Shown here piece after piece: positions 1-64,000 of a DNA stretch of 64,000 nt (positions within the stretch are counted from its first letter, which is position 1; the number at the start of each line of letters is the position of its first letter). The stretch is from assembly GCA_903813345.2 (NCBI GenBank), contig CAIIXF020000010.1, positions 8,734,349-8,798,348 on the forward strand, given 5' to 3'. Under the pieces are notes generated by a model. The model saw only the letters and a program-made list of their open reading frames with translations. It was not told where the DNA came from and did no database searches. A program made the translations under genes and the position numbers. Origin of the DNA: Owenia fusiformis. Its lineage: Eukaryota; Annelida; Polychaeta; Sabellida; Oweniidae.

Positions 1-1690
1 CACCAGTTTATTCCTTCAGTAGTAATGGTATTGAACAAAATGATTCAAGTATTGTGACCAGGTCTCTTCTTTTAAATAAAAAAATGCATTCATTACATCG
101 ACACATGAATTCACTCCCTCCCGAAATGAAACGACATTATTCAATGGCATCAAAAATCCTGAATAAGTAATTTTATTTCCATTTGTTTTTTCATCCAGAG
201 CAATATAGGCTATTAGATTGTATATTACAGCTGCTAGTTGTTTGGTGACAGTTTGTCCTTGTATTCACAATAACTTCATTATTACGACTGACACGAACTG
301 ATTGCAATGACGTCATGGCAATCATGTACAAAACCAATCCAATACTTTACTTGTAACAAATAACTTTTGACTTTTATGTTTTTAAAATTGTAAAAGGCGT
401 GAAAACATATTGATCACTTTTGATCAGAGGTTGACCTTGACGTTATCAGTTTTGTCACGTTTACCAGTTGATATTATTAGCAATTTTCAACATTGGTAGC
501 TGGTTGTAAAAATACAGGTCTTATATGATGATATTTTAATCGGTAATAGCAGTTTCATTTGCAAAAACCTTTTTTATTAAATAATTTATTTGTTAACTTA
601 TTAGAAATGTATGTGATCCAAATTGTCGCATGTAGTCGAAAATGTCAGATAGTATTGTCAAATTGATTGTAAGATGATCGAGGAAACATAACCGATGCTA
701 TTTGCTTATCTTCGTACGACATGACACAACAATATCGTGCAATAGTGCCCCGGGGTTACACTCATTTCGTTCAGTGCTTAGCTGTACTTTTCTAGTCAAT
801 TAGATTACTTACCAATGCGCAGATGTTACCTTTATCTAATTATTGATACAAATATTAAACAAAGTTGTTTACGATTCCTAAGTTGTTTTCCTTTATCCAG
901 CACCTTTATTATTTGATTAAAATTGAAGTTACTGAAGTCAATAACCCCACATCAGCGCTAAGAAATTGTTAATGAGTTGTTAAACCAATTAATTAGTAAG
1001 TGGAGTAGGGATGTTTTCTTGGACGCTCAATAAAATACAAACTGTAGTTTTGCTGTCAGTAGCCCTATCTTATTTAAGTTTGAGTCCACCTTCAAAGCAC
1101 ACGTTTTTACGCCATAATAGACGTTGGAATTATGATTTTAATACCAGTCTAGTACCGCACCCCTGTGAACCGCCAACCCATTAACATTAACAACTTTCTA
1201 AACCTACCAAGTCCAAAACAAGCAAGATTGTGCATAGAGAAAATGCATAATGGGGGGGGGGGGGATTGACTTGATAAAGACTATTTTGATTGTTGCATTC
1301 ATCTTCAGATATTTCGAGAAGCTGCAAATATTGCACTAATTGATAAAGAAAAAAGTTTAAAATTAAAAAAATAGATTACTTTTCAACAATTAAATCCGAC
1401 GTGATGTTACTCACTTTTAAGTAAACAGAATTCCAGATTAAAATTACATTCGCTTTGTTTGCCCTCTTAAGATTGTTGAAAGCGTTCAATTAAGCAAGGT
1501 AGCGGGGTGGTAGTTGACTACTAAACTAAATACAATTGCAAATAAGATTTCTATATTTAGATTTGAAATTATCGTTCAAAAAATTAATTCTTAGATAGAA
1601 TATGCTGTATTCTATCTTGTAAATTATACACAATCTGTAACTCATCTACAAATAACAATTTAAGTTTAAAGCCACTTGTTTTAATTACAG
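1..1690. other. upstream or intronic DNA of the KSR-like gene, no exon seen
   Basis: AT-rich sequence with no open frame that matches the amino-terminal KSR domains (CA1-CA4, including the cysteine-rich C1 domain). It includes a run of about 13 G near 1253. It is probably intron of the KSR-like gene, whose first visible exon begins at 1691 with an acceptor, but this is inference. Confidence 0.5.
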
Positions 1691-1769
1691 AGGATTGTGA
1701 AGATGACGAAGAGCAGGACCTCGATGAATCAGTATTTGGTGACTGTGAATATGAGCAAGGTTATCAACA
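1691..1769 (+). CDS. KSR-like exon a (acidic linker)
   Basis: Acceptor TTACAG before 1691 and donor CA/GTAAGT after 1769. It is read with two leading bases and encodes an Asp/Glu-rich linker (DCEDDEEQDLDES...) ahead of the kinase fold. It leaves a two-base overhang completed by the first base of the next exon. Confidence 0.65.
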
Positions 1770-3814
1770 GTAAGTTCCTTTAAAGTTGTTCATAAATCCT
1801 CAAATGTTATGTTTAGGTATGTAACGATCTAATCTAAAGCATTTCATGGTCACATTCAAACGATATTTATTTTAGATTTTACTGTTTCTAAAGGTGCGAG
1901 GGGTATGTAATTTGAATGGAATGTCAACGGTTTTCATATGTAGTATATATTGTATAATTCTGTTGCAGCGATGACAGTGACATTCGAGAATCTCTGGGAG
2001 AATGCAGTATTCAATATTCAGATCTTAAGATCGGGGAGTGCGTCCGTGTAGGCAGAACAGCAAAGATTTACCATGGCAACTGGCACGGTGACGTCATGAT
2101 TCAGTGCTACACAGAAACCAATGAGGAGGATGCACGTGACTTCTGGAACGAAGTGTCAAAACTGAGCATGATACGTCATGAAAATGTCACCCTTTTCATG
2201 GGCGCTTCTATCGAGCTTCCTAATCTTGCAGTTGTCACGAGGTAAATGGCGATTTCAAAACTGCTCGATCAAATTATAACCCCCATGCTTATTGAGTAAT
2301 GTACATCATTTTGTATATACATATTCGAAAAGAAGATGAAACAATACAAGCTACATCCTTTGTAAGCAAGCACTGTCATTTCTGTCACCTGCATGGATTT
2401 AACCATTATTATAATGAATCTCAATCACGTTTTGAAAGTGTAACAAAATCTTTTTATACTTCCAGCGTCCTCAAGGGTCCATCTTTATACGAAACTACAC
2501 ATGTTAAACAAGACATTATCCCCCTACATACAAAAGTTCACATCTTAAGACAAATTGCTCAAGCCATGGGTTACCTTCATGCCAAAGGAATCGTTTTGAA
2601 AAAGCTCAACTCAAAGAACGTATATCTCGAGTCAAAGGTCAAGGTCAGTGTGATGGATTATGGGATGGCCGAAAAGGTCAAGGACAAAGCTGGCTATGGA
2701 TGTCTCCCAAAAGGTCACATCACATACATAGCGCCTGAGGTTTTGAGAACAGCATATGTAGATTCGCCTAGATTAATCACCCACCATCAGTTCACCCACA
2801 GCTCTGATGTTTATGCATTTGGGTAAGTCTCATAATACAGATTAGTTTTTCCAATAATCCGGGCATGATATTCATCTGAAGTTTCAATTAAGCAATTTAA
2901 TCAAGGTAATAGAAACAGATGATTGTCCACATATAGTTTAATTAAAATATACGGGTAGAGCTGCCTCATTTTATATTGCTAGCAAATGTTTTTGCGCTAA
3001 ACGAAACATGACTTAATTAATCTAGATATTAAACGAAGAGTGTAACTGCTACGATCAATTATAAATTGAACCCAAATAGAAGGAAGATATTTTTATTTTT
3101 TTCATATTTTCCTTCAAAGTTAAATGTTTTACTTACAAAAATCCCGGAACCTTTTTAGGAATCCCAGTGTAATATCAGATGTACCATATTTGAATACGTT
3201 TTCATAACTGCTTAGTTTCTTGTTAATGATTCTACAAAACTATAAGATTTTTTATTTGTTTTACAGGACTGTTGCATATGAATTGCTATCCAACCGTTTT
3301 CCTTATGAATCAGTGCCCATAGAGTCGGTCATCTGGCAAGTTGGGACCGGAAGACAACAGACTCTGGACCACTTGAAATGCCCGCCATCTTTAAAAGTAA
3401 GTGTACAACAGTGAGCTGTACTTGAGTTTTTGTTCTAAACAACTTTGGCTCGTGATAAATAATTTAAAACAGTGCAATGAAATTATAAAAAAACGATTAG
3501 CCAACAAATCACTGGGCTAACAAACATGATTACTTTAGTTAAATTTGATAATGTATTTCAATTTAAAATAATATTCAAATTAAATATCAGAAATCTTTAG
3601 TGATTCAAATATTCTTTTTCTTATGATTGTGATGCTTTACTTTCAGAACCTGGTTGAAGAGTGCTGGAGCCACGATATTCATAACCGACCAGATTTCACT
3701 CATATTAATAAAGAACTACAGCAAAATTCAACATTACATAAACGCCATAGCTCATCGGAGCCAGAAAGACTTAACAAATTGGCTCTCTCACGGGCGCACA
3801 GTCTCTTTCCTTAA
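1691..3814 (+). CDS. KSR-like pseudokinase (kinase suppressor of Ras), 3' part, five exons
   Basis: Exons 1691-1769, 1969-2241, 2466-2822, 3267-3396 and 3647-3814 join in frame at GT-AG junctions and encode 334 residues ending in the TAA at 3812-3814. The gene starts upstream, outside what I can see. KSR proteins are scaffolds that bind RAF, MEK and ERK and carry a degenerate kinase domain. KSR-type signatures are YHGNWHG, RHENVTLFMGA, MGYLHAKGI, SKNVYL, SSDVYAFG and ESVIWQVGTG. The kinase motifs are unusually eroded even for KSR. The glycine loop reads VRVGRTAK. The VAIK lysine position is Gln (VMIQ). The HRD region reads VLKKLNSKN, so the catalytic Asp is replaced by Lys. DFG reads DYG. An acidic stretch precedes the domain. 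The tail after the kinase fold is short (about 30 residues, Ser/Arg-rich). RAF is less likely because VAIK and HRD are missing. Family call strong, paralogue uncertain. Confidence 0.82.
1969..2241 (+). CDS. KSR-like exon b (N-lobe)
   Basis: Acceptor TTGCAG, donor GAG/GTAAAT. Encodes the N-lobe: degenerate glycine loop, YHGNWHGDVMIQ (Lys to Gln at the VAIK position), RHENVTLFMGA and the beta5 strand LAVVT. Ends in a two-base overhang (AG) that joins C at 2466 to give Ser. Confidence 0.8.
2466..2822 (+). CDS. KSR-like exon c (C-lobe, catalytic and activation loops)
   Basis: Acceptor CCAG at 2462-2465, donor GG/GTAAGT. Encodes KGPSLYE, MGYLHAKGIVLKKLNSKNV (no catalytic Asp), DYG in place of DFG, IAPEVLR and SSDVYAFG. 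An open frame runs back to 2299, but 2299-2465 is intron: it has no family similarity and sits between a clean donor and acceptor. Confidence 0.85.
3267..3396 (+). CDS. KSR-like exon d
   Basis: Acceptor TTTACAG, donor AAA/GTAAGT. Encodes TVAYELLSNRFPYES and the KSR/RAF-type IWQVGTG segment of the C-lobe. The first base completes the Gly codon begun in the previous exon. Confidence 0.85.
3647..3814 (+). CDS. KSR-like terminal exon
   Basis: Acceptor CTTTCAG. Encodes the last helices (NLVEECWSHDIHNRPDF, the usual C-lobe W...RP motif) and a short Ser/Arg-rich tail ending at TAA 3812-3814. An AATAAA-like hexamer lies near 4416-4422. Confidence 0.85.
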   Translation, partial: NLVEECWSHDIHNRPDFTHINKELQQNSTLHKRHSSSEPERLNKLALSRAHSLFP

Positions 3815-6800
3815 GTCTCGAATGAACTCACGCCATTGTAACGAGATTAGACGCATATTAAGAGGCACGAGTTTAGAGAAGCGACTCTGGAATGTGGAAG
3901 CACCAGAACACAGTCCGTCCCCATGAGGAAAGCTGTCTGAAATTTAAACGATACCCATTGATACTATTAATTATATCATACTGAGTCGTCAAGGAAAGTT
4001 AACATGCACTCAAATGGCGAATCAAAATAATTATTTTAATTTATTACTCATGTTGAGTGAAGTGTGTGCCAGAGTGCCATAGTTTCATGTTTATAGAAAC
4101 AAAAACAGATATTATTAGTACATGCTCATTTGAAGTCGAGAAATTGTATACTTTTTATTGTTTAATGTCAAGGTAATGTTGCATTAAATGCCAAGGTAAC
4201 CCGTGTCATATCTTATCTTAATTAAATGCAACTGACATTCAGCCATCATTGTGACTTCACTTCAAGTTACATTGAATCCTAAATGAAAAGACATATCCTA
4301 ATGACTATAGAATTTAAGCTTGGTTATTAGAACATCAATTTAATTGAAGGTTTTGTTTTGTACAACATTCGATTTTGAAGTATAGTTGGTTTATTTGACA
4401 TATAAACATGTTATAAAATAAAGGTAGATTATATTTCTAAAGTATTGGAAATGCCAAATGGGATTGTGTCTCAGTAAATACACAAAGAGTGCCTAGAAAC
4501 AAAATGTCTTCCCGTTAGCTTTACCAAAGAGTAGCGAAGAACCTTATTTAAAGGTCAGTTTGTATTTAATGTACATTAGTAACTTATTTGTAAAATATGT
4601 AAATATCGTTTCATATTAATTTATTCAGTATGTACCTAAAATATCTCCCTTCTGAGGGATATTTATTATTTATTTCAATTTGTGCTGCGTACAAGTGCAA
4701 ATTATTGTAATCATGACATTCCCCATTTGCTCATAACTTATGCAAACAATATTGTAAAGTAGACTTTTTTATAGGTAACTTGTATTGAAAATGACTACAG
4801 ATAAGAAAATTTGAAATGGAGAGAAAAATGTAGGTTCATGCTCTCTTAAAAATAGATTTGTTCATCATCAAGCCAAAGCTATTTTGATATGGCTAATTCA
4901 ATGTTCACTAATCTTCCAATGTTATCTGTTAAACCATCCTGCAGTCAAAGATGAAACGTCAAATCATTTCTTGAATGGGTTGTCCAAGTTGTAACATTCC
5001 TTTTCATATATTTGTATAAACATTACTCCCTTTAAAACTTAAATGTAGGGTAAAATATACTTCCTCTAAATAAATTGATTTGCCTGGTATCAATGGCGAG
5101 CTCTTAAAGAAATCATTTACTTATTAACAGTTTAACTGGAATGGGTATTTGAATGGAACGGGTGCAAACGTGAAAAAGTTAACTATTTGAAATGTGCATG
5201 GGAATTTTAAGTTAGATACAATTGCATCATCTAGAATATTTTCAAGCAATTTTGTCTCATGCGTTTTCTTAACCTCGAATCCAGTGCAATAAAATGATTA
5301 ACGTGATTGATTCTTGCAGAGGAACAGACGAATTTATATTTAATTTAAACGTCTCTAAATTATTATTTAAATTCATGATACATGTCAAAGTATTAATACT
5401 ATCTGCCTTTAAAGAGCAACCAGTTTGTGCAATACTAAGTAGCCTAACGAAGACATGTATCAAAGCGTGAAATCAATTTTGTTATTTCCCAGTCATATCT
5501 TGGAATATTCCCCAGCGTCATATGTTATACACCAGTTCATATGCAATATATCTTGTGACCTTTGTGACCTTGCTGATGATTACTCTTTGTTTTATAGTTT
5601 GCGAGTGATGGTAGTGTAATTTATAGTAGAATGTAGAACGTATATAAGTAATGGCCTTTTGGCCGGGAATTATGCAATCAATCTTCAATCTCTGACTTTT
5701 CTATGGAGGTTTTCTACCGACTGTTAATGTTAACAATACCATTTGTATAAACTATGTCCATCTGTCGATACAAATTTGTTTTAAAAACAAGAAAATGTAA
5801 AAAGATCTCATGAGTTTATTAATAAAAGAAAATGAAATTCAACCCATATTTTTTGTTTTGATGTAAAAGAATAGGCCATTGTCGTCCAATACCCACGATT
5901 TACCAAGTGATAAAAGCAGCTAAATATGTCAAGCTGGTGTTGGTAGACCGAGTAGGATATTCAATATGGCTACGGACGTTTTCAATGACTATATAGTTTC
6001 ATTTAGTACGTTTGTACGTCCATTCCAGTTTCTGATTTCAAGTACTGAACAAGTCCAATTCATTAATGAGTTGCTACATGTAAAGAGGCAGTATCACAGG
6101 GTGCCAATAATATAGAAAGAAACTCACCGTTTCCCTTCGGCACTTGTGCTAAGATATTTAATCTTTACCAGTATTTTAGATTGCATAGATTTCCAATGTC
6201 GTATAACAGCGACATCTTTTCATGGAACAAAATTTTCTTACATCGTAAAAACTCTCAAACATTTCAAACTTTCTGCACGTTAAAGCACAAAAAGAAGTCT
6301 TGGATAACAGTATTAGTCCATCCTTCATTCAAAGGACTTCACTATCGTTTATTACTCGATTATGGAAAGAAGTGAAATACCCTTGGACCAAGGATGGTGT
6401 TAGACTCATAAATACGATCTCCACTTAAATTGAGAATTCTACGTTGATCGGGGAAAATCCCAAAGTATAATTAGCAGTTACCTAGATCTATGTCAGATCT
6501 ATAATCAGACTATATTATTGTATGCAAACCTGTGCACAAGTATTTAAAAATTTGTAAAAGCGTTCATATCTCTAGCACATTTTCTAGGTAGGCCTAGAAA
6601 AGCAGAAATACGGTACTAATATATACTTAAAAACTTAACTTAAAACTCGTTTTTCCTATAATGACATTATTAGTAGATTGTTTTCAGCTTTGTCCCTGTC
6701 TAAATAAATGATAAACAATACACGATATATAGATATAACTTTTATTGACAAATAACATGATAACATGAGTAAGAACTTCTCACTTAAACAATATCTAACA

Positions 6801-6917
6801 ATACTATATTTAGAAGAATATTATAGATTCAAATGTACATTTAAACCATGCAAGAGGCAAACTATTTTTAAGTATGATGTACAGAATATGCTGACTGTTC
6901 TAAATTGTTAAATGACA
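3815..6917. other. 3' flank of the KSR-like gene, AT-rich, no gene seen
   Basis: Probably 3' UTR followed by intergenic DNA. The open frames here are short and lack any recognisable domain or plausible splice partners. Candidate poly(A) hexamers occur near 4416 and 5819. Confidence 0.5.
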
Positions 6918-6923
6918 CTCTTC

Positions 6924-8242
6924 CAGTGGCGTAGCCAGGATTTGTCAGGGGGGGTTCTAATATTTTCTGCCAAATTTGCCAAATGTACTTAAATTTTGCC
7001 AAATTTGCTTAAGTTTTGCCAAATTTGCTTAAATTTTGCCAAATTTGCTTAAATTTTGACAAATTTGCTTAAATTTTGCCAAATTTGCTTAAATTTTGTC
7101 AAATTTGTTTCAATTTTACCAAATTTGCTTAAAATCTTGCCAAATTTGCTTAAATTTTGCCAAATTTGATGAAATTTTGCCAAATTTGCCAAATTTGCTG
7201 AAATTCTGCCAAATTTGCTATATGTTTGCCAATTTACCTCAATTTTGCCAAATTTGCTTAAATTTTGCAAAGTTTTCTTAATTTTGGTCTAATTTAATTA
7301 ATTTTTGACAAGTTTCTAAAATTTTACTTAAATTTTGCCAATTTTACTTAAATGCCAATAATGGATAAATTTTGCCAAAGTTTCATTGTTGCCAAATTTT
7401 CATAATTTTTGCCCATTCGCTAAAATTTAAAATTTTGCCAAATTTTCTCAAGTTTACTTAAATCTCAAACAATTGCAAAAGCAAAAAATAGGTAAAATAT
7501 CCCAAGACCAAGTTCATTTATTTGGGCAGATTTTTTTAAATTTGGACCCAACATACCACAAATTCACAGAAATTAGCAGACATAGAACCCCCTCCCCCAA
7601 TTTTCAATCGCTTGTACAACGAGCTTTATAAATAAATAGGAGCCAAAAATCAGTAAACAACTCTGTGTGAGTGATCTTTGTACTTGCTCTCTGATCTAAC
7701 TACGGCATGAAAAAATAAGAACGTTGTAAGTAAGAATTTTCTAGCGTTCACAATTTTGGTGCATCACGGCCCAGTGTCACTAAACATTCACATGTTCAAA
7801 ATTCTCTGCTGATTTATATCAAAAATTAGACCATTTTGACGTTTTGTACAACAATCAGATAATTTCAACTTGGTAGGTATGCTTTATTTGTGCATTTGAA
7901 TTCATTTTGAAGATATTACTTCAGTATTTCAGGCCTAAAGTGCAATAAGAGCATACCTATTATCGCCCATTATTGATTAGAAGTTTTTTGTTTTTCTGTT
8001 TTTTTTTAATCTTTTTAACTCAAAATGAAGCTATAAATCTCACATATTTCCATCTTGACATATAACTCAATTGTCTTTGGGTAATCAAAAACGATAAATT
8101 ATTGAAAGACTGCAAAAATTTTACTCAAAGTTTGGAGGTTTGCATAATTGCCAGAAAGGGTGGGTTCGATTTTTTTTCGGCAAGATTTGGGGGGGGGGGG
8201 GGTTCGCACGAGCCCTACGAACCCCCTCTCCCTACGGCCCTG
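6924..8242. mobile_element. 1.3-kb non-autonomous DNA transposon with internal TTTGCTTAAATTTTGCCAAA-type repeats
   Basis: Starts CAGTGGCGTAGCCAGG and ends in CCTACGGCCCTG. It is flanked by perfect 6-bp direct repeats CTCTTC at 6918-6923 and 8243-8248. The subterminal regions are G-rich (left) and show a matching GGGGTTCG...CGAACCCC pair at the right. Positions 6965-7460 are a degenerate tandem array of a roughly 20-bp unit. Open frames through that array are artefacts. No transposase is present, so it was presumably moved by a related autonomous element. Confidence 0.75.
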
Positions 8243-8248
8243 CTCTTC

Positions 8249-9804
8249 TATAACTTGCATTTGGTGTTCATGAGCAACCCATTTGGCTTCTTAGCAATCA
8301 TTATATTATTTGTTTTTATGTGTCCTTTCCTTATGAATGGTTTATCGGATGACTGTTAGATGTTAATAAAGTACTTTCAAAAATAGACTAGAGTATATGC
8401 ATTTCTAGTTGTTAGGTATAGTAGAGTAAAATGAGTGATCTATACATTAATATTTGGGAAGATGTCGTTGTATGATTATATCACTTGGAATTATATTAAA
8501 GAATTTAAGCCCATGACCCAATGAATTGTAGAATGGTTTAACAACGAATGTCTTGTTTCCAGAATTTGAATAAGTACGGTAGAACGGATTCAAAGTCTAG
8601 GATACAAGACACGAGTGGATTAAATCATCCACAATAAGTCATGTGCCTAAATTCTTTTTACACATTGAAAAATGTGTACAGTATCACTAAAAACTTTTTT
8701 GTGAGGAAACTTTTTTGCACGGGTTTCAAAGATTAAATGGTCTAAACTAGGTCAATACTTACCATTTGACATTTAACCTGCATAAGCACTTTTATTGTTA
8801 TTGCCTATGATATTATTTATGTTTTTAAAATTGATGAGGGTAATCAAATTCACTAAATCTAAAAATGACCATGCTTGGTTGTAATTTTAAGAATGCAGAT
8901 TATTTGAAATACCGTGTTCTGATTTGCTGGAATTTGCTATTGACCTATGTGTGAATTGTAAATAAATAATCACTATTCAGATTGAATTTTGGGAGTTTAA
9001 AGTTGAATGTAGAAAAAAGTAGAAAATAATCCTTTGTTCAATTTATAAAAAAGTGAGATTTATTCTCTACATATTTACATATATATATATTAACATAACC
9101 TTTAATTTACAGGTTTGGAACTTGGTTGTGTGTGTCTTCCTGTTCCTATTTTTTAAATTTTCGAAATACACTATGTTTTCTCCAATCAAACCCATTTCTT
9201 GAAAGATTTCCTCCACCATAAATAATCGTACATGCGTGCAGTTAGCGCATAATCTCTAGTTCAAAAAATGTTATTACTATTCATCTAACACCATCACGAA
9301 GCGATGAATTCACTGTTTTAGTTCATCGCTTTTGTTACAGAAACATCGCTCTGAAGCGAGGAATTCACAAAAAAGTTGCAGTATGCACTATAGCGATTCG
9401 TGATGATACTGGGTAAATACTATAATTACATCTTTGAATTAAAAAATCATGCGCAAACTACATACGTACGATCGATGGAGGTCGAGAAATGAGTTAAATC
9501 ATGGTGAAAACAAAATACAAAGATCGTAGTAGGTAGGCTATCTAATTTAAATGGAAAACATGCAATCTTGTTGCACAGACACCAGGTAATACGTTGAGAC
9601 GCGGTATTATTGCTAATCTATATATTTTATCATCTTGCTTCGTATATGATTCTGACACAACATCTTTCTTGAATGGCTTCTCGATATGAGGTATTTCATA
9701 ATACCACTTCTCCAGTTATATACAAACAAGTCTTGAGTTATATAAATAACATCAGTGCACCATGCGGCAAAAATACAAATTAAAAAGCTCTCGATCTAAC
9801 ACGA
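8249..9804. other. intergenic DNA with a nested inverted-repeat element
   Basis: No gene seen. An outer inverted repeat has arms near 9211-9250 and 9449-9482 (CTCCACCAT ... ATGGAG, with AATCGTAC/GTACGAT cores). An inner one spans about 9291-9407 (CCATCACGAAGCGAT / ATAGCGATTCGTGATG). They look like one small fold-back transposon inside or beside another. Confidence 0.45.
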
Positions 9805-10241
9805 TTACTTTCTACAAAAATAGCAAGCTGTATATGCTAACAGGACCCATACACATGGAGTTGAAGAGAGGCTTGTCGAGTCATCGGTTCCATCGGTGCC
9901 AGTGTAGGGCAAGTCAGATCCCACACAGTGTAAGCAAGTAAAATACCTTTCGGGGTCATACTTCCGTTTGGCCTCCAACAGGCGTCCGTAGTTGTTCCCC
10001 CAGTAGTCCGTTTTCCAATCAGTAAGCTCAGAATCTGGTTCGTTTAGATAAACACCCTCTCCAATCGTATACAGTTCTTTGGCGAAGTCTCTCATTACGC
10101 CTTTCAAATGGACTTTCATTGGGGTATCGATATGTCCAGTGATGTTTACCCATCCGCCATTGCCACATGACAAAGATAAGAGAGCTGTCCGGAAGGCGGG
10201 ATTAACGGCCGTAGCATCTGCAGCTGGTAAAGATGTCTTCT
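9805..10241 (-). CDS. FAD oxidoreductase exon 5 (BBE domain)
   Basis: Acceptor CACCTTTAG. Encodes the BBE C-terminal motif YWGNNYGRLLEAKRKYDP followed by a Ser/Thr/Asp-rich linker and a hydrophobic end (VWVLLAYTACYF), stop TAA at 9805-9807. Confidence 0.87.
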
Positions 10242-13200
10242 CTAAAGGTGAAGGGAGGAGACGGGTTAAACCGAGAAGACAAGTTAAACCGATATCATAA
10301 ATTCATAATTTAAGCATTTCCTTCGGTACGTGGTGCGTCCAGATCTTCATAAGTACTTAGAAAGAAACTTCTCTGAGAATAGAAAAGACAAGCAATGCTG
10401 CGCATTTTATAAAATAATGTTTTTTCAAAATATTTCAAATTGTGTATAATTATGACTTTTTGTATATATAGTTCTACAAATGCAGTCACAAGTATTATAA
10501 TAGTGTGCTTTAATATTTAAAGTCTGTGAACTACACAATGTATACTTACTCCCAATGTGTGTGGCGGTACAATGGATGAAACGATCATCTGGTAAGTCGG
10601 GATACGCATCAAATTCGCCTTTGAAGAATTGCGCCATTGGCGACAGGTTCCCTTCTGACCCTTCAAGATCAGCAGGTTGTATCAAACGGTTAACGATATA
10701 AGTAGCACTCGCCAAATCATCTGCATTCAATTTGTTGTAGTCCCAAAAACTAGTGTAATTCTTCCATTCTACCTCTTTGAGTCTAGCATCGGGCATGAAA
10801 TCAACCAGAGGTTTTAACGTATTCACTGCTTCAGCAAAATCTCCTCCATAGTGAATCAAATAGAACACCACTTGTCCTTTGGTGGTTTTATTTTCGGAAA
10901 TCGAATTATATTTTTGTATCATCACGTAACCGCCCCAGTTTTCAGTCATGTTGTTTTTGAGGAATCTGCCCCAGTTATCCAAGACCAGTGAGCCGACATC
11001 AGTTCCATTCTCCAGGAAATACGGATAATCAGCCGTATAACCGATCAAACCATTAAGCGGCTTCGGGTGAAGTCGGAAGTGGAAACTCGTTACAACACCG
11101 AACGAACCACCGCCACCCCCTCGTAAAGCCCAAAACAGATCCGTGTCGGTAGAAACGGTTCCATTCTCATATGTCACACCTGTAAAAGCAGATTTAATAA
11201 ATGCTCGGTTAGAAGTCTTTGTGGGTACGTCCATATTCATCCAAAAAGCCCTCCCTTATGGCTTTGTATAAAAAACCTCCTACCTCGCACCCACCTACCC
11301 ACGTACGTGGGACATGATACAGTCTTTGAAGGGTTCAATTTTAAAGGTTATTTATTATTATTTAAGTTATAAATCTTAGTTTATGTTGAATTATAGATTA
11401 ATCAATGCACCCAAATGCCTTTATTGTCTGTCTAGCCATAAAATAAAGCCAGAATTGCAAAAATGTTATAGGAATTCTGGGAGAGACAAGTGACAAAATA
11501 TTGCTTCTTGGACGAGATCAAACGACTTTGACATATTCCGTGTGTGAATATTTCAATTATTCAGATTTTGCCGTGGATCCGATTTTAAATGCTTCTAAAT
11601 GATCTTCTAATGCTTACTTTTATCTATATTTGTAATGTTTTGACTTACCCGCTTCATAAAAGAATATCATCACCATTTACTCTATATTAAGCACAAACTG
11701 AGAATGAATAATAATCTTCAAAAATTGCACCCTTCAAAGACTGTGTAAGACCCACGTACGTGAGTACGCGGTTTTGTTTTTTATACAAAAATCATTTCGA
11801 GAAATCAAAAGCAGACATGAAACAAAATAGCTTAAATCATTTTATTAACATTTCTGCAATTCCGGCTTTATTTATGACTTGGCAGATGACAGATCCATGA
11901 ATAAAGGAATATGGGTGCATCAATTCATCTATAATTCATCATAAACTAAGATTTAATAACTTCTTTAAAATTGAACCCTTCAAAGACTGTATCATGTCCC
12001 ACGTACGTGGGTACGTGGGTAGGTGGGTACGAGGTAGGAGGTTTTTTATACAAAGCCCTCCCTTATATAGGCCAGATCAGAAAAGGGTCAATGAATTGTT
12101 ATGTTGTGCCCTACAATCATTGACCAAAGTAGCAGAAGTTGGCACTCTTGAAGTTGAGTTGGCCGAGAGGGCTTGAGCACGTTTAGGCTAGGCGATTGGG
12201 GCCGTAACCACGAGGTTGCGAGTTCGAGACGCGTGTGCTCCTTGCGTTAATTCATTTACAAGAATTACGGGAAAATCATAGATACCGCAAATGTAAGTAT
12301 TAAAGTACCGCGAGTTACATGTAGAATAAATTAGTTTTTCATGCATTTTGGTTTTGTTTTTCATCTAAAAAACATGAATACACTATATTAAACGTTTCAT
12401 TGACTATAAGATAACACCATATAATTTAAAAATCTCATCTTCAAAGATAATCCATGGGTTAACACATAGATATTTTCAGAGGACTGGGAATCATTGATAA
12501 TCAACGCTTTTGAATAAGATAAATACTGTTTTATATAGGTTTCACTTTCACGTATGCCAATGCCAATGTTAAGCACTAGTACACGTTACCTTCGGCGGAA
12601 ATATTAGCGAACTGTCCATCGGCAAGAACCATTCTGTACGACATAATCTGGTCGACACCCAAGCCTAACTTCCTGCTTACAGCAGAATGCCCCCCACCTA
12701 GAAACCAGCCTCCCATGGCGACAGTGTGAGCCGCCCCACCCACTGCAATAAGATCATGTTTATCAACCTGAAACACAGAAGAAAGATCTAATAGTTATAT
12801 CATGTGAAGTATCCCTCTTTCCCTATTTAGTAACTAGAAAACAATAATATCATTATTGTATCGTTTTTCTGATTTGGGCCTTGTAAAATTCAAAATGGCC
12901 GCCTTATGTGGGACTTCGCAATAATTTTCTAATCTCTTCAAAGTGTGGCTATATTATTCTCAATTTAAGACAGATCAGTAAAGTTTTCCTGATTTGCGCC
13001 TCAGAAAATTCAAATTGTCTCGAAGATTATTCTGCTAATGTTTGTATTTTTGTGACAATTACAGATTCATATATATTATAGTGTTCGTTGGGATTTGCTA
13101 CTCCGTGGAGTTGGCGTCTTCTAGTTTAGTTTTGTATATACGAATGGAGAATGTATTTCCATGATATTGATGCCTCAATAATTGATTTGCATCAAGCAAT

Positions 13201-14611
13201 GATCGATTTCAAAAGACTATTTCACAGATCTTACTGCTCACTAGAATATACATGCCCTTGGATATACCACTATACCTGGAAATATGCTAGTTTCCCCTTA
13301 CCTCTTCATAAACATTTTCCCAGTTGGCCCCCGTCTCTGCAATCATGGACGAACCGGTGTCTGAGTTAGCATCCTCAGTGAAGACGGTCATGTCGTTCAT
13401 ATCGTTCATGCGGATCATAACTGTCATGTAGCCGGTGCTTCTCCCGATGTAGTCATGGCCAGAGGAAAGCATTGACATCTTGATACCATACTTCTTGGCA
13501 AACCTAACGCTCTTTTGGACATCCTCTGCGTATCAGAAACATTTTAAAACTTAAACCCATTTAGGCATTAGGCTTATTTTAAGCAACATTGGTACAGATC
13601 GTTCAATAAGTAACATAAGTAAAGCTGATTTTCTCTAATTCTTTAATGTTATCACTCGCACGTACTTATCAAAGCTTTGTTGCATGTATTAAATTGTGAA
13701 ATGTAATAGTATAATCGGAGAAAAATATGAAAAATGTATAATATTTTAATTTAATGCAGAATGAGGGGCAAATAGATCATCTAAAAAATATCAAAAATAC
13801 ATGACCTGAAACTAACTAATTCCACAATGAAGCAAGATATCCCCCGGTCAAAACGACGCATTGATCAGTTGCTGTCGATCTAATTTATTTTGCTTCATTT
13901 ATTTAGTCCAATGGGTATCTTTGGGCGCGGTTTTATGCTAAACAGTATTGAAGCAATAAACTCAGTTAAAACAAATATATGAAATCATGAAGAGTTTTTT
14001 TTAGCTCACAACCTGTTCAATTTTGAATACATTATATAGAGATTATAAAGGCAGTATCAGATCTATAGTGACAAAGTTGCAAGTAAATATGTACAGTATC
14101 CCGTTTATATTCCTTATAACATCAAATATAGTATCTCCCTAAGATCCGGGCTAATACGTATATTATGGATGAAGTTATCAAAGGTCCCATAGTTTAAACC
14201 ACTTTGGCTGATTACAACAAGTCGTTGGTAATCGTTGTTTTTACGCATTTTTGTCCATTATTGGCAAATCAATTGAAAGAGAAACGATGAAATAAGCAAA
14301 CCTGGAGTCCTGCAGATCACAACAAGGGAGGGCCACGTCCAATAATCCCAATTCTTTACGTACTTCACTAGGTAATAACTAGCTAGATCAATATAATGTA
14401 CATCCGTATATCCCCCAGATAGCGAGTACATAAATTCTCCGACCCGTCCATCTGACGGCCAGCAGGGCGTCTCTGCAAGGCAGTACTCCGATTCTTCCCC
14501 GTTACTGAACGCGGGTAAAACGCATACTATGGCCAGCAAAAGCCATCCAAGTTGAGAGATACGCTTGATTATCAGAAGGTGCGCCATGTTACGTTGACTC
14601 AAGCGTATCAT
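9805..14611 (-). CDS. secreted berberine-bridge-like FAD-linked oxidoreductase, five exons, complete
   Basis: Exons (transcript order) 14611-14302, 13525-13302, 12767-12590, 11179-10550 and 10241-9805 join in frame at GT-AG sites into 592 residues. It belongs to the PCMH-type FAD-binding family with a BBE C-terminal domain, flavoenzymes that usually oxidise alcohols, sugars or alkaloids with O2. Visible features: a signal peptide (hydrophobic WLLLAIVCVLPAFS); SSGHDYIGRS with His127 at the position that covalently binds FAD; GGAAHTVAMGGWFLGGGHS, where the second flavin-linking Cys of bicovalent members is Ala191; TDLFWALRGGGGGSFGVVTSF; and the C-terminal YWGNNYGRLLEAKRKYDP motif. So it is probably a mono-covalent flavoenzyme, with several NxT/S sites. 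The hydrophobic C-terminus may be a GPI signal. The start could also be the in-frame ATG at 14587. Substrate unknown. Such enzymes are well known in plants, fungi and bacteria. Confidence 0.88.
10550..11179 (-). CDS. FAD oxidoreductase exon 4
   Basis: Acceptor TTTTACAG, donor GGGA/GTAAGT. The largest exon. Encodes DLFWALRGGGGGSFGVVTSF and the substrate-binding domain. The frame remains open upstream to 11240, but that part is intron. Confidence 0.88.
11260..12057. mobile_element. MULE-like fold-back element with 9-bp target duplication
   Basis: Inverted ends GGCTTTGTATAAAAAACC / GGTTTTTTATACAAAGCC. Arms of about 160 bp include CCCACGTACGTGGG palindromes and TTTGAAGGGTTCAATTTTAAA. The flanking 9-bp direct repeats are CTCCCTTAT at 11251-11259 and 12058-12066. 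A third, internal copy of arm sequence lies near 11725-11790. A 9-bp duplication and long inverted ends are typical of Mutator-like elements. It sits in the intron between exons 3 and 4 of the oxidoreductase gene. No transposase. Confidence 0.75.
12155..12242 (+). repeat. tRNA-derived SINE head or tRNA pseudogene
   Basis: A-box-like GTTGGCCGAGAGGGCTTGAG and B-box-like GCGAGTTCGAGACGC are spaced as in a type II (Leu/Ser-like) tRNA with a long variable arm. The acceptor stem does not pair well, so a functional tRNA is unlikely. Confidence 0.4.
12590..12767 (-). CDS. FAD oxidoreductase exon 3
   Basis: Acceptor TGTTTCAG, donor GAAG/GTAACG. Encodes VDKHDLIAVGGAAHTVAMGG and LGGGHSAVSRKLGLGVDQI, the glycine-rich flavin-binding turn where bicovalent relatives carry Cys. 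Confidence 0.85.
13302..13525 (-). CDS. FAD oxidoreductase exon 2 (flavin-linking His)
   Basis: Acceptor ATACGCAG, donor GAAGAG/GTAAGG, ends in phase 0. Encodes EDVQKSVRFAKKYGI, the SSGHDYIGRS flavin site and GANWENVYEE. Confidence 0.85.
14302..14611 (-). CDS. FAD oxidoreductase exon 1 (signal peptide)
   Basis: Start ATG at 14611, with an alternative at 14587 that puts the hydrophobic core closer to the N-terminus. Encodes the signal peptide and PSLVVICRTP at the start of the FAD domain. Donor CCAG/GTTTGC leaves one base (phase 1). Confidence 0.8.
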
Positions 14612-15159
14612 GAGCTACATGCTGGACAAAAACATGATCTCTGTTTATGTTAGCTGTGGGTGTCGTACGTTCCACTAGTTCCTAAATCCGTTTTTCTAAA
14701 TATCGATTATCGATATCTTAACTACAATAAACGCCGTATAAATGTATGATCTGCAAAGGTATGTATGATCCCTATATATCCACTTATCCGATTTTTATTC
14801 GTTGTTTTTATGTGTAGTGATCGTCGCTTTAGGTGCAGGTCGAAAGTACAGTGCAGTTTAGTAAAGTACAGTTTACTCATACATTCTCATTAAATGTGTC
14901 TAATTTCATTTAATATTTCTTCCTGAAATGCCAAATGAGCATACCATTTGTATCGTTCTATATCTACAGGGCTACATAGTGTAGCATCGTTCATTATTGT
15001 TTCGTTATGGTTGGTATGGTAACATGGACAATGGTACCTACTCAGACCAAATATGTTACGCCGTGCTCACACTTGTTCCAATCTTCAACCTGGGAATACT
15101 AAACCACTACACATTGTGTATTAATGAGAAAAATGCATCACTCAATAAGAGTACAATAA

Positions 15160-15316
15160 CACGGAGGTAAAGCCACGATGATACCATGAGCACATGCTTT
15201 GAGGATGCGCGTTGTTTGAACCTACCGCCGAGCTCATTTATACATGAAGACCCCATACACAGTCATGATACCGCCGAGCAAGCTCATTGCATCATCGGGT
15301 CTGCTTTACCCCCGTG
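15160..15316. mobile_element. 157-bp MITE-like element
   Basis: Inverted ends CACGGAGGTAAAGC / GCTTTACCCCCGTG, flanked by 5-bp direct repeats AATAA at 15155-15159 and 15317-15321. The low complexity of the flank makes the duplication only moderately convincing. Confidence 0.5.
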
Positions 15317-15692
15317 AATAACGTCATTTCGAAGGGCAATACATAGAGGTTATTTAATGGGAGATTTTGAGACAGAGTATATCTGAGGGAAACAGGTTTA
15401 AGGTTTTCATATATATTTAATTATACATCATTTCTATTCTTTATTCCTCTTAAAGGGGACCACCACCATGGTCACATGATCAGTCGTGTGGAGGTAAGCT
15501 CCCAGTTGAAATAAAAGCACTGTCCTCCTTTGGTTTATGTGAAAAGTAGCTAATACCCTCATGTATTTGGTCAGTTTGTGTGTCACACGACTTATCCACA
15601 CCATATGCTTCATTCAACATATTTTATGCTATTAAGCTGCATATAAAAACACTACTTTGCAGTAAAAACGAACTACTGGATGAACTAAGGTT

Positions 15693-16086
15693 AGGGTAAT
15701 TAAATTAGTTGTTTCTCATTCTTGCCCGCGTGTGGCCCAATCCCCCTCCACCCTTTTTCTGCCATTTCTGAGAAAAAACACCGTACCTCGCGCGCATCCA
15801 TGGCGCGCGTGTGAAACACTTTTTTTTACTTTTTATGGATCAGGATAATTGACAATATCGTGGTACTGATATATGATCAAATATACCAGTAAAGTAGGCT
15901 AAATTCAACATAAACCCACTTTATTTCCTTCAAAATTAGTTTGTTTTTTACAGTTATTTTAAAGAAAAAAACCATCCCGTTCCTCATCAGCATTTTAGAT
16001 AGACAAAAAAAGGTAATATAAAAACCGTCATTCCCGTATCAATTTTGAAAAATAGAAGAAAGAGAAACAACTAATTTAATTACCCT
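15693..16086. mobile_element. 394-bp inverted-repeat element
   Basis: Inverted arms of about 30 bp, AGGGTAATTAAATTAGTTGT at the left and its reverse complement ending ATTACCCT at the right. No clear target duplication. Confidence 0.55.
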
Positions 16087-16558
16087 GGCCTAACATAAAA
16101 TACAAAGCCACTAGCCAGCTCATACAGTATACTTACCCCTTGCAAATTGTAATTTATTGAATTCACAGTAAACCCATCAATTTAAAAAAAACAAAGAATA
16201 TTGTTCTCATGGATCTATTATTCATGTTAAACTAACTATGAAAATATAAATATGAAATAATATGTTAGCTTGAAGTCATATATAAGATGAAAATATATGT
16301 CCATGCATTTGCATTTTTCCAAAGGGAACAATTATTCCCATGTAAGTAAATACAGGTGCAATATATAATTTATATGTATATCTATGTCATCTGTTTATAC
16401 ATGCGCGTATAGTGATACATTTGAACAAGATGATGGTTCTGGAAAGAAATGAGTGTGGCAGATTTGCTTAAAAGCCACATACACCACAAAAGCAAGACCA
16501 ATTTGAAAGTAAGTTCATTATTCTTAAGGGTACACTTCAAGTGAAAGCTACATTGCTA

Positions 16559-16805
16559 CAGGGTGGCCTATCATTCTGAGACAAATGTATTATCAAACGA
16601 TTGTGATTTTCGAAGCTAAAATATAATATCTTGAGCAGATGGAAGTACATTCCCATGAGATATGTACATATATATCGTCAAAAGTGATAACTATTTATTG
16701 AGTGTAATGAAACGTATCCTTCGCCAACTGCTTTTGTTTGAGATAATTATCATGAAATATTTTTAAATTAATTTTTATGTGTGTCATTGATCCTAATCCA
16801 CCCTG
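16559..16805. mobile_element. 247-bp TA-flanked MITE, CAGGGTGG ends
   Basis: Ends CAGGGTGG / CCACCCTG flanked by TA dinucleotides at 16557-16558 and 16806-16807, as for Tc1/mariner-type elements. Shares its end sequence with the element at 36835-37392. Confidence 0.55.
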
Positions 16806-17565
16806 TAGTCTGGTGTTTGTAGAGCACTGCACCTCGTACAACTTGTTCTCACAAATATCAAACCTCATTTACTAATTAATTTTTTGTGTGAATATGAAGA
16901 GTCCAAGCATTGCTTTTTTATGTTTACTGTATAGCTATATTTAGCCTCGATAACCATGATTTTTTAAAACAAAATCCCACCGTTAGATTTCGAGCTATTC
17001 ATGTTTACTCATTTTTCTAATTGGAAAACAATGCAAATCTCATTTTTTCAAAGGAAAAAAATTGAAATTCTAAGACGGTGAAAAATCATTAAAAAATACA
17101 CAGATTCAGAATCCGGCAACATTTTCCCTTATTCCTCTCCGTTAAGAAGTTTTGTTAGGTGTTGGATCCCTTTAAGTTCCTTTGCACTCAATACGTGAAA
17201 TCATTCATAAATAACCTTATCCTTATAGGGACCAACATTTACCTCCTTTTAGAGTTGTAGGAAGTCCAGTAGATTCTAGTTTGGTAATTATGGGAAGTTA
17301 TTATTCGCCTCATTTTTGGAATCTTCCCTGAGGAACTTTCAATACTTTCGGACTATTCTTCAGTATCATCTCAGAAAATCATCCTCAGAACAGTTTTAAC
17401 ATTTTGACATGGCACAACGTACTTACTAAATTGTATTGACTTACATGTACTGTATAAGATTGGATTTTAATATTGAAAGAATAAACTTTTAGGACTTTTA
17501 CTTCGAGTTTTATGTTAGTTTATAACCTGGGATAAACTGTTTCATCTACCTTGGTCCAATATTAT

Positions 17566-17701
17566 ACAAATATTGAATTCTGTGGAGTTGAATATCTGTA
17601 TATATTTCTGAAGGCGTATTCACCGCAGCCCGAAGGGCGAGGTGAATACATCACTTAGAAATATATACAGATATTCAACGATCAAAGAATTCAATATTTG
17701 T
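17566..17701. repeat. 136-bp fold-back palindrome
   Basis: Arms ACAAATATTGAATTC and GTTGAATATCTGTATATAT recur as reverse complements around a centre with GTATTCACC...GGTGAATAC and GCCCGAAGGGC. Probably a small DNA transposon. Confidence 0.6.
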
Positions 17702-18218
17702 TTTATTATTTCCTCATTAAAGTAGCACACAGTATTAAAGTTAGAAGTCACAATATTGTTATCTTCAGACGTTTTCTAACCAGGGAGACATGGAATACCT
17801 CTATTTATCCGATGGATACTAAGTATATGGGGATACCAACACAAGATAATTTTCGTATACGCCACTACAATCGTATCCGATCCACGACGTGATATCCAAT
17901 CGTATCCGACGGATACTATTTTAAAAAATATTTTGAAAAAAATGTGAACTTTTGAGAAAAAAATGTTTTGAAAATTAATTCGGAAAAAATTGAAAATAAA
18001 ATTATAGAAATAAAAAAAGATGAAAAAAATTGGAAAAAATAGAAATAATATTTGGAAACAACTTGAAAAGTTCCAAGGTTATATGCTCAGTAAAAATGAG
18101 TTACATTTTTTCATGCAATCATTCTATAAAAATAAGGTCACAGAAAATACATGTACATGAAAAAATAGAATAGAATTATTTGAAGTCCATACAAAAATAG
18201 CGACAATCGGATAAATAT

Positions 18219-18355
18219 GATATCCTATGATTCTCGGCTATCATTTTTATCCACTCTTGGATATCGCCGATCTCCACTCATTCGCTGCGCTCACTCGTGG
18301 AGATGAGCGATATCCACTCATGGATAAAAATGGTATCCCTCAAAAATAGGATATC
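18219..18355. repeat. palindromic element rich in GGATATC
   Basis: GATATCCTAT...ATAGGATATC outer arms, with nested GGATAAAAATG, GATATCG and CTCCAC...GTGGAG pairs. Flanking DNA (17790-18220) has further GTATCC/GGATAC motifs, so the element may be larger. Confidence 0.5.
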
Positions 18356-19100
18356 CTCTATATATTTTTTAGTCACACGGTATAACTTATATATATCTAA
18401 TTGACCAATGAGAGAGCGAGTATCACTGCATGGAAATAAAAATTCACTATATTGTCCTTCGAAATGACGTTGTTAAGAATTATTACCACTGCTGATTTAA
18501 GGAATAAATAATGTTAGGCCATTAAATATGGTGAAATTCAGCACTAATTGAACAGAATGTCGTACAATGAACGAACTGAAGGTGAGTGAATTTCTACTGA
18601 TATTCTGGTGGTTATGTCCCTCTAAAATTGATTGGTAAACTTCTCATAAAAAATATTGAATTTTCCAAAAATCGGCCGTGTCAATACTGTTTGTAAAATT
18701 CCAGCATATGCTATATCGACGGACGATGTACTGATGTAAAACAACATGTGTTCAATAAGTAACTTTTTCATTTTACCTGTATTCCTAATTTATCTTTATT
18801 TAGTTATTGAGTAGAGTTATTGACTAGCAATGTTAAAGGTCAAACTTATGACAACTCCAAGATCTTATACATGGTGTTGTCCAATGGACGGCACAAAAGC
18901 GAGCGTTTTCCAATTGACGGCACAAAGCAAGCGTTTTCCTGGTTTCATTGAAAAGAGAAAATTGCTTGAGAAAAGAAGATAATGGTTTTAGTCTGACCAG
19001 TTATAAAAGTTCTTAGTAGGAAGACAATCTACTTTTTAATCTAATGAGCATATGAGATACATGTTTCATAGACAAAGATCAAATTAAATCAAATTTTTAT

Positions 19101-19133
19101 TATTGTATTGTATTGTATTGTATTGTATTGTAT
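19101..19133 (+). repeat. (TATTG)n microsatellite
   Basis: Six to seven copies of the pentamer TATTG. Such a tract can mark the 3' end of a LINE on the opposite strand, but no LINE coding sequence is visible beside it. Confidence 0.7.
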
Positions 19134-20114
19134 CCTTTATTACCACATTATTTCAATGTGAGAACATTACAATTTTCAATATTTTTTTTCAAACATTATT
19201 GAAAATTAAGATAAAATAAAGTAAAATATGATACAGACTTGGGCAAGGCTAAATTTGTACAAAAAAGCTCATATCATATTGTTACATTCATAGTGAGCAT
19301 TGATTTTTGGGTCTGTGAAAGGCATGTGGGATTTGAATATTATAATTCATTTTTGGTCCAAGATTGTAATCTGCAAGCGGTTTCTGACATTTTGTCAATA
19401 CATGTAGACATAAAACAAATGTCACGTGAGTTGTGGTGTGCCTTAGTTCATCCCCCGGGCTCCATCCGCTATGAGTCAAGGCCTGGGCGCGCGGAGTCAA
19501 GGTTACCGCTATCTCTTGGTCCCGTTGTAAAGGTAAAAGGGTCCTATCAAATTTTGGTCCTACTCTCTATTAATTTATATGGTGACCTAATTACAATTAT
19601 TTTCCTTATTATTTATACACAGTCAGGACCAGCAAGGGCCGTAAGGAAAGGGGACCATAATCCCCAGGGGACCATAATTTCTTTTACACCGGACTCGATT
19701 CCCAGTTCAGACAAGTTTGTTTGTGCATTATGTAATTCTGGATGTTTGAGTGAAAAAAAAAAAAAAAATGTTTGAGTGAGTGGGTCACGACTCGTATATA
19801 GAAGGTAGTGCACGGAATTACACAGGGCTCCTCCAAGAAGGGGTTTCTGGCTTTATATATTCCGGAATATACTAATGAGGTTTTGCTGGCCAATCAAAGA
19901 TCTGCATTTAACAATTCGCTAGCACAGATAAATCCACCAGATCTTTAAAAGGTACATGACAAAGGTAAAAAGGCTATAACAGGGTCAGTAATTGAGTTCA
20001 CTGAATGAACCTTTTTGATACAAATAATGTCAACTCGCTTTCTATTGTTCGTACTACATGTATGGTGTCATGATTTATGATCTCCTTTGTTAATTACCTG
20101 CAAAGTATACTAGA

Positions 20115-20400
20115 GATCGTCCCATTATTTCCACATTGCTATAACTATTAGTCACATGATCAAAATTATGTATCTGATTGGCTCTGCTGCCTACCCAAAT
20201 GGATATGACAAGGTGGGCCTAATTGTTTTTCCTCATTTTGCACTTATAACAATGTGGCACTGGATATCTCCAAAAGGAAATGAGATCCATTGAAATGGAC
20301 CTCAGAAATGAATTCCTCGGGGAAAAATTGAGAAAGATAGTATACTTATCTCAAAACCTGTAAAAAGTGAGTTATAACAATTTAGAAATAATGGGACGAT
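20115..20400. mobile_element. 286-bp inverted-repeat element
   Basis: Ends ATCGTCCCATTATTTC and its reverse complement GAAATAATGGGACGAT, with further ATAAC/GTTAT pairing inwards. No convincing target duplication. Confidence 0.55.
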
Positions 20401-20562
20401 GTCATATGACCTTTCCTTTTGATATAGCACGAACTAGCACGCAACATCAAAAATAAAGGTCACATGATTGACTACTACAGTATACCAGGTGTGGTTGGTT
20501 GGTTTAGGAGAGGCCATGCAATGTCACAGTTAAGTATGAGGTATGTTCATTGAATATTATAG

Positions 20563-21070
20563 CTATGACACAATTTCTGTTGCCTCTATTTTAACATCAC
20601 TTTTGAACACATTTTGTTCATCTACTTTTAAAGTTTCTTTCATTGTTCCATTTAAATGTATCATAGTACTTTGTTCTGTTTTACATTTCTTTTCATCATC
20701 ATAACCACCATCATCATTCTCATCTTTTAATCTCTTTATGTTTTTAATTTCTGGTTTATGATCTTTGACATCATCCATTGTTGCTATAACAACTCCTCTT
20801 TTGTATTTCTCACCTTTTACAGTATGCACGGACTGGAGTCTTGGATTGTGCCCACCATATGTTGGAATATCAATACCAAGTTTCTTACATAGTTTACACA
20901 TAACTGTATCAACATATGAATGAATTTTTAGGTGACATTTTTTATCATGTTTGGTTGGTTGGAGATTCACAATGACGAGTTTGCCTCCATTTTTCTTTGC
21001 CAAGAGAGGTAAGTTCCCACTAGGTATGATCTGCAGGGAGGTTCCCAGGCATATACTGAGATCTGCCTTC
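20563..21070 (-). CDS. SIRT6: SIRT6 exon 6 (terminal)
   Basis: Acceptor TTATTTCAG. Encodes [38 protein letters not shown], the end of the Rossmann fold and a tail of roughly 100 residues rich in Lys, Asp and Glu. Stop TAG at 20563-20565. Confidence 0.92.
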
Positions 21071-24000
21071 CTGAAATAAGAACATTTGATTTGTTTATTA
21101 TGTCAGTAAAGCAGTGAGAAAGGAATATCTTTACAGGTAATTCATTGAAGACACATAGAAACATTTCTTATTTTAAACAACATCAGATTCTATATCAGGG
21201 CAAAACATCTTTTCTGCTTGAACCTGGTTTGAATGCAAGAGGTTGTTTTAATAAAATTTGAATGATCATTAAATTATTAGGGGTATTCTGTATACAGTTG
21301 TATTCTTCCTTTTCAAATACTGAATGTAAAATGCATTCAATAGACAGTAAAGCAAGGCATTAACATGCAAAATGTCACTACCTGCCATTGGTTACAGACA
21401 CCAAATGTCAACTACCTAACATCAACCACCATCCACAAAAACTTCAATGAGATTAATTCATAGTTGATGCCATAGGCTTAAACTAGTATGCTGGAATTCA
21501 ATGGAGTAGCAAATCCCACTGAACAAACATATTTTAAATGCCTTTTTGAGTAGAGGTCCCATAAGGTATCAGCCAATGGAATTCAATGAATTCTAAATGA
21601 CAGCCAGGACAAAAGGAGGAACAGATGGACAAACAGACAGATGGTTGGCTTCTCTATGTCACTCTCGAACTTAGCACAGATACATGGAAAATAAAGTAGG
21701 TGCGAGTAGGTAGTTACCAGTTTCATCACCAGGTGGCTCGCTCGGGTCAGATAGCATGGCGCGTATAGTAGAAAGTTCACTTTAACTTAAATTACATCTG
21801 TTTTAGTGGTTCAATTTTCATATAACCCTTATGTATCTAATATTTATGCAAATTAAAATATGTCCTGTAAAAGAAAATGTTATCTGTCCAATACAAGAAA
21901 AGATGTTTCACTTTTTGTGATTTTGTAACATGGGGTCTATTGGGAATCAACCCGAACTAGAAGTCACATTTTCAAAAAGAATTAAATTTTCAAAACCATG
22001 TTTCTAGATGTACCTCTACATGTAGATTTCAAATATGACATCACTTTGACTGAATTTTGAATATTTAACGACATAAATCAAGATTATTTCTACTCGCATC
22101 TAGTTTATTGCCAATACTGGAAAATATTTTTCGACTGTCTTGCCTTCGAAATAATAATATGTTTAACGAGAAAAACATGAAATTCACAGAAAAGCAAATC
22201 TGAGATTTCATGGTAGAAAAAACCAGGCAGGTGAAGTTTTCCCTTTAACAAAAAACTTCATTACACAAAAAATTCACAAGATACTTGTACAACTCCATTT
22301 TCAGAGAGTGTCCCAGAAAATATTAACATTACTTTATGAATGATGACATAAAAATAATCAAGTATTTTCTACCTATCCGTGTGAATACATTACATCCAAA
22401 TGTGTACAATGCCAGTTCTGACAGTGTTCACATTAGTCAGGTTTCACTGTATATTGTCAAGCAAAGTGCCTTTAACAGTCTAAATCTGACATTCTGGATT
22501 TAGTAGGAAGAAAAATGTATTTAAATAAACTTTAAGACACTGTTTTCCACCATGACAAAACAAAACAACAATTTGAAGATAAAGCATTTATTTTATGGTC
22601 TATCATGTTAAAGTACAATTAACAAGGTATGTCATTGAAATGTAGACCCTGTGCAAAGTTTGCAAATAATGTTTAATCATTCGAATATTATTTTTCTTGA
22701 CTTGGAAAATATTTGAGATATTTTTTGAAAAATAAGAAATTTGAAAAAAGGTTTCTCATCGTATCATTTTGAATATTTGAAGTTCTAGCCATTTTAGAAA
22801 ATAAAATTTAGATTATTAGATCATCAAATACAACACTTAACATTGTAAAACACATTATTTTCTCTACTCTAATGAATAGATAAGGCAAAAGTCATATTAT
22901 TTCAACCATTCAATCTATGGTTTTATGCATATATAAATGTTTAAAGCATTTTAAAAATTTTGCCGTCACAATGATACGCTGTGATGTCACTCAGGCTGGA
23001 TTTTTTTTGTACAAATGTTTTCTAAAGATGCTTTATTTTCAAAATAAAGCATTATTGTTGAATAGGTTGAAAATAAGTTTTTATCATGTTTTAAACATAA
23101 ATATACCATTGGATAAGTCAGAACAAAAACTTTAATACGCTTCTTCTCTGAACCACTTTCTAACACAAAATAGGTTTTTCGGCAATAAAAGTGGTAGCAA
23201 TCTTTGTGATTTGTTTTGCCAAAACTTGCAGACATTATTGATAACAAGGTGCCTGCCAAATTTCAAGCAAATAGGTGGAACACATGTTAAGTTATGACCA
23301 ACAAATCGACTTTATATTGGACACATTTTAAAAGTGAAACCATTTCAATTGTTATTGAAAATGATAGCTCACCCATGTGGGCTAAAAATAACCAAAAACA
23401 AAAGATGAAATGATGGGTTCCAGATTCCATTACCGCCTCCCCATGAAAAAATATAAATTCACCTGATATTTCAAAATTAATGTACTTCATATTCTCCCTT
23501 GATGTGATAAAACACTTGTGTGTTAAGTCAATACACCCTTTCTGAATTTAATGAACCCCATTTCAGGCCATTTGTGTCACAACACATAAATATTTTTCAA
23601 AGTGTACATTGCAGTCTTCATTTTATTCCTAAAAAAATTTCATTCTAACCGTGGGGGTATTTGCCCCACATTACACTCCTTTATATCCCACAGAATATAT
23701 TTTATTATAACATGAACCTATGAATTTATTCTTATTTGTTATAAACCATTTGTTAGTTCATAAGATAAGAAACCAGTGCTCTCTGACCAGTATTACATCA
23801 TCATAGGTATGTTATAAATCGTATATCTCACTATCATGGCACATATGCCCTAGTTTCTCAGAGATCATATATGCCACGATAGTGACATGACCTCTACTTA
23901 AAACACTTTTGAGCAGTCAAATTGTATGACTTGTCTCAATAGAATAAAATTCTTGTTAAGCAATACTTGGATGGCTTTGGGGTAGATCCAGTTAGAAATA

Positions 24001-27000
24001 TATGCCACATCATGCTTACTATTTATTGGGAGCCCTCCAAGTATGAGGTCCACAAGTTATGTATGGCTGATTTTGGATCGAGGATTCATCTCTTGGAAAA
24101 CATCAACATTTACAGGTATTTGAATATCCCTGAATAAACCCTATATCCAAAACCTTTCAGGACATAGCCCTTATATATCTACATATTAACCACTGTCATA
24201 TTCCCCACACTCTCATTACATGTGGCATGAAAATAAATAAGAAGACATATTTAACTGCCATGCCTGTGAATCAGAAAAAGGTGTATTCAATGGGCGTATG
24301 CACCAGGTGTGTCGTTTCGTCCAGTGTAAAATCTAAATATTCTTGTTCTTATAAGACATTCCCAACAATAAGAGAGTGGTGAATTTAACAGTGAATAAAA
24401 AACATTATTTTATACTATTTTCGGTGAATACCTGTTGCACTTTCAATGAATCCTCAAGGTGTATTCATTCCCCTGGCCCTGCAGGTTTTGGGTTATACAC
24501 CTTGCTAGAATCATTGAAAGATCACCTCAATATGAAATATTTTATATAATATTTACAAAAAACAGCAACTCCTAAAGTAGCAGATCCCACTGAACAAAAT
24601 ATTTGATCAATTCAACCTGTACCCCCATTGAATATTTCAAGATGGAAATGAAAGGGAATACTATTGTACCCTTTGGGCAAAATATACACTCATGGCACAT
24701 TGTGTATGATGATACCTTTTACGAAATAAAGATTTAAATTCTGTGATTTATGGTGCAATATTTGACTGAAAATGATATTCTGTTCATTGTTAAAAGACCA
24801 AAATCATGTTGTGATTGAGGTCTTTGGCATTGGCTAGAAAATCTAGGTCATAAATTTGCCATAAATCATAGAATCAAGGGCTTTGTTAAGATTTCCAATG
24901 TGATTTGGAAATCCTGATATAAAATACCTACAATGCCTGGAAGTTATAGATAATCCTTGGATTAGCAATCAAACTGTGATTTTATCTCTGAAACATCTCT
25001 GGAAGATTGTCATCAGAAATCTTGAACTATTTTTCCATATTTGTAACGCTTCCTTTATCGTATGAGTATATCTATCCACATAGAAAATATTTTTGACATA
25101 GGAAAACTGAAAATTTGAAAATTTTACATGTTATTTTCTCATAGGGCAAGAAAAGATTTCTTTGCAAAAATAATATGGGGATTTCCATTTCCAATTTTAC
25201 TACATCAAAAGTACTTTCTATATGAATAGATGTATCAAAATGACTCATAATATGAAAAAATAAGACTTCTAAAGTGATAATGTTTCACATATGTTTAGAG
25301 TAAAAAATCACAAGGTGTGCTTAATAATCCAGGGATTATCTATCATTTTGAAGCATTGTAGAACTTCACAAGAATTGTATATAAGCAGTTGAAACATTCT
25401 ATCATTTAACTCTATGATTTTTGATCAGTTTGATGTTAGATTGGGTGGATGTTTATTTGACCCACCTTGTACACCTTGCACAGTGCATTACAGATTTCTT
25501 TATATACAAGGCCTGATCCAAAAAGTAAGTAACCAACTGCTCTTATTTTCATACTTTATTCAATCACATTGAAATTTTCACAGATGATGTAAAAAATGTT
25601 GAACAATCAAATGAGACCAATGGGTTAGCTTTAGTCCCATTATTATGGTGGTTATTATGGTGGCCATTGTTTTCAATAGGTGGGGCATAGATGGGCGAAA
25701 TTGGATGGAAATGTAAAACAAAGGACAAACATTCACTTCTGTGTCAATCTAGGGCAAGGGACATACTAGGCCACATAACTACTCCAGGCTCCTTATTCCA
25801 CAGAACTGACCCCATGGGACTACTACCTCATCCCAAATGCAAAGATGTTTTTATGGGAATCCATTTTGACAGCAATGAAGCCATTGTTAAAGCATTCAAT
25901 GGTAGTTTCCAGTCATTGAATGGTGACCCGTTGCACGTCTTTTAGGACAGAGTGAAACATTGCCATAAATGTTTTGACTTTAGAGGCGATTATTTTGAAA
26001 GACTATGAATTAATTGTAGGCTCACATGCGAACTTGATCTAAGTAGAGGTACACAACATGTAGAAAAACTACAATCTATTTTCAAAAGTTACTACCAAAA
26101 GGGTGCCCTGCCTACCCAAAATAATGGTTGCCATAGCAACCGCCATAACAATGGCATGGATGCAAACCAATTGTCCTTAGTCTTGTTTGATAGTTCAATA
26201 TTTTCTACATCATCTGTGACAAGTTCAATTTAATTGGATGAATAAAGTATGAAAAAATAAGAGCCAGTGGTTACTTTCAAAACAGGCCTTTTATATCTTT
26301 GTTACTTATATTTCCTGGAAATACCAGAGTTTATAGGCATTTAGCCTTGCCCAAGTCGGTCTCTTTTACTTATATTGATTTCTATTATGACCGCCTTGTT
26401 CCCAAGAGAAAGCCACTTGCTTTACCGACCCAATGTTTATGTCGGTAAAATTGGACCAATCAACGACAGACCTGACGCGTTAGCTCATAATTATGCACTG
26501 TCAAAAACAAGTACACTTTTCACCGGGACTTTTCACGAAAAAATCTTGCATGAATTCATCATGAAAATACAAATATGCCAGAGCATCGATTGGATACCCG
26601 GAGGTGAGAAGATTTCAACAAGAAACGTTGAAACGATCGCTGAATTCAAATGATCGAACATCTAGGCTGAGAATGAGATTCAATCGCTGAATCAGATCGA
26701 CAACTACATCTAGGTCTTCGTGCATTTTCATCACGAATTCAGTTTTAAATCAACATTGAATCGCATGATTTAATTTATATTAAGGACTGCTTACATTCCA
26801 ATGTACATTTTATTACATAATATATTGAATCTCTAAAGGTCAGATCATTGAATTTCAAGTCGTAGACGGATAGTTTGCTTTGTTTATGCAGGTCAATCTG
26901 ATAACGTTTTGATTGTTCAATCAGCCTGAAGTCACATGTCGTGTCCATGCGATCTTGTCAATCAATAAGGTTTCGCGATACCCCTGACAGCGTAGGTATT

Positions 27001-30000
27001 ATGGAAATCTCAAAACCGCTGAATAACTTAGAATAATATCAGCGGAGATGTATTGGATTGTACAAGGCGGTAATAATTCAAGATGAGATAAGTAAAAAAA
27101 ATACTGACTTGGGCAAGGCTAATAGGCACTATATACATATCATAACTTATTCCGAAATTCTCCTGGAGATGTCTTAAATGAAATAATCCCCATGGATTTT
27201 TCAAAGCTAAATATATGGGTAATAGTAGGGTGAAACATGAATTCCCTCCATGAAGTACCACACTATTTGACAATTTTTCGTCATTCAATATTATGCACCA
27301 TTGCTGTTCATGTCAATAACTTTGAAGCTACATATGACCCTGGACACTCGGTTCTGTTTTATAGCCGGCAGAATCAGAGGATACTGATTGTGTAAGCTTG
27401 AAAGTACCAGTAGCGGTACCAGTTCCAGAACTGCAAGAAGAGATATCCTCTTCTTGGCGAGAGCAGCCACAAACAAAACTGGACATGAGCTGGTAGAGAT
27501 TACGTCTAAAGCTCTTGTTGGTACCAAAGTAGATGTAGCAATTGATAGCTGAGTGGAGATGTGCGAGGAAAGTGATGAACAGGTGGACAACCATTGGAAG
27601 CTTATCCTCAACATCTATAGCAACAACGGTGGCATACGGAACCCAGCAAATGACGAAGGCGCAGAATATAGTAATCAACGTTTTCGATGATTTCACTGTC
27701 TCGATCCACACTCGCAGCATTCCTGTAGATCCAGTAGTCCCAGGACCATCTTTAGAATATAATGTAGACTTGCAGCTCTGTATCTTCTTGAATACCATAA
27801 TGTGGCAGGCACCCATCACTACCAAAGGAGAAGCAATTAAGCCAATAGCGACAAACAGTGTGTACGCAAAATTGGCAGTACGATCCCAAATACAGGAGTG
27901 GCTCTTCCGGTCATATGTATGCCTTCCCCAACCAATCAAATTAGGGCTCTCAAATATGAACCCTAAAACCCAGAACATAATACAAATGATAATGCTTCGG
28001 GTGTGATTGAGGTATCGATTGTAGGAGTGACGATTCAGAATGAAGGCTGTTCGGCACACTGTTAGGCCAGTTAAACTGAAGAAGGCTGCAAAACATGCTG
28101 TGAGACACATTCCAGCAATCACTCCACACAGCACGGGAACCTCCATGAAAAACTCTTCACCTTTGACCACAGCTGAAAAAGCAAAATGCACAAGATACAT
28201 GTATGCTTAGGTACTAAATTGATACAGAGTTCTCACCAGAATAATTTGAACACTTATGATCATATCAGTTATCTGAAATAACCTTTTTTTGTTTCCACTT
28301 ATGGACAATTGGATTACAGTGTTAGTGTACAGCATGAGTTTTGTGAAGCCATTTAGGTCCATTTGTCATAATACAAGTTTTGCTTCATAGATAATAGAAT
28401 AAATCTATGTGTATCATAACATCAACATATCCTTTTATCATGATTGGATTTGCATACCTTGGCATTTATTTTCTTATATGGATTAAACAATACGAGTCTG
28501 ACTTAATAGATATTATACTGTCTTTAGGTTCCGGGACTGTTATAATTGTGTTCATTAGCACTTAATGTGTATAGATCAGAAGTTCATTCACTCTGACATC
28601 TCGTCACTTTAGGTAGGATTTTATCTAATACTCAATATAATATAAAAATGATTAATTTAAATTAAAGGGGATATATATTATCTTTTTATCGATAAGAACT
28701 TTTATCCCATGAAAAAAATGAAACTGGTATGCCAAATTCTCAATGAAAAGTGAATGATTCAAATGTTCTATTTTGGTCAGGAAGATTAGCAAAATATTAA
28801 GTCCTCAAGAACATTTAAAATCAAGTTTAATAATTATAAAAAGATCCTAAAAGACAATGAAAAACAGATTTATAATATGTGGGCTCAATCCAGCACCTTG
28901 CCGGTCTTCTTTACCAGAATACGGTCTTGGGAATAGTTTTCAATCTAGTTTTCTTAATAACCTTCATTCTTATTGCTGAATCAATTTTATTCATTTTACA
29001 AATATTTGTCTTATGATCTATTTTATCATTGATTTCATTATCCCGATCTTATATTCCAGTTCTTTGCCTGGAATGTTTTTTAGAATATACTGATCATGCT
29101 ACAACATGTGTCTGACAGACTGTATAAGATATGTCATTGAAGCAAATATTTTTCAGAATTTGCACCAATCAGTAATTCAATGCATAATAAATGTTAAGGT
29201 AACATTTGATGTTTGATAGATAATACAGAAAATTGACTTTCTTTTATGTTTTCTACAGTTTTTTCTCAATCTGACTAATGCTGAGATCAACTCAAATCTG
29301 TTCTCAATTGATTGCTATTGCATCCATTTATAACATATATAATTATGTTCAAATCATTATTTCAATTTCTTTGGGCTATCAATCAATTTTTCCTCCATTA
29401 TAACTGTCACAAAAATTCACTTTAAATAATTGCCATGGTAACCAAACTGCTTTCGACCTACAGAGACTCATTACATTCTATTTTCATTTACGTCTTTTTA
29501 ATATGTGTATAAAAGGCATAATTGTCTTTTACGTCATTCCCCCAAACTCTGATGCATATGCTCACGGGTTGGACGCAAAGGGTAAAAGCTATTGAATAAT
29601 GAATTGGTGCCAGCGTATCATACTCTAAAATGTACCATTTCTTTGTTAACTTTTTTTAATGGACCACTATAGTGACTTGTAAACATTTACATTTGTCTGA
29701 GTAAATCTCGATGTATGGGGTCTTTTAATTGTTTTCATAAAAAATAATGTTTAAATTTGTTGTCTTCTACAGAGGAGCAATTTCAGATGTGAAATACATT
29801 GAGACAGTTTTTGAGGAGAAGATGTCAAACCCGGCCCTTTCTCAGGTTGACACATTCTCTTCTTTGGCATGGATCAAATAAAAAATCCAGATAATAATCC
29901 AAGTCTCTTTTACTTCAGAATATTTACTTCACTAAAGAATAATCAGAAGTGCTAATACAAATCTAAAGATAAAATCATGATCTTAGCCCAAAAAATAATA

Positions 30001-33000
30001 CCCCTAATCTAGTTCACCTGCAATCTATTAATCATCTTTGGAACAAAAACATGCCAAATCCCTTTCCCAAATTGACACTTTTTTTCCTCTAAAGTGTAGT
30101 TGTAAAAGATATACCAGGAACCATAGTGTATTTCACAATTGGAACTCCTCCATAGTGGACAAATTTAAAAAATCTTTAAAAAAATTAAAAAGACCCATTA
30201 CATCTAAATCTCCTTAATACCTGCAGAGTTGTGCTGGAAACATGTGCAAATACAATCATATCACTATTGCGCCATTTTAAGGAAATGGTACATTTAAGAG
30301 TACAATATACAAATGATTATCATATAACCATTGCATTGTTAATTTTCTTTGGTATAACAAGACATAAGAGTTCAAAAATAAATTATGAAGTTTTCTTAGT
30401 TTTTTTATGAAAAATAACATGCTCCACCATAGCAGACTAATCTTTCGATTTCAGCCCTTGATGCTGAATTCTAGGGGTCTGTTTTCATAAACCAGTGATT
30501 CAAAATCTAAATGCAGAAATAATTCATCAATTATGATAACTACATGACAACCCCACTCATTATATTAACAACAATTACCATCAACAAAGCAATAAGTTAA
30601 ACCTAAACTACATACAGTAGTGAGACTGTTGCTTAACATGAGACATGCCAGTCACGTTACACAAGGAACAAATCACTGGCACTCAGAAATCAGAATCAGC
30701 AACAGTAACAATTGTCACACTTTTATAGGTGGTGAACAATGCCTTGTTTTCTTTATTATCTCAGGTTTTAATAATATTCGACATTCGATTGTCTCATGTT
30801 GTAAATTGACAAAATGGCATGAATTAAATAAACCAACCTGATTTGTACTCAGAGCTGTCAAGTGTCCCGCGAATGGCGGGATTATCCCGCGAATTCGATC
30901 AAAATAAGGCTAATTCGCGTGTCCCGCAATGTCCCGCGAAGTCCCGCAAATGTGGCTTTCGACCTCCGCGAATTTCCGAAATTGTTCCAATCCCCTATAT
31001 GGTGATTATCTTATCTTATATAAGAAGCTAAGTATTTGCACTTTTGAGGAGTAAAGTTTACCTAATTTTAAGTACCTAGCATGCTGTTGTTTGGTATCAA
31101 AATAAAGAGGAAGGGTTCAACTTTTAATTACGACAATAGGGATGTAGGTCACAAATAGTTCCAACGTTGGCCTTTTTACTATCCGTGTGGCCTTCATCTC
31201 AGAACTGAGCAAATGTTAGCAAATGCGAGTTACAATAAATGGACGCTGATATCTAGAAAGGGTTTGTAGAAAAAACCGGGTACCGGGTAGTAAATCCTCC
31301 ATGCTGGGTTCAAACTTGGTACCCGGTACCCGGTCAAAAAACGGGTACCCAAAAAATGAAAAATACGGATATACGAGTATAACATAATTAGATTATCAGA
31401 AAACGTGTAAGATTTGTTTTGAATTTACAAAAATGTATGTAACATCCTTCCAAATTGAGCTAGAAGCTTCAAATAAAAAGCATATTTTAAGGCTCTTTTC
31501 TTCCTCTATCGTCATGACCATATTTTCATTGGTTATGTTCACGTACCAACATACGAACTATTGAAAATAGAGTAAAATTGATTTGTCTTGTTATTCAAAT
31601 CGTCTTACAATGTCATTGGCGTAGCCAGGAGAGGGTGTGATGGTGCGATCCGACCCCCCCCCCCCCCCCCTTCATTACCAATGGAAATATGACCATGATG
31701 ATAGAGGAAGAAAAGAGGCTTTAATGCTTTTTATTTGAAGCTTCTAGCTCAATTTTGAAGGAAGTTACATTTTTGTAAATTCAAAACAAATCTTACACAT
31801 TTTTTAATGATCTAATTATGTTGTATATTCGTATATTTCGTTTTTTGGGTACCCGTTTTTTTCGACCGGGTACTAAGTTTGAACCCAGCATGGAGGATTT
31901 ACTACCCGGTACCCGGTTTTTTCTACAAACCCTATCTAGAAAAGTAACCTCATTCCCTATAATTTGATGTAGATTAATCGAACCCCTATATCATGGGCTT
32001 TCAATTGAAAGCCCATGCCTACAGTATGGTAGTAGTTGGTCACGACGCCAGAAGCAGAGAAGTGCAAAGTATTGTTCCAAATTTTTGAATTTCGTGTTAG
32101 ATTACGATACTCACACCTGAAGCATGGTTTTTGTTTTTGATAAATTACAATAAAGTTTAATAATATTTCTATGCGTATTTTGTGAAATTATGTTGACGTT
32201 TATTTAAGTTACAATGTAACGGTGCATTATATTTGATTAATCAGTATCTGAAAGTTTGATTCAAGTACTTTTACACGCTTTTACATTAGTCTAAATCACG
32301 CAAATCCCTTGAATGTCCCGGGACATCCTGCAAATTTAGGTGGATGTCCCGCGAAACCCCGCAAATTTAGGGCACTTTTTCTAGAAAATATGTCCCTCTA
32401 TGAAGTTTTTGCTGTTAACTGTCCCGCAATTAGGGTGTTTGTCCCTCGAATGGTCCCGCGAAATCCCGCGAATTTGATAAAAAAAATTGGCCTATAAGCG
32501 CAATCACGCAAATCCCTTAAATGTCCCGCGAAATCTCGCGAATTTAGTAGATGTCCTGCAAAATCCCGCGAATTTTGGGTACTGGGTCTAAAAAATCTGT
32601 CCCGCGAGAAAATCTTTGGGGGTTGACAGTACTGTGTACTGATTTGAGTTCTCATCCAAGTATCTTTTACTCCCACTTAGAATGTTTGCTTCATTAAGGA
32701 AGAATCAAAAGAGCTCAATCTAATCTTTAGATTTAATCTTAGCCCCAAAATAATACCCCTAATCAAGTTCTACAATCTATTAATCACCTTTGGAACAAAC
32801 ACAATCATGTGCAATTTGAGATGAATTTCACTCACTATAGAAAGAAAAAAATGTGGATGATGATGATTGAAATATTTTGAAAACCAATGACACAATGAAA
32901 AAACATGACTTGGAGCTCATCAAGGTGACACAATGGGAACAGACTTAGTGCAGACTTTATGCTGCGTAAAAAAAAAGCAAGGCATCTCAAGGTAGGATGA

Positions 33001-36000
33001 ATGCAATTTAGATTGTATCTCATTGGCTCAGCAGAGATATACTGTACTTGACAATTAATCAGATCCATATCTCATGTTTGATAAATACTATAAAAATCTC
33101 TCAAATCACATCTCCATACTTTGACAGTGAACTTAATAACCAACAAAGGTAGGGTACAATAAATTCTGAGGTAACCTGGGAGGAAGAACTCAACAGAGTA
33201 CAGAATACTGTATTATTTGCATGAATAATTTACAATCATACTCTTTGAAAGAGTGATAAACTTTGGCGTTATCTCCTAATAAGCTTTAATTAGAGTCATC
33301 GTACTCAATGGCAGTCATTAATGTATATGAGTGTTATATTAAAGGGAAAATAATCTCACAAAATAAGTATGATCCATTTCAATATTTAGTAAAAGATTGG
33401 CTGAGTTACATATGCAATCTGTGGACGCATAAGCAAAGACATTGAATACCTCCCCTTGGATCAAAATTGTGTAGGCTATGGCATTAATGTTTGAGAAATA
33501 GGGATCGAAACCAGCCATAGTTTTCTCCTGATGACCATTGTGAATTATTGTGTTTTATGGATTATGGCAATGGCTTTTGTGAATGGATGTTGACCCTTTG
33601 AAACGCCTATGGACTTGGAGACTGGATTTTATCTATCCCACATCATTTGAGACTGAATGCTCTATCTTGTATGAGTACTTGTATCTACAACTATTTTTGA
33701 GGTTATGAGTATTGACTATCAATTTCTAATTTTTTCTTAAACATGTATTGTAATGACTTCAGTATGAATGAAATGTCCCTTGGTCTTCTGGTCTTGGATT
33801 GTGATATTGGTTCTTGAATGGTAGAGGTAAAGGGGGTATTTCTTTTCACGTTAGATCATTGTTTTTGGCTATACAGGGTTTGTTTTTCTTGACTGGTATG
33901 CACTAAGACTTTGCTTTTTCTTGCTAAGTTCCATTACAACTTTTGGTCCTTTCCCTTTGGCACTAGTGCTTATATATTGCAATATTGGCTTCTTTATTGT
34001 ATTGCGAATGCTTGAATAATTAATGAGTGGTGTAGTATCAACTGAGCAATTCAAGAATGAGACTTGAAGATCACGTTTTAAAAGAAACTGGTTAAACAAA
34101 ATAATCTAATCAGCATAAAATAATGTTAATGATTGCTGTTTCACATCAAGTAATGTAAGGTGTGACATTTTTTATAATTTTTAATGCTAACAGTACCATC
34201 TAGTTTGCAACAACTGGGTTTTAGAGTGGCAAAACATGCCATGATTTTGTGAATTAATATCATTGTGAGGTTTATTTGTAGGGAATTCATAATATACACC
34301 TTTGAAAGAGAATATCTCTCAAAGTTAAGAAAACAAAAGTTGATCAAACAATTAACAAAAAATAGAATGGAACTACTAATGTAGTGAAGTGTATTGTAGT
34401 GTAGTGTAATGCACTACATTGTATTGTTTTGCCTCATTTTAAACTATTGTTATATGATAATATAAAACTAGAAAATCTAGAAATTACCTATAATACATAG
34501 TGGGTCTGCAATTGCTGTCACCAGTAGGTCAGCACAGGCGAGATTTTGTATGAATTCCCGGCCAATCTTTTGGAAATCCCTACACAGATTTAAGATTAGG
34601 AGAAGGAGAACATTGCCAATGGTACCCACACACATAGCAAATACAGTGAGTGTGATGTAAATGATGGCTATCACTGGTTCCCGCTGCAACAGAGGAGATA
34701 TGTCCCCATCCTCAACTGATGTTGTGTTGAACTCAAACATCTACAAAATAGAGAGTTACAATCAAAGGAATGCACTTTAGAGGATTTCATGAATCATGAA
34801 TTTCTTGAGAAAATTTGTGTGACAAGATTGAGTATGGTTGACAAATAAACAAATTATATTGAAGAAAATACTGAATGCACTATTTGTTAATTTAATATCT
34901 TCAGGGATATCCTCCGGAATCTTTTGTCAGGTGGGTGCAAAACTCTCATTTTCACAATTCAGACCAAAATTGGTCAAAATATGCCAATTTTTCATGGTTT
35001 TTCTCATTTTCAAGTGGGTGCAAATGGTCTTTCAGGTGGGTGCAAGCCTATTTTCAAAATCTCAGGTGGGTGCCGCACCCAATGCTGGGGAGATCACTGA
35101 TCTTGCTCACTCTTTTACATTCAATGACTAATAATGTAATACTGACACTGTTTTTTCATAATGGATATGACATCTTAATTAAGAATTAATGTCATGAAAA
35201 TATTATGTAAAACAAATATATTGACAGAATATAGACAAAGAGATCATGTTTATTCTACAATTCGTGATTTTTCCAAATTTTTTTGTCATGATATTCTTTA
35301 GCTGTCTCACAACTGGTATACTCTATGTCTATGACGGCCACCCCTGATCACGTTATTACGCTAGCAAACTGGTTGATCTATAGCTTTCTTTGGAAAGGAG
35401 CCAGTGAAAAGATTAAACGTAATACCATATCTGGTGATTTTAAAGACGGCGGACTTCGAATGTTAAATTTGACTTCAATGGAAAAAGCTTTAAAAATTAT
35501 GTGGATAAAACGCTTCTTTGACACATCCAAAAGTCATTGGAAGGTTATCCCTGCAATTTACTTTGCACAGTTCGGAGGCTTAAATTTTATCTTGCAATGT
35601 CGCTATGATGTCCGGTATTTCAAATATCCCATTCCGGAGTTTTATAAGGACATGCTTCGGTATTATTCTTCAGTCAATGAATGTGATGACCCACGGAATA
35701 GTGCTGAAGTTAAGAACGAATTTTTGTGGAATAACAAGAATATATTAAGGGAGGGTAAGCAAATTTTCAGGAAGGATCTATTTGAAAAACAAATAGTCCA
35801 AATACGGGATCTTTTAGACGAAGAGGGCAAATTCTTAAGCCATCGGGATTTCAATCTGAAATTCACGATAAATATTAACTTTCTAGACTACATGTATATG
35901 GGAATTATATCAGCCATTCCATCGAAGTGGATCTCCTTATTAAAAAGCGACCGCACAATGATAAGTGTATCAAACTATGAGCCCAGATTGGAATCTATCC

Positions 36001-39000
36001 ATATTGCAGGTACGATTTTCGATATTTCACAGCTGACCACAAAGCTCATTCAGTCATGTATAAATGAAAATAATTTTACTTTATCCAAAAGTGTGCAACA
36101 AAGCGCCTCGCAATTCAATGTCTCAGTAAATGACATTTGTTCGATGGCTTACAGAGTAACAAAGAACAATTTTTTTTGCGAGCTGCAGTATAAAATCATT
36201 AATAATATTTATGCGACAAACCTGTATCTGAAAAGAGTAAAGATAAGGAAAAATGGCGCGTGTGACTTTTGTGGGGAGGAAGAAACTGTTCAGCACCGGT
36301 TCTGGATTTGCAAAAATGTACAACCTCTCATTAAAAACATGAAAATGCATTGGGAGCCAAAGGGTATAGAATTAAAGGAACAGCACGTAATAGTGGGATA
36401 TTTTGGGAACTTACTTTTCAAAGAATTCAATTTTGCTATTTTAATTTACAAGTACTATGTGCATACGAAGATTTTTAGAAGAGAACCTATATCATACTTG
36501 GGGTATAGGGCGTATCTTTCCGAGGGCTCCAAATTAGATAATTATGATTTCTAACTTTAAATAGCGTTCTATGCTTTATTTTATGGCATGATTTTTCCTC
36601 TATATTTATATACTGAACTTCGTTCCTTGGGATAAATATGTCAGAGTGATAATCGTTAATTTATGAAATTAAGTTTAAAAGCATCATCCCATCCTTTTAA
36701 AGTATTACTTCCAAGTACTTCAAGAAATAATTGAAGATTCTATGGGCAAAATAACATTCAGTGATTTATTTTCAGTTGGAACGAGAAAACAGACATTCCA
36801 CGGAGTACCAAATCCCAACAAACACTATAACATACAGGGTGGTAAAAAAGTTAAACGGAAACACTGTCACCATTTTCTTCGTATATTTGTCATTTTAGGG
36901 AATAAGTTCCTGATATTTGGCACATTTGTACATCATTCAATATCCTACCGGCCTACCATATTCCATATTCATAATTATACAGCACTTTAAATAACATGCT
37001 CCAGTGGCCAATACTGCACTTTCGGCAAACCTGCACCCATCATCCAAAATGTCCCTACCTTACTTCAGCCTGTAGTGTGGTGATACACCAAAAAAGAGTG
37101 TACGAGAATAACCCCAGGACAACGCAGACCTCAAAAAGGAGATCATCCATGTCATACCTGCTGAAAAATGTAGTCTGAGATCATTGACAACCTGTTCAGA
37201 TTTGATGGTGGCCACACTGGGGCATCTTGTTCAAAGTGCTGTACCATTGTGTCTATCAATCTGATGGTCATGGAATATGGTTGGCTGGTAGGAAACTGAA
37301 TGTTGTACAAATGTGTAAAATATCAGGGAGTTATTACCAAAAATGACAAAGATATGAGGAAAATGCAGGGTTTCTATTTTTTGACCACCCTGTATATAAA
37401 TTTGTATTTGTCACAATGTAATATTTACCATCTCCTCTTCCCTTGAAAATATAATCGGTAGATATTAAAATACATACATTAGATATATATCAGAATTTCC
37501 ACTGATTTAAACATTTTGGTGACCATTTGAGAGTTTCAAAGTACTAAAACAAGAAAGACAATATATTTTAGATCTAATAAAGTATCATGTAACCATACTT
37601 TAAAGAAATCTCTACGTAACAGCGAATTCCTGTTAGGCAGCCATTTTGAATTATGAGGCATACATGTAAATCAGAAAAACAATACCATATGTAAGATCTA
37701 CCATTTTCCTTCAATTTGAGTATAATATTAAGTCATACTTTGTAAAGATCTGAAAATTGTTGCGAAATCCCACATAAGGCGGCCATTTTAAATTAGAAAA
37801 TTAGAAAAATGATGCAAAATTTACTTTATTTACGATGCAATCTACTCTACTCACTTATAATAAAGCTATACTTTAGAAAGATCTCAAAATTAACGCAAAT
37901 TCCTGTTTTCCTGACCCACCATATACAGTCCATGGATTTCTGTGTTTTTAATGGTAGAAAGGAATTACAGTACAATTAAAATCATTTTAAAAAGTTAACT
38001 GTGAATATTTAAAACCTAATAAAATCAGAAAATGTTCTTCAGGAGTAATTTGCTTAATCTATCAACTATGACACTAATATCATGTCCACCTAGATTCTAT
38101 AGTTAATTTTGTTCATTCAGTAAATCTTTTTTTTCAAATTTAGTCTATGAAATTGTTGACAATCAGATACCATCTCAAATACAGTAATTAATATTCTCCA
38201 ATTTTCACAGACTTTCATCCTGTATGGATTTATTTATTTTTAATTGCCACAATATCATACTGGAATCAAGTTACTGACAGGACAACAGATCAGCAAACAC
38301 TTAAAGAATAATTTATTTTGACCTAATAGGATCTAGGAATCTGATTTATTATCATTACTTAAGATTAGCATTCAGAGAATACACAGCTAGTCATGGTTAC
38401 CATTATATTATGTGTATCAGGTACAATATTTACAAATCAAATTATTGTTTTATCATTCTCCATTTAGTTCACATATTTTAGATTTTAACAATACATCCAG
38501 GCCCGTAGCCAGAATTTTCCAAGGGGGGGGGGTTCGTTTTTCTAAAAAATTCTAGGGGGGGGGTTCACTTTGGCAAATATGGCCAAAAATCACTCAAAAA
38601 TTAGTCAGAATGGTGAAAAACTGCATGATTTTGAAAGAAATTTTGGCCAGGGGGGGGTTCGCCCGAACCCCCCGAACCCCCCCTGGCTACGGGCCTGACA
38701 TCTGATTTCATAATTACATTTTACTCCGTTTCTAAATTTCTAAATCTTCTTTTTAAATAACACAATTGCTGTAATAGTTTTATCATTATTTGTAAGCCGT
38801 GCCACACTCTACTAGTGCAAGACAATATTTGAATAAGAAAGTAATCAGGTTACTTAGCAGCACAAAAAATTAAATAAACACTGTATACAATACTAAATCA
38901 ATGGAGAAAGTAAACAAGGTACAGTAAAATGTTTTCATTGATAATATACAAATCTTGTTATATTTGTTACATTATATTGAGATGAATTCTTATGTAAAGT

Positions 39001-42000
39001 AATATTTAATCATTATATTCATAGTCTTTAACAAGATTCAATAGATCCTGAAAATCATTGTGCCTAAAAAAGCAGATGTTTCAAATCATGAAATTGTTTT
39101 GAAAAAGTTAATATTTTCAAACATATATCTGCTTATAGCTATTTTTCATTGATCGGGAGTTGTTTAAGCGTCATTAATTTTAACACATAAGTGAATAAGT
39201 ATACAGCATATTTAACTTAATATCAAATATAATCTATTTCAGCTCCATAATGATAATATAAAATACAGTCATATTCACAAGGTATTATTAAAGTCAAGAA
39301 TATTCTTAAGTATTTTTTAATATTTGTTACTTTTCATATTTCAAAAGTTGATTTACCAACTTACCTTAAAGACTGCACAGTTGCGCTATCTTCAACTCAA
39401 TCCTCTGTAGAGCATATATTGTGAGAGCCGCTATCTTATATGTACACATGTAGCATCAACCAATCATTTTTCTAATAAGGTGCTAATGGTTCAGGATCAG
39501 GATTGCTCAAGAAGCATTACCTGGGCAATTTTGAAAATTATTCTAACAAGAAGTTGTAATAATACATTATTGTAAAAGATTTCAACTCTCTATTCAATCT
39601 CTATTTTTTCAAAAATCAGAATAAAGTTAGAATAAAAACGATTTGTGGGAAATCAATGGACGGCTAACTGATTTTGCTTCATAAATATGGTAACAGTTTA
39701 TTGAGTAATCTGAAGTTTGTAACTGAATGATGGGTGACTGGTTTAAGTAGACAAATCCTGCTAAAGCAAAGCCAGATTGTACAAGTACGAACCAATACAA
39801 AAATTTGTAAACAGCTCTTGAAACAAATATTGTATTAATAATTAAATCAAACTTTCGCAGTAGGCAGTAGAAAATTATTGTGTTTTGTGATATCTCAAAA
39901 TTATATACAAATTCCCAATTTTGGCAGCCATTTTGATTTTTTACCAGTTTCACAACCAAGTGGCTCGTTCGGGTCAGATAACATGGCAGATATAGTAGAA
40001 AGTTCCCTTTAACCAAATACAACAGAAAATACATGCTCACTAAATGCATGCATATGATTCCAGCAGATCCTATCTATTTATTTTTATTTATGTATCATTT
40101 TAATTTTCCCTGATAAATCTGAAAATTATAAAATTTGCTTCCCAACTTTGCCCCTCTGAGAGAATTTTGTAATTATCTAACTTTTACAGGTCTGGGAGAA
40201 CCAGCTAATAAAAAAATCTATTTTCTTATTTCTAAACATTAGAAATAGAGGTTCTTGTATGAAGAGTACCTGTGCAAGATTGTCCATTCTTGATGAGCAT
40301 TGATAATTCTTCTTAATCGAGTCGCAGACGAGATAAAGAAACATTATCAAAGCGAGTCAAGAATGGACTATATTGTACAGGTTTGAGTACAAGAAAGTTT
40401 TTCTCATATGCCTCTAAATTATGCCATATTTTCAACTTTTTATGATAAAAATGAGTGAAAATAACTTCAAATTAATGGAACTTCATCTTTCAATTGTTAT
40501 GACGTCATAACAATGTTGTAGAAAACACCTGGTTACGCGTGGCAACAAAGTCCGATTGTTATGACGTCACAATTTATCTTGTAGAATGAGCATGGATACT
40601 CATAGTAATGGTGTATCTGTTGTCATGTTGATGATGTTTTTAAACCTATGATGTCATAAGTAAATCTCATCTTGCAAGTGTGACTTTTTGGGATGAAAGA
40701 TGGCTATATCTTGCATGGGGTAAAGATGGCTGTATTTTTGTTAGTCAGAGAAATATATATTTTGCATTCTAACCCTAAAAGATATGAAGTAATAACACAG
40801 AAGCAAGTAGGTAGTCACCAGTTTCACCACCAGGTGGCTCGTTTGGGTCAGATAGCATGGTGGGTATAGTAGAAAGTTACCTTTAATTTAAATTACATCT
40901 GTTTTAGTGGCTCAATTTTCATATAACCCTTATGTATCTAATAGTTATACAAATTAAAATATGTCCAGTAAAAGAAAATGTAATCTGTCCAATACAAGAA
41001 AAGATATTTCACATTTTGTGATTTTATAGCATGGGGTCTATGGGAATCTCCCTGAACAAGAAGTCACATTTTCAAAAAAAATTAAATTTTCAAAGTTGAT
41101 AGACAATTTTGGAAACCATATTTCTAGATGTACTTTTACGGGTTGGCCTAGTGGTTAAGGCATTGGTCTGAAAAGCAGGAAGTCTGGCTTCAGGCTGAAA
41201 AGTAGAGGTCTTGGGTTCAAACCCAGGTCACAGCACTTCTTGTGATTTTTCTTTGACCTATGACTGCTGACCTATACCAGCGATTACTAGAGTGCTGCTA
41301 ACTCGATAAAAGGCTGGTGCTGGCTAGAATTGACAATGGTTCTAGCCAGGATAAAGATACCAGTTCTTCAACTCGACAATGGGAAGAACTGCCTTACCTT
41401 AGTGACTAATATGTCATGATATGACATCTAAAGAGTCAATAAAAGATATATATATACATGTAGATTTCAAATATTTAATGACGTAAATCAAGATTATTTT
41501 TACTCGCATCTAGTCTATTCCAATTTGGCAATTATGCCATCCTTAGCATTGTAAGCATAACACAAATGATTTTCCTTGAAAAATGTGGCCTAAAACACGT
41601 AGCATTTACGGATTAGGTGTTCACATTTTGAGGTTTATTTTACATTTAACAGATTTGGGATTTTGAAGAAATGGGAAACATTGATAGTCTGATCGCCCTT
41701 TTAACATTCCAAAGAATTAAAAATTGAATTCAAATGAATTTGAAGAGAGAAAAAGAGAGAGAGACAAATTACAATTGAGTCCATTCATTATTGTCAAACA
41801 TCATAAAAACATTGATTTATTGAAAATATGTGGAAATATTTGGATTCAATCGAACCATGGAATGAATAATGAAAAAAGTGTTCAATGTATGATAATCTTT
41901 GAAAAAAATGTTTTGCTACATCATAACAGGGCATTTTCTTATTTGGTGAATGTTGATAACTCATTAGAATATCACACCAAGTGCAATTAACTTACTTTGC

Positions 42001-45000
42001 ATGAGTTGTAGCATTATCAAGATCTTCATCAGGCAAGGCATCCTCCCAGTCTAGTATTGTATCATGAAGTCTACCCCTGCAATAATAAACAATCATACTG
42101 CAATAGCAGGGCATCCTCCCAGTCTAGTATTGTATCATGTAGTCTGTAGGGGTACCGCGAGCGCTCGAGTGCTCGAGCGCTCGAGCAATTCACCTCCGAT
42201 ACGAGCTGTATCGATACATAAAATGAATATCGGTCGTATTGTTGTTTTTTTTACCGGAAGTCCCTTCTTACTTACCCAGAAGGGAGGGAAAAACTCAGAG
42301 CTTAGAGATGACAGACAGTCATAGTTACGTATCTTGCTTGCCACCATACTTCCGGCTTTACAAGTTTGGAAAATTTGAATAAAGTTCAGTTTTACTTCAA
42401 TTTACGCTGTATCATTGTATCGTATCTTTCGTAACGTATCGCGAGGTCAGTATCGTAGATACGTATCGATATTAAATTTATCATATCGTGGTACCCCTAG
42501 TAGTCTGCCCCTGGAAAAATAAACAATCATACTGCAATAACAGGGCATCCTTCCAGTCTAGTATTGTATCATGAAGTCTACCCCTGGAATAATAAACAAT
42601 CATACTGCAATAACAGGGTATCCTCCCAGTCTAGTATTGTATCATGAAGTCTACCCCTGCAATAACAAACAATCATACTGCAATAACAGGGCATCCTCCC
42701 AGTCTTGTATTGTATCATGAAGTCTGCCCCTGGAATAACAAACAATCATACTTCCAGGGCCTGCATTAACGGCGTCCCATACATGTTAAGGACTCAAAAA
42801 TAATTTGGAGGACGCAAAAATTGAAAATATTTCCGTTTTTTGGATGCAAATTTTTTTAGGTCAATACTACAATGTGTTTACAACGATACCTAGCAAAAAC
42901 AAATAATTATGATCTCTCACCTTTATTTGAATCGTAAATAAGGCTCAACATGTTGACTATTTACAAATAATCATGATTCTCTCGAATTTTTTCGACTTTG
43001 TTTATTTTTAGATTTGAAACCATGACACGCCACAGTTTTTCCTATTCAGAAACAAATATTAGGTTATTCATGAAATAAAATGTATTCATTGTCGAATGAA
43101 CGAACATGCATTTATTCAGTCCGTACTTAACGTTTACTTCCATTTTAAATTCGCGGCAAGAAATCAAAAACTTAAAATATGACTAGAAATAGGGGACACA
43201 CTTTTTTTTCAAAGAACATACTTTTAAAAAAAATTGCATCCTTGGGACTCACAAATTTTCTAAACTAATGCAAGCGCTGTACTTCAATAACAGGGCATCC
43301 TCCCAGTCTAGTATTGTATCATGTAGTCTGCCCCTGCAATAACAAACAATCATACTGCAATAACAAAGTATAAATAACTAGACTTCGGAAATTGAACGAG
43401 TTCAATTTCAGACTCCAGATTCAGACCTTTTTAGCCGAGTCATCAAGAATAAGCCGAGTCATCCAGAATAAGCTGAGTCATCCAGAAAAAGATGGATGGA
43501 TAAATTAGGAAGGTAGGATAGGATAGAATAGGAAGGAACGATAGGATAGAATAAGAAAGAAGGATAGGATAGAATAGAATAGGAAAAAAGGATATGATAG
43601 GATAGGATAGGAAGGATAGAAAGGAAAAGATACGAAGGAAGGATAGATAGGAAGGATAGGATAGGATAAGATAGGAAGGATGGATGAATTTTTCAATATT
43701 TTCTTCTCTACTCTTGACTTTCTATCAGGATAGCATCAGATCGATTTTCCGAAATTTCAAAACGCTATAACTTCCGAACTGAAAGTTGGATCGAAATTTG
43801 ACTTGAAGATTCGGATTCCTGACAAAATTCTACCCCTAATTCATAACTCATATGTTAAATTTGGTAAATTTTTATTTTGACCTACTTTTCGGACACGCCA
43901 TAACTTCGGAACCAGAAATCGGATCGAAATTTGGTTTGCAGATTTGGATTTCTGAGAAAATTCTACCCCTAATTCATAACTCAAACATTAAATTTGGAGA
44001 ACTTTTTATTTTGACCTACTTTTCGGACACCATATCTCAAAAGTGGGTCAAAATACTTTCTGACGGCAAAAGGCTAACGCTATTAGCGCACTCTTGGCTA
44101 CATGTATACACAATTTCGAGGAATATAATTAAAGTGTAGTGTCAGAATCACAAAAATAAGAAAAACCTTTGGATTTGACCTAGATTTTGACCTAGGCATT
44201 TTGGTGTCAAAATTTTGAAGCTAGATGGCTTTTGAGGTCCCCTTCTTTCAAAGGCTTTCATTAAATTAAGCTGAACTCAGTCTACATTTGGTATTTTTCA
44301 CTTCAAAAAAATCTATTTTTCCCATTGACTTAACATGGGCACCAAATTTAGCGATTTTTGAACTTTGAAAACGACATAACTTCCGATACTGAACCTAAAT
44401 AGACTATATAATGGTCTTTACTGGATACCTTATAGTTATTGAAAAAACTCTGAAAGAATAATAAGAATAAGAAGAATACTGGCAAAAACAATAGACTCCA
44501 GATTGACATCTGGAGTCTAATAAAGAATAATAATAAAGAAGAATACTGACGAAAACAATAGACTCCAGATTTACATCTGGAGTCTAATAATAAGAAGAAT
44601 ACTGGCAAAAACAATAGACTCCAGATTTTCAATCTGGAGTCTAATAATTACAAAAACAGCAGCTTAACAAAGTAACAAATACCATGTTAAATTGATGCAT
44701 AAATTATTAATAAAATTGTAAATTGAGCCATTTTGAAAAAGAGCCTCATTCTGAAAAACTAATTTTCCATATGAAATGCAATACAGCAACCAAGTTATTT
44801 GAAGTTAGTAAATTATACACCAGGGAAACATACAAGTTTTTTTTAATAACCAATATATCCAATAAAGTAGCTTATGGAATATAATGTCTCAGATATCAGA
44901 GATATTTTTCTACTTCACTCAGGATAAACTCATATAACAAAACTTAGTGTATTGTGCTTGTCCCGCAAAAGATATCTGTTTACCTGCATATATTCCTACG

Positions 45001-48000
45001 CTTGACCTGGGTGCAGTTATTTCCTGTGGGGCGCAGCGCCATTGTGGGTACAGGGGTTCTTCTGATGTACTGGAAGTGACATTATTTCTTTAATTATTGA
45101 ACACTATTTAAGGAATAAAGATAGAGATTTTATGATTTATGGCGTGATATATGACCAAAAATTTTATTCTGTTCATTGTTAAAAGACCGAAATCGCGTAG
45201 CGATTGAGGTCTTTGGCAATGGCCAGAATAAAATTTGAGGTCATATATTTGACATAAATCATAAAATCGAGGTCTTTGTTACGATTCTAATATGATAAAC
45301 AGACAAGAAACACGACTATTTGCATTTATGAATTTTATCAGTCATACATACTCTTATATAGACCAGAAAATCAATTGTTCTAGCTAGTGTGACGTCACAT
45401 ATCATATTAGAATAAATATTATAGAATGTCTAAGTCAAGCTATTATTGGGCAGACATCTTGAATTTCATGATATGAATCTAATTCAAAGGCAAGATAATT
45501 TACTGTTAAATATGATTTCCATTTGCATATCTTAACGCAAACTCCCATATTTGGTCAACCATTACGGAACTCCAAACCTGACTCCTTATGGCCTAGTCAC
45601 ATAGCCCGGCCGATGTCCGGCATCGGTAGAGCTCGGTGGATTTTTTTGGTGCCACCGAGCTCTCCTCATCGGAAGCAGAGCTCGGTGACGTGAACGGACT
45701 CCGTCCGGACATCTTCAGGCGACCGACCGAACACCGGCCGGTGACCGTACGGAGTCTGTCTCAAAATGGTAGTTTTTTTCTGCCGATGTGGCAGCAACTA
45801 CCGGCCGGAGGTCGGCCGGACATCGGACGGAATACGGCCGATACCCGAGCAGGTAACAGGACACCGTGCGATCGCCGGCCGGGTTGTTAACGGGCTTTGA
45901 ACAGTGACCGGCTGATGCTCTGTCCCACATCGGCCGGAGCTCGGTCGATGCTCGGCCGCTGTCCGTTAAAAAACCTCGTCCTCTGGTTGTCTCAGATGCA
46001 CGGGACACCAGCCGATACTCGGCCGTGCACCGGCCGACGTGTTTTCCGATGTGGTTACGATGGGGCTGCGATGACATGATGAGGGAGCTCGGTGAGAGCC
46101 CGGTGAAATTTAACTCCGAAGTTAAAATTTCACCGAGCTACCACCGATGCGGTTTTAAGCAACAAACGCCACGGATGTCCGGCCGGTGTCCGGCCAGTGT
46201 TCGGCCGAGTTCGGTGAAAATTGCATCGCTGGCTCATCGTAACCTCATCGGCCGGGCTATGTGACTAGAGTCCATTTCACTGCTTCATTTCGTCAGTAGA
46301 ACGGCAAAAATAAGAAATTGGGAGACCATTGTGCAATAATATATGGAAAAGTATATTCATAATGTACATGAATGACATTTGTATATTTCAGATTTTTTAG
46401 TTTTTTGTGCAATAAGCCTGTGCCGTCTTGTAATTTGAAGAATTTCAGCCATGTTAATCTTATAGAAAATAACATGGCAGAGAAACATCCAAATATAAGA
46501 GGCCACACACTTTATAAGCCAAACTAGAAGCAATCCAAGATATACAAATGTCATTCATGTACATTATGAATATACTTTTCCATATATTATTGCACAATGG
46601 TCTCCCAATTTCTTATTTTTGCCGTTCTACTGACGAAATGAAGCAGTGAAATGGACTCTAGGCCATTAGGGTAGAACCATAAAAATATAAATTATAAGAT
46701 TTAAATCGGTTTTATTTTACTTATTTACATGAATTTATACATATATAATTCAGTAAAATGTATTTTCAGTTTGCGCTCGGACAGATTGATACAAGGCATT
46801 AACATAAAAATACATCACCACCTGGTGTGCTATTGCAAATGGTTACAAATTTAGAGTGTCACAATTTGTTACAAACATTGACTATAACTAAGTGCAAATT
46901 TTGAAGTCGGTCTAAACAATACTAATGTTAAGTTCTTGAAAGTTGTAAGAAAATTATCTGTTTCCATGGTAACATATGTTCATTGCCATATTAACTGAAA
47001 CTGCCAAAAATGTCATGCTAAAAGTCGTAACATGTCTATATGTGCTGCCAACAAAAATTTCAAGTCCATGTGAATACTTCTTAAATTATTGCAAATGGTT
47101 ACAAAATGCCATGGTAATAAATATTTGCAGAATTATATTGGATATTGTTCACAGTAAAAATTTGAAGTCAGATTTAACAGTACTTGTTGTTGTAACAGTG
47201 GAATATATAAATTAATGGACTGTAACAAATAGCTGGATTTGTTACTTTAAAAAAAACATCACTAGCATTGGTGAAATAAAACATACAACAATGGTGGGCC
47301 AACTGAGTGAAAAAAGGCTGATTTTTTCAAAATAAAGGAAAAGTAAAAAAAAAAGATTAGCCAGGATTTGCCAAGGGGATTTACTCTGGACAACTTTGGC
47401 CCAAAAATGCAGAAGCACTCGTTGGCATAATCTTCACCATCAAAACCAGAGTTTGCCATTATCCAAATCTGCCTTTGCAAAAATGTGAACAGTTCATAAT
47501 TAGAGTCGTTTGTGTTATTTTTGGGAGTTTCACATATTGCTCAGGTCCATATAGTAAAATAAATTCCTTCATAACTAGTACTAATACCCCTAGAACAGGC
47601 CTGGCAAGGTGGTAATAAGAGCAATTACCTCATTTAAGCAGGCAATATGAAATAATATCTTCAGACAGCTAATAGCTGACGTCAAACAGTGGAGACGTAT
47701 TATATTGAAAATAATAAATAACTTAATGGAATTGTCTTAATTGGTGCACCAATTGTATCAGGATGAGCTGCGAATATTCTACAAATGACAGTCTTTAATT
47801 GACATACACTATTCTCTGTCAATCAGTGGCTAAAACCAGATGTCAGGACACTAATTAGGATATTATGGATTTCCTTAATTGTGATATACAACAGTGATGT
47901 ACTTTTACATAATCAATTCATTATGCCTTTAAAAATACAATATGCAAATTATGAATTTTGGTGGCAATAATAAGCTGATAATTAACCCAAAACACACACA

Positions 48001-51000
48001 TTCTAAATGAATAAATTGAATTGAATTTAAATATAGAATGTTCTAAATGCTGACACTGATGCGAAATAGCAAAATGTGGTTACATAACAGTTGCTATAGA
48101 GACCACTCCATCTATCTTGATCATTAAGGTTATCAAGGGGACAATAGCATGTTTGAGCTAAACCCCTGAACCTGCCTTAAAGCAATTTACTGTATCAATA
48201 TCATAATATTTTTCAAAGCTTAGTGGAAATATTTCTTAATTTAATAATGTTACATCTGCGCCTGTAGGTTTTGAACTGTCAGATCATATGCCAGAACTGT
48301 CTTTCCTTATTGATTTTACTTTATATTATTAGTATATTGTATATAACAAGGACACAAATGTGTACAACATGTCCCCACCAATGGGTGATTTAACATAGAT
48401 TTTTCATCCTGAATGCCCAACAATAATCAGCTGAAGACAAAAGATCCAAAATGGCCACCTTAACATTTATCTGGAATGCCCAAAAACTTAACAGTTTGAG
48501 ATTTGCATACAAAGAATCATCCCTGAACATTTTAAAGCAATCCATCAAATGGTTTGCCTGAACCATGCAGAGAGGACTTTACAGACAAGATTTCAGAACG
48601 AAAAATTCAAAATGGCCATATTAAGATTAACCCAGAAAGCCCAAAAAATAATCAGTTTGAGATTTTCGAAAAGTTGGAATCTATCCATCAAACTAAAGAA
48701 TTAAGACTTTACATTCAAGATTTTAGGCCAGAAGATCCAAAATGGTGCCATAACATTAACCCAGAATTCCACATGATGATGACACATACAAAATCCTGAA
48801 AATTAGCACGAAATGAGGGGTTTCGTCAGATATAAAAATGGTATATTTTGATGGAGAAATAGAAATTCTTTCAGAAACAACATAATTACCTCAGAATCAT
48901 TGGTTATAAGTGGCGGAGGACTAAACATGTCATAACTTTTCACTCTCAATTTAACAGTAGTGTCAAACTTAAGCAGGTGACCCCCTCAGCATGTGTATGG
49001 GGCCCATATAGTATGCTTTTTCTAAATTGATGTCAATATTTCTGTTTTTAGCTAGAGAGAATAGGAGGTACATAAACTTACTAAGTTTACCTTAATCGTA
49101 ATCCAGACCCTCAATATAAAGTATATGAGAGCTGAGTTGATATTTGGGAGAAACTAAAAGTAATCATCTTTATCAGGGTCTGATGTATGATCTAAGTATA
49201 TTTCTAACTTCTATAAATGTGCATGGAACTAAAATTGTGGCAGCCATCTTGGATTTGTTATATTTGTATTCAAGGTTTTGGTTGTGCTGAATATGTTTCA
49301 AAATAACATTTTTGTATACCTTTGATAAGTTAGTTTTTATGGTTTCTTTATTTTACTTTACAAAATTATCTACAAATGACAGGGCCGAGGCTGAAATCAG
49401 CATTATTGGCCCTGTTAATACAAAGTTTATTCAAATTTACAAAATAGCAACAAAATGACTACCAACATATATGTATGCATGGCAGGAATGTGTTAAAACT
49501 ATATAATTATATCAATGCATTCACACAAAAAGGATGTAAAATGCTTCAATATTGAAGAATTGCATGTTATGCTAACTCCATCTCTGCCATACATTAAGAT
49601 ATTCAGCTTTTGCTCTATAGAGCATCCTGTAAAGAAAATGTTCATTTCTGGCATGTTCCTGAGTTCCCCCCAAAGTTTCTCTCTTATAACATTCAACAGA
49701 GGGCATTTGAAGATTAGATGCTTTGTAGTTTGTTGTTTAAAACCACAGATGCATTTGGGACTGTCAATACCTTGAAAATTATGTTGAAAAAGATGACCAG
49801 TAAAAATGAAATCACATCTTGTTCTATTCAGTAAAATTTCTTCTTTTCTTGTAAGATCCAGGTTTGTGGTTGTTAAATGCTTCATTGTTCCTGAATATTT
49901 ACGTAAGTTGGTTTTGAAAGTGACTCTTGATGGTGCACTTTTTAGATAATTTGGAATGGCTTCCCATTCTCTTATGGCATTTATTATTGGTGACTTTTGT
50001 GAACGTGCAGTTAACTTTGGAATAGTGTATTCTCTTGATTTTCTTAAGTTAATATTATGTTGCTTATTTTGATAACTATCAAAAATTTTTTGAACATAAG
50101 TTGGGACCAATTTCTGTCTAACATCATACATTAAACGTAAACGTTTCTCCTTTCTCCGCTCAGACAGGGTATTCCAATTTAGACATTTCAAAACCTTTAC
50201 AGTAGATGTTCCATGAATGCAGCCACTTACTAATAATGCTGCCCTATAATGAACTTGGTCTAGTTTCATAATATTATACTTGGTAGATTTTTCAAATAAT
50301 ATACTTCCATACTCTAAGTTTGGGAGAATAAATGATAGATACATCTTCTCTAGGTGTTTAGCTCGAATCTTGGTCTTAAGAACTTTCAATGGATTTAACA
50401 TTATATTACATGCTTTTATGATATCCCGTAAATGGGCTTCAAAATTCAAATGCTCATCTAGAATGACTCCTAAGTGTTTATGAGTTCTGGTTCTATTAAT
50501 GACCTCATTTCCTAGGTAGAGGGGCGGGTATAAGAGATTGCACCTCCTTGAGCCTTTAAAAATCATATCTTGACTTTTAGAAGGTTTAAATTTAAGCTTC
50601 CATTTCTGTGACCATTCCCATAAATTATTTAAGTCAGCTTGTAAATGCTGGTTCTGTTCAATGATATTAGCTTTCCTATTAAATGGCATAAAGATTGAAC
50701 TATCATCTGCATAAAGGTAAAGTTGACTATGATTTATGACTTCATGAAGGTCATTTATATATAACAGGAAGCAAAACGGCCCAATTATGGATCCCTGCGG
50801 CACGGAACTATTTATGAAGTATTCATTTGAGATTGCTGATAATTCTCCATTAGCTTTAACTTGAAGTCTACGATTGAAAAGATACGACTGCAAAAGTTGA
50901 GTTATAGTATCTGAAAAGCCATATGATTTAAGTTTTTTTATCAAAAGGAAATGCGGAACGGAATCAAACGCAGATTCTATATCAAGAAACACTCCTCTGA

Positions 51001-54000
51001 CATCATGATTTTTGTCAATGTAATTGTCAATAAGATCAACAATCGTTAACAGTTGTTTTTCCGTACTATGTCCTGGAAGAAAACCAGACTGATTTTGATA
51101 CATTAAGTTGTTGTCTTTAACATATTTAAACATGTTATTATAAATAATACGTTCTAGCAATTTAGAAACATTACTTAACAAGGTAACTGGTCTATAATTT
51201 TTTGAATCACCCTTTGATCCTTTGTTTTTATATAAAGGTACTACAGTTCCCAATTTCCAACAGGTTGGAAAAACTTGTTTGTCTATTATTATCTTAAATA
51301 AATCAAAAAGAGGTTGATCAATACTATCACAGCACATTTTTAACATTTTATTTGAAATGCCATCTGGCCCCCCTTGTTTTGAGACATCAAGACTTTGAAT
51401 AAGTTTATTTATGTCTCCCTTAGTGAATTCAATTTTATCAAAAATCATGTCAGTTTTCAAAGGTATTTCTGGTGATTGAGTTTCATCATAGTCATGATGG
51501 AATTTAGATAAAAATTGATTAAGCAAAAAGTTTGCATTTTGATAAGTGAGATATGTGTATGGAGTGAAATTACAGATATTATGTATGCATTTTCTATGAC
51601 CGTGTTACGGTTGAATTTGGTACAATTGCACAATAATTAATCCTTTTTCACCGCATTAAAGCATTTTACGATAATTTATGATTATTCTGAGTGTTCTGAC
51701 CCAACCTGAAAGAAGTTGTTTGTGCCCTGACCCGAGCCTTCCGACCAGAGATTCAGGTTGACTTCAGGTCAGTGTGACACCTCCAGTAAATATTAAGCAG
51801 GCCAATGTTGATTTTCCATCCTAAAATTTTGTCTTCAAAGTCTTGTCTACGCCTTTGTTAAACCTTAAAGTAACAATAATAACCAGGGAATTAGGAATAA
51901 GCTATCATATGCTGTTCATAAAAGTTTTCTTGAGATATCATATCATACACTGTCTTTCCTAGAAGAGAACAACATCAACATGGAGAATGACCATTTGGAT
52001 TTACATTGTGATTGTACATGCATGATTTTCATAAGATCCAAATTATTCTACTGAATAATCTGTTTTTGACAAGAATGGAATAATAAATATGTACTTTTCG
52101 AGACTGTCTTGTCTTATAAAGAATCACTCCTCAAAATTTGAAATTGATCTGTCAAATGGTTTGCCTAAAACACGTAGACAAGACTTTACAGACAAGATTT
52201 TACATCGGAAAATACAAAAATGGTCGACAATAAAAAAGCAAATATAAGTTTTTGCCAATTATTTTTTACACAATTTTCATGTGAAAGTACTCTTAACCGT
52301 GATATGGGCCTTTACAATACAGGACACTTGAAATTATCTATAAAGCTACTGGACAATTCAATTATGACAAATCAAAAACATCTTATCAATATGGTGCAAG
52401 TTATTATCGCTCGCTGACTTTTCTTTTATGGCTGCCGTGACTGAGCCAATAACATGCTCAAAACCTAATCAGATGTAGGTAGAATGAAGGGAGTTAAGTG
52501 GGAAGTGCAGAGTTAGAGCAGACAATATTAATCCCATGGGCCATGTTCAAGAACAATATATCCTCTACCAGTGATAAAAATTTGAAAAAAAATTAGTCAT
52601 AGAAATCAAAATTCTGACCTGCTGTTCCCGCCATCTATTCAAATCTCTTAGAAATTGGCGGATGAATCTGGTCAACCAGTACATGTCACAATGTTCCAAT
52701 ATTCTTAAAACATGTTCATTTTTAATGATTATTTTTGTCATAATATGTCAACAATTCAACATATTTTACTTCCACATTTTAATTCAAGATGGCAAAAAAC
52801 AGTTTAACAGAATCCAAATCAGAAGAGTATTGGTCTGAGCAGTTTGCTCAAACGGATTTCTCAGATTTTTACAAGATTTTGTTTAAATGTGACATTAGTA
52901 ATAATGTTAAAGAATTTATATTTAAATGTTTTAATGGAGCCATATGGACAGAAAAAAAATTATCAAAAATTCAGAAGTCAAATGGAATTTGTAAAATATG
53001 CAATGTTGAAGTAGAAAGTCATAAACACTTATTTGTCAATTGTACGAATGCAAAGGAATATGTAAATACTCAAAATTTAAAGTTTTCTGAACAAGAAATT
53101 TTATTTTATAGCAATGAAGGAGATTTTGAGAGCAAATGTCATAGAAACCAGCTAGTGTTTAAACACAAGTTTGAAAGGAGGAGGGAAATTAGCGCAACAG
53201 ATTTTGGACAGTCATATGTTGGATTTTGGCCATTTTCTGAGGATTTAAACAATTGCATATGTTAGGCCAATGCATTACCTCTAGGAAAATCACTTCTAGA
53301 GATGATAAAATAATTTGGACTTTGAGACAGGGTAGATGCAAACAACCCACCCACATGTTTTTTCTGAAATGTTTTCCTAATTTTGGACCCCTTCCATCCC
53401 TGCTTTTTTAATTTTTCTTGCATCAATATGTTGCATTTTGACACATAGTTAACCACTTTAAAGGAATAAGTGATTCCTTTTGGGGTTTTAAAGATACCCA
53501 TTATGGGTGACCAAACTTAGCTGAAAGCAATGATTTTTCCTATGGGAAAATAACATGGGAAATATTGTTTTCCATTTTATCTAAAAGGAATCATTTATTC
53601 CTTTTAAGGGATTAACTGTGTGTCAAAATGCAACATATTGATGCAAGAAAAATTAAAAAAGCAAGGATGGAAGGGGTTGAAAATCAGGAAAACATTTCAA
53701 AAAAACATGTGGGTGGGTTGTTTGCATCTACCCTGTCTCAAAGTCGAAATTATTTTATCATCTCTAGAAGTGATTTTCCTGGAAGTAATGCATTCGCCTA
53801 ACATATGCACCTGTTTAAATCCCCATGAAATGGCCAAAATCAAACATATGACTGTCCAAAATCTGTTGCGCTAACTTCCCTCCTCCTTTGGAAAATTAGA
53901 AATAGTAAAATCTATAACCAATAAGTTCTGTATTCCTGTATAAGTACCAATGTAACCATTGTATATTATGTAAAAAATGTATAAATGTTTCAATGTTAAT

Positions 54001-57000
54001 AAATTAATTTAAAAAAAAAAAAAAAATTCAAGATGGCGCTGCTACAGAGTACTTTCAGGAAATATATTCACAGTTTTAAACATATATATTTTGTCCCCTC
54101 AATTTAGCGGAGGGATATAACTGTGTACTTAGGCCTACATAAGATGTCAAACTTTTTAAACTAACTGTAATGCCATTTTTCTTAAAGTTTGCAGACAAGG
54201 ATTTTAGCATTTGTCTTCAAAATGGCCGACAGAAAGTAGGTATATATAGGCCCCCATAAGTTATATTTGAAAATTTAAAGATGATATCTCTAGCAGTTTT
54301 GGAGAAAACTAAGACATACAGACAGAAGGAAAGACATACAGACATACATATGCCCCTAGGCCGACAATATGGCCCTGTACTATATGGTGGGGACATAAAA
54401 AGTTCCTATAACGTCAATATTCATTAAATTTGAATCAATTTTCATATTCCATTTTAATTTGATTACTATACAATTGAAATTATTTGGTAAGTAAAAGAAA
54501 ATATTATCAAGTTTCATTTTTCATGATTTTTATAACATAGGTTTTATTTATTCATATGACAAAAATGTCCAATCTTTCAATTCTGTAACACATCGCAGAC
54601 ATCATCATTAGCTTGTTTGAATTTACTAATATTGTCTATCCAGTCTATCCATCTATCTTTCTTACAATTGATTCTTACCTGAGTTTTGCATTTGTCGCAT
54701 TCTTCTATAAACATGTTCCCATGTAGTTCAGAAAGACGATTACGAGGGAAACCAGACTTTATATGGAGCCCATCTATGTTCTGCGTGATAACATACTTCA
54801 CCATGCCTAAAATGTAATAATAATATAATTCGATATCTAAAACTCTTGTTTTAAGATCCCTTTCCTAGAACTTTATTCTATCTTTGTCCAACTTAGAGCT
54901 GCATAATCAATACTTGATCGCATAAAATACCATATCAAAGGCATACCATACCGTGGAAATTATAAAATTGCAGCATATACCATCTGGGTGTCTTGCTGGT
55001 TGTTATTATATTGTATATTGTAAAATTATGAGATAAATTAGGATTATATTTTGAACTCTGAAAAAGTATACAATTGATCCCATAATGTTATAAAAATGAT
55101 TACGGTCATCATGGTATTGTGCTCAATTGGTTTAAATAAAAATCATCCAGTTCAAACATTCAGCATCCAGTATTTACATTGAGGGGTCGATGACCTTTCA
55201 TTTTATACATTAATGATATATTTTTAAGATATAATATTATTTATTATTAATTATATTTACATGTTTACTCTACATTCTACTAACTCCCTGTTAAGTGGCA
55301 TCGTGCAAAAAAGTCATCTATATTTATTACTTCAATTGTTAAAGCGTAAAATAAAATATAAATTAATTAATAAAGTGTTTTCATTAACTCAAAAAATATT
55401 GCCTGGAAATTTTATTTTTGTTTTTGTGAGCTTGCAAATCGAAAAGATTTAACATTATCCGTTAATCAATTTAATTTCCCTCATAGAGGTATAATCAGAA
55501 TTGCCCTCTATATCTCTCTGACTGAAGCTTTAATCAATGGAGAAGTTGCAATATAGATGAATAAATAGATGGCAGCGGTGGTTTTGGCGGGGCCAGAATA
55601 CTAGTTTATTATATAAAGACAGCTGGCAAAAGTCTTTTTTTTCTTGATTTATTTTATTACAAGTATTAAGAAAATGAACATTTTTAACATTGTGTCAATT
55701 GGGATTAAGCCAGACCCTTTTTTAGAAAACTTAAAAAATCCTTGGAAACAGAATTCAGTAAAATATCATACAGAATTCAAATATGTCATTAACGTAAACA
55801 TAAAAATTTTGGTTGAGACTTGAGATAATATATGCAGTGTCATTCAAAATTGAAACTTCTGATTGGGTTCGAAGCCGAGATGCCCAGATATAACTGAGCA
55901 ATAGCCGGAATTCACATGATTTTTCACGAAGAAGGGGTGGAGTTTAAGCGAGATTCATCGAGACATCTTCGTGTCAATTGTGTCAATCCCTGCATTGCTT
56001 ATTGTTAACTCCACCTTTTTGCCCATATATGGAGATGCCACTTGCGAGAATGAACTGTTCAGTCTAGAAATTTCTTAAAGGGAGAATGCTGATAAATCGG
56101 TCCTAAAAACTCAAAAAAATCGTTGGTGCCTCAAACCTGTCCCTAAAGAATGTCTATGACCCCAAGTTACTTCTGTCAAAATATCAAAGTCTGAAAAAAA
56201 TCACTCACATTGATATCAACGAAACATCTTTCAGTTTTGATCAACTGCGAGAGCAAAATTCAGGCTGAGCTAAACAGTTTTCGTTCATCGTAAAATTGAC
56301 ATGGTTTTAACTAACTTTTTACAGTATAGAGGGCCTTTGACCTATTTTTAGCTACGCCATCTAGTTTAATAGAAAAAATATTAGTTTTTAACGATTAAAA
56401 ATGTAGATCTCCCCAAAACACATTAAAATGACATTTAAATGAAATTTCAAAGCTATACAGCATAACCCTCCATTAGGCAGGCAACATAGTTTTATAATAT
56501 ATGATATTAGCATATTCTATGATATATTCCATATACGATATTAGTATAGTCTTATACAGTGATTGAAGGAAAACAGAAAATGATTGTACAGTGATAAATA
56601 GAGGGAGTAAGAATATAGATAGTTCTCAAGATAGCATAGTGGTACATTTGTGATGTTGTAACTTCCTTTCCTCAATCTTTCTACAATACACAGAAAAATG
56701 CAAAATGTTATTTGTTACAGATGCTGTACTCTGAACCAAACTGCTAAAAGCTGTCACAAAAAGGTTGGAGATCATAACTGTTACAATATGTCAACACTTT
56801 TGGTGGTGACATAAAAATGTATTTTTACCACAAGTAACAGTGTGTCAACTGAATGATTAACATAATGTTCTAAAATCAACTCATTTTCAGATTCACTAAA
56901 AATTACTTTGATTACAAGAGAAACCAAAACCTAGTATGATTTCATGAGATAGTTACAGTCGCTATTGTTCATAACATGTATCATCACCATTCACTGCACA

Positions 57001-60000
57001 ATTATCAGCTAATTTGCGTGCATAGTGACTAAACATCTCTTTAGCTAAAGCACTGTGTATTCCTTAATAAGCGCTCTCCCGCTTAGAGTCTCATTAAAGA
57101 ATGTAAGAAGCAATAAAAAATGGCAGTAAAATCAATGTATCAATTTCAATCAATAACATGTTATCCAATACCTATATTTCATAAGATTTAACATACTGTA
57201 ACAAAGGCCTAGCCAGCTTTCGATTATGGAATAAGCGATCAAAATTTTTTTTAAAGATTTTTGATGTAACTTCAAATTTGAGCTAGAAGCTTCAAATAAA
57301 AACATTTTAAAGCTCTTTTCTTCTATTATCTAATGGTTCTATTTGTATTAATGAACCCACTCTCTGGTTATGGTCAAAGGACCCATGTTTACACATTCTA
57401 GATAACTGAGGTTTTAAGATTAATTGCAAACAAACTCATGTAATTTTCAATTTCAAAATCTATGAGCATACAAAGATTATGAATTGCACATTCATTCAAG
57501 TGCATTAAATGTCATCGAATAAAACTGGTTGATATCATATGTAAGAATGATACTTTGCCTTTATGTAATTCTATGTTCTCAAGTATGAATTATGCAACCA
57601 GGGTCAAATATGCAAAATTTTGCTGTGTGTATGGAATGGCATGAATTGTATCATACAATTGCTACTTCCTAGGTGATTCTGGTAGATAACTGGACTAGAG
57701 AAAATGGCATGCTGCCTGTTACTTAACCCCTGTTACCAATACTTAATGCCTTACTTGCCTGCTCTGGGGCAACTAGGGCCATGTGGGTGAGAGTTGGTTT
57801 GGCTGTAAATGAAACCCCTGTTACCAATACTTAATGCCTTACTTGCCTGCTCTAGGGCAACTAGGGCCATGTGGGTGAGAGTTGGTTTGGCTGTAAATGA
57901 AACCACTGTTACCAATACTTAATGCCTTACCTGCCTGCTCTAGGGCTACTAGGGCCATGTGGGTGAGAGTTGGTTTGACTGTAAATGAAACCCCTGTTAC
58001 CAATACTTGATGCCTTACTTGCCTGCTCTAGGGCAACTAGGGCCATGTGGGTGAGAGTTGGTTTGGCTGTAAATGAAAACCCTGTTACCAATACTTAATG
58101 CCTTACTTGCCTGCTCTAGGGCAACTAGGGCCATGTGGGTGAGAGTTGGTTTGGCTGTAAATGAAACCACTGTTACCAATACTTAATGCCTTACCTGCCT
58201 GCTCTAGGGCTACTAGGGCCATGTGGGTGAGAGTTGGTTTGGCTGTAAATGAAACCACTGTTACCAATACTTAATGCCTGCCTTACCTGCCTGCTCTAGG
58301 GCTACTAGGGCCATGTAGGTGAGAGTTGGTTTGGCTGTAAATGAAACCCCTGTTACCAATACTTAATGCCTGCCTTACCTGCCTGCTCTAGGGCTACTAG
58401 GGCCATGTAGGTGAGAGTTGGTTTGGCTGTAAATGAAACCCCTGTTACTAATACTTAATGCCCTACCTGTCTGCCCTAGGGCTACTAGAGCCATGTGGGT
58501 GAGGGTTGGTTTGGCTGTAAATGAAAACCCTGTTACCAATACTTGATGCCTTACTTGCCTGCTCTAGGGCAACTAGGGCCATGTGGGTGAGAGTTGGTTT
58601 GGCTGTAAATGAAAACCCTGTTACCAATACTTGATGCCTTACCTGCCTGCTCTAGGGCAACTAGGGCCATGTGGGTGGGAGTAGGTTTGGCTGTAAATGA
58701 AACCACTGTTATGTTATCAATACTTAATGCCTTACCTGCCTGCTCTAGAGCTACTAGGGCCATGTGGGTGAGAGTTGGTTTGGCTGTAAATGAAAACCCT
58801 GTTACCAATACTTGATGCCTTACTTGCCTGCTCTAGGGCTACTAGGGCCATGTGGGTGAGAGTTGGTTTGGCTGTAAATGAAAACCCTGTTACCAATACT
58901 TAATGCCTTACCTGCCTGCTCTAGGGCTACTAGGGCCATGTGGGTGAGAGTTGGTTTGACTGTAAATGAAACCCCTGTTACCAATACTTAATGCCTTACT
59001 TGCCTGCTCTAGGGCAACTAGGGCCATGTGGGTGAGAGTTGGTTTGGCTGTAAATGAAACCCCTGTAACCAATACTTAATGCCTTACTTGCCTGCTCTAG
59101 GGCAACTAGGGCCATGTGGGTGAGAGTTGGTTTGGCTGTAAATGAAACCCCTGTAACCAATACTTAATGCCTTACTTGCCTGCTCTAGGGCAACTAGGGC
59201 CATGTGGGTGAGAGTTGGTTTGACTGTAAATGAAACCACTGTTACCAATACTTAATGCCTTACCTGCCTGCTCTAGGGCAACTAGGGCCATGTGGGTGAG
59301 AGTTGGTTTGACTGTAAATGAAACCACTGTTACCAATATTTGATGCCTTACCTGCCTGCTCTAGGGCTACTAGGGCCATGTGGGTGAGAGTTGGTTTGAC
59401 TGTAAATGAAACCCCTGTTACCAATACTTAATGCCTTACTTGCCTGCTCTAGGGCAACTAGGGCCATGTGGGTGAGAGTTGGTTTGACTGTAAATGAAAC
59501 CCCTGTTACCAATACTTGATGCCTTACTTGCCTGCTCTAGGGCTACTAGGGCCATGTGGGTGAGAGTTGGTTTGGCTGTAAATGAAACCCCTGTTACCAA
59601 TATTTGATGCCTTACCTGCCTGCTCTAGGGCTACTAGGGCCATGTGGGTGAGAGTTGGTTTGACTGTAAATGAAACCCCTGTTACCAATACTTAATGCCT
59701 TACTTGCCTGCTCTAGGGCAACTAGGGCCATGTGGGTGAGAGTTGGTTTGGCTGTTAATGAAACCACTGATACCAATACTTAATGCCTTACTTGCCTGCT
59801 CTAGGGCAACTAGGGCCATGTGGGTGAGAGTTGGTTTGACTGTAAATGAAACCACTGTTACCAATATTTGATGCCTTACCTGCCTGCTCTAGGGCTACTA
59901 GGGCCATGTGGGTGAGAGTTGGTTTGGCTGTAAATGAAACCCCTGTTACCAATACTTAATGCCTTACTTGCCTGCTCTAGGGCTACTAGGGCCATGTGGG

Positions 60001-61229
60001 TGAGAGTTGGTTTGACTGTAAATGAAACCCCTGTTACCAATACTTAATGCCTTACCTGCCTGCTCTAGGGCTACTAGGGCCATGTGGGTGAGAGTTGGTT
60101 TGACTGTAAATGAAACCCCTGTAACCAATACTTAATGCCTTACCTGCCTGCTCTAGGGCAACTAGGGCCATGTGGGTGAGAGTTGGTTTGACTGTAAATG
60201 AAACCACTGTTACCAATACTTAATGCCTTACCTGCCTGCTCTAGGGCAACTAGGGCCATGTGGGTGGGAGTAGGTTTGGCTGTTAATGAAACCACTGATA
60301 CCAATACTTGATGCCTTACCTGCCTGCTCTAGGGCTACTAGGGCCATGTGGGTGAGAGTTGGTTTGGCACTCTCAAATGTCACATCCACAGTTGGGGATT
60401 TACCCTCCTTTTCTAATGTCCACACACCTGCAATGATTGACACAATAATATTGTTTCATGATATTTTTTCTCACAAATATTCGGAAAATACCCCATGAAG
60501 TATGATCAAAATAATTCATGATATTCCCACAGGGGCTTGTCTGGAAGATTGGCCAGAGCCCTCAAAAACAGAAAACACTAGGGCTCCCCCCGATCTTCAA
60601 TACAAGCCCCTTTGGGTATTTCAGCAAAAGTATATTTCCATAAAAACTGGGTAAATATTATTTTTAAAAGGTTGGATTTTACTTTTTATGAAGGTAATGG
60701 TAAAGGTAAATCCAAGTGACATTCCAAGGTACTTACATAATGAAAATTTGCCAATTCAAAATTTTAAATTAAAAGTTGCAAATTGAAATGTCATGTTGTA
60801 ATCTATTGACAGTATATGTACACTGAAACCTGTATATCCAAACACCTCTCTAATTGGAATATCTCTCAATGTGAACACTTTTTATCAGTTCTAAATGTGT
60901 TCTATTGACATTACAGATTCATAAAACCTTGAAACACCTGCTTATCTGAACACTTTTGGATGGTCCCAGAGGCGTTCCGATGAGACAGGTTTTACTGTAC
61001 ATGTATTTAACAACAAATACTCACCATTAGGACCTCTAAAATCTGGAATACCAGAAGCAGTGCTGATTCCGGCTCCTGTATGCACAACAATGTGCTTGCT
61101 TTCACGAACCAGTTTCTCTAATGCTGCAACATTATCTTCCAGTGTGACATCATTGTCAAATGTTTCAGGAAGGCCGACTTTCCCTTTATTTTCATATGTA
61201 GATAGGCCAGAGGCATAGTTAACAGACAT
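20563..61229 (-). CDS. SIRT6: SIRT6, NAD-dependent protein deacylase, six exons over 41 kb, complete
   Basis: Exons (transcript order) 61229-61025, 60427-60320, 54806-54679, 45069-44984, 42076-41996 and 21070-20563 join in frame at GT-AG sites into 371 residues (human 355). SIRT6 is a nuclear NAD-dependent deacetylase and defatty-acylase acting on histone H3 (K9, K56) and in DNA repair. Visible: [10 protein letters not shown] start as in mammals, GAGIST at 52-57, QNIDGLH at 113-119, catalytic His133 in ELHGNMF, zinc-binding Cys141, Cys144, Cys166 and Cys175 (the human fourth Cys is 177, so that loop is 2 residues shorter), and [15 protein letters not shown] and [12 protein letters not shown] for NAD binding. 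The C-terminal tail is Lys/Asp-rich with basic patches that may localise it. Introns 1-5 are about 0.6, 5.5, 9.6, 2.9 and 20.9 kb. Introns 2 and 4 hold tandem arrays made from exon 2 and exon 5 with their splice sites. Intron 5 contains a whole GPCR gene. Confidence 0.93.
21700..22108. repeat. dispersed repeat, copy A (empty-site copy)
   Basis: About 410 bp closely resembling 40806-41530 (GTAGGTAGT.ACCAGTTTCA, GGTGGCTCG, GTCAGATAGCATGG, TAGTAGAAAGTT...). Copy A lacks the SINE found in copy B. A third partial copy lies at about 39945-40015. Confidence 0.7.
24724..24892. mobile_element. MITE copy, same family as 45112-45286
   Basis: Imperfect inverted ends TCTGTGATTTATGG / CCATAAATCATAGA. The core, CTGTTCATTGTTAAAAGACC ... 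GAGGTCTTTGGCATTGGC, is shared almost word for word with the copy in SIRT6 intron 3. Confidence 0.65.
24928..25378. mobile_element. fold-back element of about 450 bp
   Basis: Inverted ends CTACAATGC...ATAGATAATCC.TGGATTA and TAATCCAGGGATTATCTAT...GCATTGTAG. No coding sequence. Target duplication not resolved. Confidence 0.55.
25505..26293 (+). pseudogene. degenerate mariner-like element with transposase C-terminal remnant
   Basis: Inverted arms of about 180 bp, starting CAAGGCCTG... and ending ...CAGGCCTTTT beside AT-rich TA-containing flanks. Between them, 25691-26008 reads as the end of a mariner transposase: [20 protein letters not shown] then, after one in-frame TAG at 25943-25945, [18 protein letters not shown]. 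This resembles the mariner LF..LK..LRG.RF...EV and W.KC....GDYFE ends. It is clearly dead: stop codon, no N-terminal domain and no intact DDE triad visible. Confidence 0.6.
26340..27121. mobile_element. 782-bp fold-back element, TTTAGCCTTGCCCAAGTC ends
   Basis: Inverted ends TTAGCCTTGCCCAAGTC / GACTTGGGCAAGGCTAA with inner ACCGCCTTGT / ACAAGGCGGT pairing. Flanked by 7-bp direct repeats ATAGGCA at 26333-26339 and 27122-27128. A single end of the same family is present at about 19236-19252. No transposase recognised. Confidence 0.65.
27328..28172 (-). CDS. GPCR exon 2 (TM3-TM7 and tail)
   Basis: Begins [20 protein letters not shown] at the start of TM3 and runs to the stop at 27328-27330. The open frame extends further upstream to 28200 but that part is intron. 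Confidence 0.87.
27328..34740 (-). CDS. class A (rhodopsin-like) orphan GPCR, two exons, nested in SIRT6 intron 5
   Basis: Exons 34740-34488 and 28172-27328 join in phase (ATAG/GTAATT donor, TTTTTCAG acceptor) into 365 residues. Seven hydrophobic segments are visible. Landmarks: NTT glycosylation site at 5-7, GN in TM1 (42-43), LACAD in TM2 (67-71), Cys99 and Cys178 as the likely disulphide, CWVP in TM6 (260-263), and a Ser/Thr-rich tail with a CGC cluster for possible palmitoylation. The DRY motif at the end of TM3 is CRT (124-126) and NPxxY in TM7 is NCYIY. The TM3-ICL2-TM4 and ECL2 pattern ([19 protein letters not shown]) most resembles the melatonin-receptor/moody-like group, but ligand and orthology are unknown. 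An AG acceptor directly before the ATG suggests a 5'-UTR intron. The gene lies wholly inside SIRT6 intron 5 on the same strand. Confidence 0.85.
28173..30849. other. GPCR intron, proximal part, nothing recognised
   Basis: AT-rich, without open frames of note, palindromes or tandem repeats that I could support. Also part of SIRT6 intron 5. Confidence 0.5.
30850..32634. mobile_element. CAG...CTG element with GTCCCGCGAA internal repeats, interrupted by a hAT-like fold-back
   Basis: Ends CAGAGCTGTCAAG / GGTTGACAGTACTG, flanked by perfect 6-bp repeats TGTACT at 30844-30849 and 32635-32640. Both outer parts (30850-31000 and 32290-32620) are degenerate tandem arrays of TCCCGCGAA(TTT) type, far richer in CpG than the surroundings. 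A 675-bp second element (31259-31933) lies inside. A perfect 24-bp palindrome built on ATGGGCTTTCAA is at 31993-32016. No transposase. Confidence 0.7.
31259..31933. mobile_element. hAT-like fold-back element with 8-bp target duplication
   Basis: Long inverted arms of about 265-280 bp begin AGGGTTTGTAGAAAAAACC and contain repeated GGGTACCGGGTA. The flanking 8-bp repeats are ATCTAGAA at 31251-31258 and 31934-31941. The spacer holds GGCGTAGCCAGG and a run of about 18 C. An 8-bp duplication and these ends fit the hAT superfamily. A piece of the same arm recurs at 57253-57340. Confidence 0.75.
32641..34487. other. GPCR intron, distal part, nothing recognised
   Basis: AT-rich. A degenerate GTAGTGTA-rich stretch occurs at 34380-34425. 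No exon or transposon could be supported. Confidence 0.45.
34488..34740 (-). CDS. GPCR exon 1 (N-terminus, TM1-TM2)
   Basis: ATG at 34740 directly follows TTTTGTAG, an acceptor-like sequence. Encodes a short extracellular N-terminus, TM1 ([20 protein letters not shown]) and TM2 ([18 protein letters not shown]). Confidence 0.8.
34902..35099. mobile_element. 198-bp CAG...CTG MITE with CAGGTGGGTGCAA repeats
   Basis: Starts CAGGGATATCCTCC and ends GGGGAGATCACTG, imperfect inverted ends. Flanked by 5-bp repeats ATCTT at 34897-34901 and 35100-35104. Internally the motif (CAGGT)GGGTGC is repeated five times. Confidence 0.65.
35296..36554 (+). mobile_element. 5'-truncated L1/Tx1-like non-LTR retrotransposon, C-terminal part of ORF2
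   Basis: An open frame of 409 codons from ATG 35325 (readable back to about 35300) to the stop at 36552-36554. It lacks endonuclease and the reverse transcriptase core and begins in the thumb/connector region (FLWKG...[25 protein letters not shown]), typical of L1-clade ORF2. Near its end [17 protein letters not shown] gives a C-X2-C-X7-H-X4-C knuckle. Not a host gene. The insertion point and target duplication could not be fixed. No stop codons within 1.2 kb suggests a fairly young insertion. Confidence 0.72.
36835..37392. mobile_element. 558-bp TA-flanked MITE, CAGGGTGGT ends
   Basis: Ends CAGGGTGGTAAAAAA / TTTTTTGACCACCCTG, flanked by TA at 36833-36834 and 37393-37394. Inner inverted pairs include CCATATTC / GAATATGG and ATGTAC/GTACAA blocks. 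Tc1/mariner-type non-autonomous element, related by its ends to 16559-16805. Confidence 0.65.
37393..38497. other. SIRT6 intron 5, AT-rich with a dispersed-repeat fragment
   Basis: Positions around 37740-37800 carry TGCGAAATCCCACATAAGGC and GCGGCCATTTTAAATTAGAA, which reappear in reverse orientation at about 12885-12945. Otherwise nothing recognised. Confidence 0.45.
38498..38697. mobile_element. 200-bp CAG...CTG MITE with perfect 15-bp inverted ends
   Basis: CAGGCCCGTAGCCAG and its exact reverse complement at the two ends. Flanked by 5-bp repeats ACATC at 38493-38497 and 38698-38702. Interior has several G runs followed by TTCG. The ends resemble those of 6924-8242 (CAGTGGCGTAGCCAGG). Confidence 0.8.
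38698..41136. other. SIRT6 intron 5, 5' part: repeats only
   Basis: No exon seen. Contains a 143-bp fold-back element (40253-40395), a partial dispersed-repeat copy (39945-40015), the repeat copy B from 40806, and a perfect 16-bp palindrome GTTATGACGTCATAAC near 40498. Confidence 0.45.
40253..40395. mobile_element. 143-bp fold-back element
   Basis: Arms TTCTTGTA...GTACCTGTGCAA..TGTCCATTCTTGA and TCAAGAATGGACTATATTGTACAGG...TACAAGAA pair with few mismatches around a centre with GAGTCGCAGACGAG. Confidence 0.6.
40806..41530. repeat. dispersed repeat, copy B (carries a SINE)
   Basis: Matches 21700-22108 through most of its length, apart from the roughly 320-bp SINE inserted after ...AGATGTAC.TTTAC. 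After the SINE, the similarity resumes at ATGTAGATTTCAAATAT. Confidence 0.7.
41137..41450 (+). mobile_element. tRNA-derived SINE
   Basis: Starts with a tRNA-like head: GGGTTGGCCTAGTGGTTAAG (A box) and GGTCTTGGGTTCAAACCC (B box). A tRNA-unrelated body follows, ending near GTCAATAAAAG and an (AT)n tail. The unoccupied paralogous site at about 22015-22030 confirms it as an insertion. Confidence 0.75.
41996..42076 (-). CDS. SIRT6: SIRT6 exon 5
   Basis: 81 nt, acceptor TTATTGCAG, donor GCAAA/GTAAGT. Encodes [19 protein letters not shown] and DNATTHAK, matching mammalian [19 protein letters not shown]. Its acceptor and first 40 nt are the source of the 73-bp array in intron 4. Confidence 0.92.
42147..42499. 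mobile_element. 353-bp hAT-like element in the SIRT6 exon-5 array
   Basis: Ends TAGGGGTACC / GGTACCCCTA, flanked by 8-bp repeats GTAGTCTG at 42139-42146 and 42500-42507. Contains palindromic GAGCGCTCGAGTGCTCGAGC near its left end and several CGATACGT-like motifs. An 8-bp duplication fits hAT. Confidence 0.8.
42755..43279. mobile_element. 525-bp CAG...CTG element in the SIRT6 exon-5 array
   Basis: Ends CAGGGCCTGCATTA / TAATGCAAGCGCTG (imperfect inverted repeats), flanked by 6-bp repeats TACTTC at 42749-42754 and 43280-43285. No transposase. Confidence 0.8.
43500..43686. repeat. GGATAGGA/GGAAGGAT-type simple repeat
   Basis: Almost pure purine tract built from GGATA, GGAAG and AGAATA blocks. 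The minus-strand open frame across it is an artefact. Confidence 0.9.
43764..44030. repeat. tandem duplication, about 135 bp twice
   Basis: CATAACTTC.GAAC..AAA.., GGATCGAAATTTG, AATTCTACCCCTAATTCATA and TTTTGACCTACTTTTCGGAC occur in the same order in both halves, with roughly 15-20 percent difference by eye. Confidence 0.75.
44487..44643. repeat. three tandem hairpins AGACTCCAGAT...ATCTGGAGTCT
   Basis: Three copies of CAATAGACTCCAGAT-N5-7-ATCTGGAGTCTAATAA separated by GAAGAATACTGRCRAAAA-type spacers. Each copy is a near-perfect 11-bp-stem hairpin. The half-site AGACTCCAGAT also appears alone near 43411. Confidence 0.8.
44984..45069 (-). CDS. SIRT6: SIRT6 exon 4 (second zinc Cys pair)
   Basis: 86 nt, acceptor CTTCCAG, donor GCAG/GTAAAC. 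Encodes [19 protein letters not shown] and [10 protein letters not shown], matching the mammalian YVRDTVVGTMGLKATGRLC region. It is too short for ordinary ORF listing. Its phase fits exons 3 and 5 exactly. Confidence 0.88.
45112..45286. mobile_element. MITE copy, same family as 24724-24892
   Basis: Imperfect inverted ends around GATTTTATGATTTATGGC / CATAAATCATAAAATC, with the same core (TTCTGTTCATTGTTAAAAGA, TTGAGGTCTTTGGCAATGGC) as the copy in intron 5. It sits just upstream of SIRT6 exon 4 (in transcript sense). Confidence 0.65.
45588..46666. repeat. long inverted repeat with 122-bp identical arms, one arm split by a GC-rich element
   Basis: 46265-46386 and 46540-46661 are exact reverse complements over 122 bp (ends CTAGAGTCCATTT / AAATGGACTCTAG), with a 153-bp spacer. 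The right arm continues into CTAGGCCAT. The matching ATGGC of the left arm lies at 45588-45592, on the far side of the GC-rich insertion. So the original arms were at least 127 bp. Confidence 0.85.
45597..46264. mobile_element. GC-rich 668-bp element with 19-bp perfect ends and CTAG target duplication
   Basis: Ends TCACATAGCCCGGCCGATG and its exact reverse complement, flanked by CTAG at 45593-45596 and 46265-46268. The undisrupted opposite arm of the surrounding inverted repeat has a single CTAG at this point, which confirms a 4-bp duplication. The interior is GC-rich and full of CGGCCGA/TCGGCCG motifs and GAGCTCGGTG blocks, unlike anything else in the window. Its open frames look like by-products of composition. 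Confidence 0.8.
46667..49369. other. SIRT6 intron 3 DNA with weak dispersed repeats
   Basis: No exon seen. 48420-48780 holds three degenerate copies of a roughly 115-bp module containing GATCCAAAATGG, TTAACCCAGAA and CAGTTTGAGAT. Related fragments are at 52120-52225 and 54185-54235. Confidence 0.45.
49370..51540 (-). mobile_element. 5'-truncated non-LTR retrotransposon, Jockey/CR1-type reverse transcriptase
   Basis: Uninterrupted frame of 675 codons (51526 to the stop at 49499, readable a little further 5') with a full reverse transcriptase domain: [12 protein letters not shown] (51-62), [20 protein letters not shown] (109-128), [12 protein letters not shown] (181-192), [10 protein letters not shown] (241-250), YADD (272-275) and [10 protein letters not shown]. 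The C-terminal [18 protein letters not shown] matches the C-X-C...H...C motif common at the end of Jockey-group LINEs. The endonuclease and ORF1 are missing. A 3' tail (49370-49498) with AATAAACTTTGTA follows. No frame damage, so the insertion is young or recently active. Antisense reading frames here are shadows. Confidence 0.88.
52794..54024 (+). mobile_element. 5'-truncated L1-like retrotransposon with poly(A) tail and 13-bp target duplication
   Basis: Flanked by AATTCAAGATGGC at 52781-52793 and 54025-54037, and ends in a run of about 13 A beginning near 54012, preceded by AATAAATTAATTT. The coding part (52794 to about 53175) is the end of an L1-type ORF2 with [18 protein letters not shown] (C-X2-C-X6-H-X4-C). 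The apparent start ATG at 52789 belongs to the target duplication, not the element. A fold-back element (53177-53886) interrupts the last part of the frame. Confidence 0.85.
53177..53886. mobile_element. 710-bp fold-back element nested in the L1-like copy
   Basis: Inverted arms of about 310 bp (53177-53488 and 53577-53886) start GGAGGAGGGAAATTAGCGCA and contain CAACCCACCCACATG. They are roughly 95 percent alike by eye. Flanks TTTGAAA (53170-53176) and TTTGGAAA (53887-53894) may be an imperfect target duplication. Removing the element would let the L1 frame continue to a stop near 53941. Confidence 0.75.
54038..54678. other. SIRT6 intron 3 next to exon 3, nothing recognised
   Basis: Contains a short ACAGACA/GACATACA-rich stretch (54312-54350) and ATGGCCGAC motifs shared with nearby repeats. 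The minus-strand frame of exon 3 runs on to 54577, but this part is intron after the GTAAGA donor. Confidence 0.45.
54679..54806 (-). CDS. SIRT6: SIRT6 exon 3 (catalytic His, first zinc Cys pair)
   Basis: Acceptor CATTTTAG, donor ACTCAG/GTAAGA, ends in phase 0. Encodes [26 protein letters not shown] with His133, and CDKCKTQ. Confidence 0.93.
54807..57730. other. SIRT6 intron 2, AT-rich, one transposon fragment
   Basis: No exon or RNA gene seen. 57253-57340 (GAGCTAGAAGCTTCAAATAA, AAAGCTCTTTTCTTC) matches the arms of the hAT-like fold-back at 31259-31933, so it is a decayed relative. Confidence 0.5.
57731..60319 (-). repeat. 88-bp tandem array of SIRT6 exon-2-derived mini-exons, 29 copies
   Basis: Starts exactly at the donor of SIRT6 exon 2 and runs downstream in the transcript. 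The period is 88 bp (three units of 92-93 bp from small insertions). On the minus strand each unit is GTAAGGCAT...TTTCATTTACAG (40 nt), then 48 nt matching the 3' end of exon 2, then the next GTAAGG. The 48 nt, in the exon's own phase (1-1), encode [16 protein letters not shown]. Variants by eye are mostly silent or conservative (GTA/GTT for Val, Ala/Val at position 1, Leu/Pro at 5). The last exon base is G (GCAG/GTAAGG) in some units and A (GCAA/GTAAGG) in others. No in-frame stop seen in the 48-nt parts. Confidence 0.93.
60320..60427 (-). CDS. SIRT6: SIRT6 exon 2
   Basis: 108 nt, phase 1-1, residues 69-104: [20 protein letters not shown] then [16 protein letters not shown]. Acceptor ATTGCAG, donor GCAG/GTAAGG. 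The 3' 48 nt and the donor are the source of the 88-bp array that begins directly downstream. Match to mammalian FESARPTQTHMALVQLE is clear. Confidence 0.92.
60428..61024. other. SIRT6 intron 1, nothing recognised
   Basis: 597 bp, AT-rich, GTGAGT donor and ATTGCAG acceptor. No repeat or regulatory element could be supported. Confidence 0.6.
61025..61229 (-). CDS. SIRT6: SIRT6 exon 1
   Basis: Encodes residues 1-68, [10 protein letters not shown] to IPDFRGPN, with GAGIST. Donor AATG/GTGAGT, phase 1. The ATG at 61229 is preferred over an in-frame upstream ATG at 61280 because it matches the mammalian start. The upstream part is a dispersed repeat, and an AG acceptor (TTGTAG) sits just before GATGTCTG, suggesting a 5'-UTR intron. 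Confidence 0.9.
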
Positions 61230-61939
61230 CCTACAACATGTACAACAAGGCATTACATGCAAAATGTCGCCAGCTGCCATTTGTTACAGAGATCTCTAAG
61301 TTACAAAATTCTCGCCTTTTATGAAGCAGTGGCCACTTGGAATTTTTTGCATACAACTATTCACCAATATACATCTTTCCACCAAATATGAAAAAAATAT
61401 GTCAACCAGTACTCAAATTATCTCCCGGATTGACGGAAGGATGTCTTCACTATATCCCTACTGAACTTCTCTCGTTGGGATAATTACTGACCTATCCAGA
61501 GAAAACATTAAAATCAGAGTATAGATTAACACAGATTGACTGCGCTGCCCTCTTTATTTAAAATTCATTTCTATCTCTTTTTAGCCTGAGAAAATTCTAT
61601 GTTCATCTCAGCTTTCATCTAGGATTTCCAAGTTATGATGTTTTCATTTTTTGATTGAAAATCAAACTCGGAAATGAGTATGCTCAGCTTTCAGGCTTTA
61701 GCCTTTGATTAAAATCATCATTTTGATAGTCAACAGAATGGAAGGGCTAATACTGTCATTCTTTTGCTATCAGAAGAAAATATAAATGCTAACTAATGCA
61801 GCAACTAAACAAGGCATTAACATGCCAAAATGTCACCACCTGTCCTAGTTGCTCATAATATTATTGAGAATTTGTAGATGACTTTGAAAAAATGGTCAAT
61901 TTGAAGCAAGTTGAAAAGAGGCCCTTTTTGACCCTGAGA

Positions 61940-62290
61940 AGGTCATTAAAGGTAAAATCTCAAATCTAAAGTCAGATTTGAACTTCAGAGAATATGTAGA
62001 TGATTTTGAAAAAATTGGTCAAGTTGAAAAAAACTTTTTTGACCTTCATAAGGTCATTGAAGGTCAAATATTTTTTTGACCTTGAGAATGTCATTGAAGG
62101 TCAAATCTATAGTCAAGTTGAAAAAAGACCCTTTTGACCCTGAGAAGGTCATTGAAGGTCAAATCTCAAATCTAAAGTCGGTTTCAACTCCTGATAACTT
62201 GTAGATGATTTTGAAAAAAGAATTTGGTCAATTTGAAGCAAGTTGAAAAAGGACCTTTTTGACCTTGAGAAGGTCAATCAAATCTAAAGT
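61940..62290. repeat. degenerate tandem repeat with AGGTCA direct repeats
   Basis: A module of about 55-110 bp (TTTTTGACCYTGAGAAGGTC, ATTGAAGGTCAAAT, TCTAAAGTCAG) is repeated four to five times. Two copies have exact AGGTCA-TTGA-AGGTCA at 62051-62066 and 62146-62161. Others are one base off. Confidence 0.65.
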
Positions 62291-62330
62291 CAGATTTGAT
62301 GTAAGTGAAATATGATTTTTATAACTGTCC

Positions 62331-63063
62331 TACCATGTTAAAATGGGCCATGGTCATACCATGTTATACCATGGTCTATGGCCATGAAATGAAATACCAT
62401 GGTAATACCGTGGCCGATCATGATCGTTAAATGGCACCATTGCATTTCATGGTTAAAAGCGCGTTTGTTTTCCATTGAAAAAATACTGCCGTTTCGCAGT
62501 ATGTCATGGTCAGAAACCATCAAATGCAATGATATCATGGTCAAAGTACTCCACCATGATATCATTGCATTTGATGGTTTCTGATCATTAAATACTGCAA
62601 AATTACAGTATTTTTTCAATGGCAAACTCCATGTTAAAAAAGCGCAGCTGACCATGAAATGCAAAGATGCCATTTAACCATCATGATGTACCATGGTTTA
62701 CCATGGTCAACTAACATGTAATTTTGAATCTAAAAAACACTGTTTCACAGTATTTCATGGTCAAATACCATCAAATGCAGTGATATCATGGTTTAAACAT
62801 TCAACCATCATTAATTATCATCTGGCAGAATTTCATGGTTGCAAAGCATCAAATGCAATGATAGTGCAGTCAAGATGTTTAATCAAAGACTGGAGGTTGG
62901 ACTTACAAAATATTAAGTTGATCCAATGATCTCCTATTTTACCGACAACAGTCATATAAAAGTAAAGGATATTTGTTTAACATAAAAATATTGTCTCTAG
63001 GGTTCCATGTTAAAATGGACCATGGTCATACAATGGTATGACCATGGTATACCATGGAACTAC
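62331..63063. mobile_element. fold-back element rich in CCATGG and TACCATGG
   Basis: Ends near TACCATGTTAAAATGG and TATACCATGGAAC. Contains a perfect 31-bp-stem hairpin (62514-62544 with 62558-62588, approximate, TCAGAAACCATCAAATGCAA...), larger imperfect arms around it and a second palindromic module at 63000-63063. Boundaries are not fixed by a target duplication. Confidence 0.6.
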
Positions 63064-64000
63064 AGTGTAGCGAGCCAGATATTAGACCTGAAATGGAGTG
63101 TGCTAAATGCAATGCTTGTACGGGGATCGAACTAGTATGTATCCAACAAAATTTCAATTAAATAGTAAGGTACAATTAAATACAATAAAAAGTAAGACAG
63201 CATATTGTCAAGTGGAAATAAGGCTAGTTGAGGTTACAAATGTGCAAATTAATTTTACCCAATGGGCCATTTTGAATAGCACTTCCTATGTAAACAAATA
63301 TTTAGAAATACCAAACTTTAACATAGGTGCCTTATAGTCTGAATATAATATTCAGACCACAGTCAGAGAGAATGTTTCTGGCGAAATTCTGGGACTTCAA
63401 ATACTTTTAAGTTGGGAAACCGGAAGTGCTTACCTTTTTTAATTCCCAAATCTCTCCGAAATTAGCTCATCTTGGTGACTGTAAATTGCACAGCTGTATT
63501 CAATGGAGTCTTGTCATATTCGATCAGCCTCAATTTTAAAGTGTATATTTTATTTATTTTCTAGTTGAAAGCCCATGGAGAAACCAAAGAAAAGTAAGAA
63601 ACGCAGTGTCGGACCCTGTGGCAGCCCTGTGATGACCAGAACCTGACCAGATATTTTTCAAATGTTTTGTTCAAAAATACAAGTTTGAAGACTGATTTAC
63701 GGTAGATTTTTACTGAGTGATGCAAAGATAAAATCTGGATAAAATCAATCATTTTCTTGTTTTGACAAAAAACAACATGAAAATGACTTGTGCATATGAA
63801 CGAAAAAATAGTAGGGATATATCGTTGTTGGAGAAAATTTTATTAACTCGAATGTCGTAATTGTTTCGAAGGCCACGGACGCCAAGGAAGAGCTGCGCCA
63901 GGTTCGCTTTTGTTTTTGGTTTATTGATACGCATGCGCACATATTAGTCAAGAGAGAACAAGCCTAACCATCGATAACGTACAGTGACAAAACACGCCGT
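63064..64000. other. upstream flank of SIRT6, no gene confirmed
   Basis: No recognisable exon. A GCATGCGCA motif (NRF-1-like) lies at about 63931-63940, and 63860-63905 is locally richer in GC and CpG. It could be a promoter of SIRT6 or of a divergent neighbour, but the distance (about 2.7 kb from the SIRT6 ATG) leaves this open. Confidence 0.3.

Follow-up and report, generated by a model that had tools for sequence, protein, structure and literature searches.

The window analysed here is the whole stretch of 64,000 nucleotides of Owenia fusiformis DNA, and the gene that concerns us lies on its minus strand. By sequence this gene is SIRT6, the name already given to it in an earlier note on the same DNA: exon 1, compared with the PDB SIRT6 chains, gives a best E value of 9.9e-22. 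Two tandem arrays whose units run across an exon–intron boundary lie within the gene, one at the end of exon 2 and the other at the start of exon 5. In the order of transcription, the features are:

61025..61229, minus strand: SIRT6 exon 1, coding part, 205 nt from the ATG, whose translation matches PDB SIRT6 chains
60320..60427, minus strand: SIRT6 exon 2, 108 nt, phase 1-1, the last 48 nt being unit 0 of the array
about 57725..60367, minus strand: the 88-bp array, of the 5′ splice-site type, made up of the exon 2 end and 29 copies
54807..60319, minus strand: SIRT6 intron 2, which contains the 88-bp array
54679..54806, minus strand: SIRT6 exon 3, encoding the QNIDGLH strand, with a phase 1 junction to exon 2
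44983..45081, minus strand: SIRT6 exon 4, approximate limits from tblastn (49% identity, E 3.5e-4)
42077..43371, minus strand: the second SIRT6 array, a mirage of the 3′ splice-site type with 73-bp units, in intron 4 beside exon 5
41996..42076, minus strand: SIRT6 exon 5, its end read from the sequence
20851..21072, minus strand: SIRT6 exon with GTSLQI, approximate limits (E 2.7e-26)

The introns of the gene also hold elements of other kinds. Intron 3 contains a 675-aa open frame (window 49499-51526, minus strand), which we take, from its reverse-transcriptase-like motifs (YADD), to be probably a non-LTR retrotransposon. Intron 4 contains short palindromic elements (ACTCCAGATT...AATCTGGAGT) in about three repeats at window 44453-44663.

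The exon 2 array starts at the exon itself and spans about 2.6 kb, with a period of 88, 29.9 copies and 94% matches at 57725-60368 according to Tandem Repeats Finder. Each unit consists of the last 48 nt of exon 2 followed by a 40-nt spacer, which opens with GTAAGG and closes with ACAG. When the array is cut at the repeated motif it yields 30 units: unit 0, which is the authentic end of exon 2, and then 29 copies, so that the repeat finder and the cutting together confirm the direct 88-bp repeat of 29 copies that had been described as running for 2.6 kb from the exon 2 donor. Unit length is nearly constant: among units 0 to 28, 26 are 88 bp long, two are 92 and one is 93, and the insertions responsible (4 nt twice, 5 nt once) all fall within the spacer. 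The last unit grades into other intron sequence. The units are 94% alike and three of them are identical; the distance between two units does not predict how much they differ, and three variants in the spacer of unit 0 recur in unit 6. Queried with one unit, the 498-Mb assembly returned 30 matches, all of them in this array; the number is a lower bound, and very common words were skipped. We therefore reject a dispersed satellite as the source of the repeat, the one-unit query having matched nothing but the array at SIRT6 exon 2.

The splice signals are copied along with the rest of the unit. Each of the 29 added units has an AG immediately in front of it, and in all 30 units the 48-nt part is followed by a GT, in the same 1-1 phase as the real exon, just as the earlier note had it. 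If a single added unit is placed between exons 2 and 3, the frame stays open through exon 3 for 29 of 29 units, and inclusion of all 29 would extend the protein by 464 aa with no stop. When a later donor is used in place of exon 2's own, a premature stop results in every one of the 29 cases, and plain read-through from exon 2 meets a stop at the donor of the next unit. The donor context is CAG/GT, like that of the real donor, in 16 of the 30 units and CAA/GT in the other 14. The statement that every unit carries a GTAAGG donor and a TTTACAG-like acceptor is thus right for the GT and AG, all of which are intact, and too broad for the longer motifs: one unit has GTAGGG, and two have TTAACAG rather than TTTACAG. 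The proposal that the acceptor arose by mutation of exon sequence can be kept only as one of two possible origins, since the intron sequence beyond the final unit (GTTAAGTAACAG) is also similar to the TTAACAG form.

The second SIRT6 array repeats the opposite kind of boundary, each unit taking in the acceptor and, beyond it, 36-40 nt from the start of exon 5. Its five extra copies start at 42145, 42583, 42656, 42725 and 43329, with other DNA between some of them. A 353-bp element at 42147-42499 interrupts this array; its ends are 10-bp inverted repeats (TAGGGGTACC/GGTACCCCTA) and it is flanked by the 8-bp direct repeat CAGACTAC, the length of which makes the element hAT-like. The element inserted later than the exon 5 array formed.

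Arrays of this kind are found at other genes of the genome. We sampled myosin, kinesin and sirtuin genes at 25 ten-kilobase loci, and of the 111 domain exons tested there 7 have a boundary-spanning array. A locus entered the sample if it had several exon matches inside 10 kb, a choice biased towards compact genes, and the count covers domain exons only. Six of the seven exons (in loci L004, L009, L013, L029, L033 and L039) have near-identical copies across the boundary, where a copy was required to have 85% identity over 25 nt with 12 nt within the HMM match, and the seventh array, at L037, is degenerate and comes from the repeat finder and from reading. In total 125 exons in 27 loci were examined, the two loci outside the 7/111 being L007 (12 myosin exons) and L038 (2 exons), of which the latter was chosen because its array was already visible. 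A looser first pass over 67 exons gave weak matches in L006, L008 and L015, which are not counted. Both sides of the exon are represented: the arrays at L009 (with approximately 4 nt of exon copied), L033 and L037 are on the donor side, and those at L004, L013, L029 and L039 on the acceptor side. At L033, 16 extra copies of approximately 91 bp, one of them partial, repeat a kinesin exon end with its donor (1851-3384). At L038, 17 extra copies of approximately 159 bp (18 units) repeat the acceptor of a kinesin exon (C2:23266359-23269174), and both the consensus and the units read have a stop beyond the exon part. The variable columns of L038 number 8 of 126 in the exon part versus 5 of 33 outside it, with 5 of the 8 at third codon positions, which is a hint of constraint on the exon part in columns too few to decide the matter. 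Locus L007 (C9:37986009-37994334) is of a different appearance: it holds 12 copies of a myosin heavy chain exon, all covering one stretch of the profile (approximately 18-84), and these copies mostly differ from each other, one pair being 98% alike over 257 bp. It looks like a large cluster of alternative exons.

We can also ask how often such contacts are expected from random placement. Contact of arrays with exons of any kind is at the random level, with 6 of 28 observed versus 6.07 expected. Contacts with one edge of an exon are more frequent than that: 6 versus 1.16 expected in a first null, 5 of 28 versus 1.46 (P = 0.015) in a null that bars exon-destroying placements, and 4 of 13 versus 1.46 (P = 0.049) within gene spans. 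The array at L037 is a contact in the first null and not an edge in the second, since its HMM match crosses an intron. These counts are a hint that arrays prefer exon edges, and part of the excess may be due to selection removing arrays elsewhere in exons, for which the second null allows.

The pattern of substitutions among the 30 units of the exon 2 array looks like that of unconstrained sequence. Variable columns are equally dense in the exon part (12/48) and in the spacer (10/40; Fisher P = 1), in a count that leaves out the run-out end of the last unit, and third codon positions account for 5 of the 12 variable exon columns with 4 expected (P = 0.37; positions counted by hand). Coding constraint on the copies was thus not found, either as a difference in density between exon part and spacer or as a codon-position bias. 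Nor do the intact features of the units say much. With 22 variable columns among 88, the chance that none falls in the four splice columns is 0.31, so the intact GT and AG columns are unsurprising; and of the 141 single-nucleotide changes that could occur in the 47 nt examined only 3 create a stop codon, so the open frames carry little information. The frame itself is easily obtained: 6 of the 10 AGs in the unit give a length divisible by 3. An in-frame open segment from an AG to a GT is also present in four of eight other exon-edge arrays (L004, L038, L039 and SIRT6 exon 5) and absent from L009, L013, L029 and L033, one unit having been read for each. The comparison took the first unit of each array and counted any bare stretch between an AG and a GT that was 12 nt or longer, had a length divisible by three and was open in the frame of its exon. 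As half of the other arrays have such a segment, an open frame like that of the SIRT6 unit is best seen as a frequent accident. The SIRT6 unit is unusual in another respect, in having an acceptor of ordinary strength in addition to the open frame, the acceptor scoring having been done for the SIRT6 array alone. Of the three options offered in the earlier note, mini-exons that make isoforms find no positive support here, the substitutions being spread evenly over exon part, spacer and codon positions, and neutrality gains from the equal density of variable columns and the absence of a codon-position bias.

Whether the spliceosome could use the units depends on distances and on signal strength. 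From 131 of 252 matches we obtained 72 approximate introns, taken as the gaps between neighbouring domain exons of sirtuin, myosin and kinesin genes; within the accuracy of such lengths the shortest is about 118 nt and the median 323 nt. In a set of 34 introns with inferred sites the shortest is 133 nt, and no short introns were found hidden inside the matches at L036 and L040. The 40 nt between adjacent units is therefore far under the shortest inferred introns (118-133 nt), and the doubt already expressed about the spacer as an intron is well founded. Splice-site strength was scored with a matrix from the same 34 introns, which is partly circular, the sites having been picked by generic consensus. 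On this scale the usual unit acceptors outscore 12 to 21 of the 34 inferred acceptors, compared with 11 for the real exon 2 acceptor and 2 for the form present in two units, and the unit donors outscore 33 of 34 (CAG, CAG/GTAAGG) or 15 of 34 (CAA). Judged from the sites, exon 2 could thus be spliced to one of the distant units. A stable RNA structure across the array was not found: three units fold worse than shuffled sequences (z = +1.89), 193 of 200 shuffles folding at least as well, and Rfam gave no known structured RNA in 57000-61500. The idea that a stable structure loops the array out is rejected, the folding being weaker than that of shuffles.

The SIRT6 array can be compared with several known systems. 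The lancelet repeats called mirages occur at Adh3, the globins BflGb6 and BflGb9 and PGBD5, and at troponin C as cited there; the available text of the two reports (PMC3087553, PMC3902484) describes both boundary types and splicing that is undisturbed. As far as that text goes, they have in common with the SIRT6 array tandem units that span the boundary, an authentic boundary that is itself one of the units, copied splice signals, and occurrence in several genes of one genome. The differences are in scale, in organism and in kind of evidence: the BflGb6 haplotypes described have 6 and 3 units, whereas the SIRT6 array has 29 extra copies in a genome that is not a lancelet's, and the lancelet mirages are known together with their splicing whereas the SIRT6 array is known from the genome sequence alone. 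No description of mirages outside lancelets was found in the literature searched, which takes in few subscription journals.

In the human ABCA7 gene, according to the available part of PMC5954066, a VNTR in intron 18 (25-bp unit, 23.7 repeats in the reference) alters splicing in people. Its units adjoin an exon and carry the donor of that exon, exon 18, as the SIRT6 units do for exon 2, but the ABCA7 unit as described there starts at the donor GT whereas the SIRT6 unit starts inside the exon. Intron gain through tandem duplication of a boundary or AGGT segment, as in potato RdRp and the Rogers model, is a further parallel (PMC4974935, available part), since there too a copied segment crossing the boundary brings ready splice sites; in the cases that it describes the new intron is spliced, whereas the SIRT6 array offers candidate sites. 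Among annelids, the earthworm metallothionein genes have large intronic minisatellites with monomers mostly of approximately 180 bp, and in one clone the duplicated fourth exons are absent from the transcript (PMC12783039). The available part of that report contains no description of tandem units across a splice site, such as the SIRT6 array has.

The arrays of mutually exclusive exons or micro-exons in Dscam and the schistosome MEGs are made of copies that diverge and are expressed. They resemble the SIRT6 array in being rows of small phase-symmetric exons; the SIRT6 units, unlike those copies, are near-identical, with no sign of constraint and with only 40 nt of spacer between them.

We consider it highly probable that the SIRT6 exon 2 array is a neutral mirage minisatellite, perhaps with occasional splicing noise. 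Of six features listed for mirages three are present here and none is contradicted: the units span the exon–intron boundary with the authentic boundary included, the copies are intronic and repeat the splice signals (GT 30/30, AG 29/29), and several genes in one genome are affected, at both boundary types. The array would have begun as a tandem duplication of a short stretch across the 3′ end of exon 2 and the first part of intron 2, and its later growth to 30 near-identical units within intron 2 would be due to replication slippage or unequal exchange. The ACAG at the unit junction would lie 48 nt ahead of the donor by chance, which would make the copies resemble in-frame mini-exons. The real exon 2 would keep its own 3′ splice site and be spliced to exon 3 from its own donor; the array would be excised together with intron 2, with little effect on fitness. 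Splicing at array sites, if any, would be rare noise, with two outcomes: choice of a later donor would shift the frame and bring in a premature stop, and a distant unit taken up as an exon would lengthen the protein by 16 residues and leave the frame intact. On the other side of the balance stand the unit splice sites, which are by no means poor, the 29 open units in frame, the human ABCA7 repeat, which does alter splicing, and the hint of constraint at L038.

The premature stops raise another reading, in which the array lowers or tunes the output of SIRT6 much as the ABCA7 repeat does: use of the extra donors would give frameshifted transcripts that are degraded, and more copies would mean less protein. 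The 30 successive donors, of which 16 are CAG/GT like the real one, and the premature stop that follows from all 29 later donors would suit such a role, and the available account of the human ABCA7 VNTR, which contains the exon's donor, indicates that retention of a unit can occur. Set against this, the lancelet mirages are reported, in the available text, without disturbance of splicing, and the folding of three units (z = +1.89) offers no structure to present or hide sites. We regard such tuning as very improbable.

A use of the units as real alternative mini-exons is very improbable. Transcripts would then sometimes include one or a few non-adjacent units, and every included unit would give the protein another 16-residue copy of the helix that precedes the QNIDGLH strand. 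The evidence for exon cassettes of this kind consists of intact, ordinary splice sites, which make them possible: the phase is 1-1, all 29 units are open, the 29 AG and 30 GT are intact, acceptor scores are ordinary and donor scores strong, and from exon 2 to the second added unit the intron would be 128 nt, close to the shortest seen. This reading has to contend with the lack of any sign of coding constraint, with unit-to-unit introns of 40 nt that are far shorter than any inferred in the genome, with an in-frame segment that is a likely accident, and with the probable harm to the enzyme of helix copies beside the NAD site. A bolder form of it, that the genome repeatedly copies exon edges beyond random array placement and that the SIRT6 array is a bank of 29 in-frame proto-exons, some of them spliced in at a real rate and adding helix copies beside the NAD pocket, is very doubtful.

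Arrays of this kind also carry a warning: gene predictors may call their units exons, as happened with lancelet PGBD5 according to the available text of PMC3902484.

Two Hox genes in the assembly match a UbdA-type peptide at 90-91%, and this peptide marks protostomes. The repeat type was already known in lancelets; the addition made here is that mirages occur commonly in a protostome, at 7 of 111 exons in a small sample, with as many as 29 extra copies. The SIRT6 array is a natural test of how the spliceosome chooses among 30 near-identical donors, and the exon-edge arrays of this genome are a place to seek the birth of introns and exons by tandem duplication.
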